Below, in pieces: positions 1 to 44,619 of a stretch of DNA of 44,619 nt. The stretch's first letter is position 1. Each line of letters begins with the position of its first letter. The notes beneath the pieces are model-generated. The model was not told the origin of the DNA. It searched no databases and saw only the letters and a list, made by a program, of their open reading frames with translations. Both the position numbers and the translations under genes were made by a program. Origin of the DNA: Bacteroidales bacterium (GTDB taxonomy: Bacteria > Bacteroidota > Bacteroidia > Bacteroidales > UBA932); the NCBI GenBank assembly GCA_017617035.1, contig JAFZWV010000001.1, forward strand, positions 1 to 44,619. Reading direction: 5' to 3'.

Positions 1-1
1 C

Positions 2-1000
2 TTAGCATTTCAAAAACCTGACAAGGTGATAATGCTCGAAGGCACTGACACCGTCGGTCGTTTCGAGTTCCGCCCTCTTGAGCCGGGCTACGGACAGACC
101 ATCGGCAACGCCCTTCGCCGCATCCTTCTCGCTTCTTTGGAGGGATTCGCCATCAGTCAGATCAGGATCTCCGGCGTTCAGCAGGAGTTCCAGACCATCC
201 CCGGCGTGATCGAGGGTATGCAGGACATCATCCTCAACCTCAAGCAGGTCCGCTTCAAGAGAATGGTCGAAAGCGTCGACACTGAAACGGTGAATATCGT
301 CATCAGCGGCAAGCCCGAGTTTACCGCAGAGGACATCTCCAAGGGATTGTCTTCTTTCGTGGTGTTGAATCCTGAACAGCACATCTGCTCTCTTGAGCCT
401 TCTGTAAAGCTCGAAATCGCTATCGTTATTACCAAGGGTCGCGGTTTTGTTCCCGCAGACGAACTCAGAGACGACAACGCTCCCATCGGTACTATCCCCG
501 TAGACGCTATCTACACTCCTATCCGCAAGGTCAACTGGACAGTTGAGAACTGGCGTGTGGAGCAGAAGACCGACTACGAGAAGCTCAACCTCGAGGTTGT
601 GACCGACGGCAGCATCTCGCCTGATGCCGCTCTCCAGGACGCAGCAAACATCCTTATCTACCACTTCAAGCTGTTCACCGACGACAAGAAGGTGTCTCTC
701 GACACCCTTGTAGAGTCCGACAGCAAGGAGCTTGACGAAGAGAGCCTGCATATCAGGCACCTCCTCATGACCAAGCTCTCCGACGTGGGTCTTTCCGTTA
801 GAGCTTTCAACTGCCTCAAGGCTGCTGATATCGATACCTTCGCAGACCTCGTATCCTACTCGAGGAGCGAACTTATGAGATTCCGCAACTTCGGCCGCAA
901 GTCGCTCAATGAGATCGACGTTCTCGTAGAACAGAACCACCTCTCATTCGGAATGGATGTTACCAAGTACAATATTGAACCCAAGAAAAAGAACGTATAA
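2..1000 (+). CDS. rpoA: DNA-directed RNA polymerase subunit alpha (5' end outside window)
   Basis: RNA polymerase alpha subunit, the scaffold for core enzyme assembly and the target of many activators. The reading frame is already open at base 2 and reads LAFQKPDK before the first possible in-window start (GTG at 26). Bacteroidota RpoA proteins begin with about the same residues (of the form [12 protein letters not shown]), so the gene is cut by the window edge with about three codons missing, and the GTG at 26 is not the start. The N-terminal dimerisation domain ([29 protein letters not shown]) covers roughly visible residues 15-235. The C-terminal DNA-binding domain (residues about 255-320, with [11 protein letters not shown]) is complete. 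It is followed after 2 bases by rplQ, the conserved gene order of the alpha operon. Confidence 0.98.
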
Positions 1001-1002
1001 CG

Positions 1003-1500
1003 ATGAGACACAATAGATCTATCAACCATCTCGGACGTCAGGCCGGCCATCGCAAGGCTCTCCTTGCGAACCTCGCATCGTCGCTCATCCTGAAGAAGAG
1101 GATCACTACAACCGTAGCTAAGGCTAAGGCTCTCAAGAGCTATGTCGAGCCCCTCATCACCAAGAGCAAAGACGACAGCACCCACAGCCGTCGTGTTGTG
1201 TTCAGCTACCTGAAGGATAAGGCAGCCGTTGCGGAGCTCTTCCGCACCGTCGCTCCCAAGATCGCAGACCGTCCCGGTGGATACACCCGCGTACTTCACC
1301 TCGGTTTCCGTCAGGGAGATGCAGCCGAAATGGCTCTTATCGAACTCGTAGACTTCAACGAGGCCGCTCTTGCAACTGCTCCTAAGGCAGCCGCCAAGAA
1401 GACCACCCGTCGCAGCACCAAGAAGGCTGAGGCCAAGGCCGAGGAGGCTCCTGTAGAGGCTCCCGCCGAGGCAGCCGCCGAAGAGCCCAAAGCTGAGTAA
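1003..1500 (+). CDS. rplQ: 50S ribosomal protein L17
   Basis: Large-subunit ribosomal protein L17, recognised from its conserved start ([20 protein letters not shown]) and position immediately after rpoA. The L17 core spans residues 1 to about 120. It is followed by a tail of about 45 residues made almost entirely of Ala, Lys, Glu and Pro. Tails of this kind are common in Bacteroidota L17, whereas the E. coli protein ends near residue 127. It is the last gene of the ribosomal operon and is followed by an intrinsic terminator at 1519-1556. Confidence 0.97.
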
Positions 1501-1518
1501 TTCGGAGGCATAGCCCAC

Positions 1519-1556
1519 AAAAATGGACTTCTGTCAGGCAGGAGTCCATTTTTTTT
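1519..1556 (+). terminator. Intrinsic terminator of the rpoA-rplQ operon
   Basis: ATGGACT (1523-1529) pairs with AGTCCAT (1543-1549), extended by the flanking A and T runs, and is followed by an uninterrupted T run to 1556. It lies 20 bases after the rplQ stop. Confidence 0.9.
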
Positions 1557-1557
1557 G

Positions 1558-1565
1558 TACCTTTG
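1558..1565 (+). promoter_or_regulatory. Promoter -7 box (TACCTTTG) for the phosphodiester glycosidase gene
   Basis: TACCTTTG is an exact match to the Bacteroidota -7 consensus TAnnTTTG. It starts one base after the T run of the upstream terminator. Transcription would begin near 1571, giving a leader of about 15 bases to the ATG at 1586. This rules out the in-frame ATG at 1523, which lies inside the terminator stem. Confidence 0.75.
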
Positions 1566-1585
1566 AGGAAGATAACACTAAAACG

Positions 1586-2668
1586 ATGAAGAATCCATCA
1601 TTCGTTTACGCCTTGTCGTTCCTGCTCCTTCTGGCTGCCGGATGCGACGAGAAAAAAGGCAGCACCGTACCTCCATGGCCATGGCAAGATCCAGCTCCGG
1701 CCGATACGGTAGCGCAGTCGGATACGTCCGGGACGGTCGATCCCATCGACCCCGTCGGCCCTTCCGCCCCGGAGTGGGCGGATGTAACTGCCGAATATGG
1801 CAAGCTGCCCGCATATGTAAAGATTCTTAAGGCCCCCGCAAAGCTGCAGGACCAGAACGCCGTGGCCTTTATCGCCGATGTCGACCTCTCGCAGACCTCC
1901 TTCCATGTCTGGGGAATCAAGGACATCGGAACCCAGGGGACTACCGATTCGTTCAAGACGCCCGGCCAGGTCTATTCGGACAAGGGTAGCCCGGCGGTGG
2001 TGATCAACGGCGGCTTCTTCTTCTCCGACGGCGGGAAACGCTATGCCGCCAGCCTTGCCGCCAACAACGGCGATCTGCTCTCGACCAATATCAATTATGC
2101 GTCGCAGGACTGGGTCTCGATCTACTACCCGACCCGCGCCGTGTTCCTTGAGCACTCCGACGGCAGCTTCGAGGCGGCATGGTCGTACTACAAGAGCCTT
2201 AGCGAACACTGGATCTACCAGGAGCCGGCCGAGAATCTCTGGTCCGACAGGCCGCTGAAGACCCCGAGCGCCACCTTCCCCGTGAAGGGAGTGGCTTACG
2301 AGGCGGTCAACGGCATCGGCGGCGGCCCCGTGCTGCTCAAGGGCGGCGAGATCAAGAACACCTACCGCTTCGAGTTGTTCGACGGTTCGAGTGGCATCGG
2401 CTGTACCGAGCGTCACCCCAGAACCGCAATAGGCATCACATCGGACAAGCACCTCGTACTGTTCGTATGCGAGGGCAGGAACATGACCCCGGACGTACCC
2501 GGATTCACCACGGCCGAGGTGGCCCGTATCCTCAAGGACTACGGCTGCACGGACGCCATCAACCTCGACGGCGGCGGCTCCTCAATGATGCTGGCCGGCG
2601 GCAGGGAACTCATCAAGTCTTCCGACGGGAAACAGCGTTCGGTCGCAAGTTGCGTTTACATCAATTAA
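1586..2668 (+). CDS. Phosphodiester glycosidase family lipoprotein (NAGPA/DUF2233)
   Basis: Predicted exported lipoprotein of the phosphodiester glycosidase family (PF09992). The family is named for the mammalian 'uncovering enzyme', which removes GlcNAc from GlcNAc-1-phosphodiesters. It has 360 residues, with a lipobox LLAAGC near residue 19 followed by a Pro/Asp-rich linker containing DTSGTVDP. Family motifs are present in order: NGGFFFSDGG (about 140-150), GIGGGPVLLKGG (about 245), RHPRTAIGIT (about 275) and NLDGGGSSMM (about 327-336). The start at 1586 is chosen because it begins the signal peptide and lies just after a -7 box; an earlier in-frame ATG is in the upstream terminator. The next lipoprotein follows after 22 bases and is probably co-transcribed. 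The substrate is unknown. A role in cleaving sugar-phosphodiester links fits the phosphatases and GDPD elsewhere in the window. Confidence 0.85.
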   Translation: MKNPSFVYALSFLLLLAAGCDEKKGSTVPPWPWQDPAPADTVAQSDTSGTVDPIDPVGPSAPEWADVTAEYGKLPAYVKILKAPAKLQDQNAVAFIADVDLSQTSFHVWGIKDIGTQGTTDSFKTPGQVYSDKGSPAVVINGGFFFSDGGKRYAASLAANNGDLLSTNINYASQDWVSIYYPTRAVFLEHSDGSFEAAWSYYKSLSEHWIYQEPAENLWSDRPLKTPSATFPVKGVAYEAVNGIGGGPVLLKGGEIKNTYRFELFDGSSGIGCTERHPRTAIGITSDKHLVLFVCEGRNMTPDVPGFTTAEVARILKDYGCTDAINLDGGGSSMMLAGGRELIKSSDGKQRSVASCVYIN

Positions 2669-2690
2669 CCACTTAATAACCAAAAACATT

Positions 2691-4391
2691 ATGAAAAAAG
2701 TATTAATGGCGCTTTGCGCTTTAGCATTTGTCTTCGGATGCCAGGAGCCGGAGGTTACTCCGGACAAGCCTGACGGACCCGACGGCCCCACTGGAAAGGG
2801 TGAGTTTACTCTGACCTCAAATGCGGCCGTTACGATAGACCAGGCCGGTGGAGAAGTAAAGGTTGAATTCACATCTACCGTCGACTGGGCTGCATCCCTG
2901 GACGTAGAATCTTCCGTCGCTACCCTTAATGTCAAGTCCGGCTCGGCCGAAGACACCTTCGTCAAGGTAACCGTCAAGGCTTTTGAGGAGAAGAACTCAA
3001 GCCGCGAGATCAAGCTTACCCTCAAGCCCGAAGGCCTCGACAATGTTGTCGTGACCATTACCCAGAACGGCGAGTTCGTCCCGTTCTTCGAAGTAAGTGA
3101 AAGCCAACTTGAGATCGGCCCCGCCGGCGGACAGGTTTCCTTCACTATTTCAACCAACACCGAATTCAATGTTAAGACTTATGATGAATTCGAAGAGTGG
3201 GCTGCGTTCACTCTCAATGAAACCACCGGTACATTCACCGTTCAGGCCAACCCTGAGTTCGATGCACGCGAGGCCTATGTGAAGTTCACTGTTCCTGCAA
3301 TCCAGGTTCCTATCCTTGATGACGAAGGAAAAGAAACAGGCGAGACCGAGGATATGCCCGTAAGAGTTTACCTGTCTCAGAAGGGTAAAGTCAGCCTCGA
3401 CTGGATCTTCACCATTCCCGACGATATCGTCGCGGGTTCGACCAACTACTCGGTGGCGATCTATAATAGCGCTTTGCTGCTCTGCAACGGTTCCGCACTC
3501 TTTATGGTTAATCCTGCTGATGGAACAGTATTGGGCGAAGTTCCCATGGAAACCGACGGCCATACTATTAAGTGTATTACCACCGATGATGCAGGCAACC
3601 TCCTGATTCTTCTCGACGGTATGTACACCGAAGGTATGTATGTCATCGTAATGCCTAGTTCTGATCAGAACCAGCAGAAGACTCTGCTTTACTATCCCAA
3701 CCCTTACTATGGATATGGTCTGAACAACATCAAGGCTAAGGGTGATGTCTACGGTCAGGCGGTTGTTACTACCTTTGGAGGCGGTGCTCCCAACTACGGT
3801 GGAAAGAACGTCTGCCTCTACTGGAACGTGGGCTCCGGCTCTGCCGCATGGGAGAAGAACGGCGAAGGCGTTTATATCTCAAAGCCTACGGGCGACATCG
3901 CTCCCGAACATCTCGCTTCGCACACCTGCTGGGATTCCTTCCGTTGTATCTTCGCTCCTGTAGGACCGCGCGTTTCCGACGGCTTCATGTTCGGAGGATA
4001 TGACGGACAGTACAAGCTCTTGTTCTACAACGGCTCGTCATGGAGCCCTGTAATGGATCCTGGTTATACCTGGGAAAGCGGAATCACCAGCTACGCGTCC
4101 ATCGATTGGGGCGGCGAGGTTTACAGCATTGCCCTCGGTATGTCTTACTTCCCTTGCTGGGATATTGCTTCCGACCTCTGGTTTATGAAAGGTAACGGAG
4201 CAAGCGTAGAGACTGCCGCAAAAATACCTGTCCCGATTCTTACCACGGAAGGACTCGATGCCGATTCCTCTATCTTCGCTTACACGCCTCAGGCTAGCGA
4301 CGTCGCGCTCCATGTCGAAGAAGGCAATCTTGCAGCCTACATCATCGACGGTTCACTCAAGGTCTTCGGAAAGGTGACCTTCAGCAAGTAA
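2691..4391 (+). CDS. BACON-domain surface lipoprotein, candidate glycan-binding protein
   Basis: A 566-residue lipoprotein (signal peptide with lipobox VFGC near residue 17) followed by an acidic, Pro-rich stretch. Two BACON-like beta-sandwich domains follow: about residues 38-130 (ending VVVTITQNGEF) and about 133-238 (ending VRVYLSQKGK). The ending VxITQxG is characteristic of BACON domains in Bacteroidota carbohydrate-active proteins. Residues 240-566 have repeated beta-rich, Gly/Tyr/Trp-rich blocks suggestive of a beta-propeller, but I cannot name the family. There are no obvious catalytic motifs. The likely role is glycan binding at the cell surface. It lies 22 bases after the phosphodiester glycosidase gene with no promoter seen between them, and ends at a terminator shared with the convergent gene. 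Confidence 0.8.
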   Translation: MKKVLMALCALAFVFGCQEPEVTPDKPDGPDGPTGKGEFTLTSNAAVTIDQAGGEVKVEFTSTVDWAASLDVESSVATLNVKSGSAEDTFVKVTVKAFEEKNSSREIKLTLKPEGLDNVVVTITQNGEFVPFFEVSESQLEIGPAGGQVSFTISTNTEFNVKTYDEFEEWAAFTLNETTGTFTVQANPEFDAREAYVKFTVPAIQVPILDDEGKETGETEDMPVRVYLSQKGKVSLDWIFTIPDDIVAGSTNYSVAIYNSALLLCNGSALFMVNPADGTVLGEVPMETDGHTIKCITTDDAGNLLILLDGMYTEGMYVIVMPSSDQNQQKTLLYYPNPYYGYGLNNIKAKGDVYGQAVVTTFGGGAPNYGGKNVCLYWNVGSGSAAWEKNGEGVYISKPTGDIAPEHLASHTCWDSFRCIFAPVGPRVSDGFMFGGYDGQYKLLFYNGSSWSPVMDPGYTWESGITSYASIDWGGEVYSIALGMSYFPCWDIASDLWFMKGNGASVETAAKIPVPILTTEGLDADSSIFAYTPQASDVALHVEEGNLAAYIIDGSLKVFGKVTFSK

Positions 4392-4407
4392 CCCATAAAC
4401 CCATAGT

Positions 4408-4441
4408 AAAAAAAGGCGACCCGATCGGGCCGCCTTTTTTT
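4408..4441. terminator. Bidirectional terminator between convergent genes
   Basis: GGCG (4415-4418) and CCC (4420-4422) pair with GGG (4427-4429) and CGCC (4431-4434) around a GATC loop with one mismatch. The stem is flanked by an A run on the left and a T run on the right, so it can terminate transcripts from both directions. The minus-strand gene's stop codon sits in the T run. Confidence 0.88.
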
Positions 4442-5819
4442 AACTGCGCCAGAAGATTTTCCGTCGGGTGAACAGGCAGGTAAGGGCTACCATCAGACAG
4501 ACGATAATGACTCCGCGAAGGAAACCCAGCAGGGGATTGCCGACGGTCAGCTGATCGAAGGCGCTGAAACCAACCAGGTAAAGCAAGGGCATAATGACAA
4601 AGCCCGTAACCGTATATGCTACCATGGGGTTCTGGCCTATCATCGTAAGGTTGAGGCTGAGCGGACGCCGGCTTTCGCACCACAGAAGGAAAGCGGTCAT
4701 CAGACACGCGAGACCGGCGGTGGAGAGCATGTAACTGATGTTTGCATGGTCTTTTGTGATCCCGCCGTCGATGGGATCGAACACGATGCCGAACTGCAAG
4801 CAGGCAAAGCCTATGCGCATGATTATCGACCATGCCGACTTGTCCTCGCGCGTGAGCCACATAGCCAGGGCACCGAGGATGAAGACCGCGATCAGGAGTA
4901 TCCAGATGTGGCGCGTGAAAAAGCCCCACAGCGAGAGCGGGGTCATCAGGAAACACAGCCCGGCGGCGATGACGGTCTTGCTGTCGGCGGGGGACTCGCA
5001 AACCGCGGACGGGCCTGCTTCGGAGGCCGCCATCAGGATATCGCCTATGACGGTGCCGATCAGAACGACCAGCAGGTACTGTACGTATGACCAGCGGAAA
5101 AGCCAGTCTATCCAGTCGGGAAAGGCCAGCACATCGAGGGCGTGAGTATGCCAGTTAACCTCCTTGGTGATAAAGACCACGGCGAGGATAACCAACCTCC
5201 AAGCGAGCCTGCCGCGAGTAAGCAGCCAGGCAAAGCCTCCCAGCAGCGCCACCAGCGACAGCACCATGATGATAATGTCGATGTGGTGCAGCTCGAGCGC
5301 CGCGCCGAAGACAAACCGCTCCACAAACAGCATCGCGATGATAATAAAGACCCCGGCGAGATTGATTGTCATTCCGAGCGAAGTCGAGGAATTTCTGGCT
5401 GGGACGCGCCATAGCGCCAAAAATAAGCCGCACCAAATACCGAATCTCAGCAGGCAGGCGCTCCAGCTATGGTAGTCCGCTACAAGGCCGGCGTTGCCGA
5501 GCACCAGGCCGAAGGCCGCGAGTGTAAGCCAGCGCCGGACGAGCCCGAGCGAGATGCGCCCAAGGCTCTCACCCCTGCGGAGCCTGGCGCCCAGCGCGAA
5601 GGGGATGGCTACGCCCATCGAAAACAGGAACCATGGAAATACCAGGTCCACCCAGGTAATGCCCTTGACCGCGAAATTGAAGGCATAGGTGGGCGGGGGA
5701 CACTGGCAGTGGAACATCCATGCCGGAAGCCCCGCGCCCCAACCTATCGCGGAGGCCATGATCATCATGACGATGGCGATTCCGCGAAGGGCGTCGATGG
5801 AAGCTATGCGCTTGTTCAT
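4440..5819 (-). CDS. DUF5009/HGSNAT-like membrane acyltransferase
   Basis: Polytopic inner-membrane protein of 459 residues, related to heparan-alpha-glucosaminide N-acetyltransferase (HGSNAT) and called DUF5009 in Bacteroidota. Visible motifs are IDALRGIAIVMMIM in the first membrane segment and GITWVDLVFPWFLFSMG in the second; about ten more hydrophobic segments follow. HGSNAT transfers acetyl groups to terminal glucosamine across the membrane, and NagX-type relatives occur with GlcNAc catabolic genes. The region equivalent to the catalytic His of human HGSNAT, as I align it, has Asn instead, so activity is uncertain. Residues about 139-153 (NSSTSLGMTI) are encoded by a palindromic repeat (5368-5394) lying in frame. 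The start overlaps the stop of the MFS gene by 4 bases, so the two are translationally coupled. Confidence 0.82.
   Translation of the reverse strand: MNKRIASIDALRGIAIVMMIMASAIGWGAGLPAWMFHCQCPPPTYAFNFAVKGITWVDLVFPWFLFSMGVAIPFALGARLRRGESLGRISLGLVRRWLTLAAFGLVLGNAGLVADYHSWSACLLRFGIWCGLFLALWRVPARNSSTSLGMTINLAGVFIIIAMLFVERFVFGAALELHHIDIIIMVLSLVALLGGFAWLLTRGRLAWRLVILAVVFITKEVNWHTHALDVLAFPDWIDWLFRWSYVQYLLVVLIGTVIGDILMAASEAGPSAVCESPADSKTVIAAGLCFLMTPLSLWGFFTRHIWILLIAVFILGALAMWLTREDKSAWSIIMRIGFACLQFGIVFDPIDGGITKDHANISYMLSTAGLACLMTAFLLWCESRRPLSLNLTMIGQNPMVAYTVTGFVIMPLLYLVGFSAFDQLTVGNPLLGFLRGVIIVCLMVALTCLFTRRKIFWRS
5368..5394. repeat. GTCATTCCGAGCGAAG repeat inside the DUF5009 gene
   Basis: A 27-base copy of a repeat that also occurs at 21790-21816, 38524-38560 and twice in 39919-39991. 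It begins GTCATTCCGAGCGAAG and ends TCGAGGAATTT. It reads through in frame on the minus strand of the host gene. Confidence 0.8.
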
Positions 5820-7228
5820 TTCCTGCCTTTGCTCTTCCAGTAGCGCTCGATTTCCTCGAGGGTCATGCCGGTAGTCTCAGGCATGAGCTTCCACATGATG
5901 AGCATGTACGGCACGCACATGACGGCGAACATGAGGAAGGTGCCGGCCGGGGTAAGGTTCGCAAGGAACCACGGCGTAAGCTGGCCGATGAGGTAGGTTC
6001 CCACCCAGAGCGCCATGCCTGCGATACTCATCGCAAGGCCGCGTACGCGGTTGGGATACATCTCCGAAAGGATGACGAACACCACCGCGCTGATCGAGAT
6101 GGCGGTCGAGAAGACGTAGAGCAGGAAGAAGGCAAGCAAGAAGCCGTTCCCAAGGCCGAGGGCCGCTCCCTTGAAGAAGTAGAGCGCGATAGCGAGGAGG
6201 CAGACGATCATGGAGCTTACACCCCAGTAGACCAGCTGTTTGCGGCCTACCTTGTCGATTATGATTGTGGCGATGATGGTCGTCAAGAAGTTCACGGCGC
6301 CTACGAGCACGGTCGAGAGCAGCGAGACGTCTCCGGTCATGCCGGCGTCTTCGAAGATCTTCGGACCATAGTAGAGGACGGCGTTCACGCCCATGAACTG
6401 GCCGAGTATGGCGATGGCGCAGCCGATAAGGACGGCGCGGAAGATGCCGGGCTCGAAGATTTCCTTCCAGTTGGCCTTGACCTCGCTGCCGATGGCCTCG
6501 AGAGTCTCTCCGGCCTGCTTGGAGGCCTCTTCTTCGGTGATGTAGATCTTCTGGAGGATAGCCGAAGCCTCGGGGCCGCGGCCCTTGACGAGCAGCCAGC
6601 GCGGGCTCTCAGGGATGAAGAAGATCACCACCAGGAAGATGATGTCGGGTATAAGGTTGCAGCCCAGCATGCCCCTCCAGTACTCGGAGTTGAACATGTT
6701 GGTCATCAGCGAGCCGCTTACGCTTTCGTCGACATTTTTATAGATAATAAAGTTGACGAGGTAGGCGAGCAGGAAGCCGAGGGTGATCATCAGCTGATAA
6801 AGGGCTACCAGGGTTCCACGCTTGCTGGCGACAGCAACTTCCGAAATATACATGGGGGAGACTATCGACACTACGCCGATACCGAAGCCGCCGAACATGC
6901 GGAATACGACGAGCTGCGAGAAGTTCCCGGCTACAGCGCAGCCGAAGGCCGAGATGCTGAACATCAGGGCGGCTATGAGCATGGTCCTTTTACGGCCTAT
7001 TCCGTCGGAAAGCATACCTGCGACCAAAACACCGATGATCGAGCCGATAAGGGCGCAGCCTACGTACCAGCCTTCCTGAATGGTGTTGAGGGCGAACTGG
7101 GTAGTAACCGCCTTGGTCGTTCCGGAAATAACCGCCGTGTCGTAACCGAACAGGATGCCGCCGATGGCGGCGACGACTGCCAGGAATACGACGTATCCCA
7201 TGTTTACGTTTTCAGTTTTAGTAGCCAT
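5816..7228 (-). CDS. MFS sugar:proton symporter (sugar porter family)
   Basis: Inner-membrane monosaccharide transporter of the sugar porter family (XylE/GLUT-like). At 470 residues with about twelve hydrophobic segments it has the usual family size. Diagnostic motifs are GGILFGYDTAVISG in TM1, DGIGRKR in the loop between TM2 and TM3, PESPRWLL before the central loop, DKVGRK in the second half, and PETTGMTLEEIERYW after TM12. It probably imports a monosaccharide released in the periplasm. The exact sugar cannot be read from the sequence. It lies 2 bases downstream of the DUF4434 gene and overlaps the start of the DUF5009 gene by 4 bases, so the three form one operon. Confidence 0.92.
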   Translation of the reverse strand: MATKTENVNMGYVVFLAVVAAIGGILFGYDTAVISGTTKAVTTQFALNTIQEGWYVGCALIGSIIGVLVAGMLSDGIGRKRTMLIAALMFSISAFGCAVAGNFSQLVVFRMFGGFGIGVVSIVSPMYISEVAVASKRGTLVALYQLMITLGFLLAYLVNFIIYKNVDESVSGSLMTNMFNSEYWRGMLGCNLIPDIIFLVVIFFIPESPRWLLVKGRGPEASAILQKIYITEEEASKQAGETLEAIGSEVKANWKEIFEPGIFRAVLIGCAIAILGQFMGVNAVLYYGPKIFEDAGMTGDVSLLSTVLVGAVNFLTTIIATIIIDKVGRKQLVYWGVSSMIVCLLAIALYFFKGAALGLGNGFLLAFFLLYVFSTAISISAVVFVILSEMYPNRVRGLAMSIAGMALWVGTYLIGQLTPWFLANLTPAGTFLMFAVMCVPYMLIMWKLMPETTGMTLEEIERYWKSKGRK

Positions 7229-7230
7229 AG

Positions 7231-8307
7231 TTATCTAATGTTAAAGTATTCTTTGTAACGGTCGTAAAGGTGTCCTGCTTGGAGGTAGGCCGACTGAGGG
7301 CTAAGGAAGTGCGAGAACTCGAAGGTGATAGCCTTGTCATAGCCGCAGCGAGCCGCTGCCTCCAGTTTGAGGCGCAGTTTGTCGAACTTGATCGGGAGGA
7401 ATTTGATCGGCATGTCACGGTCGAAGGTCTCGGCGTTGGTCCAGCACTGCATTCCGTAGCGGTCTGCAAGCTTTTTGTTTACAGAGAAGAAGGCGTCGAG
7501 TTCGTCGTAGTCGATGTGGCCGTCCTGGAAGGCGACTGCGTCTACCACTTCGTGGATGCCCGAGAATATCTCATCCCACTCTTTTTCGTGCTGCTGCACG
7601 CTTACGGCCTGCTCCTTTGTCAGATTGCCGCCTGCTGCATCCACTGCTTTCTTGCCGTCGATCCAAGGGGAAATGAAGGTGGGAAGGCCGCCGCTTACGT
7701 CCTTACACATCTTACCCATGGTGTAGAAGCAGTCGACCGCGCCCTTTGTTGCGCGTGAGATTTCGGTGGAGATGTACCAGCCCTGGAAGCTCTTGTGGTG
7801 ACCATAGTTCTTCCAGACTTCGTCGATAACGAATTTGTTGACCTCGGTTTCGTACATCATATCGCCGGTGTCCCAATAGCGACCAGAATCATACAGACCG
7901 AAGTAGAACTTCATCCCGTGTTTGTCGGCAAGGGTAAGGAAGAGCTCCAGAAGGTCCATCGAAGGCATATAGCAGCCCTTCTTCATGAGGTATTCGCTCG
8001 GCCACGTGATGAATTTGCGGTAGCCGCTTCGGATCATAATTACAGTATCGATGCCGATAGCCTTCATGTTGAGGAAATCCTGGTCCCACTCTACAGGGCC
8101 CCAGTTCTGGTGGGGGATGTCATGGGATATCTCATCGAGGAAAGTGCCGGTGATCCTGAGCCCCTGATTTTTGGGTACAATGAGCCACGTTCCACGGTCT
8201 GCGCCTTCGATTGCGGGTGCTTCCGAGCAGCCCGACAGGAGCGGCGCCGCGGCGGCGGCCGCCGTCGCTGCTGCAGCCGTCTTGAGGAAAGTTCTTCTGT
8301 CTGTCAT
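7231..8307 (-). CDS. Tat-exported DUF4434 lipoprotein, glycosidase-like
   Basis: A 358-residue exported protein starting MTDRRTFLKTAAA, a clear twin-arginine (Tat) signal, followed by an Ala-rich hydrophobic stretch and lipobox LLSGC. It should therefore be folded in the cytoplasm and then exported. The mature part resembles DUF4434, a TIM-barrel family related to glycoside hydrolases: residues about 45-70 contain GTFLDEISHDIPHQNWG, and later barrel strands include KFYFGLYDSG and GWYISTEIS. Start choice: an in-frame ATG at 8337 overlaps the -7 box at 8335-8342, so 8307, which begins the Tat signal, is preferred. It is the first gene of a minus-strand operon with the MFS permease and DUF5009, divergent from SusC. 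Substrate unknown; the DUF assignment is from memory of family patterns. Confidence 0.78.
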   Translation of the reverse strand: MTDRRTFLKTAAAATAAAAAAPLLSGCSEAPAIEGADRGTWLIVPKNQGLRITGTFLDEISHDIPHQNWGPVEWDQDFLNMKAIGIDTVIMIRSGYRKFITWPSEYLMKKGCYMPSMDLLELFLTLADKHGMKFYFGLYDSGRYWDTGDMMYETEVNKFVIDEVWKNYGHHKSFQGWYISTEISRATKGAVDCFYTMGKMCKDVSGGLPTFISPWIDGKKAVDAAGGNLTKEQAVSVQQHEKEWDEIFSGIHEVVDAVAFQDGHIDYDELDAFFSVNKKLADRYGMQCWTNAETFDRDMPIKFLPIKFDKLRLKLEAAARCGYDKAITFEFSHFLSPQSAYLQAGHLYDRYKEYFNIR

Positions 8308-8334
8308 ATGGGTTAGTATTGGTTTCAGTTTGTA

Positions 8335-8342
8335 CAAATGTA
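8335..8342 (-). promoter_or_regulatory. Promoter -7 box (TACATTTG) for the DUF4434 operon
   Basis: Minus-strand TACATTTG matches TAnnTTTG exactly. The transcript would start near 8329, about 20 bases before the ATG at 8307. The two divergent -7 boxes (this and 8364-8371) lie only 21 bases apart, so the two promoters overlap back to back. Confidence 0.7.
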
Positions 8343-8363
8343 CAGAAAATATATGTTTTTTAG

Positions 8364-8371
8364 TATCTTTG
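8364..8371 (+). promoter_or_regulatory. Promoter -7 box (TATCTTTG) for the SusC operon
   Basis: TATCTTTG matches the Bacteroidota -7 consensus. Transcription would start near 8377, leaving a leader of about 29 bases to the ATG at 8406. This excludes the in-frame TTG at 8376 as a start. No clear -33 TTTG was found. Confidence 0.75.
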
Positions 8372-8395
8372 GGTATTGAACCACATTACTAACCT
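8369..8395 (+). promoter_or_regulatory. Shared leader element upstream of SusC
   Basis: TTGGGTATT followed by ACTAACC (8388-8394) matches 21 of 27 positions of 16312-16338, which lies upstream of the large beta-helix lipoprotein. ACTAACC is also found at 16363-16369 and, on the minus strand, at 8317-8311 in the divergent DUF4434 leader. The function is unknown; it could be part of the promoter or a 5' UTR signal. Confidence 0.45.
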
Positions 8396-8405
8396 AAGAC
8401 ACTCA

Positions 8406-11400
8406 ATGAAACCAAGGCGTTTGCTCCTAATTGCATTGATGCTGCCGCTGTCGGTCATTACGGCTTTCGCGCAGCACATCGTGCAGGGCAAAGTAACTGA
8501 CTCTCAAGGGGAACCCATCCCAGGAGCTTCGGTTTTCGTGTCCGGCACACAAAACGGCGTAATCACCGATTTCGACGGTCTCTACAGGATTGAGGCGGCT
8601 CCCAACGCAACTCTCGAATTCGCATTCCTCGGAATGAAGACCCAAACCGTCGCGATCAACGGCCGTAAAACAATCAACGTAACACTCGAAGACGACTCCA
8701 CCGTTCTGAATGAAGTTGTGGTGGTCGGTTACGGAACCCAACAGAAGGCCTCGCTGACCAATGCGGTCTCGACTGTAAAGGGCGCTGAACTGCTCAAAGC
8801 TCCGGCCGTGGGCGTAGCGACCGCGGTCGGAACCCGCGTTGCGGGTGTCGTCGCTCTCCAGGAGAGCGGCCAGCCAGGCGCCGATGCCGCCTCGCTGCTC
8901 GTCCGCGGTCAGGGCGCCATCTGCATAGTCGACGGAGTCCCGCGCGACCTCAACGAAATCGAGCCCAACGAAATCGAGAGCATATCGGTCCTTAAGGACG
9001 CTACCTCCGCCGCGATGTACGGTCTGAACTCCAGCGCCGTCATTCTCGTCACGACTAAGAGGGGAGATGTCCAGAAGACCCGTATCTCCTACAACGGCGA
9101 GTTCGGTATCAGCCAGAATACGAACATGCTCCGCCTGCTCAACGGCCCCGAGTATGCCTACTGGTACAACAAGGCCTACGAGCTCGATTGCGACGCTTTC
9201 GACACAGAATTCACTCCCGTCTTTACCGCGCAGCACGTCCAGTGGATGCAGGAAGGTACCCATGGCTGGGGAAATACAGACTGGTATTCCAAGACCTTCG
9301 GGACAGGAACAACCCAGCACCACAACATAAGTGCTACCGGTGGTAACGAAAAGGTGAAGTTCTTCACTTCCCTCGGTTACTATGACCAGGAAGGTAACGT
9401 GAATAACTTCTGGTACCAGCGTTACAACCTCCGCTCAAATGTCGACGCGAAGATAACCGACGACCTGACCTTCGGAATGAATGTCGCCGCCCGTCTGGAG
9501 CAGCGCCACCGTCCGGGTTTCTCCGCAGATCCGGGCGATTGGTCTAACATTCCCCAGCAGGCCGTCCGCGCTCTCCCGTACGTCCCCGAGACCTACGAAA
9601 TCAGGGGCACGGTCTACCCAGTATCGACCAGGACCGCATCGTCGTGGGTCAACCCTCTGGCTGCATCCGAGGAAACCGGCCGTCAGGACACCCGTTACAC
9701 TTACCTCCAGAGCGACATGTCCCTTAAGTACGACGTCCCGTTCGTCAAGGGGCTTTCGCTTAAGGAAATGGTCTCGTTCGACGCAGCGTTCCAATTCGGA
9801 AAGCAACTGGCGACTCCTTACTACACTGCAGTTCTTACCTTGCCCACGGCGGGTGTGACAGACCTCAGTTACTCCCTCTCGAACGATGCCCGCGGAACCA
9901 CCATCTCCCAGACGGAGGGAGGCGCGTGGAGCTGGAACATTAACACCCAAACCAGCATTGACTACGACGGCGAATTCGGAGGCCATAAGATCCATGCCCT
10001 CGCCCTTCTCGAGACCCGGGAGAACCGTTCCCATGCCTTTGGCGCTACCGGTTACGGCCTCGACTTCGTCCAGCAGGACGAACTAAACTACGTCACCAAC
10101 CAGACCGGCGACGGCTCTGAGAAGATCCCTGCTATCAGCGGCTACAGCGGTCACACAAGAGTCGCTGGTTATGCCGCCCGTGTGAACTATTCCTACAAAG
10201 ACAAATACCTCCTCGAGGCCTCCTTCCGTTACGACGGATCCTATGTATTCGAAGGCAAGAGCGGCGCCCGCTGGGTTGCCCTCCCCGGCGTCTCGGCAGG
10301 TTGGGCCATTAACAAGGAAGACTGGTTCGATGTAAACGGTATTGACCTCCTGAAACTTCGCGCCAGCATTGGTAAGACCGCGAACTCCAATGTGGCTGCT
10401 TACCAGTACATGGACCTCGTTTCGCTCAGCAAGAAACAGGTCGTGTTCGGCGGCGCCAGCGAGAGTATGGTCTACGCTTCGACCCTCGGTAACCCAAATC
10501 TGACATGGGCCAAGGTCCTCAACTACGATGTGGGTATTGACTTCGAAGCATGGAAGGGCCTTCTCGGCTTGGAGTTCGACGTGTTCTACAAATATGAGTA
10601 CGACATCCTCTCCGGAGTTACCGGTTCCTATGCGCCTTCGCGCGGAGGTTACTACTACTCCTATGGCAACGAAAACAAGAGGGATTACAAGGGCTTCGAC
10701 CTTACCCTGCGCCACAACAACTATATAGGCGACCTGAACTACGGGGCCAAGGTCATCCTTACCTACGCATATCGCCGCTGGCTCTACTATGCCGGCGATT
10801 CAGATAACACTCCGGATTACCTGAAGCTTACCGGCAAGGAAGTCGGCGCACAGCAGGGCTTTATCGCCCTTGGCCTGTTCCGCACCGACTCCGAGGCCGC
10901 CAACTCAGCGACTATCCCCGGAAAGTCGGTTGCCGCCGGATACATCAAGTATCTCGACCGCAACGGCGACGGTAAGATTACCTACGAGCAGGACCGCGGC
11001 TATGTGGCCGGCAGCCCTTATCCGAGGGTCCAGGGCTCGATCAACCTCTTCGCTTCGTGGAAGGGTATTGACATCGACATGCTCTGGCAGGGCGCCACGG
11101 GCCGTACCGTCTCGCTCACCGGCGTCTATACCGCAACGGGTTCGGAAGGAATCATGGACAACACCTTCCTTACCAAACCTTTCTACCACGGAGGAAACTC
11201 TCCTCTATTCCTGCTTGAGAACTCATGGCTGCCCGAGAACAAAGACGGAGAATTCCCGCGTCCTTCGATCACACCCCTGAGTTCCAATAACGCTTTCTCA
11301 TCCACCTTCTGGTATCGCGACGGCTCGTATCTGCGCCTCAAGACCCTCCAGATAGGATATACCGTCCCTCAGGCTGTAAACAGGTTCCTCGGAGTGACTG

Positions 11401-11546
11401 CCCTTCGCTTCTATCTGCAGGGCTCGAACCTCCTTACCTTCAGCGGCCTTACCAAGTACAACATCGACCCTGAGCAGCCTGGTGTCAACAACGGTTACTA
11501 CCCGCAGCAGAAGACCTACCAGCTCGGTGTTAAAATCACTTTCTAA
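8406..11546 (+). CDS. SusC-family TonB-dependent outer-membrane transporter
   Basis: Outer-membrane transporter that imports oligosaccharides with its SusD partner, powered by TonB. It has 1046 residues from the ATG at 8406. The signal peptide is cut near AFAQ (about residue 22). A carboxypeptidase-regulatory-like domain (GKVTDSQGEPIPGASVFVSG, about 27-105) is followed by the TonB-box/plug junction typical of SusC (LNEVVVVGYGTQQKASLT, about 102-120), the plug to about residue 220, and a 22-strand barrel ending in aromatic F (VKITF). The start at 8376 is rejected because it overlaps the transcription start. SusD follows after 12 bases. It defines this region as a polysaccharide utilisation locus, but the glycan cannot be told from SusC alone. 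Confidence 0.97.
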   Translation: MKPRRLLLIALMLPLSVITAFAQHIVQGKVTDSQGEPIPGASVFVSGTQNGVITDFDGLYRIEAAPNATLEFAFLGMKTQTVAINGRKTINVTLEDDSTVLNEVVVVGYGTQQKASLTNAVSTVKGAELLKAPAVGVATAVGTRVAGVVALQESGQPGADAASLLVRGQGAICIVDGVPRDLNEIEPNEIESISVLKDATSAAMYGLNSSAVILVTTKRGDVQKTRISYNGEFGISQNTNMLRLLNGPEYAYWYNKAYELDCDAFDTEFTPVFTAQHVQWMQEGTHGWGNTDWYSKTFGTGTTQHHNISATGGNEKVKFFTSLGYYDQEGNVNNFWYQRYNLRSNVDAKITDDLTFGMNVAARLEQRHRPGFSADPGDWSNIPQQAVRALPYVPETYEIRGTVYPVSTRTASSWVNPLAASEETGRQDTRYTYLQSDMSLKYDVPFVKGLSLKEMVSFDAAFQFGKQLATPYYTAVLTLPTAGVTDLSYSLSNDARGTTISQTEGGAWSWNINTQTSIDYDGEFGGHKIHALALLETRENRSHAFGATGYGLDFVQQDELNYVTNQTGDGSEKIPAISGYSGHTRVAGYAARVNYSYKDKYLLEASFRYDGSYVFEGKSGARWVALPGVSAGWAINKEDWFDVNGIDLLKLRASIGKTANSNVAAYQYMDLVSLSKKQVVFGGASESMVYASTLGNPNLTWAKVLNYDVGIDFEAWKGLLGLEFDVFYKYEYDILSGVTGSYAPSRGGYYYSYGNENKRDYKGFDLTLRHNNYIGDLNYGAKVILTYAYRRWLYYAGDSDNTPDYLKLTGKEVGAQQGFIALGLFRTDSEAANSATIPGKSVAAGYIKYLDRNGDGKITYEQDRGYVAGSPYPRVQGSINLFASWKGIDIDMLWQGATGRTVSLTGVYTATGSEGIMDNTFLTKPFYHGGNSPLFLLENSWLPENKDGEFPRPSITPLSSNNAFSSTFWYRDGSYLRLKTLQIGYTVPQAVNRFLGVTALRFYLQGSNLLTFSGLTKYNIDPEQPGVNNGYYPQQKTYQLGVKITF

Positions 11547-11558
11547 GGAGGACAGGAT

Positions 11559-13166
11559 ATGAAAAGATATATTGTAATAATTATCGCGACCCTCGCTCTC
11601 ATCTCTTGCAACGAGTGGCTCGACGGGACCGAAAACAATACCTACCTTACCGACGAACTTGTGTGGAGAGACGCTGAATCGGCCAATCTCTATGTAAACG
11701 GTTTTTATACCTATATCCACAAATATGGTCAGTTCGGAGACTACCAGTTCGGCGGCAGTATGACCGAGAGCCTCACCGACGCTTTCAAGTACGGTTCGAT
11801 GTCGCTCGGCCACAAAGCCGGTCATCCAAATGACTACGTCGTGAACCCTGAAGCCATCACTACCGCAGGCTGTCTGTGGGGCATCTGGGGAACTGCCTAC
11901 GAGAACATCCGCAGGATCAACGGTTTCCTCGACTCCATGCACAAGTTCTCCAAACTGCCGGCCGAGACCAACCTCGAACTCGAGGCCCAGGCCCGCTTCT
12001 TCCGCGGATTTGTTTACTTCCAGCTTGCAAAGCGTCACCCTAAAGGTGTCATCCTTTACGACACCCTGCCTACAGGAAACGACAAGGCTCTCAGCTCCGG
12101 CGAAGAAACCTGGCAGTTCATATACGACGACCTTAAGTTCGCCGCAGAGAACCTTCCGGCAGAGTGGAAGTCTGCAGACAACGGCCGTGTGACCAAGTAC
12201 GCCGCTTATGCGATGCTGTCCCGCGCCATGCTCTATGCCGAGCGCTGGAACGACGTGATAGCTGCCGCAGACTCGGTTATCAACTCGGGTCGCTATGGTC
12301 TTATGGATGCCTACAAGGATTCGTGGAAAGGCGGCAACAAGGAGAGCATACTTGAGTTCAGGTACAACGTCTCCGGCCCTAACCACTCCTTCGATCAGGA
12401 CTATGTCCCGCTTTGCGACGGCTATGACTACGGCGCCCTCGGCACCCCTACTCAGGAGATGGTCGAGAGCTACGAGCGCTACGACGGCACCGACTTCAAC
12501 TGGTCCGGCTACCACGACGGAACCGTTACGGCCCGCCCGAACTACGAGTCGCTCGAACCTCGCTTCGCCGCGACTGTCATCTACAACGGATGTACATGGA
12601 AAGAAAAGACCATGGACTGCTCGGTCGGCGGAACCAATGGCAAGTACGTCGAATATGGCACCGTCCCGTATTCCTACGGTATGACGACTACCGGCTACTT
12701 CCTCCGCAAGATGGTGGATGAAACGCATACTGACCTCCAGGGCGTGAAGAGTACCCAGACCTGGGTCGAGATCCGCTATGCCGAGGTCCTGCTCAACAAG
12801 GCCGAGGCCCTCTACAAGTCCGGCGCGACCGCATACCAGGCCCCGATGAACGAGGTTCGTGCGCGCGTCTCCCTCCCGAAGAAGAACGATACCGGCGATG
12901 CATGGTGGAACGCCTACCGCCGCGAGCGCAAGGTGGAGCTTGCCTACGAAGGCCACTATTTCTGGGACCTTCGCCGTTGGAAGGTCGCTCACACCGAGCT
13001 TACGGGTTACCGTGTCCACGGCTTCAAGATCGAGGGTGGCGCATTCAACTACATCACCTGCGACCTTAAGGACCGCCGCTTCTTCTCGAAACTCTATTGC
13101 CTGCCCGTCCCCGACGCGGAACTCAGGGACAACAAGCTGGCCCAGCAGTATGACGAATGGAAATAA
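11559..13166 (+). CDS. SusD/RagB-family glycan-binding lipoprotein
   Basis: Surface lipoprotein that caps the SusC barrel and captures glycan. It has 535 residues and a signal peptide with lipobox LISC (Cys near residue 17). The SusD-like N-terminal part contains DAESANLYVNGFYTYIHKYG and TPR-like helices (about 90-250, with LEAQARFFRGFVYFQLAKRH), and the C-terminal RagB part has EIRYAEVLLNKAEALYKSG and RRERKVELAYEGHYFWDLRRW (about 400-475), both hallmark motifs of the family. It starts 12 bases after SusC and is followed after 5 bases by the next lipoprotein gene, so it belongs to one operon. Confidence 0.97.
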   Translation: MKRYIVIIIATLALISCNEWLDGTENNTYLTDELVWRDAESANLYVNGFYTYIHKYGQFGDYQFGGSMTESLTDAFKYGSMSLGHKAGHPNDYVVNPEAITTAGCLWGIWGTAYENIRRINGFLDSMHKFSKLPAETNLELEAQARFFRGFVYFQLAKRHPKGVILYDTLPTGNDKALSSGEETWQFIYDDLKFAAENLPAEWKSADNGRVTKYAAYAMLSRAMLYAERWNDVIAAADSVINSGRYGLMDAYKDSWKGGNKESILEFRYNVSGPNHSFDQDYVPLCDGYDYGALGTPTQEMVESYERYDGTDFNWSGYHDGTVTARPNYESLEPRFAATVIYNGCTWKEKTMDCSVGGTNGKYVEYGTVPYSYGMTTTGYFLRKMVDETHTDLQGVKSTQTWVEIRYAEVLLNKAEALYKSGATAYQAPMNEVRARVSLPKKNDTGDAWWNAYRRERKVELAYEGHYFWDLRRWKVAHTELTGYRVHGFKIEGGAFNYITCDLKDRRFFSKLYCLPVPDAELRDNKLAQQYDEWK

Positions 13167-13171
13167 GCACT

Positions 13172-14851
13172 ATGAAAAAGATACTCTACATAATAATTGC
13201 GATTGCGGCGGCTATGCTGAGTTCCTGCCAGGAGCCTGAAGATCTGGTTCCCGCCCAGGCCCGCAACGGTATCAACAGCGTTACCGCTTATTTCCTCTAC
13301 GACGACCGTGAGGAAAACGAGTTCGGCAGCGAGATCGACTACGAAAACGGTATTATCACCATCGTATTCCCCTACACCTATCCGGCCAATACTGAGTCTC
13401 ATCTTGAGATGGATGACCTCAAGAAGGTGAAGGTTGTCGCTGAACTCGACGACAATGTAGTGGTCGACCCGCCGCTCCTAATCATGGATCTTACCCGCGA
13501 CGACAACTATATCACGGTTACCGACCAGCGAAAGCAGAAGAAGACCTATCATATCGTAGCTGAGATACGCAAGAGCAATCTCTGCCAGATACTGAAGTTC
13601 GAACTTCCGTCGATCAATGTAGCCGGCGTTATCAATGAGGGCGCAAAGACAATCTCGCTGATTTACGATTCCGATATTCCAGCGATGAAGGCGGAAGCTA
13701 AGCTTTCATTTGGAGCGTCCTTTACTGGAACAGACCCGACCAAGACAGCCGTCGCCTACCCTGTAAGCACCCCGGTTAGCCTGACGGTTGTCGCACAGGA
13801 CGGCGTTACTACTGCTACCTACACTGTCTCCATCTCTACCCCGGATATCCTCGATAAGGGCATGCGCTACGGCAGCGAAAAGATGCTCTGGCACGTCAAT
13901 CTCGCCACTTTGGGTATAGGCAACACCTTGCTCACGGGAGGTATGGCGGTTGTGGGTGATAAAATTGTTCTCAATACCCGCGACGAAGATATGGTAGTGC
14001 TGAACGCTGAGACCGGCGCCAAGGTAGGCACCATAGCCCTTGACTTCAAGGGTAATCTGGCGAATTTCTACTGCACGGCGGACAATAACGACAACATACT
14101 GATAAGTAATTTTGTCGCAAAGGGTTCTTCCGACAAACTGACGGTTTATCGTCTTAAAGGAATTGGCGGTGCCCCGACCAAATATATCGAATTCGATTCC
14201 GGCGGACTGTCTGTCGGGCGAAAGATATCCGTCATCGGGTCTTTGGATTCAGATGCGATTATAACCGCACCTATTTATCAGGAAGGAACTGAATTCTACC
14301 GTTGGACAGTGACAGGCGGCGTGCTTGATCCCACTCCCGCCCATGTCGTAATGGCTGATGAAAACATAGCCGCCTGGAACTATGCGTGCGATATTATTTA
14401 CTCAAGCCCAACAGATGTAACTTCCGACTATTTTGTTGCCAGCTACTCTGCCATTACGGGTGGAGACCGAAATCACCTGTGGATGGACGGCAAGACGAAT
14501 AAAATAAAGTATATGAGTCCGAATTACAGCGGTAACTGGGTGCCTAATGCAGTGGATTACATTGTGTTCAATGGTGCTTCATTTATTGTCTGTAATACCG
14601 TGAACGCAGCTTCCTGGGGAGCGGATGATGTGATCTATCTCTATGATTTGAGTAAGAATAATCTTGACGAAACGGCATGGCAGTGTGAGAAGGGCGTATA
14701 TGGTTCCTTCGCGACAAACAGCCTGGTCAATGCCAACTATACCGGCGACGTGGCCCTTCGCCTCTCCAACGACGGGTACTATATGTACATCTACTTCATG
14801 TTCTCGGGAGGCCAGATCGCAAAGGTTCAGTTCGACTGCCTGAATATGTAA
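13172..14851 (+). CDS. DUF5018-like surface lipoprotein, candidate SGBP
   Basis: A 559-residue lipoprotein in the position after SusD where surface glycan-binding proteins usually sit. The signal peptide ends in lipobox LSSC (about residue 18). Residues about 25-215 hold repeated Ig-like beta-sandwiches with the DUF5018-like pattern (VTDQRKQKKTYHIVAE and, later, VVAQDGVTTATYTVSIS, each ending a domain). Residues about 230-559 look like a beta-propeller (MAVVGDKIVLNTRDEDMVVLN and similar strands). No catalytic motif is visible. The start at 13172 is chosen over 13157 because MKKILYIII begins the signal peptide and avoids overlap with SusD. Family assignment is tentative. Confidence 0.78.
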   Translation: MKKILYIIIAIAAAMLSSCQEPEDLVPAQARNGINSVTAYFLYDDREENEFGSEIDYENGIITIVFPYTYPANTESHLEMDDLKKVKVVAELDDNVVVDPPLLIMDLTRDDNYITVTDQRKQKKTYHIVAEIRKSNLCQILKFELPSINVAGVINEGAKTISLIYDSDIPAMKAEAKLSFGASFTGTDPTKTAVAYPVSTPVSLTVVAQDGVTTATYTVSISTPDILDKGMRYGSEKMLWHVNLATLGIGNTLLTGGMAVVGDKIVLNTRDEDMVVLNAETGAKVGTIALDFKGNLANFYCTADNNDNILISNFVAKGSSDKLTVYRLKGIGGAPTKYIEFDSGGLSVGRKISVIGSLDSDAIITAPIYQEGTEFYRWTVTGGVLDPTPAHVVMADENIAAWNYACDIIYSSPTDVTSDYFVASYSAITGGDRNHLWMDGKTNKIKYMSPNYSGNWVPNAVDYIVFNGASFIVCNTVNAASWGADDVIYLYDLSKNNLDETAWQCEKGVYGSFATNSLVNANYTGDVALRLSNDGYYMYIYFMFSGGQIAKVQFDCLNM

Positions 14852-14852
14852 T

Positions 14853-16292
14853 ATGAAGAAAGCTACAATAATCATTTCGCTGCTGGCCGCATTCTTGTTT
14901 GTTTTTGCGGCCTGCGGCGACGATGGCCACACCTCGTTCAAGACCCCGGAGTGGGACTTGTCGGGCCTGACCGACGACCCTGCCGGGCCGGAAAATCCGA
15001 CAGATACTTCCGGTACGGTAGACCCCGTCACTCCTCCGACCCCGACCAAACCCTTCTACATCTGGGTCGACGCGGCGGCCAATTTCCCCGACTTCGCCAA
15101 TTCGAAGGACAACATCAGGCGCGACCTGCAGCTGGCCAAGGACACCGGCTTTACCGATGTGGTGGTCGACGTCCGTCCGACTACCGGCGACATCCTGTTC
15201 AGCTCGAGCGTCGGAACCCCGGTTGCATGGCTGGGGGCATGGGTTACCGGCGGTTACAAGAAATTCGAGCGCACTGCCAGCTGGGACTACCTCCAGGCCT
15301 TCATAGATGCCGGCCATGAACTTGGTTTGCGCGTACATGCCGCTATCAACACCATGGTGGGCGGCAACAAGACCAGCCTCGGCCAACAGGGCATGCTGTA
15401 TCGCGACTCTTCAAAGAAGAGCTGGGCGACTTATTATAACCTCCAGTCCGGAATCACGAATGCGGTAGATGCGGGCCAGAATACCCTCTTCTACAACCCG
15501 GCCCATCCAGATGTGAGGGCCTACCTCCTTCAGCTCATAAAGGACCTTGCATCGTATAAGGACCTGGACGGAATCATCCTCGACCGCTGCCGCTACACCG
15601 GACTTGAGACTGACTTTTCCGAGGTCTCAAAGACCCAGTTTATGGAGTATATCGGGGTCGTGACTCTGGAGTGGCCCTCAGATGTCCTTCCCGCGGGTGC
15701 GACTTACTCCAACCAGCCTTCGAGCAAGCCCAAGTACTATAAGAAGTGGCTCGAATGGCGCGCCAAGGTCATCCACGATTTCGTAGAGCAGGCCCACGAC
15801 ATAGCCCATGCGCAGAACGCGAACATCAAGTTCGGTGTTTATGTAGGCGGATGGTATAGCCAGTACTACGATGTCGGCGTGAACTGGGCAAGCCCCAGCT
15901 ACAATACGGCGGCTTACTACAGCGACTGGGCGTCATCTGACTATAAGAAATACGGTTTTGCCGACCATTGCGACCATATGCTGATAGGCGCTTATGCCAA
16001 CCCGGGCAATGTCTATGGATCCAGTGAATGGACCATGCAGGGCTTCTGCCGACTTGCAAAGCAAAAAATCGGCACCGCATGCCCTATAGTGGCTGGCGGC
16101 CCCGACGTTGGAAACTGGGATTCAGACGACAAGTACACCCAGGATCAGGAGAACCAGGCAATAACTAACTCTGTGAAAGCATGTTACGACGCCTGCGACG
16201 GTTACTTCCTCTTCGATATGGTCCATCTTAAAAAGGCGGATCAGTGGAGATACGCAAAGGCCGGAATTGACCAGGCCCTTGGCAAACAATAA
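14853..16292 (+). CDS. GHL10-type glycoside hydrolase-like lipoprotein
   Basis: Predicted surface or periplasmic lipoprotein of 479 residues. Lipobox FAAC (about residue 20) is followed by a Pro/Thr linker containing DTSGTVDP, shared with the phosphodiester glycosidase at 1586-2668. The rest is a TIM barrel of the GHL10 (PF02638, 'family 10 glycosylhydrolase-like') type: FTDVVVDVRPTTGDILFSS (strand with Asp), LGLRVHAAINTMVGG, and DGIILDRCRYTG (about 239-250), the last carrying the conserved Asp that is the likely catalytic or binding residue. It is the fourth gene of the SusC operon, 1 base after the previous stop. A paralogue lies at 41676-42926 with DGFQLDYCRYN at the same place. The substrate is unknown; some GHL10 relatives act on amino-sugar glycans. 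Confidence 0.82.
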   Translation: MKKATIIISLLAAFLFVFAACGDDGHTSFKTPEWDLSGLTDDPAGPENPTDTSGTVDPVTPPTPTKPFYIWVDAAANFPDFANSKDNIRRDLQLAKDTGFTDVVVDVRPTTGDILFSSSVGTPVAWLGAWVTGGYKKFERTASWDYLQAFIDAGHELGLRVHAAINTMVGGNKTSLGQQGMLYRDSSKKSWATYYNLQSGITNAVDAGQNTLFYNPAHPDVRAYLLQLIKDLASYKDLDGIILDRCRYTGLETDFSEVSKTQFMEYIGVVTLEWPSDVLPAGATYSNQPSSKPKYYKKWLEWRAKVIHDFVEQAHDIAHAQNANIKFGVYVGGWYSQYYDVGVNWASPSYNTAAYYSDWASSDYKKYGFADHCDHMLIGAYANPGNVYGSSEWTMQGFCRLAKQKIGTACPIVAGGPDVGNWDSDDKYTQDQENQAITNSVKACYDACDGYFLFDMVHLKKADQWRYAKAGIDQALGKQ

Positions 16293-16307
16293 TGTATTGA
16301 AGAATTA

Positions 16308-16340
16308 TACCTTGGGTATTAAAATATTTTACTAACTTTA
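16308..16340 (+). promoter_or_regulatory. Candidate promoter and shared leader upstream of the beta-helix lipoprotein
   Basis: TACCTTGG (16308-16315) and TAACTTTA (16333-16340) each miss the TAnnTTTG -7 box at one base. The segment TTGGGTATT...TTACTAACTT (16312-16338) copies the one at the SusC start (8369-8395), which favours 16308-16315 as the -7 box and a leader of about 80 bases. A second ACTAACC lies at 16363-16369. Confidence 0.4.
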
Positions 16341-16400
16341 CAGCCGATACGGAAAAATTCATACTAACCTTATAACATTTTATTAACCAACAAACAATCC

Positions 16401-19400
16401 ATGAAAAAAATTTTGTTAGCAGTACTTGGAGCAGCTGTCCTTATGGTCGGTTGTACCAAGGAGCTTGAGACGATGGTTAAAGACATCAACACCAGGCTCG
16501 AAACACTCGAAGATCAGGTTGCGGCCAACAAGAAAGCCATTGAAAAGCTTCAGTCCGGAGCCGTTATTGAAAAGGTCGAAGAGCTGACAGATCACTCTGG
16601 TTGGACCATCTACCTGACCGGAAACGATGCGCCCCTTGTTATCTACAATGGTAAGGACGGAAAGAACGGAACCAATGGTACCAACGGTTCCAACGGTAAG
16701 GACGGTAAAGACGGAAAGGATGGAAAAGACGGCGTTGACGGCGATTCCTTCTTTGAGAGCGTCGAGATTGTGGGCGAAGAGGTTGTCTTCACCCTCGTCG
16801 GCGGCCAGACTATCGTGGTCCCTTATGCCAAGGCCTTCAGAATCGTTCTTGCGAAGAGCTTCGATGTGGTCCCGGGTGTCAACAAGATCCCTTACACCCT
16901 CGAGAACGCTACCGAGGAAGCTACCGTCACCGCTGATGCCTACTATCCTTATTGGGCAACAGTCGACGAGGAAGGCAAGACCATCGATGTCGAAGCACCG
17001 GATCCGTTCGTAAGAGGCTATGTTATGGTCTTCGCACAGGATGTCCAGAACCGCTCATCGATCAAGCGCATCGACTTCGTAGAGAAGCCTTACGCAATTG
17101 TAACTGATGCAGAAGAGGTTGCAATCGCTGGTGGAGATATCGAGGTTCCTGTTGTTTCCAACACAGCAATTGAGATTCTCGACGAAACTGAGGACTGGCT
17201 CTCCTACAAGGAGACGAAGGCTACCAACTACACCGTAGTTCTCGTAGCTGAGGCCAACACCGGCGCAGCCCGTTCTTCTTCCGTGAAGGTCGTCCGTGCA
17301 AGCGACAAGCTTGTTCTTCAGACCATCACCATCGCCCAGAAGGCAGCCCCTGCAGTTGTCCTCAACGGAACTCAGGAGTTCACCACTATCCAGGCGGCTC
17401 TTACCGCAGCTGAGGCCCTCACCGAGGGTACCGCAAGCATCGTTCTCGGCGACTATCCTTTCGCTGAGGCAGTGAAGATCGACGGCGCTAAGATTGCTGT
17501 TCCTGTCGTTATCGACGGTAAGGGTCTTGCAACCCTCACTGGTGGTATCGAGACCTTCAAGAATGCTACTACCATCAAGAACATGACCATCATCCCTGCG
17601 GAAGGCAACAAAGCTACCCTTGGCGGCGCTTATGCCAACTCCAACTACGACTCGGCTATCCATATCACCGAGGCAGGTTATGGTGTTGTCATTGACGGTG
17701 TAACCTTCAACAATACCCTTGCCAACGCTACCTCGGTTTATATTGCAAACCAGGGCACATCTGCAGTTAAGGATGTTGTTAAGAACTGTAAGTTCGGCGG
17801 TGAAGGCCAGCGCGCAATGCAGGTCTACGGCGGTCCTATCGATATCCTCGACAACGAGTTCACAGCAGCTTACAGCTATGTAATGCGCGTCGGTAGCCTT
17901 GCTCCCGCAACTGTCATTGCAGGCAATAAGTTCAACTGCACCTCTACTGCAGCAGTCAATGTCCACAGCAGCCTTGCTGCAGGTGCAACCATCACCTTCG
18001 GCGACGGAGTCGTAGATACCAACGAGTATGGTGCCGGCATCGCCAATATCGTCAACGGCGGTACTTCCAATGCTATCACTATCGCTCCTGCAGCTTATGC
18101 TACTCTCCCTGTTGTCAACAGCGCAGTCAAGTTCAACGGTCTGCCTTATGCAACTCTCCAGGCAGCTGTCGACGCAGCTAAGGCTCTCACCTCCGGAACC
18201 GCAGAAATCAAGGTTCAGGCTGGTGCAACCCTTGTTGAGGAAGTCAAGATCACTGGATTCACTGTTCCTGTAGTTATCGACGGTGGCGACCAGAGCACAA
18301 CTCTCGTTGGTTCCTTCGAGCTCAAGGGCGTGAAGGCTACAATCAAGAACTTCACTATTAACACTACTGAAACTTCCACCACCACCATGGGTGAGACCGA
18401 CTGGTACACCAACACCCACACCACAGGTATTGAAATCGACGGCGGCGGCTTCGGCGTCCTCGTTGAGAACGTCACCATCAATGTCGGTGTCGACGATGGT
18501 ACAGGTGTTTGGATTGGTACAGCAAAGGGCGCAGAGCGTGATGTATTCCGCAATGTGACCATCAATGGTACCGATTCAAGGGGCCGCAAGATGCAGATTT
18601 ACAACACTATCGCAGAGGTCTCCAACTGTACTTTCAACGGAAGCTACAGCTACGGTATCCGTATCGGCTATGGCCCGAACGATGTTATCCTCAAGGGCAA
18701 CAGATTCAACTCTGCAGGAAAGAGCGGCGAAGCACAGGCTATCCAGACTTACGGCATGGCCAACTCCAAGCTCACCTTCGGCGACGGCCTTAAGAACGAC
18801 AACACTCAGGACGGCTCATTCCGCAGCCTCCTCGGCTCGAACAGCCAGTGGCTCTTCAGCAACAACGGCAACCACTTCGCACCTGATATCGAGTATGCAG
18901 ACGCCGTAACAACCTTCGACCTCCGCATCATCGATCAGCTTGGCCGTGTATGGGCTAAGTGGCACGCAGAGGATAATACCTGGGACGACGCAATCTGCGA
19001 TCCTGCAGCCAACAACTGGGACCGTCACGCAGCAGTTCTCGGCAGGTACTTCTACGTTCCTTCAGCACATAAGGTAGACACCAAGATCGCAGTCTTCGAT
19101 GTCCTCACCGGAGAGCATGTCTACACCATTACCGAAGGACTTGATGCAAGCAAGGGTCTGTTCAAGGTATGCTCCATCGCAAAACTTGGCGAGGCTGTCT
19201 ATGTGAGCTCGATGTCCAACAGTGGTGATCTTGCTATCTACAAGCTCACCGACAAGGTCGGCGGTTACTACACCAAGGCTACCCTCGCACAGGCTATCGC
19301 TGTTCCTACTGGCGAGCGTTTCGGCGATGATATGAATTCTGTCGGAGACGACACTGAAGGATCACTCATCTTTGTCTCCTATTCAACTGCCGGAGCAAAT

Positions 19401-20021
19401 GCTGACTGCACCCGTACCATCTGGGAGATTCCTGTCATCAACGGCGTAGTCAGTGACACACCTATTACGGCTCCTAGGGGCGTAACAGCTGCCGGTAACT
19501 ATATTGGTAGTCTCTACATCTATGAGTACACCGGAAGCGCCCTCGGCCAGATCTTCAAGGGTGCTCCTTGGTCTTACAACGGAACCGGCGGCGAGCGCCA
19601 CGGTCTCTACTACTCCAATGTCGGTCAGGCCGGTTACATTGCATGGACATGGGGTCTCGATCCTTACGGAGTCGCTATCCCTGCTCTTGAGTCCAATGTT
19701 CAGTCTCCTAAGTTCCTCACCGTTAACGGACAGAAGTACTTCATGTATGTCTCTGCTCCTACCAAGCAGGGCTACCTCCGTCTTGTTCCTATCAGCGGTT
19801 CGAACTACAAGGCTGGCTTCGAGGCTCTTCCTAAGGACCTCACCGAGCTCGACGCTGTTTCTACCGTCTACACTCTGGTTGTCCAGGGTAACAAGACTGG
19901 CACTGGCCCTACCGGAACCAACGGTACCGGCTTCTGCGATTGGACTGTTATCGATGGCAAGACCTATGTCATCGCCGGTGCAACCGAGAACGGCTGGAGC
20001 TGCTTCGTATTCAACGAGTAA
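16401..20021 (+). CDS. Large surface lipoprotein: DUF4988 coiled coil, collagen-like tract, duplicated beta-helix
   Basis: A 1206-residue lipoprotein with lipobox MVGC (about residue 18). Order of parts: a heptad coiled coil (about 20-55, LETLEDQVAANKKAIEKLQ); a DUF4988-like segment with a collagen-like run of GKD/GTN triplets (about 83-113); a BACON-like domain (about 230-312, ending LQTITIAQKA); two tandem right-handed beta-helix (pectate-lyase-like) modules at about 316-565 and 570-825, clearly duplicated (TTIQAALTAAEALTEGTASI versus ATLQAAVDAAKALTSGTAEI); and a C-terminal beta-rich domain of about 380 residues of unknown family. The collagen-like and coiled-coil parts suggest a trimeric stalk displaying the helix modules. 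It may bind or cleave glycans; no lyase catalytic residues could be assigned. It ends at an intrinsic terminator. Confidence 0.85.
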   Translation: MKKILLAVLGAAVLMVGCTKELETMVKDINTRLETLEDQVAANKKAIEKLQSGAVIEKVEELTDHSGWTIYLTGNDAPLVIYNGKDGKNGTNGTNGSNGKDGKDGKDGKDGVDGDSFFESVEIVGEEVVFTLVGGQTIVVPYAKAFRIVLAKSFDVVPGVNKIPYTLENATEEATVTADAYYPYWATVDEEGKTIDVEAPDPFVRGYVMVFAQDVQNRSSIKRIDFVEKPYAIVTDAEEVAIAGGDIEVPVVSNTAIEILDETEDWLSYKETKATNYTVVLVAEANTGAARSSSVKVVRASDKLVLQTITIAQKAAPAVVLNGTQEFTTIQAALTAAEALTEGTASIVLGDYPFAEAVKIDGAKIAVPVVIDGKGLATLTGGIETFKNATTIKNMTIIPAEGNKATLGGAYANSNYDSAIHITEAGYGVVIDGVTFNNTLANATSVYIANQGTSAVKDVVKNCKFGGEGQRAMQVYGGPIDILDNEFTAAYSYVMRVGSLAPATVIAGNKFNCTSTAAVNVHSSLAAGATITFGDGVVDTNEYGAGIANIVNGGTSNAITIAPAAYATLPVVNSAVKFNGLPYATLQAAVDAAKALTSGTAEIKVQAGATLVEEVKITGFTVPVVIDGGDQSTTLVGSFELKGVKATIKNFTINTTETSTTTMGETDWYTNTHTTGIEIDGGGFGVLVENVTINVGVDDGTGVWIGTAKGAERDVFRNVTINGTDSRGRKMQIYNTIAEVSNCTFNGSYSYGIRIGYGPNDVILKGNRFNSAGKSGEAQAIQTYGMANSKLTFGDGLKNDNTQDGSFRSLLGSNSQWLFSNNGNHFAPDIEYADAVTTFDLRIIDQLGRVWAKWHAEDNTWDDAICDPAANNWDRHAAVLGRYFYVPSAHKVDTKIAVFDVLTGEHVYTITEGLDASKGLFKVCSIAKLGEAVYVSSMSNSGDLAIYKLTDKVGGYYTKATLAQAIAVPTGERFGDDMNSVGDDTEGSLIFVSYSTAGANADCTRTIWEIPVINGVVSDTPITAPRGVTAAGNYIGSLYIYEYTGSALGQIFKGAPWSYNGTGGERHGLYYSNVGQAGYIAWTWGLDPYGVAIPALESNVQSPKFLTVNGQKYFMYVSAPTKQGYLRLVPISGSNYKAGFEALPKDLTELDAVSTVYTLVVQGNKTGTGPTGTNGTGFCDWTVIDGKTYVIAGATENGWSCFVFNE

Positions 20022-20041
20022 GATTTAACTCTCTAATAATT

Positions 20042-20072
20042 AAGGCGGAACCCGAAAGTTCCGCCTTTTTTT
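20042..20072 (+). terminator. Intrinsic terminator after the beta-helix lipoprotein
   Basis: AAGGCGGAAC (20042-20051) pairs perfectly with GTTCCGCCTT (20058-20067) around a CCGAAA loop and is followed by a T run to 20072. Confidence 0.93.
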
Positions 20073-20074
20073 GT

Positions 20075-20082
20075 TAACTTTG
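20075..20082 (+). promoter_or_regulatory. Promoter -7 box (TAACTTTG) for the FAD oxidoreductase
   Basis: An exact TAnnTTTG match begins two bases after the end of the upstream terminator's T run. The transcript would start near 20088, about 16 bases before the ATG at 20104. This excludes the in-frame start at 20071. Confidence 0.72.
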
Positions 20083-20103
20083 AGAAATAACTATAATTCG
20101 AAT

Positions 20104-21906
20104 ATGAAGAGAATCGTTTTTGCTGCAGTGGCGGTCCTTTGCGCGATAGCGTGTACGCAGAAAGTTGATGTTCTGGTAGTGGGCGGCGGTGCGTCCGGTA
20201 CTGCGGCCGGTGTTCAGGCTGCGCGAATGGGCGCGCGTACGATGATAGTGGAGGAGACGCCATGGCTGGGAGGCATGCTTACTTCGGCCGGAGTGTCGGC
20301 TATCGACGGAAACTACCGCCTGCGCGGCGGCATCTTCCGCGAGTTCACCGACGCCGTAGCCGAGCATTATGGCGGCTACGATTCCCTCAAGACCGGCTGG
20401 GTCAGCCATATTCAGTTCGAGCCCAGGGTCGGAGAAGCAATACTCGAAGACATGGCCGCGGCCGAGCGCAAACTCCAGGTCGTCAAAGGCCTGGTGTTCG
20501 TCCATGCCCATAAACTTGACCATGGCTGGGATGTCTGCTTCGACGACCCCGACGGCGAGCGCGTGACGATTCGCTGCAAGGTGCTGATCGACGGCACTGA
20601 GCTCGGCGATGTCGCGAAAGCCTGCGGAGTCGCGTACCATATCGGCTTCGACCCGCGCAGCTACACCGGCGAGGAGATGGCCCTGGAGGAGGGCAACGAC
20701 ATCGTCCAGGATATGACCATGGTCATGACCATCAAGGACTACGGCCCGGACGCCGACATGACTATCCCGCGCCCCGAGGGCTACGACCAGAGCATGTTCG
20801 TGAACTGCTGTAAGAACCCGCTCAACGATGCTTCAATCTCGAAGGGCCAGCCGCTTTGGTCGCCCGAGATGATGCTCTCCTACGGTCTGTTGCCTGGCGG
20901 CGAGATGATGATCAACTGGCCGGTTGAGGCGAACGACTTCTACGCCAACATCATCGATATGACGCGCGAGCAGCGGGATTCGGTTATTGCCGTGGCCAAG
21001 CAGCGGACGCTCGGCTTCCTGTATTTCTTGCAGACTGGTCTGGGCATGAAGAACCTTGGCCTTGCCCCCGAGTATCCGTCGGAAGACGGCCTTGCGCTCT
21101 TCCCGTACTATCGCGAGAGCCGCCGCATCGAAGGCGAGCACCTGTTTACCCTGGACGAGGCCCGCGAACGCTATTCGACCAATGCATACCGTACCGGCAT
21201 CGCGGTGGGGGACTATCCGGTCGACCACCATCACCATGCCCACCCGTCATGGGAGTCGCTGCCGAAGATGATATTCGCGCCCATCCCTTCGTTCACCCTG
21301 TCTCTGGGATCGCTGATTCCGCTGAAGGTTGAGGACCTGGTTGTTGCGGAGAAGTCAATCAGCGTGACTAATCTTATTAACGGCTCGACCCGCCTGCAGC
21401 CCGTCGTCGTCGAAATCGGCCAGGCAGCCGGAGTGCTGGCCGCACTTGCGGTTAAGCGTCGCTGCCCGGTGCGTTCGGTCGACGTGCGTTCGGTTCAGAA
21501 GGAGCTGCTCGCCGCGGGCGCCTACCTGCAGCCCTGGCTCGACCTTAAACCTGGAGAAGAAGGCTTCGAAGCAATTCAAAGAGTCTCCTCTACCGGCATT
21601 CTCCGCGGCGAGGGCCGCAATGTCGGCTGGTCCAACGAATCTTGGCTCCACACTTCGGATCCTCTTCGCTGGAACGAACTCGACCTGGGCGAGTACTACG
21701 ACTGTTGTGTCGTCGACTCCTCCGACCCCGTCACTCTGGGCGAATTCTATGAATTGCTCGCCGGTCTCGGTGCGAAGATCCCAGACGATGTCATTCCGAG
21801 CGAAGCGAAGGAATCTTCTATCTCCCGCCTCGACGCCGCGATCCTGATCGATAAATACCTCGATCCTTTCTCCAGGCCGGTAGACTTCAACGGAAATCTC
21901 CTTTAA
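20104..21906 (+). CDS. FAD-dependent oxidoreductase lipoprotein (FAD_oxidored family)
   Basis: Predicted exported flavoprotein of 600 residues. The signal peptide ends at lipobox AIAC (about residue 16), and the nucleotide-binding Rossmann motif VLVVGGGASGTAAGVQAARMG follows almost directly. WLGGMLTSAGV (about 55-65) is typical of the PF12831 family, whose members are common in carbohydrate utilisation loci. It probably oxidises or reduces a sugar or sugar-derived compound, but the substrate is not known. The C-terminal part (about 485-600) resembles the SLH-like end seen in related Bacteroidota enzymes. Codons at 21790-21816 (about residues 563-571, IPSEAKESS) come from a genomic palindromic repeat in frame. 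It is transcribed alone from its own promoter. Confidence 0.85.
   Translation: MKRIVFAAVAVLCAIACTQKVDVLVVGGGASGTAAGVQAARMGARTMIVEETPWLGGMLTSAGVSAIDGNYRLRGGIFREFTDAVAEHYGGYDSLKTGWVSHIQFEPRVGEAILEDMAAAERKLQVVKGLVFVHAHKLDHGWDVCFDDPDGERVTIRCKVLIDGTELGDVAKACGVAYHIGFDPRSYTGEEMALEEGNDIVQDMTMVMTIKDYGPDADMTIPRPEGYDQSMFVNCCKNPLNDASISKGQPLWSPEMMLSYGLLPGGEMMINWPVEANDFYANIIDMTREQRDSVIAVAKQRTLGFLYFLQTGLGMKNLGLAPEYPSEDGLALFPYYRESRRIEGEHLFTLDEARERYSTNAYRTGIAVGDYPVDHHHHAHPSWESLPKMIFAPIPSFTLSLGSLIPLKVEDLVVAEKSISVTNLINGSTRLQPVVVEIGQAAGVLAALAVKRRCPVRSVDVRSVQKELLAAGAYLQPWLDLKPGEEGFEAIQRVSSTGILRGEGRNVGWSNESWLHTSDPLRWNELDLGEYYDCCVVDSSDPVTLGEFYELLAGLGAKIPDDVIPSEAKESSISRLDAAILIDKYLDPFSRPVDFNGNLL
21790..21816. repeat. 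GTCATTCCGAGCGAAG repeat inside the FAD oxidoreductase gene
   Basis: A 27-base copy, GTCATTCCGAGCGAAG followed by CGAAGGAATCT, lying in frame near the 3' end of the gene. Related copies are at 5368-5394, 38524-38560 and 39919-39991. Confidence 0.8.
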
Positions 21907-21927
21907 TAACCCCCGCTCACCCGCTAA

Positions 21928-22020
21928 GCGTGCACACTCTCCTTAAATCAGGAGGGAGTATGAGCAAAAAAGGCCAAAAATGAACATACCCCCCGGTTTT
22001 TGCCGGGGGGTATGCACGTT
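21928..22020 (+). repeat. Paired-hairpin (REP/BIME-like) element, copy 1
   Basis: Starts GCGTGCACACTCTCC, forms one hairpin closing at GGAGGGAGTATG, continues with an A-rich spacer AAAAAAGGCCAAAAA (21965-21979), then a strong hairpin CATACCCCCCGG / CCGGGGGGTATG (21985-22014), and ends GCACG. The same plan is seen at 25120-25212 in the same orientation. There is no T run, so it is not an ordinary terminator, although the second hairpin could stop transcription of the convergent genes. Confidence 0.75.
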
Positions 22021-22036
22021 TTCGGTTCAACCGAAT

Positions 22037-23128
22037 CTATTTTTTCATATGTCTTTTGATGTGCGGGAGCAGCCACTCGGCGTAGCGCATCATGCCGAGG
22101 TCGGTGAAGTGCGTGTTTTCGACGAAAGCTTCGTTGTCGTCTCCGACCATATCATCAGACTTGACGTACCAGATCTTTTTCTCTCCCTGCTTCTTTAGCT
22201 TCTTAAACAGAGCTCTTTGCGCGGCGTTTTTCTTGTCGACTTCTCCCCTTATGAAACTGTCCCACTCATAATGTGCGAAGTGAGGATCTTCAAGGAACAG
22301 TATCGGCACATCCGGATGTGCGTCGCGCACTATCCTGAAGAACTTCTCTCCTTCCTCGCCGGCGATCAGGTAATCCCAGGCGTTTGGAACGTAATCGAAT
22401 ACTATTAATGCGGGGTCCTCGACCGAGGCTATCAGTTCCGCTATCTCATAATCGAGCAGAGCGTTTCCGCTGAAGCCCAGGTTGATTACCTCGCGGTTCA
22501 GTCTGCGGGAAATGATGCTGGTGTGGCACATTCCAGGCCTGTTGGCGCATCCGCCCTGAAGGATAGACGTGCCGTACATCACAATCGGCCTTTCGTGCTT
22601 AGGGCTGTCGACCGCCGGCTGCTCGACCACTGCCGTGGAATCGACTCCGATCTCAAGAGAGGTAATCCCATCGTACAGAGGCAGATATAGCATGTACTCG
22701 CGCCACTCGGGGGTCATGTTTGCGACGATTCGGTCGGTTGTAGTTTTCCCGTCGATCTTCGGCTTACCGGCTCCCATGAAACGCCATTCGTTTTTCGCGG
22801 TAAGCGTGTAGAGGTCAACGCCGCGTGTGCCGATCAGGGTCTGGTGGTTCATGTGGTTGCCGAACTTCGCGGTCCAGCGGCACCAGATCGCCGTGCTGTT
22901 GGAGCGGAACCTTATATACAATCCCGCGCTGTTGCGGCCAAGATACCAGACGGCGTCGCGCGAACGACCTTCGAACTCGGCAGGCAGGCGCTCGTAGCGC
23001 TCTTTTGTGTCATGACGGGCCTTGCCGTAGAGGGGTAATTCGTCGGCGTTGGTCCAGACTTGGGCCTTAACCGGAAGTGCGGCTGCCAACAGCAGAGCAG
23101 CCATAGCGAAGATTCTACTTGAATTCAT
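22037..23128 (-). CDS. SGNH-fold hydrolase/esterase with N-terminal beta domain
   Basis: A secreted 363-residue enzyme (signal peptide cut after LPVKAQ, about residue 22). An N-terminal beta-sandwich (about 30-160) precedes an SGNH hydrolase domain: GTSILQGG (about 180-187) carries the nucleophile Ser, GFSGNALLD the Gly/Asn oxyanion block, DYVPNAWD a block near residue 250, and ENTHFTDLGM near the C-terminus the catalytic Asp/His region. Family members remove acetyl or other acyl groups from glycans. The start overlaps the stop of the upstream esterase gene by 14 bases, so the two are translationally coupled. A hairpin element of the REP type follows directly downstream. Confidence 0.85.
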   Translation of the reverse strand: MNSSRIFAMAALLLAAALPVKAQVWTNADELPLYGKARHDTKERYERLPAEFEGRSRDAVWYLGRNSAGLYIRFRSNSTAIWCRWTAKFGNHMNHQTLIGTRGVDLYTLTAKNEWRFMGAGKPKIDGKTTTDRIVANMTPEWREYMLYLPLYDGITSLEIGVDSTAVVEQPAVDSPKHERPIVMYGTSILQGGCANRPGMCHTSIISRRLNREVINLGFSGNALLDYEIAELIASVEDPALIVFDYVPNAWDYLIAGEEGEKFFRIVRDAHPDVPILFLEDPHFAHYEWDSFIRGEVDKKNAAQRALFKKLKKQGEKKIWYVKSDDMVGDDNEAFVENTHFTDLGMMRYAEWLLPHIKRHMKK

Positions 23129-24200
23129 AGGACTTCATGGGGAGATCCCAGTTCATGAGGGTTGAGATGAACGGAGCCACGACGCTCGCGACCTTGCGGT
23201 TGCCGCTGTAGTTGGGGTGCCATGCCGCTCCGAGGTCGGTGTCGTCGTAGCGGAAGCAGCCTTTCATGATGGGCACGACCTGGATATTCTTGAGCCCGCT
23301 GCGCTCCACGGCCGCATAGACATAGTCGTCCATCAGCTCGTCGCAGGGCGAGGCCATGCAAATGATGGGGACTTCGGGACCATGGAAAGCGCGCACCTTC
23401 TCGAGCAGCACTTTGTAGTTCTCGCACCATGCCGCCAGGCTCGGCTGTTTCCCGACCGAGAAGTCGTTGGTCCCAAGGTAGATGACGACCAGGTCCGGCT
23501 GGTAAGTCGGAGTCCATGCATCCTTCTTGAGCCCGTCGAAGGTCTGGCTATAACGCACGACCATGTTCTCGGTGGCATCGAAGTCGCCGTAATTGCGTAC
23601 GATTCCACGGCCGCTGTGGCTGATATGCACGGTCTCAGCATCGAACAAACGACCGAGAATTGCGGCGTAAGTGCGGGCGGGATTCTCCTCGGAAATGAGG
23701 AACGGGCCGTCGTGGTGGAGGGCTTCCATGCCGTAGCCGCAGGTGTAGGAGTCGCCGATAAACTCGATGAGACGCCTCTTCGGAGCGGGTGCCTCGTCGA
23801 ACTTGCCTTCGGTATAGAGTTCAGTAAGAGTAAAAGCGCCAAATTCTCCCTCCGTACGCTTCTGAAGGATAACGGTGTGTTCGGCGGCCTTTTTAGTGTC
23901 CACTAAAGTGATCAGGGTATCAGACCAAATCTTCAGGACGCGGTCCTCGATAGGACCCTGCTCGGAATCCACCCAAAGATTGAAATACTCGGTCTGGTTC
24001 GCCGAGCATACCATCTTGAGAGACTTGCCCTTAAACTTGAGCCTGACGGTAGTGGCGCTCCAGTCGAAACTGACGGAACCGTCTTCCTGGACTTCGGTAC
24101 GTCCGATATAAGAAATCTTCGAGTCGGAGCCCTTGATAGTCTCGGCTCCGCAAAGAATGCAGCTCAACAGCGCTGCCGCTATAAGAAGAGTCTTTTTCAT
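23115..24200 (-). CDS. CE2-like SGNH carbohydrate esterase
   Basis: A secreted 361-residue esterase with signal peptide (cut after about residue 19). An N-terminal jelly-roll (about 20-140) is followed by an SGNH domain with GDSYTCGYG (about 149-157, Ser nucleophile), SHSGRGIVRNYGD (oxyanion), YLGTNDFS (about 243-250) and AAWHPNYSGN (about 324-333, catalytic His). This two-domain order and these motifs match carbohydrate esterase family 2 deacetylases. It would remove O-acetyl groups from a glycan so glycosidases can act. It is the first gene of the two-gene esterase operon, with a -7 box only a few bases before its ATG. Confidence 0.87.
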   Translation of the reverse strand: MKKTLLIAAALLSCILCGAETIKGSDSKISYIGRTEVQEDGSVSFDWSATTVRLKFKGKSLKMVCSANQTEYFNLWVDSEQGPIEDRVLKIWSDTLITLVDTKKAAEHTVILQKRTEGEFGAFTLTELYTEGKFDEAPAPKRRLIEFIGDSYTCGYGMEALHHDGPFLISEENPARTYAAILGRLFDAETVHISHSGRGIVRNYGDFDATENMVVRYSQTFDGLKKDAWTPTYQPDLVVIYLGTNDFSVGKQPSLAAWCENYKVLLEKVRAFHGPEVPIICMASPCDELMDDYVYAAVERSGLKNIQVVPIMKGCFRYDDTDLGAAWHPNYSGNRKVASVVAPFISTLMNWDLPMKSYEFK

Positions 24201-24205
24201 ATCTA

Positions 24206-24213
24206 CAAATGTA
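24206..24213 (-). promoter_or_regulatory. Promoter -7 box (TACATTTG) for the esterase operon
   Basis: An exact TAnnTTTG match on the minus strand ends 6 bases before the ATG at 24200. The expected transcription start (5-8 bases downstream) falls on or next to the start codon, so the mRNA would be leaderless or nearly so. Confidence 0.6.
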
Positions 24214-24224
24214 CCAAAAAAGTA

Positions 24225-25010
24225 TCAGACTTTATCTATAAGATTCGCCGCCTCGGAGTAGGTTATCCCGCAAGCTCTGGCCGCTTGAGTGAGATCCGCG
24301 CTGAAACGGTATCTGATCTGTCTAAGACACTCGGTTTGCTCATCTCGTGTTAGTTCTGAAAACGAGTTTTTTTGAAACAGGCTTCGAAGAAGTTCCGGGA
24401 GAGCTTTGAAAATGGTTTGATCTGTAAAAGCGGGGAGATTATACTCCGAGGAAAGTCTTTTTTTTGCTTTGGAAGAGTTGCGGATGAAATAATCCATTCT
24501 TTGTGGAGACCTGAAACGTTGTTCTACCGAAGCTGTTTTTACATAGTTATCGGGGAGAATAAAACTTCTATCTCCAATAATCCAATTACCGGGCAGAGAC
24601 TCGGCAGAATGAAGTATTTTTCTTAAAGACCGCTTTGAGTAATCGCTCAGGCAACTTCCTTGGGATTTTACTGGTTTAAAATACACATTGCCGGATCCCC
24701 ACGGGTATTGGCTGGGATGGAGGCAGATGCCGGCAACGACACAGTTCATAAGAACATATGCTAGAGCTCGTTCGAGGTTTTCTCCCTCAAGTGGAATCAA
24801 CTCCACATCCAAATCATTTTCGTTTAGCAGTTGCTTAATACCATACTTGAGTTGGTAATAATGAGAGTACCGGCGCTTCAAGTCATTCACAAATCTAACA
24901 GCGTCCTCTTTCTCGCCATATAAGACGAAGTGGACATGGTTCGACATTAAGATGAAAGCAAGGATAAATACTCCATTATGAATAAATGCTTCAATCGCCA
25001 CATAATTCAT
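24225..25010 (-). CDS. REP-associated tyrosine transposase (RAYT, Y1_Tnp)
   Basis: Single-strand DNA transposase/nuclease of the Y1 (HUH) type. From the first in-frame ATG at 25010 it has 261 residues. The HUH motif is in LMSNHVHFVLYG (about residues 22-33), and the candidate catalytic Tyr lies in LKRRYSHYYQLKYG (about 44-57). The C-terminal region (about 165-261) has a helical RYRFSADLTQAARACGITYSEA segment typical of Bacteroidota RAYTs. The frame is open upstream of 25010 and reads STEHLEDALWFRDDDDFTVG, which also belongs to the family, so the native protein starts further upstream. See the separate entry for 25011-25103. RAYTs mobilise palindromic REP sequences, and two paired-hairpin elements flank this module. 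Confidence 0.88.
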   Translation of the reverse strand: MNYVAIEAFIHNGVFILAFILMSNHVHFVLYGEKEDAVRFVNDLKRRYSHYYQLKYGIKQLLNENDLDVELIPLEGENLERALAYVLMNCVVAGICLHPSQYPWGSGNVYFKPVKSQGSCLSDYSKRSLRKILHSAESLPGNWIIGDRSFILPDNYVKTASVEQRFRSPQRMDYFIRNSSKAKKRLSSEYNLPAFTDQTIFKALPELLRSLFQKNSFSELTRDEQTECLRQIRYRFSADLTQAARACGITYSEAANLIDKV

Positions 25011-25103
25011 CCCTACCGTAAAATCGTCATCATCACGGAACCATAAAGCATCCTCGAGGTGTTCCGTCGAGTTTTTTCTCTTTTTGTCCCGTCCTCACGG
25101 CAT
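25011..25103 (-). other. Upstream in-frame part of the RAYT gene, interrupted by TGA
   Basis: Minus-strand codons from ATG at 25103 read M-P, then TGA at 25097-25095, then an open frame (GRDKKRKNSTEHLEDALWFR) continuing into the RAYT. The residues after the stop look like the normal RAYT N-terminus, so either the gene carries a nonsense mutation at codon 3 or it starts at a non-ATG codon. No ATG, GTG or TTG lies in frame between 25094 and 25013. Confidence 0.6.
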
Positions 25104-25119
25104 AAGTTTATTCACCTTA

Positions 25120-25212
25120 GCGTGCATACCCACATCAAAAAACAGGGGAGTATGCGCGAAAAAGGACAAAAACGCTCATACTCCCCTTAAAAATGAGGAG
25201 GGTATGCACGCA
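25120..25212 (+). repeat. Paired-hairpin (REP/BIME-like) element, copy 2
   Basis: Begins GCGTGCATACCC and ends GGTATGCACGC, with two internal hairpins (CATACCC...GGGGAGTATG and CATACTCCCC...GGAGGGTATG) separated by AAAAAGGACAAAAA. It is the same size and orientation as 21928-22020 and lies 16 bases upstream of the RAYT's likely original start. Confidence 0.78.
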
Positions 25213-25270
25213 GGAGTGGGAACCGATCGGAGCGATGGCTGGCTGTGCGCTGAAAACAGAAAAAAATACG

Positions 25271-25278
25271 TAAATTAG
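25271..25278 (+). promoter_or_regulatory. Weak candidate -7 box (TAAATTAG) for the GH89 operon
   Basis: TAAATTAG differs at one position from TAnnTTTG and lies 21 bases before the ATG at 25300. This is the only candidate found ahead of the seven-gene operon in the 88 bases between the hairpin element and the gene. Confidence 0.3.
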
Positions 25279-25299
25279 AGGACTAAACTGCAGAGACCG

Positions 25300-27462
25300 A
25301 TGAAGATACTGAAACTAACCCTGATTTTAGTGCTGGCCGCGGGACTAACTGCGTGCGGTACTAAAGATGAACGCCAGGCGGCAGCCCTTGCCGGCAGAGT
25401 GATGGGCAAGCAGGCCAAGTCGATAGTTTTTGAGCAGATTAAAAGCGATACTGATGTCTATGAACTCAGTCAGAAAGGCTCAAAGATTCTCATCAAAGGT
25501 AACAACGCCAACTCGATGGCGGTCGGTCTCAACAGATATCTTCAGGAGTATTGCCTTACTAACGTCAGCTGGTACGATTTTAATCCAATCGAAATACCCG
25601 AATTCCTCCCGGAAATACCAGTGCCAGTAAAGGCGACAGCCGAGGTCCCCGACAGATTCTTCCTCAACTACTGCACCTTCGGCTACACTATGCCGTGGTG
25701 GAAGTGGAACCAGTGGGAGCGCTTCATCGACTGGATGGCCCTCAACGGAGTGAATATGCCCCTTGCTATCACCGGTCAGGAGGCTGTATGGCAGAAGGTC
25801 TGGCGCAAGTATGGACTTACAGACGAGCAGATCAGGGCATATTTCGTGGGTCCGGCCCATCTGCCATGGCAGAGGATGTGTAACCTCGACCGTTGGCAGG
25901 GTCCGCTCCCGCAGAGCTGGATCGACGGCCAGGCGAAGCTCCAGAAGAAGATCCTTAAGCGGGAGCGGGCCCTGAACATGACGCCCGTGCTGCCCGCCTT
26001 CGCCGGACACGTTCCAGCTGAACTCGCTGAAGTCACCCCCGAAAAGATCGACACTTTCCGCGTCAGCTATTGGGGCGGCTTTGCGAACAAGTACCGTTGC
26101 ACTTTCCTCAGCCCGATGGACCCCATCTACGCCAGAATCCAGAAGGACTTCCTGCAGGAGCAGACGAAGATGTACGGCACCGACCATATCTATGGAGTCG
26201 ATCCGTTCAACGAAGTCGACGCCCCGTTCTGGGATCCCGAGACCCTGGCGAAGATTTCGAAGGGAATTTTCGATTCCATGACCGCGGTTGATCCGGATGC
26301 AGTCTGGCTCCAGATGGGCTGGCTCTTTTGGGCTGACCAGCAGCATTGGACAGACGAAAATATCAAATCGTATCTGACCGCCGTGCCCCAGGGTAGGATG
26401 ATAATACTCGACTACTTCTGCGACGCGACTCAGATCTGGAAGCGCACCGAGAGCTTCTACGGCCAGCCGTTCATCTGGTGCTATCTGGGTAACTTCGGTG
26501 GCATGACCGGCATCGAAGGAGACTTCCACCAGAACGCCGAGTGGCTCGCCGAGACCAAGGCCAACGCCGGCCCCGGTTTCGTGGGCCTGGGCTCTACCCT
26601 TGAGGGCTTCGGAGTCAACGAGGCGGTATATGAGCATGTCCTCCAGCAGGCCTGGAGCAACGCCATGCCCGTAGACCAGTATATCGACAACGTCGCCGAC
26701 AGGCATCTTGGCCGCCAGGACGAAGCGTTCCGCCAATATTGGCACCTCTATGCCGACAAAGTCAGCGTGACCCATTCAAAGACCTCCAGTTCGAGCATAA
26801 TCTGCGCTCATCCCAACCTGGAGGGCTTCTGGCACTGGACGACCCTCTTCAACAGGGGGTATGATATCAAAGATCTGGAAGCGGCATTGGAAATACTCGA
26901 GACGGTTGAGGGCTCCTCAAACTACTTTGGGTACGACCTCGCCAATGCCCGCCGTCAGGTTATAGACAATAAAGCCCTCGAAGTTCGCGACCGTTTTGCG
27001 AAAGCATACAAGCAGGGCAACAGGGCTGAAATGGTTAATGCCTCCGAAGAGTTCCTTAAACTTTGCGACGAATTGGTAAGCGTCCTGAAAACGCGTCCTG
27101 AATTTTCCCTCTGTGACTGGATTCGCGACGCCCGCAGCTGGGGCGAGAACCCGCCAGAGAAGGACTACTTCGAGATGAACGCCCGTACGCTCATCAGTGT
27201 CTGGGGCGACTCCTTCCACCTCTCGGACTACGCAAACCGCGACTGGGACGGCCTTGTCGAGACTTATTATAAAGTCCGCTGGAGAATGTTCTTCGACGCG
27301 GTCCTGGCGGCCTTCGACGCCGGGGAGCCGTTTGTCAACCCGAAGAGCACGGGCTATGTCGGGACTTCCGCCCAGGGCAGCGCCGAGGGCGTCGAAGGCC
27401 GCGCCCTCCAGTTCGACAGGGATATTTGGGATTTTGAATGCCATTGGGCACACATCAGATAA
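25300..27462 (+). CDS. Alpha-N-acetylglucosaminidase (GH89, NAGLU family)
   Basis: Removes terminal alpha-linked GlcNAc from glycans; human NAGLU does this in heparan sulfate, and bacterial GH89 enzymes do it on mucin-type alpha-1,4-GlcNAc. It has 720 residues, a lipoprotein signal with lipobox LTAC (about residue 19), an N-terminal alpha/beta domain (to about 110), a catalytic TIM barrel (about 115-450) and a helical C-terminal domain. Diagnostic stretches are NYCTFGYTMPWWKWNQWERFIDWMALNG, GVDPFNEVDAPFW (about 305-317, candidate acid/base Glu) and GLGSTLEGFGVNEAVYE (about 429-445, candidate nucleophile Glu). It is the first gene of an operon running to 38428; the first GH97 gene follows after 3 bases. 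Confidence 0.95.
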   Translation: MKILKLTLILVLAAGLTACGTKDERQAAALAGRVMGKQAKSIVFEQIKSDTDVYELSQKGSKILIKGNNANSMAVGLNRYLQEYCLTNVSWYDFNPIEIPEFLPEIPVPVKATAEVPDRFFLNYCTFGYTMPWWKWNQWERFIDWMALNGVNMPLAITGQEAVWQKVWRKYGLTDEQIRAYFVGPAHLPWQRMCNLDRWQGPLPQSWIDGQAKLQKKILKRERALNMTPVLPAFAGHVPAELAEVTPEKIDTFRVSYWGGFANKYRCTFLSPMDPIYARIQKDFLQEQTKMYGTDHIYGVDPFNEVDAPFWDPETLAKISKGIFDSMTAVDPDAVWLQMGWLFWADQQHWTDENIKSYLTAVPQGRMIILDYFCDATQIWKRTESFYGQPFIWCYLGNFGGMTGIEGDFHQNAEWLAETKANAGPGFVGLGSTLEGFGVNEAVYEHVLQQAWSNAMPVDQYIDNVADRHLGRQDEAFRQYWHLYADKVSVTHSKTSSSSIICAHPNLEGFWHWTTLFNRGYDIKDLEAALEILETVEGSSNYFGYDLANARRQVIDNKALEVRDRFAKAYKQGNRAEMVNASEEFLKLCDELVSVLKTRPEFSLCDWIRDARSWGENPPEKDYFEMNARTLISVWGDSFHLSDYANRDWDGLVETYYKVRWRMFFDAVLAAFDAGEPFVNPKSTGYVGTSAQGSAEGVEGRALQFDRDIWDFECHWAHIR

Positions 27463-27465
27463 AGT

Positions 27466-29442
27466 ATGAAGAAGACCATCATAGCGGCGCTTACAATCGC
27501 CATCATCGCTTCCTGCACACAACCGGCAACCAACACAGTCGCATCTCCCGACGGAAGCCTCAAAGTGACAGTCGACGCCGTCGACGGCAACCTCTGCTAC
27601 AACGTAGTCAAGGACAACGATACTATCATCAGGAACTCCCGTCTAGGCTTCGAACTCATGGGCGGGAATGTCCTCGGCACCCATACCGAAGTGCTCAGCA
27701 TTGAGCGTTCCAGCGCCAATACCGAATGGGAAACCGTTTGGGGTGAGCAGCGCGTCATCAAAGACAAGCATAATGCTGCCGTGTTCCATACGGCATGGCT
27801 CGACATTGAAGTAAAGGTCTTCGACGACGGCTTCGGCTTCCGCTACATCTTCCCGGAGAGCCTTGGAATCATTTCCATCAGGAACGAACTCACTGAGTTC
27901 TGCTTCGCAAGCGAGGACCACACCGCATGGTGGCTGCCCGAGAGTGTTCCTTATTATGAGTCTTATGGCAACCATACCGCATTCGACGAGATAGACTGCG
28001 CCCACACCCCGTTCACCATCACAGGCGCCGACGGCCGCTTCTACACCATCCACGAAGCCGCGGTTTTGGATTTCGCCAAGATGAATCTGATCCCGGAGAG
28101 CAAGAGTGCTCTGAAAGCCGACCTGGTGAAATGGTCTGACGGTACAGCCGTATATGTCAGCGACACCCGTGTATCTCCATGGCGCACAATAATTGTCTCC
28201 GGCACTACCGGCGGTCTGATTGAGTCCCGCCTGATGCTCAACCTCAACGAGCCCTGCAAGATAGAAGACACCTCATGGATCAAGCCCGGTAAGTACGTCG
28301 GCATCTGGTGGATACTGCATAAGTTCCTTTACACCTGGTACTACGACGCCAATAACCCCGAGGGCCATGGCGCTACAACCGAGCGCACCAAGCGTTATAT
28401 AGATTTCGCGGCCGATAACAACTTCAGCGGCGTGTTGGTCGAGGGCTGGAACCTCGGTTGGAACGGCGATTGGATGGCCAACAGTGGTGGCTTCAGCTTT
28501 ACAAAGGCTTATCCGGACTACGATTTCGACGGCATCATGAAATACGCCGCCTCGAAGGGCGTCCAGATGATAATCCACAACGAGACCGGCGCAAATACCG
28601 AGAACTATTTCGCCCAGATCGACGATGCCTACGCGCTCTACCAGAGCTACGGCATGCACTACGTCAAGACGGGCAACGTCAACGTCCTGATGGACGGCAA
28701 GGAAGCCCATGACGGTCAGTACGGCGTTAATAAGCTCCATGAAATAGTCGAGAAGGCTGCCCAGTACCAGATCTGCATCGACGAACATGAACCGTGCATC
28801 CCTTCGGGCGTCTGCCGCACATGGCCCAACCTCATGACCGGCGAGGCCATCCGCGGCCAGGAGCACGACGCATGGGAGGTCGACGGCGGAAACACCCCGG
28901 AGCATACGACCGTGGCCCCGTTCCTTCGCGGCCTCGCCGGCCCCATGGACTTTACCTTCGGCACCTTCGATTTCAGCAACCCTGCCAACCCGCAGTGCCG
29001 CACACGCACTACCATAGCGAAGCAGCTCGCTGAATACGTAGTGATTTACAGTCCGCTCCAGATGGCCAACGACGACCCTGCGGCCTACGAAGGGGTTAAG
29101 GCTTTCGATTTCATACGCGACGTCCCGACCGACTGGGAGCAGACCAAGGTTCTCGACGCGGTCATCGGCGACTACATCGTCACGGCACGCCAGGAGCGCG
29201 GCGGCAGCGACTGGTTCCTCGGAGCGATTACCGACGAAAACGCGCGCTCACTCCGCGTGCCGCTGAGCTTCCTCGGAAAGGGCAAGTGGCTCGCCCAGAT
29301 CTATGCCGACGCAGCCGATGCTTCCTATGAGGATAACCCTACGGCGGTCGATTACTCTGAAAGGGAAGTCAGCGCCAAAGACGTGCTCGAACTCAAACTC
29401 GCCACTTCCGGCGGTACGGCAATAAGATTCATTAAGAAATGA
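27466..29442 (+). CDS. GH97 glycoside hydrolase, inverting (SusB-like) type
   Basis: Exo-acting alpha-glycosidase of 658 residues, probably a lipoprotein (IIASC, about residue 17). GH97 layout: N-terminal beta-super-sandwich (about 20-275), TIM barrel (about 276-560), C-terminal beta domain. The inverting subgroup is recognised by the catalytic-base Glu in HNETGA (about 369-374) and the Glu in DEHEP (about 442-446), matching E439 and E508 of Bacteroides SusB. CRTWPNLMTGEAIRGQEHD and AGPMDFTFG are further GH97 marks. Predicted to release glucose or a related sugar from alpha linkages. It overlaps the next GH97 gene by 4 bases (ATGA). Confidence 0.92.
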   Translation: MKKTIIAALTIAIIASCTQPATNTVASPDGSLKVTVDAVDGNLCYNVVKDNDTIIRNSRLGFELMGGNVLGTHTEVLSIERSSANTEWETVWGEQRVIKDKHNAAVFHTAWLDIEVKVFDDGFGFRYIFPESLGIISIRNELTEFCFASEDHTAWWLPESVPYYESYGNHTAFDEIDCAHTPFTITGADGRFYTIHEAAVLDFAKMNLIPESKSALKADLVKWSDGTAVYVSDTRVSPWRTIIVSGTTGGLIESRLMLNLNEPCKIEDTSWIKPGKYVGIWWILHKFLYTWYYDANNPEGHGATTERTKRYIDFAADNNFSGVLVEGWNLGWNGDWMANSGGFSFTKAYPDYDFDGIMKYAASKGVQMIIHNETGANTENYFAQIDDAYALYQSYGMHYVKTGNVNVLMDGKEAHDGQYGVNKLHEIVEKAAQYQICIDEHEPCIPSGVCRTWPNLMTGEAIRGQEHDAWEVDGGNTPEHTTVAPFLRGLAGPMDFTFGTFDFSNPANPQCRTRTTIAKQLAEYVVIYSPLQMANDDPAAYEGVKAFDFIRDVPTDWEQTKVLDAVIGDYIVTARQERGGSDWFLGAITDENARSLRVPLSFLGKGKWLAQIYADAADASYEDNPTAVDYSEREVSAKDVLELKLATSGGTAIRFIKK

Positions 29443-31394
29443 GAAAACTTATAACGCTCATAGCCCTCTTCTCGCTCGCGACCTTCAGTCTCACAGCGAG
29501 GGATTTCCTGCTCAAATCGCCGGACGGCTCTATAGAACTGATCTTCTCCGACAGCGGATCCCTCAGTTGGAGCGTCAATAGGAATGGGGCGACCATTCTG
29601 GAGCCCAGTGTCATCGACATCAATATCAACAGTCTTAACAAGCAAGCCGGCGAGTCGTTCCGTGAGGTGAAGTATTCCGTCATCAACGACATCATCACCG
29701 CCACCGTACCGACCAAGTACCGCTGGATACAGGACTGCTGCAACCAGATGACAGTCGACTATGGAGACGGACTGAGCCTTATTTTCAGGGCTTATGACAA
29801 TGGCGTAGCATACCGATTCTATCTTCGCTACAGCGACGGTTTTGAGGTGACAAGCGAGACTTCTGAGTGGAAGCTTCCAGCCGGCTCGAAAGCTTACTGG
29901 GCAAACGAAAAGAATCCCGATTACATCACTCACGCAGAGGCTTTCTTCAAGGAGAGAGTTATAGAAGAAATTGGCTACGATACCTACTGCTATCTTCCCG
30001 TAAGCATTAAAACTCCCGACGGACTCAGGCTGGTTATAACCGAGTCCGACCTCGTAGACTATCCCAACATGATGCTTCGCGCAGGCGAGGGTAGTACACT
30101 CAAGGCTGAATTCCCCCACATCATAGATGAATACGAGATGCGCACCGACCGCGATGTGACCGTCACTAAACTGGCCGATTGCATAGCACGCTGCGAAGGA
30201 GTACGCTATTGTCCATGGCGCATACTCTGCATCGGAGATGATAGGGAATTGCTGGAGAACACTCTCGCATGGCAGCTTGGAGGCGATGAAACCTATGGAG
30301 ACTGGAGTTGGCTGAAGCCCGGTAAGATCAGCTGGGAATGGTGGTCGGCTATCAATGTCTTTGGCGTAGACTTCAAGGCGGGGGTCAATACTGACACCTA
30401 CAAGTATTTCATTGATTTCGCGGCTCAGTACGGCCTCGAATATATTCTGCTCGACGAAGGTTGGTCGGCTTCGACACTCAACATAGTTGAGGCCCAGCCG
30501 GACCTCAATCTTCAGGAACTCATCGATTACGGAAAGTCGAAGGGCGTAGGCGTGGTGCTGTGGACCCTGTGGACTCCAATGATGAAAGACCTTGAGCACA
30601 TCCTCGACGTCTATGCTGAATGGGGCGTCTCGGGAATCAAGATAGACTTCATGCAGATGCAGGATCAGAATATGGTGCGCTTCTACGAGCGTGTCGCAAG
30701 CGAATGTGCGAAGCGTCATCTCCTTGTTGACTACCATGGCGCCTATAAGCCCGCAGGCCTGCATCGCAGGTATCCCAACGCCATGACCTTTGAGGGCGTC
30801 CATGGCATGGAGCATGACAAGGACTCGGCCGATATCTCGCCCGACCACGACATGGTCCTGCCGTTTACCCGCATGGTCGCCGGCCCGATGGATTACACTC
30901 CTGGAGCCGTTAACAATGCGACAAAAGATGATTACAATCCGCTGTGGTATCACCCCATGAGTCAGGGAACCCGAAGCCATCAGGTCGCGCTTTTCGTTGC
31001 ATACGAGAGCCCTCTGATGATGCTTTGCGATACACCGTCTAAGTATTATCAGGCCCCGGAATACGTAGAATATCTTGCGAAGATTCCTACAGTCTGGGAG
31101 CAGACGGTGGCGCAGGAAGCCGAGGCAGGGGAGTATCTGCTCATCTCGCGCAAGACTTCCGATGGCCGCTGGTATTCAGCCGGCCTTACCAACTGGAGTG
31201 GACGTGAGCTTACTCTCGACACCACCTTCCTTGGAGAAGGACAGTGGGAAGCGAAAATCCACCGCGACGGCGTGAATGCCGACACATGGGCGGAGGATTA
31301 TAAGATAGAAACTGTGACCATTACTGCCGGAGACGAACTCCCGGTGATAATGGCCAAGGGCGGCGGATGGGTCGCCGAATTCATTAAAAAGTGA
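29439..31394 (+). CDS. GH97 glycoside hydrolase, retaining (alpha-galactosidase-like) type
   Basis: A secreted 651-residue GH97 enzyme with an ordinary signal peptide (cut near SLTA, about residue 20). It differs from its neighbour in having the retaining-subgroup marks: VSGIKIDFMQMQDQ (about 395-408), whose Asp is the nucleophile in the Bacteroides GH97 alpha-galactosidase, and VDYHGAYKPAGLHRRYPN, with Gly where inverting members have the base Glu. The family's AGPMDYTPGAV follows. Predicted to remove alpha-galactose or a similar alpha-linked sugar with retention. It overlaps the gene on either side by 4 bases (upstream) and 1 base (downstream), showing tight translational coupling. Confidence 0.92.
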   Translation: MRKLITLIALFSLATFSLTARDFLLKSPDGSIELIFSDSGSLSWSVNRNGATILEPSVIDININSLNKQAGESFREVKYSVINDIITATVPTKYRWIQDCCNQMTVDYGDGLSLIFRAYDNGVAYRFYLRYSDGFEVTSETSEWKLPAGSKAYWANEKNPDYITHAEAFFKERVIEEIGYDTYCYLPVSIKTPDGLRLVITESDLVDYPNMMLRAGEGSTLKAEFPHIIDEYEMRTDRDVTVTKLADCIARCEGVRYCPWRILCIGDDRELLENTLAWQLGGDETYGDWSWLKPGKISWEWWSAINVFGVDFKAGVNTDTYKYFIDFAAQYGLEYILLDEGWSASTLNIVEAQPDLNLQELIDYGKSKGVGVVLWTLWTPMMKDLEHILDVYAEWGVSGIKIDFMQMQDQNMVRFYERVASECAKRHLLVDYHGAYKPAGLHRRYPNAMTFEGVHGMEHDKDSADISPDHDMVLPFTRMVAGPMDYTPGAVNNATKDDYNPLWYHPMSQGTRSHQVALFVAYESPLMMLCDTPSKYYQAPEYVEYLAKIPTVWEQTVAQEAEAGEYLLISRKTSDGRWYSAGLTNWSGRELTLDTTFLGEGQWEAKIHRDGVNADTWAEDYKIETVTITAGDELPVIMAKGGGWVAEFIKK

Positions 31395-34300
31395 TGAAAA
31401 AAATATTTTTCGGTCTTTTTGCGCTGCTTCTGAGCGCCCAACTCTACGCTTCGTCGTATGTCGTCTCCGGCCATGTTTTTGACCAGAGCGGCAGGCCAAT
31501 CGCAGACGTTAAGGTAACCGACGGCTATAAATTCGTCAGAACCGACGCGCAGGGCGCTTATGAAATAGATGTCCACGACGATGCTACCTTCGTTTATGTG
31601 ACCATCCCGGCCGGATACGAGACTCCCGAGTGGCACGGTGCGCCTCTGTTCTACCACGAACTCGACCGTAAGGGTTCTACCCAGTCCGTCGATTTCAACC
31701 TTGTTAAGACGGGAGTCGACGAGACCAGACATATGTTCATGGTCTGGGCCGACGTCCAAGTCTATGAGGAGGAAGAGATAGAGTATGTAAAGGTCGCGGC
31801 GGCGGACGCGGCGCAGGTTGCCGAAGAAGCTGGGATTCCCGCTTTCGGAGTCTCCTGCGGCGACATCACCGGCGACTGGTGGAGCGGCATGTCAGTCGAC
31901 ATCCAGAAAGCTACCGCCGAGGCCGGCTTCCCGTTCTTCACACTAATGGGAAACCATGACTACAAGGGCGACGCGAAGACCAACGAAGACTCCAAGAGGC
32001 TCTACACCGACCTGTTCGGACCGACCTATTATTCCTTCGACAAGGGCCAGGTCCACTACATAGTGATGGACGACGTTTTCAACTATAGCCGCCACTACGT
32101 AGGTTACATCGAGAAGCATCAGCTTGAGTGGATCAAGCGCGATCTGGAAGATGTGCCGGCCGGTAATCTGGTAGTCGTGTTCTCCCACATCCCTACCTAC
32201 AGCTCGCAGGCCATGGAGCAGAACTGGCAGGGTGAGACTATGAACAACATAGTCACCAACCGCCAGGCCCTATACGACATCCTAAAGCCTTACAACGCCC
32301 ATATCTGCTCGGCCCACAAACATTTCGCAGAGAACTACGAGATTGCGCCCGGCCTTATGGAGCACAACGCGGCGCCTCTGAGCGGCCTCTTCTGGCAGGC
32401 CCTTATCGCTGCCGACGGAGTGCCGTGGGGCTATTATGTCTACGAAGTCGACGGCCAGAACATCAAATGGTATTTCAAGGGTGTCGGACTTCCTAAGGAC
32501 AAGCAGTTCAGCGCTTACCGTGTGGGCGAAGACCCCGAAAAGCCCGACTGCGTGGTAGCCAATGTGTGGAACTACGACAGCAAGTGGAAAGTCGAATGGA
32601 GTGAGAATGGAGTGCCGAAGGGCGAAATGGAACGCTACACCGGCCACGACCGCGCCATCATGAAAGACATCCATGACCGCTGCGAGAAGGAATACAAGTG
32701 GAAGTATCTCGGCCCCGCCAACTCCGTGCACCTTTTCTGCGCGAAGCCTTCGAGCCCTGACTCTTTTGTCGAGATAACCGTCACCGACGGTTTCGGCAAC
32801 GTCTCGAAGTGGGACAACTCCCGCCTGATCTACAAGACCGACGTTTATTCGTGGAACTCTGAGACTGTGGTAGATGGCCTTACGACGGCCAAGGCCTACA
32901 CTGCCCCCAGTCATCCCGAATATGGGACCTATACCGGCGCCAGCCGTCTGGAGACCTACCTCTACGACATGGCCGTTAACGAGCTCACGCTCAACAAGGA
33001 GAAGGACGGCACCTACCGCACGGGCCAGCTATGGGCGGGAGTGTGGACACGCGACATGAGCTACAGCGCGATTCTGTCGCTTGCCCATGTCGACCCCGAC
33101 GGCATGAAAGCCTGCCTGCTCCGCAAGGTCGACCGTAAGAACCGCATCATCCAGGATACCGGCACCGGCGGATCATGGCCATGCTCCACCGACCGCGAGA
33201 TCTGGGCCGCCGCCGCATGGGAGATCTACCTTGAGACCGGCAGCGAAGCCTGGCTCAGGCAGGTCTACCACATCATACGCCGCAGCCTCGACGCCGACAG
33301 GGTGGTCGCCTACAACCCGGCCACGGGCCTGTACCGCGGCGAGTCGTCGTTCATCGACTGGCGCGACCAGAGCTATCCGGAATGGATGCAGCCGGTCGAC
33401 ATCGCCCAGAGCGAGTGCCTTGGGACGAACGCCGTCTTCTACCGTGCGCTCGACGTGCTTGCCCGTATGGCCATGGTCATAGGCCACAAGAGCGACGCGA
33501 AGAAGTACGCCGCCCAGGCCGAAGCCCTGAAGGACGCCATCAACACCTACCTCTGGATGGAGGACAAGGGCTATTATGCCCAGTATATCTACGGCCGCAA
33601 TTCCCGCGTCCTCAGCCCGCGCTGCGAGACCCTCGGCGAGAGCCTCTGCATCCTCTGGGGCATAGCGGACGACCACAAAGCGGCGGCGATCATGGAGAAG
33701 ATGCCGCTCGCGCCTTACGGCCCGGTCATCTTCTCGCCGCAGATCGCCGCCCGCGGTTCCTACCACAACAACGCCGTTTGGCCGTTTGTCACCTCGTTCT
33801 ACGGGGCGGCGGCCGCCAAGGCGGGAAACCGTGCTGCCTTGCTCCATGCACTCGGATCCAACGCGCGCGCGGCCGCCGTCTTCGGCTCCCACATGGAGAA
33901 CCTGGTCGCCACCGACGGAACTACCCACACCGCCCTGGATTCCCCGCGCCAGCTGTGGAGCATAGCCGGCTACATCGGCCTCACCCGCACCGCCCTGCTG
34001 GGCATCAACTACGAGGCGGACGGCATTCATTTCGCGCCCGTCGTGCCCGCGTCCATGGAGGGAGCCCGCTCGCTCACCGGCCTGAAGTACCGCGGCATGA
34101 CGCTCGACGTCAACGTCATAGGCGAAGGCTCAATCATCAAGAGCTTCAAGCTCGACGGCGAGCCGGCCGAACCGTTCGTGCCCAACACGCTTACGGGTGA
34201 GCACAGCATAGAGATTGTCATGGTCAGCGACTATTACGCCGCCGCCGACAAGGTGACCATCCTGCCCGTTCAGTTCGATATCGACTACCCGCGCGTAAGT

Positions 34301-34870
34301 CTGTCTGACGGCACTCTCGCTTGGAACGCTGTTGAGGGAGCTGCCAGCTACTCCGTCCTTTGCGACGGCGTTTCGGTGGCAGAGATTTCCGGCACCTCGT
34401 TCGACGTGAAGGAGCCCGGCGAGTATGTGGTTATTGCCAGCACCATAGGCGGAACACACTCGTTCATGAGCGAGCCCATAAGGGTTGGTTTGAAAGAGGT
34501 CCCTCCGATCAAGTGTGAGGCCACACTTGGAAGCAGGCGAGGCTCCCAACTTAAGGTAGTCCTTATCGCTCCCGTGACCGGAACGTATTGGGTTGATTTC
34601 AGCTACTCCAACGGCAACGGTGACCTCACCACACATCAGAAGTGTGCGACCCGTGCGCTCTACATCGACGGAAAGAGGGTAGACTCTATCGTGATGCCTC
34701 AGAGGGGAACGGATTGGAGCGAGGTTGGCTGGACCAACAGCGTCAAGGTTGATCTGACCTCAGGAGAGCATTCGATTGAGCTCAGATACATCGAAGAAAA
34801 CGTAAATATGGACATCGACACCGATTCGGCTGTTGTCCGCGAACTTAGATTATCATACAAAAACAAATAG
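31394..34870 (+). CDS. Metallophosphoesterase fused to a six-hairpin glycosidase
   Basis: A secreted 1158-residue two-enzyme protein. After a signal peptide (about 1-18) comes an Ig-like N-terminal domain (about 20-100, VSGHVFDQSGRPIADVKVTDG). A calcineurin-like phosphoesterase follows (about 110-330, with CGDITGD, GNHDYKG, FSHIPTY and SAHKHF metal ligands) and then its usual C-terminal domain (about 335-480). A second enzyme follows: an (alpha/alpha)6 glycosidase (about 510-930) with GVWTRDMSYSA, SSFIDWRDQ and NNAVWPFVTSFY. The tail has an Fn3-like domain (about 950-1035) and a CBM-like beta-sandwich (about 1037-1158). ATG at 31394 is preferred to GTG at 31391. The fusion suggests that phosphate removal and glycosidic cleavage act on the same substrate. 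The glycosidase family is not identified. Confidence 0.85.
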   Translation: MKKIFFGLFALLLSAQLYASSYVVSGHVFDQSGRPIADVKVTDGYKFVRTDAQGAYEIDVHDDATFVYVTIPAGYETPEWHGAPLFYHELDRKGSTQSVDFNLVKTGVDETRHMFMVWADVQVYEEEEIEYVKVAAADAAQVAEEAGIPAFGVSCGDITGDWWSGMSVDIQKATAEAGFPFFTLMGNHDYKGDAKTNEDSKRLYTDLFGPTYYSFDKGQVHYIVMDDVFNYSRHYVGYIEKHQLEWIKRDLEDVPAGNLVVVFSHIPTYSSQAMEQNWQGETMNNIVTNRQALYDILKPYNAHICSAHKHFAENYEIAPGLMEHNAAPLSGLFWQALIAADGVPWGYYVYEVDGQNIKWYFKGVGLPKDKQFSAYRVGEDPEKPDCVVANVWNYDSKWKVEWSENGVPKGEMERYTGHDRAIMKDIHDRCEKEYKWKYLGPANSVHLFCAKPSSPDSFVEITVTDGFGNVSKWDNSRLIYKTDVYSWNSETVVDGLTTAKAYTAPSHPEYGTYTGASRLETYLYDMAVNELTLNKEKDGTYRTGQLWAGVWTRDMSYSAILSLAHVDPDGMKACLLRKVDRKNRIIQDTGTGGSWPCSTDREIWAAAAWEIYLETGSEAWLRQVYHIIRRSLDADRVVAYNPATGLYRGESSFIDWRDQSYPEWMQPVDIAQSECLGTNAVFYRALDVLARMAMVIGHKSDAKKYAAQAEALKDAINTYLWMEDKGYYAQYIYGRNSRVLSPRCETLGESLCILWGIADDHKAAAIMEKMPLAPYGPVIFSPQIAARGSYHNNAVWPFVTSFYGAAAAKAGNRAALLHALGSNARAAAVFGSHMENLVATDGTTHTALDSPRQLWSIAGYIGLTRTALLGINYEADGIHFAPVVPASMEGARSLTGLKYRGMTLDVNVIGEGSIIKSFKLDGEPAEPFVPNTLTGEHSIEIVMVSDYYAAADKVTILPVQFDIDYPRVSLSDGTLAWNAVEGAASYSVLCDGVSVAEISGTSFDVKEPGEYVVIASTIGGTHSFMSEPIRVGLKEVPPIKCEATLGSRRGSQLKVVLIAPVTGTYWVDFSYSNGNGDLTTHQKCATRALYIDGKRVDSIVMPQRGTDWSEVGWTNSVKVDLTSGEHSIELRYIEENVNMDIDTDSAVVRELRLSYKNK

Positions 34871-34874
34871 CACT

Positions 34875-35669
34875 ATGAAGGTCATTATCAAACAGTCTAG
34901 CAAGGAGGGCTCCCTCTGGGCGGCCCACCACATCGCAGCGAAGATCAACGAGAAGAAGGCCCGCACTTCCGAGCCCTTCGTTATCGGCCTTTGCACCGGT
35001 TCAACCCCCATCGAGACCTACGCGGAACTTATCCGTATGGTCAAGGCGGGAGAGGTCTCCTTCAAGAACGTTATCTCGTTCAATATGGACGAGTATGTCG
35101 GACTTCCGGAGAACCATCCCGAGAGCTACCATTCATTTATGCACAAGTACCTCTTCGACCAGATCGACGAGCCCGCTGAGAACATCCATATTCTGAATGG
35201 CAACGCTCCCGATCTCGATGCAGAGTGCGAGGCCTACGAGAAGGCTATCGCGGCTGCCGGTGGATTCGACCTCTTCCTCGGAGGAATAGGCGAAGACGGC
35301 CACATCGCCTTCAACGAGCCGTTCTCTCCGCTCCAGAGCCACACCCGCGTCGTGACTTTGACCGAAGACACCCGCATCGTCAACAGCCGCTTCTTCGGAG
35401 GCGACATGAATCTGGTTCCTAAGCAGGCCCTGTCGGTAGGTGTCGCTACCGTTACCGGAGCCCGCGAGGTTGTCATTTTGGCCTTCGGCCCAAAGAAAGC
35501 CCGCGCCATCCGCGACGCGGTCGAGGGACCTTACAGCCACATGTGTACCGTGTCTGCCCTCCAGACCCATGAAAACGGTATCATCGTTGCCGACGAGGCT
35601 TCGGTGGGCGAACTGAAAGTAAATTCCTATAAGTATTTCAAGGCTGTCGAGGCAGCTGAAAAACTCTAG
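34875..35669 (+). CDS. nagB: Glucosamine-6-phosphate deaminase
   Basis: Cytoplasmic enzyme that converts glucosamine-6-phosphate to fructose-6-phosphate and ammonia, the last dedicated step of GlcNAc breakdown. It has 264 residues, the usual length for NagB. LCTGSTPIETYAELIRM (about 38-54) is the phosphate-binding loop, FNMDEYVGL (about 69-77) carries the proton-transfer Asp, and GGIGEDGHIAFNEP (about 133-146) carries the catalytic Asp, His and Glu, all intact. A start further upstream (34833) is rejected because it lies inside the preceding gene. It is 4 bases downstream of the phosphatase-glycosidase gene, tying the operon to amino-sugar use. Confidence 0.96.
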   Translation: MKVIIKQSSKEGSLWAAHHIAAKINEKKARTSEPFVIGLCTGSTPIETYAELIRMVKAGEVSFKNVISFNMDEYVGLPENHPESYHSFMHKYLFDQIDEPAENIHILNGNAPDLDAECEAYEKAIAAAGGFDLFLGGIGEDGHIAFNEPFSPLQSHTRVVTLTEDTRIVNSRFFGGDMNLVPKQALSVGVATVTGAREVVILAFGPKKARAIRDAVEGPYSHMCTVSALQTHENGIIVADEASVGELKVNSYKYFKAVEAAEKL

Positions 35670-35676
35670 TAGCGTT

Positions 35677-36489
35677 ATGAAGAAGTTAGCTATTTGCCTT
35701 ATGGCAATTCTGTGTGTTCTCCCTCTGTCTGCTCGTGGCAAGAGGCAGGTTGCAATAGTGGCGCACCGCGGATACTGGCAGTGCGAGGCGGGCGGCAATT
35801 CCCACAATTCAATTGCTTCGCTCAAGGCCGCCCAGGCCGGGAAGTTCTGGGGTAGCGAGTTCGACGTGAATATGACCAAAGACGGCGAGCTCATGGTTTT
35901 CCATGATGATGCTGTCGCAGGCATGAAGTTCATCGAGCATGACGCCGCCGAGTTCAAGGATGTCCGCCTTCCCAACGGCGAAAGGATCCCTACGCTGGAC
36001 GAGTATCTGAAGCAGTTCTCAAAGAATAAGAAATGCCGTCTGGTGTTCGAACTTAAGTTCCATCCGGAGGAACTTGAAGAGCTTGCGGTCGATAAGAGTA
36101 TCGCCGCGCTCAAGGCGCGTGGTCTGTTCGATCCCAAGCAGGTCATCTTCATCTCCTTCTCGATGAAGGAGTGTATGTACTTCGCCCAGAAGTGCCCTGG
36201 ATTTATCGTTCAGTATCTTGGCTCAGATCCCGATCCTGATGTGACCTTCGCAAACGGAGTGAACGGTGTCGACACCTATTTCGGAACCCTTTATCAGAAG
36301 GCTGACTGGTATACCAAGGCCCGTTCCCACGGCATGAGCGTCAACGTCTGGACGGTCGACAAGAAAGAGGATATGCGCAAGATGATAGAGATGGGTGTTG
36401 ACTACATCACCACCAACAGGCCGGAAGAGGCTCGCGCCCTCCTCAAGGAGATGAAAGTAAAAGAACTCAAAGCAGGTAAGAATTTTTAA
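35677..36489 (+). CDS. Periplasmic glycerophosphodiester phosphodiesterase (GDPD)
   Basis: A secreted 270-residue GDPD-family TIM-barrel enzyme, with a signal peptide to about residue 20 (LSARG). The family's active-site segments are present: VAHRGYWQCEAG (about 27-38, catalytic His), GSEFDVNMTKDGELMVFHDD (about 59-78, metal-binding Glu/Asp and second His) and FELKFHPEE (about 122-130). Such enzymes hydrolyse glycerophosphodiesters or related phosphodiesters to give glycerol-3-phosphate. Some periplasmic members act on teichoic-acid-like polymers. It lies 7 bases after nagB and 4 bases before the NagB-like fusion. Its place in this operon suggests that the substrate contains phosphodiesters. 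Confidence 0.92.
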   Translation: MKKLAICLMAILCVLPLSARGKRQVAIVAHRGYWQCEAGGNSHNSIASLKAAQAGKFWGSEFDVNMTKDGELMVFHDDAVAGMKFIEHDAAEFKDVRLPNGERIPTLDEYLKQFSKNKKCRLVFELKFHPEELEELAVDKSIAALKARGLFDPKQVIFISFSMKECMYFAQKCPGFIVQYLGSDPDPDVTFANGVNGVDTYFGTLYQKADWYTKARSHGMSVNVWTVDKKEDMRKMIEMGVDYITTNRPEEARALLKEMKVKELKAGKNF

Positions 36490-36493
36490 ATAA

Positions 36494-38428
36494 ATGAAAC
36501 ACTTTTCACTACCTAAAGACGGTGGCCTGATTGAGAAAGGCCTCCCGAAAGATATTCTCCATAGCAAAGAAAGAATCTTTACAGAGATTCATGAGACTCC
36601 CTATGAGGCGAGCCAGAAAGTGGCTGACGAGGTGATTGCCGCAATCAACGCTTTCCAGCCCACTTCCGCAAAGCCCTTGTTCAAGCTTGGCCTCACTACC
36701 GGCAATTCCCCTCTGCCTCTCTACAACGACTTGGTGAGGGCTTTTGGAAAGGGTCAGGTTTCGTTCGCGAATGTAGAAGTGTTCTCGGTCGACGAGTACT
36801 ATCCGGTTTCTCCGAATGAGGCTCAGAGCCGCAATCACCGCCTGCGTTCCGAGCTCCTTGACCACATCGACATCAAGAAAGAGAACATCCATATTCCCGA
36901 CGGTACCGTTCCGGAGGAGAAGATTTCCGAGTACTGCGCCAAGTTCGACAAGGCTGCGCGCGGACTCGACCTTCTGGTTATCGGCGTCGGCGAGCAGGGC
37001 CAGGTCGGTTTCAACGAGTCCTGGACCGATCGCGGCAGCCGCACCCGTGTGGTGATGCTCCCTTATCAGTCTCGCAAGCGTCAGGCTTCGAACTTCAACG
37101 GAGATCTTGCCCATACTCCTACCCAGGCTATCACTATGGGCATCAGCACTATGATGTCTGCTTCGAAGGTTATCCTTATGGCATGGGGCGAAGATAAGGC
37201 CGCCATGGTCCAGAAGATAGTCGAGAAGAAGATCGATCCCGACTATCCGGCTTCGTTCTTCCAGATGCACGACAACGTGAAGCTCTATGTCGATGAGAAC
37301 TCCGGAGCGGACCTCCTCAGGATGGTCGCCCCCTGGTGCATCGGCCCCTGTGAGTGGACTCCGAAGTTCATCCGCAAGGCTGTGATCTGGCTTTGCGATA
37401 CCGTCCACAAGCCGATTCTGAAGCTCTCCCTGCAGGATTATCTCCAGAATTCCCTGGGCCAGCTCGTTGAGGCTTACGGTCCTTATTCCGATATCAACAT
37501 CAAGGTCTTCAACGACCTTCAGCACACCATCTCTGGTTGGCCGGGCGGAAAGCCCAATGCCGACGACTCAACCCGTCCGGTGGCATCGAAGCCGTTCCCT
37601 AAGACCGTGCTCATTTTCTCGCCGCACCCCGACGACGACGTCATTTCGATGGGCGGTACATTCATCCGTCTGGCGCATCAGGGCCACAACGTCCATGTCG
37701 CCTATGAGACCTCCGGTAACGTTGCTGTCCACGACGACGTGGTCATCCAGCATATGGACGCCGCCCGCGAACTGGGCTTTGGCGACCGTGTCGACGAGGT
37801 GAAGAAGCTCGTGGCCTCGAAGGTCCCGGGCGAGCCGGAGCCGCGCGAACTGCTGAACATCAAGGCCGCTATCCGCCGTTCGGAGGCGAAGGGCGCCGTC
37901 CGTTCGTTCGGTCTTGACGACGAGACCCATGCACACTTCCTGAATCTGCCGTTCTATGAGTCCGGCGGCATCAAGAAACTGCCGCGCTCGCAGGCCGATG
38001 TCGACATCATCAAGGCTCTGCTGAACGAGCTGAAGCCCGACATGGTCTTTATGGCCGGCGACCTTGCCGACCCTCACGGTACGCACCGCGTCTGTACGGA
38101 GTGCGCCCTTGAGGCCATGGACCAGCTTAAGGAAGAGAAGGTCGGCTGGATTGCCGGCTGCCACGTCTGGCTCTACCGCGGCGCATGGATGGAGTGGGAG
38201 CTTGGCCGTGTCGATATGGCCGTTCCTCTGAGTCCGGACGAGGTAGTGGAGAAGAGGCATTCTATCTACCATCACCTCTCGCAGAAGGATATCGTTCCGT
38301 TCCCGGGAGATGACCCGCGCGAGTTCTGGCAGCGCGCCGAAGAGCGCACCGAAGGTACCGCCAAACACTACGACGCCCTCGGCATGGCCGAATACCAGGC
38401 CATCGAGGTCTTCCTGAAATTGTGGTAA
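36494..38428 (+). CDS. NagB-like/PIG-L deacetylase fusion protein
   Basis: A 644-residue cytoplasmic fusion found in Bacteroides-type genomes (annotated 'glucosamine-6-phosphate deaminase-like'). The N-terminal NagB-like domain (about 20-330) keeps FSVDEYYPV, but the catalytic loop reads GVGEQGQVGFNES: the Asp and His of the NagB motif (EDGHIAFNEP) are both Gln. The deaminase reaction is therefore unlikely or altered. The C-terminal PIG-L domain (about 370-640) has the zinc site SPHPDDDVISMGG (about 375-387) and DLADPHGTHRVCTE (about 520-533), marks of GlcNAc deacetylases. The protein may deacetylate a GlcNAc-containing compound while the NagB part senses or binds amino-sugar phosphate. It is the last gene of the operon. 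Confidence 0.92.
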   Translation: MKHFSLPKDGGLIEKGLPKDILHSKERIFTEIHETPYEASQKVADEVIAAINAFQPTSAKPLFKLGLTTGNSPLPLYNDLVRAFGKGQVSFANVEVFSVDEYYPVSPNEAQSRNHRLRSELLDHIDIKKENIHIPDGTVPEEKISEYCAKFDKAARGLDLLVIGVGEQGQVGFNESWTDRGSRTRVVMLPYQSRKRQASNFNGDLAHTPTQAITMGISTMMSASKVILMAWGEDKAAMVQKIVEKKIDPDYPASFFQMHDNVKLYVDENSGADLLRMVAPWCIGPCEWTPKFIRKAVIWLCDTVHKPILKLSLQDYLQNSLGQLVEAYGPYSDINIKVFNDLQHTISGWPGGKPNADDSTRPVASKPFPKTVLIFSPHPDDDVISMGGTFIRLAHQGHNVHVAYETSGNVAVHDDVVIQHMDAARELGFGDRVDEVKKLVASKVPGEPEPRELLNIKAAIRRSEAKGAVRSFGLDDETHAHFLNLPFYESGGIKKLPRSQADVDIIKALLNELKPDMVFMAGDLADPHGTHRVCTECALEAMDQLKEEKVGWIAGCHVWLYRGAWMEWELGRVDMAVPLSPDEVVEKRHSIYHHLSQKDIVPFPGDDPREFWQRAEERTEGTAKHYDALGMAEYQAIEVFLKLW

Positions 38429-38523
38429 ATAGGTAGAGGACGCGAGGAAGGCAGTCTCCGGCGGAACTCCGGTCGCTTTGCTCCCTCGTACCCTTCCATC
38501 CTATCCTACGTCATCGCTTCCAT
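38429..38523. other. Intergenic stretch with imperfect inverted repeats
   Basis: Spacer between the operon end and the repeat at 38524. It holds CCGGCGGAACTCCGG (imperfectly self-complementary) and GTCGCTTTGCTCCCTCG, which is reminiscent of decayed palindromic repeats. No gene or clear terminator is seen. Confidence 0.3.
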
Positions 38524-38560
38524 TGTCATTTCGACCGAGCGTAGCGAGTGGAGAAATCTT
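38524..38560. repeat. TGTCATTTCGACCGAGCG repeat, intergenic copy
   Basis: A 37-base copy of the repeat family, in the longer form that includes GAGCGTAGCGAGTGG. It is close to the reverse complement of 39919-39955 in aroC. It sits 22 bases upstream of the HAD phosphatase gene. Confidence 0.8.
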
Positions 38561-38581
38561 GAGGTTTTGATTATTGTTTTT

Positions 38582-39406
38582 ATGGCAGTGGACCTTTCGA
38601 AAATAAGACATGTTGCCTTAGATATGGATGGAACGATCTATCTAAGCAACACGAGATTTCCGTTTACGCTGGATTTTTTGAATGGGTTGACGGAGATGGG
38701 GATTACGTATTCGTTTTTGACGAATAATCCATCGAAGTCGCTTTCGGATTATATGGCGAAGTTGCGGGGGATGGAGATTCCTTGCAGCGAGGAGCAGATG
38801 TACACGACAACCATCGCAATGATAGATTATATCAAGGCGGAGTTTCCGTCGGCCCGCAGGCTGTTCTTGCTGGGGACTCCGTCGATGATCTCACAATTCG
38901 AGGAGGCGGGGTTTGTGTCGTGTGCAGATTCGCCGGATGATGTGCCGGATATAGTGGTGGCAGCGTTTGATATGACTCTGCAGTATTCGCGTCTGTGTCG
39001 CGCTGCATGGTGGGTGTCCCGTGGACTTCCGTATCTGGCCACTAATCCGGATCGCGTTTGTCCGACAGATCAGCCGACGGTTTTGGTAGACTGCGGGTCG
39101 ATATGCAAGTGCATCGAGCATGCGACCGGAAGGAAGCCGGATAAGGTTTTGGGAAAACCGGATCCGGAGATGCTCGCTGGGATAGAGCGCCGGCTGGGCT
39201 TGGAGCCATCGCAGATCGCAATGGTCGGCGACCGCCTGTATACCGACATTGCGATGGCCCGTAACGCCGGCGCGGTGGGAGTACTGGTCCTTAGCGGCGA
39301 GTCGACTTTGGCTGATGTCGCGGCCGCTCCTTCGGAGTCTAAGCCCGACCTCGTCTGCCGCGACATCGCCGAATTCGGCGCCCTCCTCCGCTCCTCCCGT
39401 TCTTGA
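38582..39406 (+). CDS. HAD-IIA (NagD-like) sugar phosphatase
   Basis: Cytoplasmic HAD-superfamily phosphatase of 274 residues, subfamily IIA, the group that includes NagD and 4-nitrophenylphosphatase. Motif I DMDGTIY (about 14-20), motif II FLTNNPSKS (about 46-54), motif III near GKPDPEML (about 192-199) and motif IV MVGDRLYTDIAMARNAG (about 213-229) are all present. NagD dephosphorylates nucleotide and sugar phosphates and in enterics sits in the nag operon; here it follows a nag-type operon but is separately transcribed. ATG at 38582 is chosen because MAVDLSKIRHVALDMDG matches the family start; upstream codons lie next to the repeat. Its first part has AT-richer codon use than the surrounding genes. 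Confidence 0.9.
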   Translation: MAVDLSKIRHVALDMDGTIYLSNTRFPFTLDFLNGLTEMGITYSFLTNNPSKSLSDYMAKLRGMEIPCSEEQMYTTTIAMIDYIKAEFPSARRLFLLGTPSMISQFEEAGFVSCADSPDDVPDIVVAAFDMTLQYSRLCRAAWWVSRGLPYLATNPDRVCPTDQPTVLVDCGSICKCIEHATGRKPDKVLGKPDPEMLAGIERRLGLEPSQIAMVGDRLYTDIAMARNAGAVGVLVLSGESTLADVAAAPSESKPDLVCRDIAEFGALLRSSRS

Positions 39407-39413
39407 TTTTTTC

Positions 39414-39445
39414 GACTTCTCCCCCCTTTTTTACGGGGAGAAGTC
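39414..39445. repeat. Perfect 11-bp hairpin before aroC
   Basis: GACTTCTCCCC (39414-39424) pairs without mismatch with GGGGAGAAGTC (39435-39445) around a T-rich loop. It is preceded by a T run and followed by CAAAAATGG, so it does not have the T run after the stem expected of a plus-strand terminator. Confidence 0.7.
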
Positions 39446-39482
39446 CAAAAATGGTTTCGGGGTGATTACAGATTGATAGTAT

Positions 39483-40526
39483 ATGAACAGTTTTGGTAAT
39501 AATTTCAGAGTGACGGTGTTCGGGGAGTCCCACGGACCGGTGGTGGGGTGTGTGATTGATGGAGTGCCGGTGGGGATTGAACTGAGCGAAGGGGATTTCG
39601 CGGCGGACATCGCGCGGCGGGCGGCGGGTGCCGAAGGCACGACCCCGCGCCGCGAGCCCGACACGCCGCGCTTTCTGAGCGGAGTGTTCAACGGACACAC
39701 GACAGGATCGCCTCTGACTATCGTTTTCGACAACACCAATACCCGCAGCGAGGATTACGCGCAGTTTGCGGCGACCCCGCGCCCTGGCCACGCGGACTTT
39801 GTCGCGGCCGTCAAGTTTGACGGCGCGAACGATCCGCGCGGCGGCGGCCACTTCGCTGGAAGACTGACGTTACCCATTGTAGCAGCCGGAGTTGTAGCTA
39901 AGAAGATGCTTGGAATGGAGATCTCTCCACTCGCTACGCTTGGTCAAGATGACAGTAAAAATGTCATTTCGAGCGAAGTCGAGAAATCTCAATCGTGCAT
40001 TAAAGCAAGTATTGTCGCCATGGGCGGCAGTGCAGACAAGGCTGAATGGCCATCGCTTCTGGAAGCAGCTAAGAGGGAAGGCGATTCTCTCGGAGCGATT
40101 ATCGAATGTTCGATAGAAGGCCTTCCAATTGGTTTGGGCGAGCCGTTCTGGGATAGTGTTGAGTCCATGATTTCTCATGCGGTTTTTGCCATACCTGGCG
40201 TTCGTGGGGTTGAATTCGGCGACGGATTCAAAGCTGCTGCGATGAAGGGTTCCGAACATAACGATCCGTTCGGTCCCGACGGTCCGGTGAAGAACGGCGC
40301 GGGCGGGGTGAACGGCGGCATTACCAACGGTGCGCCGGTCGTATTCCGTGTGGCCTTCAAGCCGACGTCCTCGGTCGCCCGCGCCCAGAAGACCTGGAAC
40401 TATGAGACCGAGTCTGAAGAAACGCTGGAAATCAAAGGGCGCCACGATGTCTGCTTCGCCCTTCGCTGCCCGGTGATCGTCGAAGCCATGGCCTCGATCG
40501 TCCTGGCTGATCTCCTATACCGCTAA
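39483..40526 (+). CDS. aroC: Chorismate synthase with in-frame repeat insertion
   Basis: Makes chorismate from 5-enolpyruvylshikimate-3-phosphate using reduced FMN, the last step of the shikimate pathway. Family motifs: FGNNFRVTVFGESHGP (about 4-19, with the active-site His), ATPRPGHADF (about 99-108), RGGGHFAGRLTLP (about 119-131) and GRHDVCFALRCPVIVEAM (about 318-335). It has 347 residues. Between MLG and KASIVAMGG (about residues 141-178) the sequence ISPLATLGQDDSKNVISSEV is encoded by an inverted pair of genomic repeats (39919-39991) in frame, making an extra loop of about 27 residues. GGGHFAGRLT resembles the Firmicutes-type motif rather than GGGRSSARET. Probably still functional because the frame and both flanks are intact. 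Confidence 0.92.
   Translation: MNSFGNNFRVTVFGESHGPVVGCVIDGVPVGIELSEGDFAADIARRAAGAEGTTPRREPDTPRFLSGVFNGHTTGSPLTIVFDNTNTRSEDYAQFAATPRPGHADFVAAVKFDGANDPRGGGHFAGRLTLPIVAAGVVAKKMLGMEISPLATLGQDDSKNVISSEVEKSQSCIKASIVAMGGSADKAEWPSLLEAAKREGDSLGAIIECSIEGLPIGLGEPFWDSVESMISHAVFAIPGVRGVEFGDGFKAAAMKGSEHNDPFGPDGPVKNGAGGVNGGITNGAPVVFRVAFKPTSSVARAQKTWNYETESEETLEIKGRHDVCFALRCPVIVEAMASIVLADLLYR
39919..39991. repeat. Inverted pair of palindromic repeats inside aroC
   Basis: The left arm 39919-39955 (GAGATCTCTCCACTCGC... to TGACA) is the reverse complement of the repeat family. The right arm 39963-39991 (TGTCATTTCGAGCGAAG... to AAATCTC) is a forward copy. They are separated by 7 bases, so the whole cassette can fold into one long hairpin. 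It stays in frame through the aroC coding sequence. Confidence 0.82.
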
Positions 40527-40539
40527 ATTGGAGTTTAAC

Positions 40540-40614
40540 CACAGGGTAGGCCGATTTTTGGCTTACCCTGTGCTATTTTACCACAGGGTGGACCCAAAAG
40601 TGCCGCACCCTGTG
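40540..40614. repeat. Tandem CACAGGGT hairpins after aroC
   Basis: Hairpin 1 (40540-40572): CACAGGGTA...TACCCTGTG. Hairpin 2 (40582-40614): CACAGGGTG...CACCCTGTG. Both are 33 bases long with 9-bp outer stems and start 42 bases apart. The changes A/G and T/C at the stem end are compensatory. They resemble a REP doublet and could also act as a transcription barrier after aroC. Confidence 0.78.
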
Positions 40615-40634
40615 ACCAACTGATTGAAAATTGT

Positions 40635-40642
40635 TACCTTTG
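40635..40642 (+). promoter_or_regulatory. Promoter -7 box (TACCTTTG) for the 40667-42926 operon
   Basis: An exact TAnnTTTG match. The transcript would start near 40648, about 19 bases before the ATG at 40667. Confidence 0.72.
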
Positions 40643-40666
40643 TATTGGAATTAAGCAGAATAATCT

Positions 40667-40918
40667 ATGAAACACGACGATTTGAATCTTTGGTGGACGT
40701 CACTTTCGGTGGCGCAGAAGGAAAGAGTGGCTAAGAAAGGCCTCTCAAAGTTTGCTGGCGAGAAAAAACCTACCGAGAACGAATATCAATATCCCGCTTG
40801 TACAATCTGGTGGAACAATCTGCCCGAAGAGCAGAAGACCTGGGTCCACGACCACTGCGTCAATAAACATGGCTATGTCCTGCAGGAGTGGGACGAAGCA
40901 AATCCCTACGGAGACTAA
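40667..40918 (+). CDS. Small protein with duplicated WW-x-x-L motif, function unknown
   Basis: An 83-residue protein with no signal peptide or membrane segment. It holds two copies of a similar block: LWWTSLSVAQKERVAKKG (about 8-25) and IWWNNLPEEQKTWVHDHC (about 47-64), each a WW pair followed by Leu and a Lys/Glu-rich helix, joined by a charged linker. It is probably a small cytoplasmic protein with two helical hairpins. I do not recognise a family. A good promoter precedes it and the next lipoprotein gene starts one base after its stop, so it is translated and probably coupled to that gene. Confidence 0.75.
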   Translation: MKHDDLNLWWTSLSVAQKERVAKKGLSKFAGEKKPTENEYQYPACTIWWNNLPEEQKTWVHDHCVNKHGYVLQEWDEANPYGD

Positions 40919-40919
40919 T

Positions 40920-41675
40920 ATGAAAATATTCAAACTGTTTGCAATGGCCGCATTGGCCGTGCTGGCTTTTTCGTGTGATAAACCCGAAGGCCCGAAAGAA
41001 GATCCCCAAAAAGAAGAACAACCCCCTGTAGAGAAGACTCTGGAGAGCATCGTAATATCTCCCGCTTCGAAAACACTTGAGGTGGGGGAGACAGTTACCC
41101 TTACTCTTACTCTCACTCCGGCCGATTTCTCGAAGGAAGGCCTCGCGTGGGACTCCGATAAGAAATCAGTTGCTACCGTCGCAAATGGAGTTGTGACTGC
41201 AGTAGCGAAGGGCGAGGCTAACATTACCGCAACACTTTCCGGAAAGACGGCTACCTGTAAGATTACTGTTACCAAGACCGAAACTCCTCCCGACGATGAG
41301 TGGGACGGCAAGACCTTTGTCGACCGTTCGGCGGAGTGGGGCCTGGCCTTTACCGACAAGGGTGGCTGGTGGGCATTCGAACTTCTAAGCTGCACCGCGC
41401 CTTATCACCTCATCAAGTATGCCCAGGAAGGCGACGACTGGTTTATACCGTATTCGGTATGCCATGATCCTATCGACATTGCCCGCGCATATCAGTTCTT
41501 CTGCGTCGACGTCGACGACTCATACCTCCAGGGCGCAGTCGTCTCGACTATCCCCGACCTTGAGGAGCTTTTATGGCCCGAAGATAATGGCGTAGCCACC
41601 GGTTACGTCTTCGGTTTCAACGACAAGAAGAAGTTCACCGGCGAATACGCAATCCTGAAATCCCATTCCTTCTAA
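40920..41675 (+). CDS. Ig-like (BIG2) domain lipoprotein
   Basis: A 251-residue lipoprotein with lipobox AFSC (about residue 19) and a Pro/Lys/Glu-rich linker. A bacterial Ig-like group 2 domain follows (about 41-122: SIVISPASKTLEVGETVTL to ATCKITVT, with the typical VATVANGVVTAVAKGEANIT core). The C-terminal 125 residues form a Trp/Tyr-rich domain of unknown family (WWAFELLSCTAPYHLIKYAQ). It is probably displayed at the cell surface. The ATG at 40920 is chosen because upstream in-frame codons overlap the previous gene. The next gene starts directly after its stop codon (TAATTG). Confidence 0.8.
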   Translation: MKIFKLFAMAALAVLAFSCDKPEGPKEDPQKEEQPPVEKTLESIVISPASKTLEVGETVTLTLTLTPADFSKEGLAWDSDKKSVATVANGVVTAVAKGEANITATLSGKTATCKITVTKTETPPDDEWDGKTFVDRSAEWGLAFTDKGGWWAFELLSCTAPYHLIKYAQEGDDWFIPYSVCHDPIDIARAYQFFCVDVDDSYLQGAVVSTIPDLEELLWPEDNGVATGYVFGFNDKKKFTGEYAILKSHSF

Positions 41676-42926
41676 TTGAAAAGGCTACTTACAATACTAT
41701 ACGTTCTGCTCGCCCCGGCTCTGGTCGGGGCGCTGACGTCGTGTAGGCCGGCAGCGCAAAAGGAGATCGTCGTCTCCATCCCGGCCGATGGGCTATGGGA
41801 CCGTTACCCGACCCCCGAGGCAGTTTGCGGATTGCTGGATACGATTGCATGGGCGGGCTTCAATTCGATTAAGGTGGACGTGAAGCCGGTCGTGGGCTAC
41901 TGCGAGTTCGAGAGCTCCTACCTCGAGCCGATGCGGACGATGAAGACCCGGCCCCATGCCCATGAAAACTGGGACTACGCCGCCACCTTCCTGCGCGAGG
42001 GTCGCAAGCGCGGGCTGAAGGTCTCGCTGACCTGCGCGGTCTTCCCGCTGGGGGCATGGCAACTCGACGATGGCCCCGCGTTCCGCGACAGCACCAAGGA
42101 CGGCTGGTTCTGCACCGAATACCTCCCCGACGGGCTCCATGACATCCGGGAGAGCCGCCGGCAGGGCGTGTTCTGCTTCATGAACCCGTCGCACCCCGAG
42201 GTCCATGACTTCGTGCTCGGCTACATCGAAGAGCTGCTCTCGAAATACAAGCCCGACGGCTTCCAGCTGGACTACTGCCGCTACAACAACATCAACTGCG
42301 ATTTCTCCGACTACTCCCGCCGGGCGTTCGAGCAGTGGCTCGGCAGCGAGGTGGCAGCCTGGCCCATGGACATATTCACCTTCGCCTCCGATGACCCCAG
42401 CGACATCGTCCCCGGGCCGCTGTACAAGCAGTGGATCAAGTGGCGCGCGTCCGTGATTCAGGGCTACGTCCGCGAGGTGCGGGAGATCGTGGACCGCGTC
42501 TCGCCCAAGACCGCCCTGCGCTATTGGGGCGCCGGATGGTGGCATGCCCTCTACACGACCGGTCAGAACTGGTGCTCGCCATCGACCACTGAGCCCATGG
42601 ATTACCCATGGGCGGCCGACGACTACGCCTCGACCGGCATAGCGGACCTTGTCGATTATTTCGAGCTGGGGACCTACCGCCCGCGTGTCCATGGCCCCGA
42701 AGACCCCGAGTCCATGGAGTTCGACCTCGCTCGCGCGCGCCGTCTCGTCGGCCCGGACAACATCGTCTATGGTTCATTCTCGGCCGGGTGCGACATTCCG
42801 GAGGCCTTCCGCTTCCTCTATGAGAATGCCGACGGCTTCTCGTTCTTCCCGGTCGATGCCCTGCGCAAAGACCCCTCCCTATGGGAGTTGTTTCGCGCAG
42901 TCATCGCCGATAGTCAATCCAAGTGA
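41676..42926 (+). CDS. GHL10-type glycoside hydrolase-like lipoprotein (second copy)
   Basis: A 416-residue lipoprotein (lipobox LTSC, Cys about residue 24) with a TIM barrel paralogous to the protein at 14853-16292. Matching stretches are GFNSIKVDVKPVVGYCEFES, GLKVSLTCAVFPLG, FMNPSHPEVHDFVLGYIEELLSKY and DGFQLDYCRYN (about 201-211, conserved Asp). It starts with TTG at 41676, immediately after the stop of the previous gene (TAATTG), so translation is coupled; no ATG is nearby. The base composition is GC-rich. Substrate unknown. Its stop is one base from the stop of the convergent gene at 42928, with no terminator between them. Confidence 0.83.
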   Translation: MKRLLTILYVLLAPALVGALTSCRPAAQKEIVVSIPADGLWDRYPTPEAVCGLLDTIAWAGFNSIKVDVKPVVGYCEFESSYLEPMRTMKTRPHAHENWDYAATFLREGRKRGLKVSLTCAVFPLGAWQLDDGPAFRDSTKDGWFCTEYLPDGLHDIRESRRQGVFCFMNPSHPEVHDFVLGYIEELLSKYKPDGFQLDYCRYNNINCDFSDYSRRAFEQWLGSEVAAWPMDIFTFASDDPSDIVPGPLYKQWIKWRASVIQGYVREVREIVDRVSPKTALRYWGAGWWHALYTTGQNWCSPSTTEPMDYPWAADDYASTGIADLVDYFELGTYRPRVHGPEDPESMEFDLARARRLVGPDNIVYGSFSAGCDIPEAFRFLYENADGFSFFPVDALRKDPSLWELFRAVIADSQSK

Positions 42927-42927
42927 T

Positions 42928-44124
42928 CTACTTTCGGACCCGGTTGTCGGAAAATTGAGGTTTTCTGGGGCTGTAAATCTTTTTCGGAGCGGCCACTTTC
43001 CTGGGATCCTCGACGGTGATGCTCACATCATCGACATTCAGCCAGAACATATCCGTGCAGTCGAAGTGACGGAAAGAGATATACACTAACTTGCCGTTGA
43101 ATTGATCTGGAATACGGACCACATGCTTTTCCCAGTTGCGGGAGTCTATAGTCTCCGTAAGAACGTAGGACTCAGTAAGATTGCCTTGAGTAATCGTACC
43201 CTCTGTCAGTAATGTACAACCTTCGGTACTGGGTCCTTCTGTCGCATACTCGGAAATATAAACCGCATAGTGCTCTTTATCGTAACCGCCTGCGTCTTGA
43301 TGTCCAAGCCAGCAGCAGAGGTAGTTTGAAGAGCCATTCAACTTAATTATGGGCGAGAAGAGCCAGTTATCTGGCGTTAGTACGCCGATTCCGTTAATGT
43401 ATGAAGCGCTACTTACACAACCAACTCCCGAGTGTGGTGTGAAAGAGGAAATATTGACCGTATTCGTTTTTTGGATATGATACCATCCGTAACCGTCATT
43501 ATCATTATCGATTACAGTCCAGTTGTCGAAAGTGAGGGTGTCTTCAAAATCCTCAAGATAAGGAACCGTTACAAATTCGATATCGGGCATCACCACCACA
43601 TTCAGGGTGGCCGTTACTGTGCCAGCGGAGGCGGTAATGGTCGCATTACCTGCAGCCTGGGAATATACCCAGCCCTCCTGGTCGACTGTAGCGACCTCGG
43701 GGTTCAAGCTTTTCCATGTAACTGTCCTGTCGAGGGCGCTTCTCGGCCTTACGATTGCTGCAACCTGTGACATCTCTCCGACCATGAGCATCAGGCTTGG
43801 AGGAGAAAGGGTAATGCTTTCCACCGGCGGGCAAACCTTTACTTCGCAACTCGCGGACACATCGCCTATGGTAGCCGTAATAGTCGCGCTACCCGCCGCT
43901 ACTGCCGTAACGAGTCCGTCTTCTACTGTCGCGATCTCAGTGTCGCTGGATTTCCAGGATATCGCCTTTTTGACACCCTCCGGACTTACTTTGGCGGTCA
44001 ATGTCTTGGAGTCGCCGATCGAGAGGCTCAGAGAGTCTTCAGAAAGCTCTACTGCCAGTTGATCCTTGTCGCAGGAAACAAACAATGCGGCGCACAGCGC
44101 CATGATATACAACAACCTTTTCAT
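42928..44124 (-). CDS. Ig-like and cleaved-adhesin domain lipoprotein
   Basis: A 398-residue lipoprotein with lipobox FVSC (about residue 18). Two BIG2-like Ig domains (about 25-100 and 105-185; VATVDQEGWVYSQAAGNATIT in the second) are followed by a jelly-roll of the cleaved-adhesin type known from Porphyromonas gingipains (about 190-375, FDNWTVIDNDNDGYGW, GVLTPDNWLFSPIIKLNG, MFWLNVDDVSIT). The last 25 residues are strongly basic (APKKIYSPRKPQFSDNRVRK) and do not look like a type IX secretion signal domain. The ATG at 44124 is chosen because it begins the signal peptide and lies downstream of a -7 box; the in-frame start at 44214 falls within a terminator hairpin. Likely an adhesin or glycan-binding surface protein. 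Confidence 0.85.
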   Translation of the reverse strand: MKRLLYIMALCAALFVSCDKDQLAVELSEDSLSLSIGDSKTLTAKVSPEGVKKAISWKSSDTEIATVEDGLVTAVAAGSATITATIGDVSASCEVKVCPPVESITLSPPSLMLMVGEMSQVAAIVRPRSALDRTVTWKSLNPEVATVDQEGWVYSQAAGNATITASAGTVTATLNVVVMPDIEFVTVPYLEDFEDTLTFDNWTVIDNDNDGYGWYHIQKTNTVNISSFTPHSGVGCVSSASYINGIGVLTPDNWLFSPIIKLNGSSNYLCCWLGHQDAGGYDKEHYAVYISEYATEGPSTEGCTLLTEGTITQGNLTESYVLTETIDSRNWEKHVVRIPDQFNGKLVYISFRHFDCTDMFWLNVDDVSITVEDPRKVAAPKKIYSPRKPQFSDNRVRK

Positions 44125-44158
44125 ATTGGGAAAAATTAAGAATACCAACTTTCTTCTA

Positions 44159-44166
44159 CAAATATA
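44159..44166 (-). promoter_or_regulatory. Promoter -7 box (TATATTTG) for the cleaved-adhesin lipoprotein
   Basis: An exact TAnnTTTG match on the minus strand. The transcript would start near 44153, about 28 bases upstream of the ATG at 44124. Confidence 0.7.
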
Positions 44167-44197
44167 GGAAAAATCGATAATGTGCCCCCCAGATACG

Positions 44198-44228
44198 AAA
44201 AAGGAGCGCCACAACGGTGCTCCTTTTT
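44198..44228. terminator. Hairpin with A and T runs, probable bidirectional terminator
   Basis: AAAAAGGAGC (44198-44207) pairs with GCTCCTTTTT (44219-44228). It would insulate the 44124 promoter from transcription arriving from the right. Confidence 0.82.
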
Positions 44229-44376
44229 AGTGCCCAAAGCCGGAGTAAAGGTATCGGGGATTATCGTGAGTTGTTTTAAGTAACCGAATGAATTGATTCC
44301 CCGTTAGTTAAGTCATTGTGCGGTGTGGTGAAATAACTCCCGGAAAAGGTGACCGAAAGTGACCGAGAAAAAGTTG
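44229..44376. other. Intergenic region without recognised gene
   Basis: Part of the 445-base gap 44125-44569. The only pattern seen is a direct repeat GTGACCGA at 44349-44356 and 44359-44366, just upstream of the -7 box at 44377. The spacing of 10 bases between repeat starts, about one helix turn, could be an operator. No open frame of convincing character was found. Confidence 0.3.
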
Positions 44377-44384
44377 TATCTTTG
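44377..44384 (+). promoter_or_regulatory. Promoter -7 box (TATCTTTG) ahead of a hairpin
   Basis: An exact TAnnTTTG match with no coding start within 180 bases downstream, but with a stable hairpin about 35 bases further on. Confidence 0.6.
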
Positions 44385-44389
44385 TGTTT

Positions 44390-44452
44390 GATAAATCGGA
44401 ATTTATCGGTGTAATACAAGCCCTGCATTCTTGATGGAGTGTCAGGGCTTTG
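44390..44452 (+). ncRNA. Candidate short RNA ending in a stable hairpin
   Basis: From the expected transcription start near 44390, the sequence runs into AGCCCTGCATTC / GAGTG-T-CAGGGCT (44419-44449, 12 pairs, loop TTGATG, one bulged T), followed by TTTGCTGTT. The T tract is weak. It could be a small RNA or the attenuated leader of the gene starting at 44570. The exact ends are estimates. Confidence 0.35.
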
Positions 44453-44539
44453 CTGTTAAGAGGGAGCAAACTGCAGGAGAGGCAGGGAAGGAGCAAGCAA
44501 ATTCTTTTAAGTTTATTAACCAAATTGTTAGAAAAATAT

Positions 44540-44547
44540 TATCTTTG
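44540..44547 (+). promoter_or_regulatory. Promoter -7 box (TATCTTTG) for the partial gene at the window end
   Basis: An exact TAnnTTTG match. Transcription would start near 44553, about 17 bases before the ATG at 44570. Confidence 0.65.
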
Positions 44548-44569
44548 TAGGTGCAAAACACTACATCCA

Positions 44570-44619
44570 ATGGGAAAGCATAAAGACAGCAAACGGGAAA
44601 ACGTTCTTATTGCAGCCGA
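44570..44619 (+). CDS. Start of an unidentified gene, cut by the window end
   Basis: ATG at 44570 opens a frame to the end of the window, reading MGKHKDSKRENVLIAA. It lies at the usual distance from a -7 box. The basic N-terminus followed by the start of a hydrophobic run is visible, but sixteen residues are too few to name a family. Confidence 0.45.
   Translation, partial: MGKHKDSKRENVLIAA

Follow-up and report, generated by a model that had tools for sequence, protein, structure and literature searches.

Palindromic elements beside a Bacteroidales RAYT gene as probable end points at which resident esterase genes were inverted

The closest described systems are REPtrons, which the excerpts consulted of three papers present as a Y1/HUH transposase gene (TnpA_REP or RAYT) flanked by palindromic repeats that recur at other genomic sites, generally with one RAYT per repeat type and with in-frame repeat insertions in genes (PMC6006769, PMC2817692, PMC3733652); the locus analysed here is like them in these features. 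According to the excerpt of PMC2817692, a genome usually holds more than 100 REPs, compared with 4-7 places here, and RAYT activity was suggested as a possible source of DNA rearrangements. The RAYT-associated REPINs of fluorescens are similar in size to our elements; excision reads were reported for them, and inversion is unmentioned in the portion of the text available (PMC3116915). Among the matches listed from an incomplete literature collection on REPIN, RAYT or REP inversion or rearrangement, none concerned such inversions by title or start of abstract. Unlike the REPtrons of these excerpts, the repeats here coincide with inversion end points of resident genes. We read the locus, with a probability of roughly 0.7, as a REPtron of Bacteroidales that sits in the gaps of a resident glycan-degradation cluster and whose repeats serve as end points of resident-gene inversions. 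Invertible DNA of gut Bacteroidales works through site-specific recombinases, mostly with short repeats carrying promoters. Its segments are likewise turned between inverted repeats, but in the present locus the inverted segments comprise entire genes and are bounded by REPIN-like elements.

The window is the whole 44,619-nt stretch of gut Bacteroidales DNA that was analysed. The locus within it runs from a FAD-dependent oxidoreductase gene (FADox, 20071..21906, plus strand; PF12831, E 4.5e-93) on the left to a gene for a NAGLU-family alpha-N-acetylglucosaminidase (25300..27462, plus strand; PF05089, E 3.7e-137) on the right, and both neighbours lie outside the inverted block. The original prediction placed between them two paired-hairpin elements of about 93 bases enclosing a RAYT and two minus-strand esterases. 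Both elements are present, with model alignments of 92 nt each: L (21928..22019, plus strand, position El1) in the now convergent gap between FADox and the first esterase, and R (25120..25211, plus strand, position El3) by the RAYT 5' end. They form the left and right end points of the block. As predicted, they enclose, besides the RAYT, a GDSL/SGNH esterase with GxDLY and Lipase_GDSL_3 domains (GDSL3, 22037..23128, minus strand; PF14606, E 7.1e-54; PF14607, 4.7e-47) and a CE2-type carbohydrate esterase (23115..24200, minus strand; PF17996, E 2.7e-18; PF13472, 1.3e-14). We attribute this minus-strand island amid plus-strand genes to inversion between elements.

With R as query, BLAST in the own genome gave E values of 1.1e-18 (C7), 5.6e-13 (C29) and 1.1e-5 (L), so the likeness of R to other copies is not due to chance. 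When folded as plus-strand DNA, R has a z of -10.9 and L of -4.3, with no equally stable sequence among 200 shuffles. The motif GTATGCRCG occurs four times in the window, always within L or R, where 0.75 would be expected, and at least four occurrences were seen in 0 of 100 shuffles. The predicted fold of L is two separate hairpins, while that of R is one large hairpin; the REPIN arrangement of two REP-like hairpins inverted within a larger hairpin was thus found, the larger hairpin being the predicted fold of R. Unlike the repeats in the REPtron excerpts, these are double hairpins of about 92 bp in few copies; read by eye, the foot of the L and R hairpins is CGTGCATAC/GTATGCACG, and the GT[AG]G guide, canonical for the REPIN hairpin foot, is at none of the feet of L or R. 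The shared orientation claimed for the two elements agrees with their comparison with the third copies C29 and C7, but it is weak in the direct comparison, at 68% identity direct and 64% inverted, since either element reads almost alike on both strands.

In the own genome, a 1.64-Mb draft that is 80% complete, four full-length copies were found by BLAST and seven places by the covariance model, which was run with stricter filters when many genomes were scanned. The genome search anticipated by the original prediction thus returned dispersed, multiple copies, albeit few of them, and the elements form a dispersed family of palindromic, REPIN-like sequences. The best Rfam match reached 24.7 bits, far below the gathering score of 114. 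Neither promoter-like sites (3 against 2.6 in shuffles) nor terminator-like sites (5 against 3.8) were in excess; one of the five terminator-like sites corresponds to L's right hairpin read on the minus strand.

The RAYT gene of the window (REP-associated tyrosine transposase-like, 24225..25094, minus strand) looks damaged at its 5' end, and with the 3' boundary at 24225 its upper limit is either 25010 or 25094. R had been placed close to the RAYT start, and the ATG taken as that start (25102-25104) is indeed 15 bases from R, but an in-frame TGA follows at codon 3, and no further ATG in frame occurs before 25010. The residues preceding STEHLE also lack the hydrophobic strand that is present in 18 of 18 relatives compared. 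On this protein PF01797 scores 22.0 bits (E 1.8e-4), just under its cut-off of 23, and NF047646 scores 29.6 bits (E 5.4e-7) under a cut-off of 80. In the same clade, the RAYTs of relatives RUG374 (25.5) and G278 (23.6) pass PF01797 and that of G308 (22.0) fails, and all three are below the NF047646 cut-off. For a structure model of the RUG374 RAYT (mean pLDDT 56.7), each of the first 24 Foldseek matches is a putative or an IS200/IS605-type transposase, but the best E is no lower than 0.011; the sequence search beside it gave just two matches, to unrelated ribosomal proteins (E 0.85 and 0.94).

The HUH motif NH[VLI]H is found in all 35 aligned RAYTs, including that of the window, and so is the tyrosine of the Y motif. 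The residues closing this motif are NC in 23 rows, NS in 9 and NP in 3; the form here is mostly Y--MN[C/S], compared with the Y---NP given for class 2 in the excerpt of PMC6006769, and the window reads YVLMNC. The same excerpt describes subclass 2.6 TnpA_Y1, which contains RAYT group 5 and is mostly from Bacteroidetes. This subclass shares with our family the NH[LIV]H motif and flanking "atypical secondary structures" copied elsewhere in the genome, but compared by description it has YIH[QN]NP and 179 aa (apparently a median), against YVLMNC and about 289 aa here (PMC6006769). The window RAYT clades with those of G308, G278 and RUG374 (support 100/99), giving one RAYT clade at the site, whose G308 member is sister to the window RAYT (97/87). 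The dS values between RAYT pairs are saturated.

By the union of two detectors, 22 of 30 RAYT loci have elements of the same plan no further than 1.5 kb away, compared with 1/70 and 0/68 in controls, which suggests that these repeats belong to the RAYT itself; together with the dispersed palindromic copies, this association supports the proposal that they are its putative substrate. Stringent paired hairpins anywhere within 1.5 kb were present at 15 of 30 RAYT loci and at one of 70 control loci. Direct repeats from flank to flank scoring at least 45, a cut-off set after the scores were seen, occurred at 15/29 RAYT loci and at 0/68 controls, whose top score was 37. Two elements flanking a RAYT are often direct copies here, as compared with the inverted REPs in the excerpt of PMC2817692. 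The palindrome score of whole elements did not separate RAYT loci from controls, which reached 41; a score of 120 at locus L045 is an artefact from masked N letters. The window RAYT has an element on its 5' side (R), whereas those of G278 and RUG374 have one on both sides, and the 3' element of other RAYTs is mostly about 0-170 nt away. L, which sits beyond two genes, was rejected as the usual 3' partner of the RAYT; this separation would result from inversion of the block. Beside ten labelled rows of a uracil-glycosylase-like neighbour (named by eye), three of them taken from coordinates 1.7-2 kb apart, the RAYT direction is plus in four and minus in six, and it is opposite in the sister pair L025/L027. 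The flanks of that locus are rearranged as well, so the mixed direction is merely suggestive.

The four RAYT-bearing genomes at the site show three arrangements: the esterases are inverted in G278 and RUG374, RAYT and esterases together in the window, and nothing in G308. CE2-GDSL3 lies between elements in both orientations when G308 is compared with G278 and RUG374, a comparison between species only. Compared with its sister RUG489 (91-95% identical), RUG374 has an extra element-RAYT-element, a third element and an inverted esterase pair of 2.2 kb, with no sister sequence lost. RUG374 4286-6395 corresponds to G434 5131-7240 on the same strand (91% identity), 7633-9836 to 9445-7239 inverted (91%), and 9965-15215 to 9440-14693 on the same strand (95%); gaps of 6 and 11 nt set the inverted piece apart from the elements at 7535-7626 and 9848-9939. 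When the window is compared with G308 by blastn, the direction switches at 21937-22009, inside L, and again at 25070-25239, a 170-nt stretch that holds R. The flank from GDSL to L matches the GDSL-to-El3 flank of G308 with a z of 4.7 (0.7 for the control), the flank taking in a few coding bases; the NAGLU-side flank outside R (z 15.8) and the FADox-side flank (z 5.0) match as well. The flank inside R, towards the RAYT, does not match G308 significantly (z 0.8). FADox is on the same side in G308, G278, RUG374 and G434.

In the close relatives G434, G430 and G412, CE2, GDSL3 and NAGLU run in a single direction, with no RAYT or element in the stretch compared; the G430 contig starts just 370 nt before CE2, so a RAYT may lie further left, which slightly lowers confidence in the inversion reading. 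Their GDSL copies co-directional with NAGLU are 83% (G430) and 91% (G434) identical to that of the window, and in G412 a DUF4434 gene separates GDSL3 from NAGLU. The element model, with E up to 1, had no match in the stretches of these three or of the more distant G075 and G078. CE2 and GDSL3 are thus resident genes which, from the sequence comparison, were turned together relative to relatives without a RAYT here. The expected comparison with an empty site is half borne out: a site without RAYT and elements exists, but the esterases are present there. This speaks against the idea that the elements are the ends of a composite mobile unit with which the RAYT brings two esterases into a glycan locus. 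Although the window elements bracket exactly the RAYT and esterases, and the RUG374 elements, 95% identical when inverted, bracket just the esterases, such a unit is very improbable: three of three close relatives keep both esterases in the same cluster, and no cargo-free empty site was found. The more distant G030 also has FADox-CE2-GDSL3 without a RAYT, although its GDSL gene matches residues 232-363 only. G075 and G078 have CE2 by the same downstream genes with no GDSL3 match in the stretch compared, so esterase content varies without elements. Among 36 RAYT loci with flanks of up to 1.5 kb, an esterase match occurs only at the window's own. In G026 the element pair beside the RAYT encloses a DnaK-like gene (named by eye), so enclosed genes are not necessarily cargo. 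The comparison indicates that both esterases were already at the site when they were turned, and did not arrive with the RAYT.

An ordinary rearrangement in intergenic gaps, with elements sitting there because insertions elsewhere are selected against, is unlikely but deserves more weight. In RAYT-bearing relatives nearly all gaps hold elements, so an inversion sparing genes would often end near one anyway, and gene order or strand also varies in the distant G075 and G038, which have no RAYT match, as well as in G065, with a 26% RAYT-like match. On the other hand, the closest pair has its end points 6 and 11 nt away from elements, and those of the window fall inside or next to them; RUG374 (X2/X3) and G308 (B1/B3, 89%) have bracketing elements that resemble each other when inverted, with 81% for C2/C3 of G278; and the CE2-to-NAGLU strand changed in none of the three close relatives. 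The sample itself counts against the preferred reading, as inversion in three of four RAYT-bearing genomes against these 0/3 gives a Fisher value of about 0.11. It is less likely still that the window RAYT moved, a G278-like order having lost the FADox-side RAYT and regained it reversed beside NAGLU. The window esterases are collinear with those of G278 (21928-24221 to 7140-9448) and the RAYT alone is reversed and displaced, but its 3' end abuts the upstream segment of CE2 with a gap of 24 nt, which fits the turning of a FADox-RAYT-CE2-GDSL3 block, and its sister is the G308 RAYT.

Under the preferred reading of inversion between elements, the ancestral order, judged from the close relatives that lack a RAYT at this site, would be FADox-CE2-GDSL3-NAGLU in one direction. 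An element-RAYT(-element) unit would have arrived between FADox and CE2 and a further element between GDSL3 and NAGLU, since both are present in relatives. Pairs of near-palindromic elements would then have become inversion end points: in the window lineage RAYT-CE2-GDSL3 may have turned as a unit with the first and last element as its ends, and in G278 and RUG374 CE2-GDSL3 with the second and last. Recombination or template switching between inverted copies is the likely mechanism, and the RAYT may assist by cutting single-stranded hairpins. Against this, L and R are only 68/64% alike and point the same way by the third copies, for which simple recombination would give a deletion. The RAYT tree conflicts with the locus tree over RUG374 and FADox is mosaic, so lateral exchange has played a part. 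The direction of change could not be read from distant NAGLU, GDSL and CE2 relatives, whose clusters are shuffled. All genomes compared are single draft metagenome assemblies.

Since the esterases retain their upstream segment, their expression has probably been preserved, although they now run opposite to FADox and NAGLU. A bolder and rather doubtful proposal is that the RAYT of this clade is an invertase that cuts inverted REPIN-like elements and reversibly flips glycan-locus genes, persisting for that service; if so, REPtrons would be gene-flipping switches in glycan loci. The locus bears on the question of what a RAYT does for its host, and it corrects a tempting misreading, as genes between two elements beside a RAYT are not necessarily cargo. 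Close relatives provide at one site a natural series of empty, occupied and two differently inverted states, including a pair 91-95% identical, with which the reshaping of neighbouring genes by RAYTs and REPINs becomes testable.

The window is contig C26 of a draft genome of 1.64 Mb (80% complete), and its genes run in the order FAD-dependent oxidoreductase (FADox, plus strand), element L, GDSL esterase and CE2 esterase (both minus), the REP-associated tyrosine transposase-like gene RAYT (minus), element R, an alpha-N-acetylglucosaminidase family gene (NAGLU, plus), two GH97 genes (plus) and more plus-strand genes. Both elements are 92-nt double hairpins (L, 21928-22019; R, 25120-25211), and the original observation of this pair stands. 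When R was used as a BLAST query, three other full copies were found in the own genome: L itself, one on C7 between convergent ORFs, and one at C29:12031-12123 (L003:1501-1593), which lies in frame within a variable loop of a comF-like reading frame. By reading, this loop holds different palindromic inserts in two relatives (L105 and L126). A covariance model derived from the four copies, scanned with strict filters that weak copies may escape, added C8:35203, C8:23425 and a diverged place at C14:50727. According to mechanical ORF lists, 4 of the 7 places are between convergent ORFs, 2 (R and C14) are in divergent gaps and 1 is inside the comF-like ORF. Since there are further copies elsewhere in the genome, the elements form a dispersed family, which is similar to REPINs (paired REP-like hairpins) in plan but different in its low copy number and in having no canonical GT[AG]G foot. 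Other repeats also occur in the window. At 40534-40614, directly downstream of ORF 39483-40526 (aroC by eye), a pair of 39-nt palindromes of family D17 lies in tandem, 72% alike, and a TGTCATTTCGAGCGAAGTCGAGAAATC-like dispersed repeat is present at 5367-5395, 21789-21817, 38524-38559 and 39919-39990, with one copy inside the FADox reading frame.

The same locus was sought in 400 genomes of the genus with the neighbouring metallophosphatase/glycosidase gene (31391-34870), and 11 genomes, own included, matched at E up to 1e-200. The cluster was compared in six close relatives; the four further matches, G030, G075, G078 and G017, are more distant, and the last was left out. Among the close relatives, which include the Bacteroidales metagenome assemblies RUG489 (G434), Tb.RUG.374 (G321, here RUG374), RGIG10170 from yak rumen (G308) and Red_deer_4_mag_165 (G278), three carry the esterases at this place with no RAYT. 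G434 has FADox, CE2, GDSL3 (the GDSL esterase) and NAGLU, all on the plus strand; G430 has the last three likewise, on a contig starting 370 nt before CE2, so that FADox and all further left are unseen; G412 has CE2, GDSL3, DUF4434 and NAGLU, again all plus, with neither a FADox nor a RAYT match within 6.7 kb to the left. As for the distant genomes, G030 has FADox-CE2 on one contig with a GDSL gene matching residues 232-363 only, while in G075 and G078 the same downstream genes adjoin CE2, with no GDSL3 or NAGLU match in the stretch. The element model found none in the G434, G430, G412, G075 and G078 stretches. The original suggestion of a possible composite mobile unit bringing the esterases into a glycan locus as cargo is thus contradicted.

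Where RAYT is present, the order varies. G308 has FADox, element, RAYT, CE2, GDSL3, element and NAGLU, with all genes on the plus strand; G278 and RUG374 have FADox(+), element, RAYT(+), element, GDSL3(-), CE2(-), element and NAGLU(+). In G308 about 1.7 kb of additional sequence separates RAYT from CE2 (L243:3067-4820); here two copies of a CE2-type upstream/start segment frame a small lipoprotein-like ORF and a 450-aa ORF that, by eye, resembles a C10-type peptidase. Relative to G308, the window is collinear up to 21937; the interval 22009-25070, with esterases and RAYT as a single unit, is inverted, and collinearity resumes at 25239. The left end point is inside L and the right one in the stretch holding R. 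Both outer flanks match G308 (z 5.0 and 15.8), as does the inner flank on the GDSL side (z 4.7); the inner flank on the RAYT side has no match to G308 (z 0.8), which is consistent with the damage to the 5' end of the window RAYT, where TGA is codon 3 from ATG.

A second inversion is apparent when RUG374 is compared with G434, to which it is 97.6% identical over four proteins and 91-95% in DNA at the locus. The alignment consists of three pieces, namely same strand, an inverted 2.2 kb (CE2-GDSL3) and same strand, which cover G434 from 5131 to 14693 gap-free. The extras of RUG374 are 1,237 nt with element-RAYT-element and 128 nt with the third element. Its inverted piece ends 6 and 11 nt from a pair of elements sharing 95% identity in inverted orientation, and the elements around RAYT are also 95% identical, in direct orientation. 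Its GDSL-to-element flank matches the GDSL-NAGLU gap of G434 (z 8.2) and its element-to-CE2 flank the FADox-CE2 gap (z 14.7), some coding bases being included in both.

The four RAYTs at the site form one clade (100/99), with the pairs window and G308 (97/87) and G278 and RUG374 (100/98). In the locus tree RUG374 pairs instead with G434 (100/100), a genome lacking RAYT at this site, and G278 is separated from the remaining four (99.6/97); FADox is mosaic across these lineages. RUG374 may therefore be a recent recipient of its RAYT, through either insertion or exchange, and may have undergone its inversion independently of G278. From the seven genomes we infer that the least costly history starts from a G308-like order and requires one inversion between the first and last elements in the window lineage, and one or two between the second and last elements in G278 and RUG374.

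The window RAYT protein matches RAYT weakly but consistently; in place of a hydrophobic strand present in 18 of 18 compared relatives, it has a lysine-rich stretch. Intact copies are present in relatives. For the RUG374 RAYT, a structure was predicted with low confidence (pLDDT 56.7), yet IS200/IS605-type or putative transposases make up all of its top 24 structural matches (best E 0.011). With an E limit of 1e-30, homologues were found in 57 of 150 genomes, own included. The own genome has seven RAYT-like genes at E up to 1 (weakest 3e-4), the other six on C18, C32, C21, C6, C9 and C19 (L012-L017). Palindromic repeats, which differ in sequence, adjoin several of these six; for instance, the C18 gene is surrounded by tandem arrays and the C21 gene by GGCGCC double palindromes. 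In G065:C80, a related esterase/FADox cluster of different gene order also contains a distant RAYT-like gene (L183:3729-4487), which is 26% identical.

Elements near RAYTs were scored by plan alone, with sequence disregarded, at 30 loci (the window and 29 among the matches listed). A stringent paired-hairpin detector was positive at 15/30 RAYT loci compared with 0/27, 0/20 and 1/23 control loci, and flank-to-flank direct repeats were found at 15/29 compared with 0/68; the union of both detectors is 22/30. The window locus is negative by both, because of its bulged stems and because L is past the 1.5-kb flank. The proposal that the elements are the RAYT's substrate family is therefore favoured by association only. 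In G026:C2 (L216:2186-5261), a DnaK-like gene (named by eye) is enclosed by two RAYT-adjoining elements, an example of enclosed core genes.

Inverted elements near 95% identity could recombine or switch templates, and hairpin cleavage by RAYT might aid the inversion, an idea put forward in general terms in PMC2817692. L and R in the window are now alike at 68/64% only, and so the window event, if it occurred by homology, would be old or would have used partial homology. The upstream segment of the esterases is preserved, with TACATTTG or TAAATTTG before CE2, which resembles the Bacteroidetes -7 box; because this segment is retained, an on/off switch of the esterases is not obvious. The inversion would alter read-through with FADox and NAGLU. 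The better finding is that the repeats of a REPtron, a RAYT gene with its own palindromic repeats, coincide with the places where inversions of resident glycan genes end.
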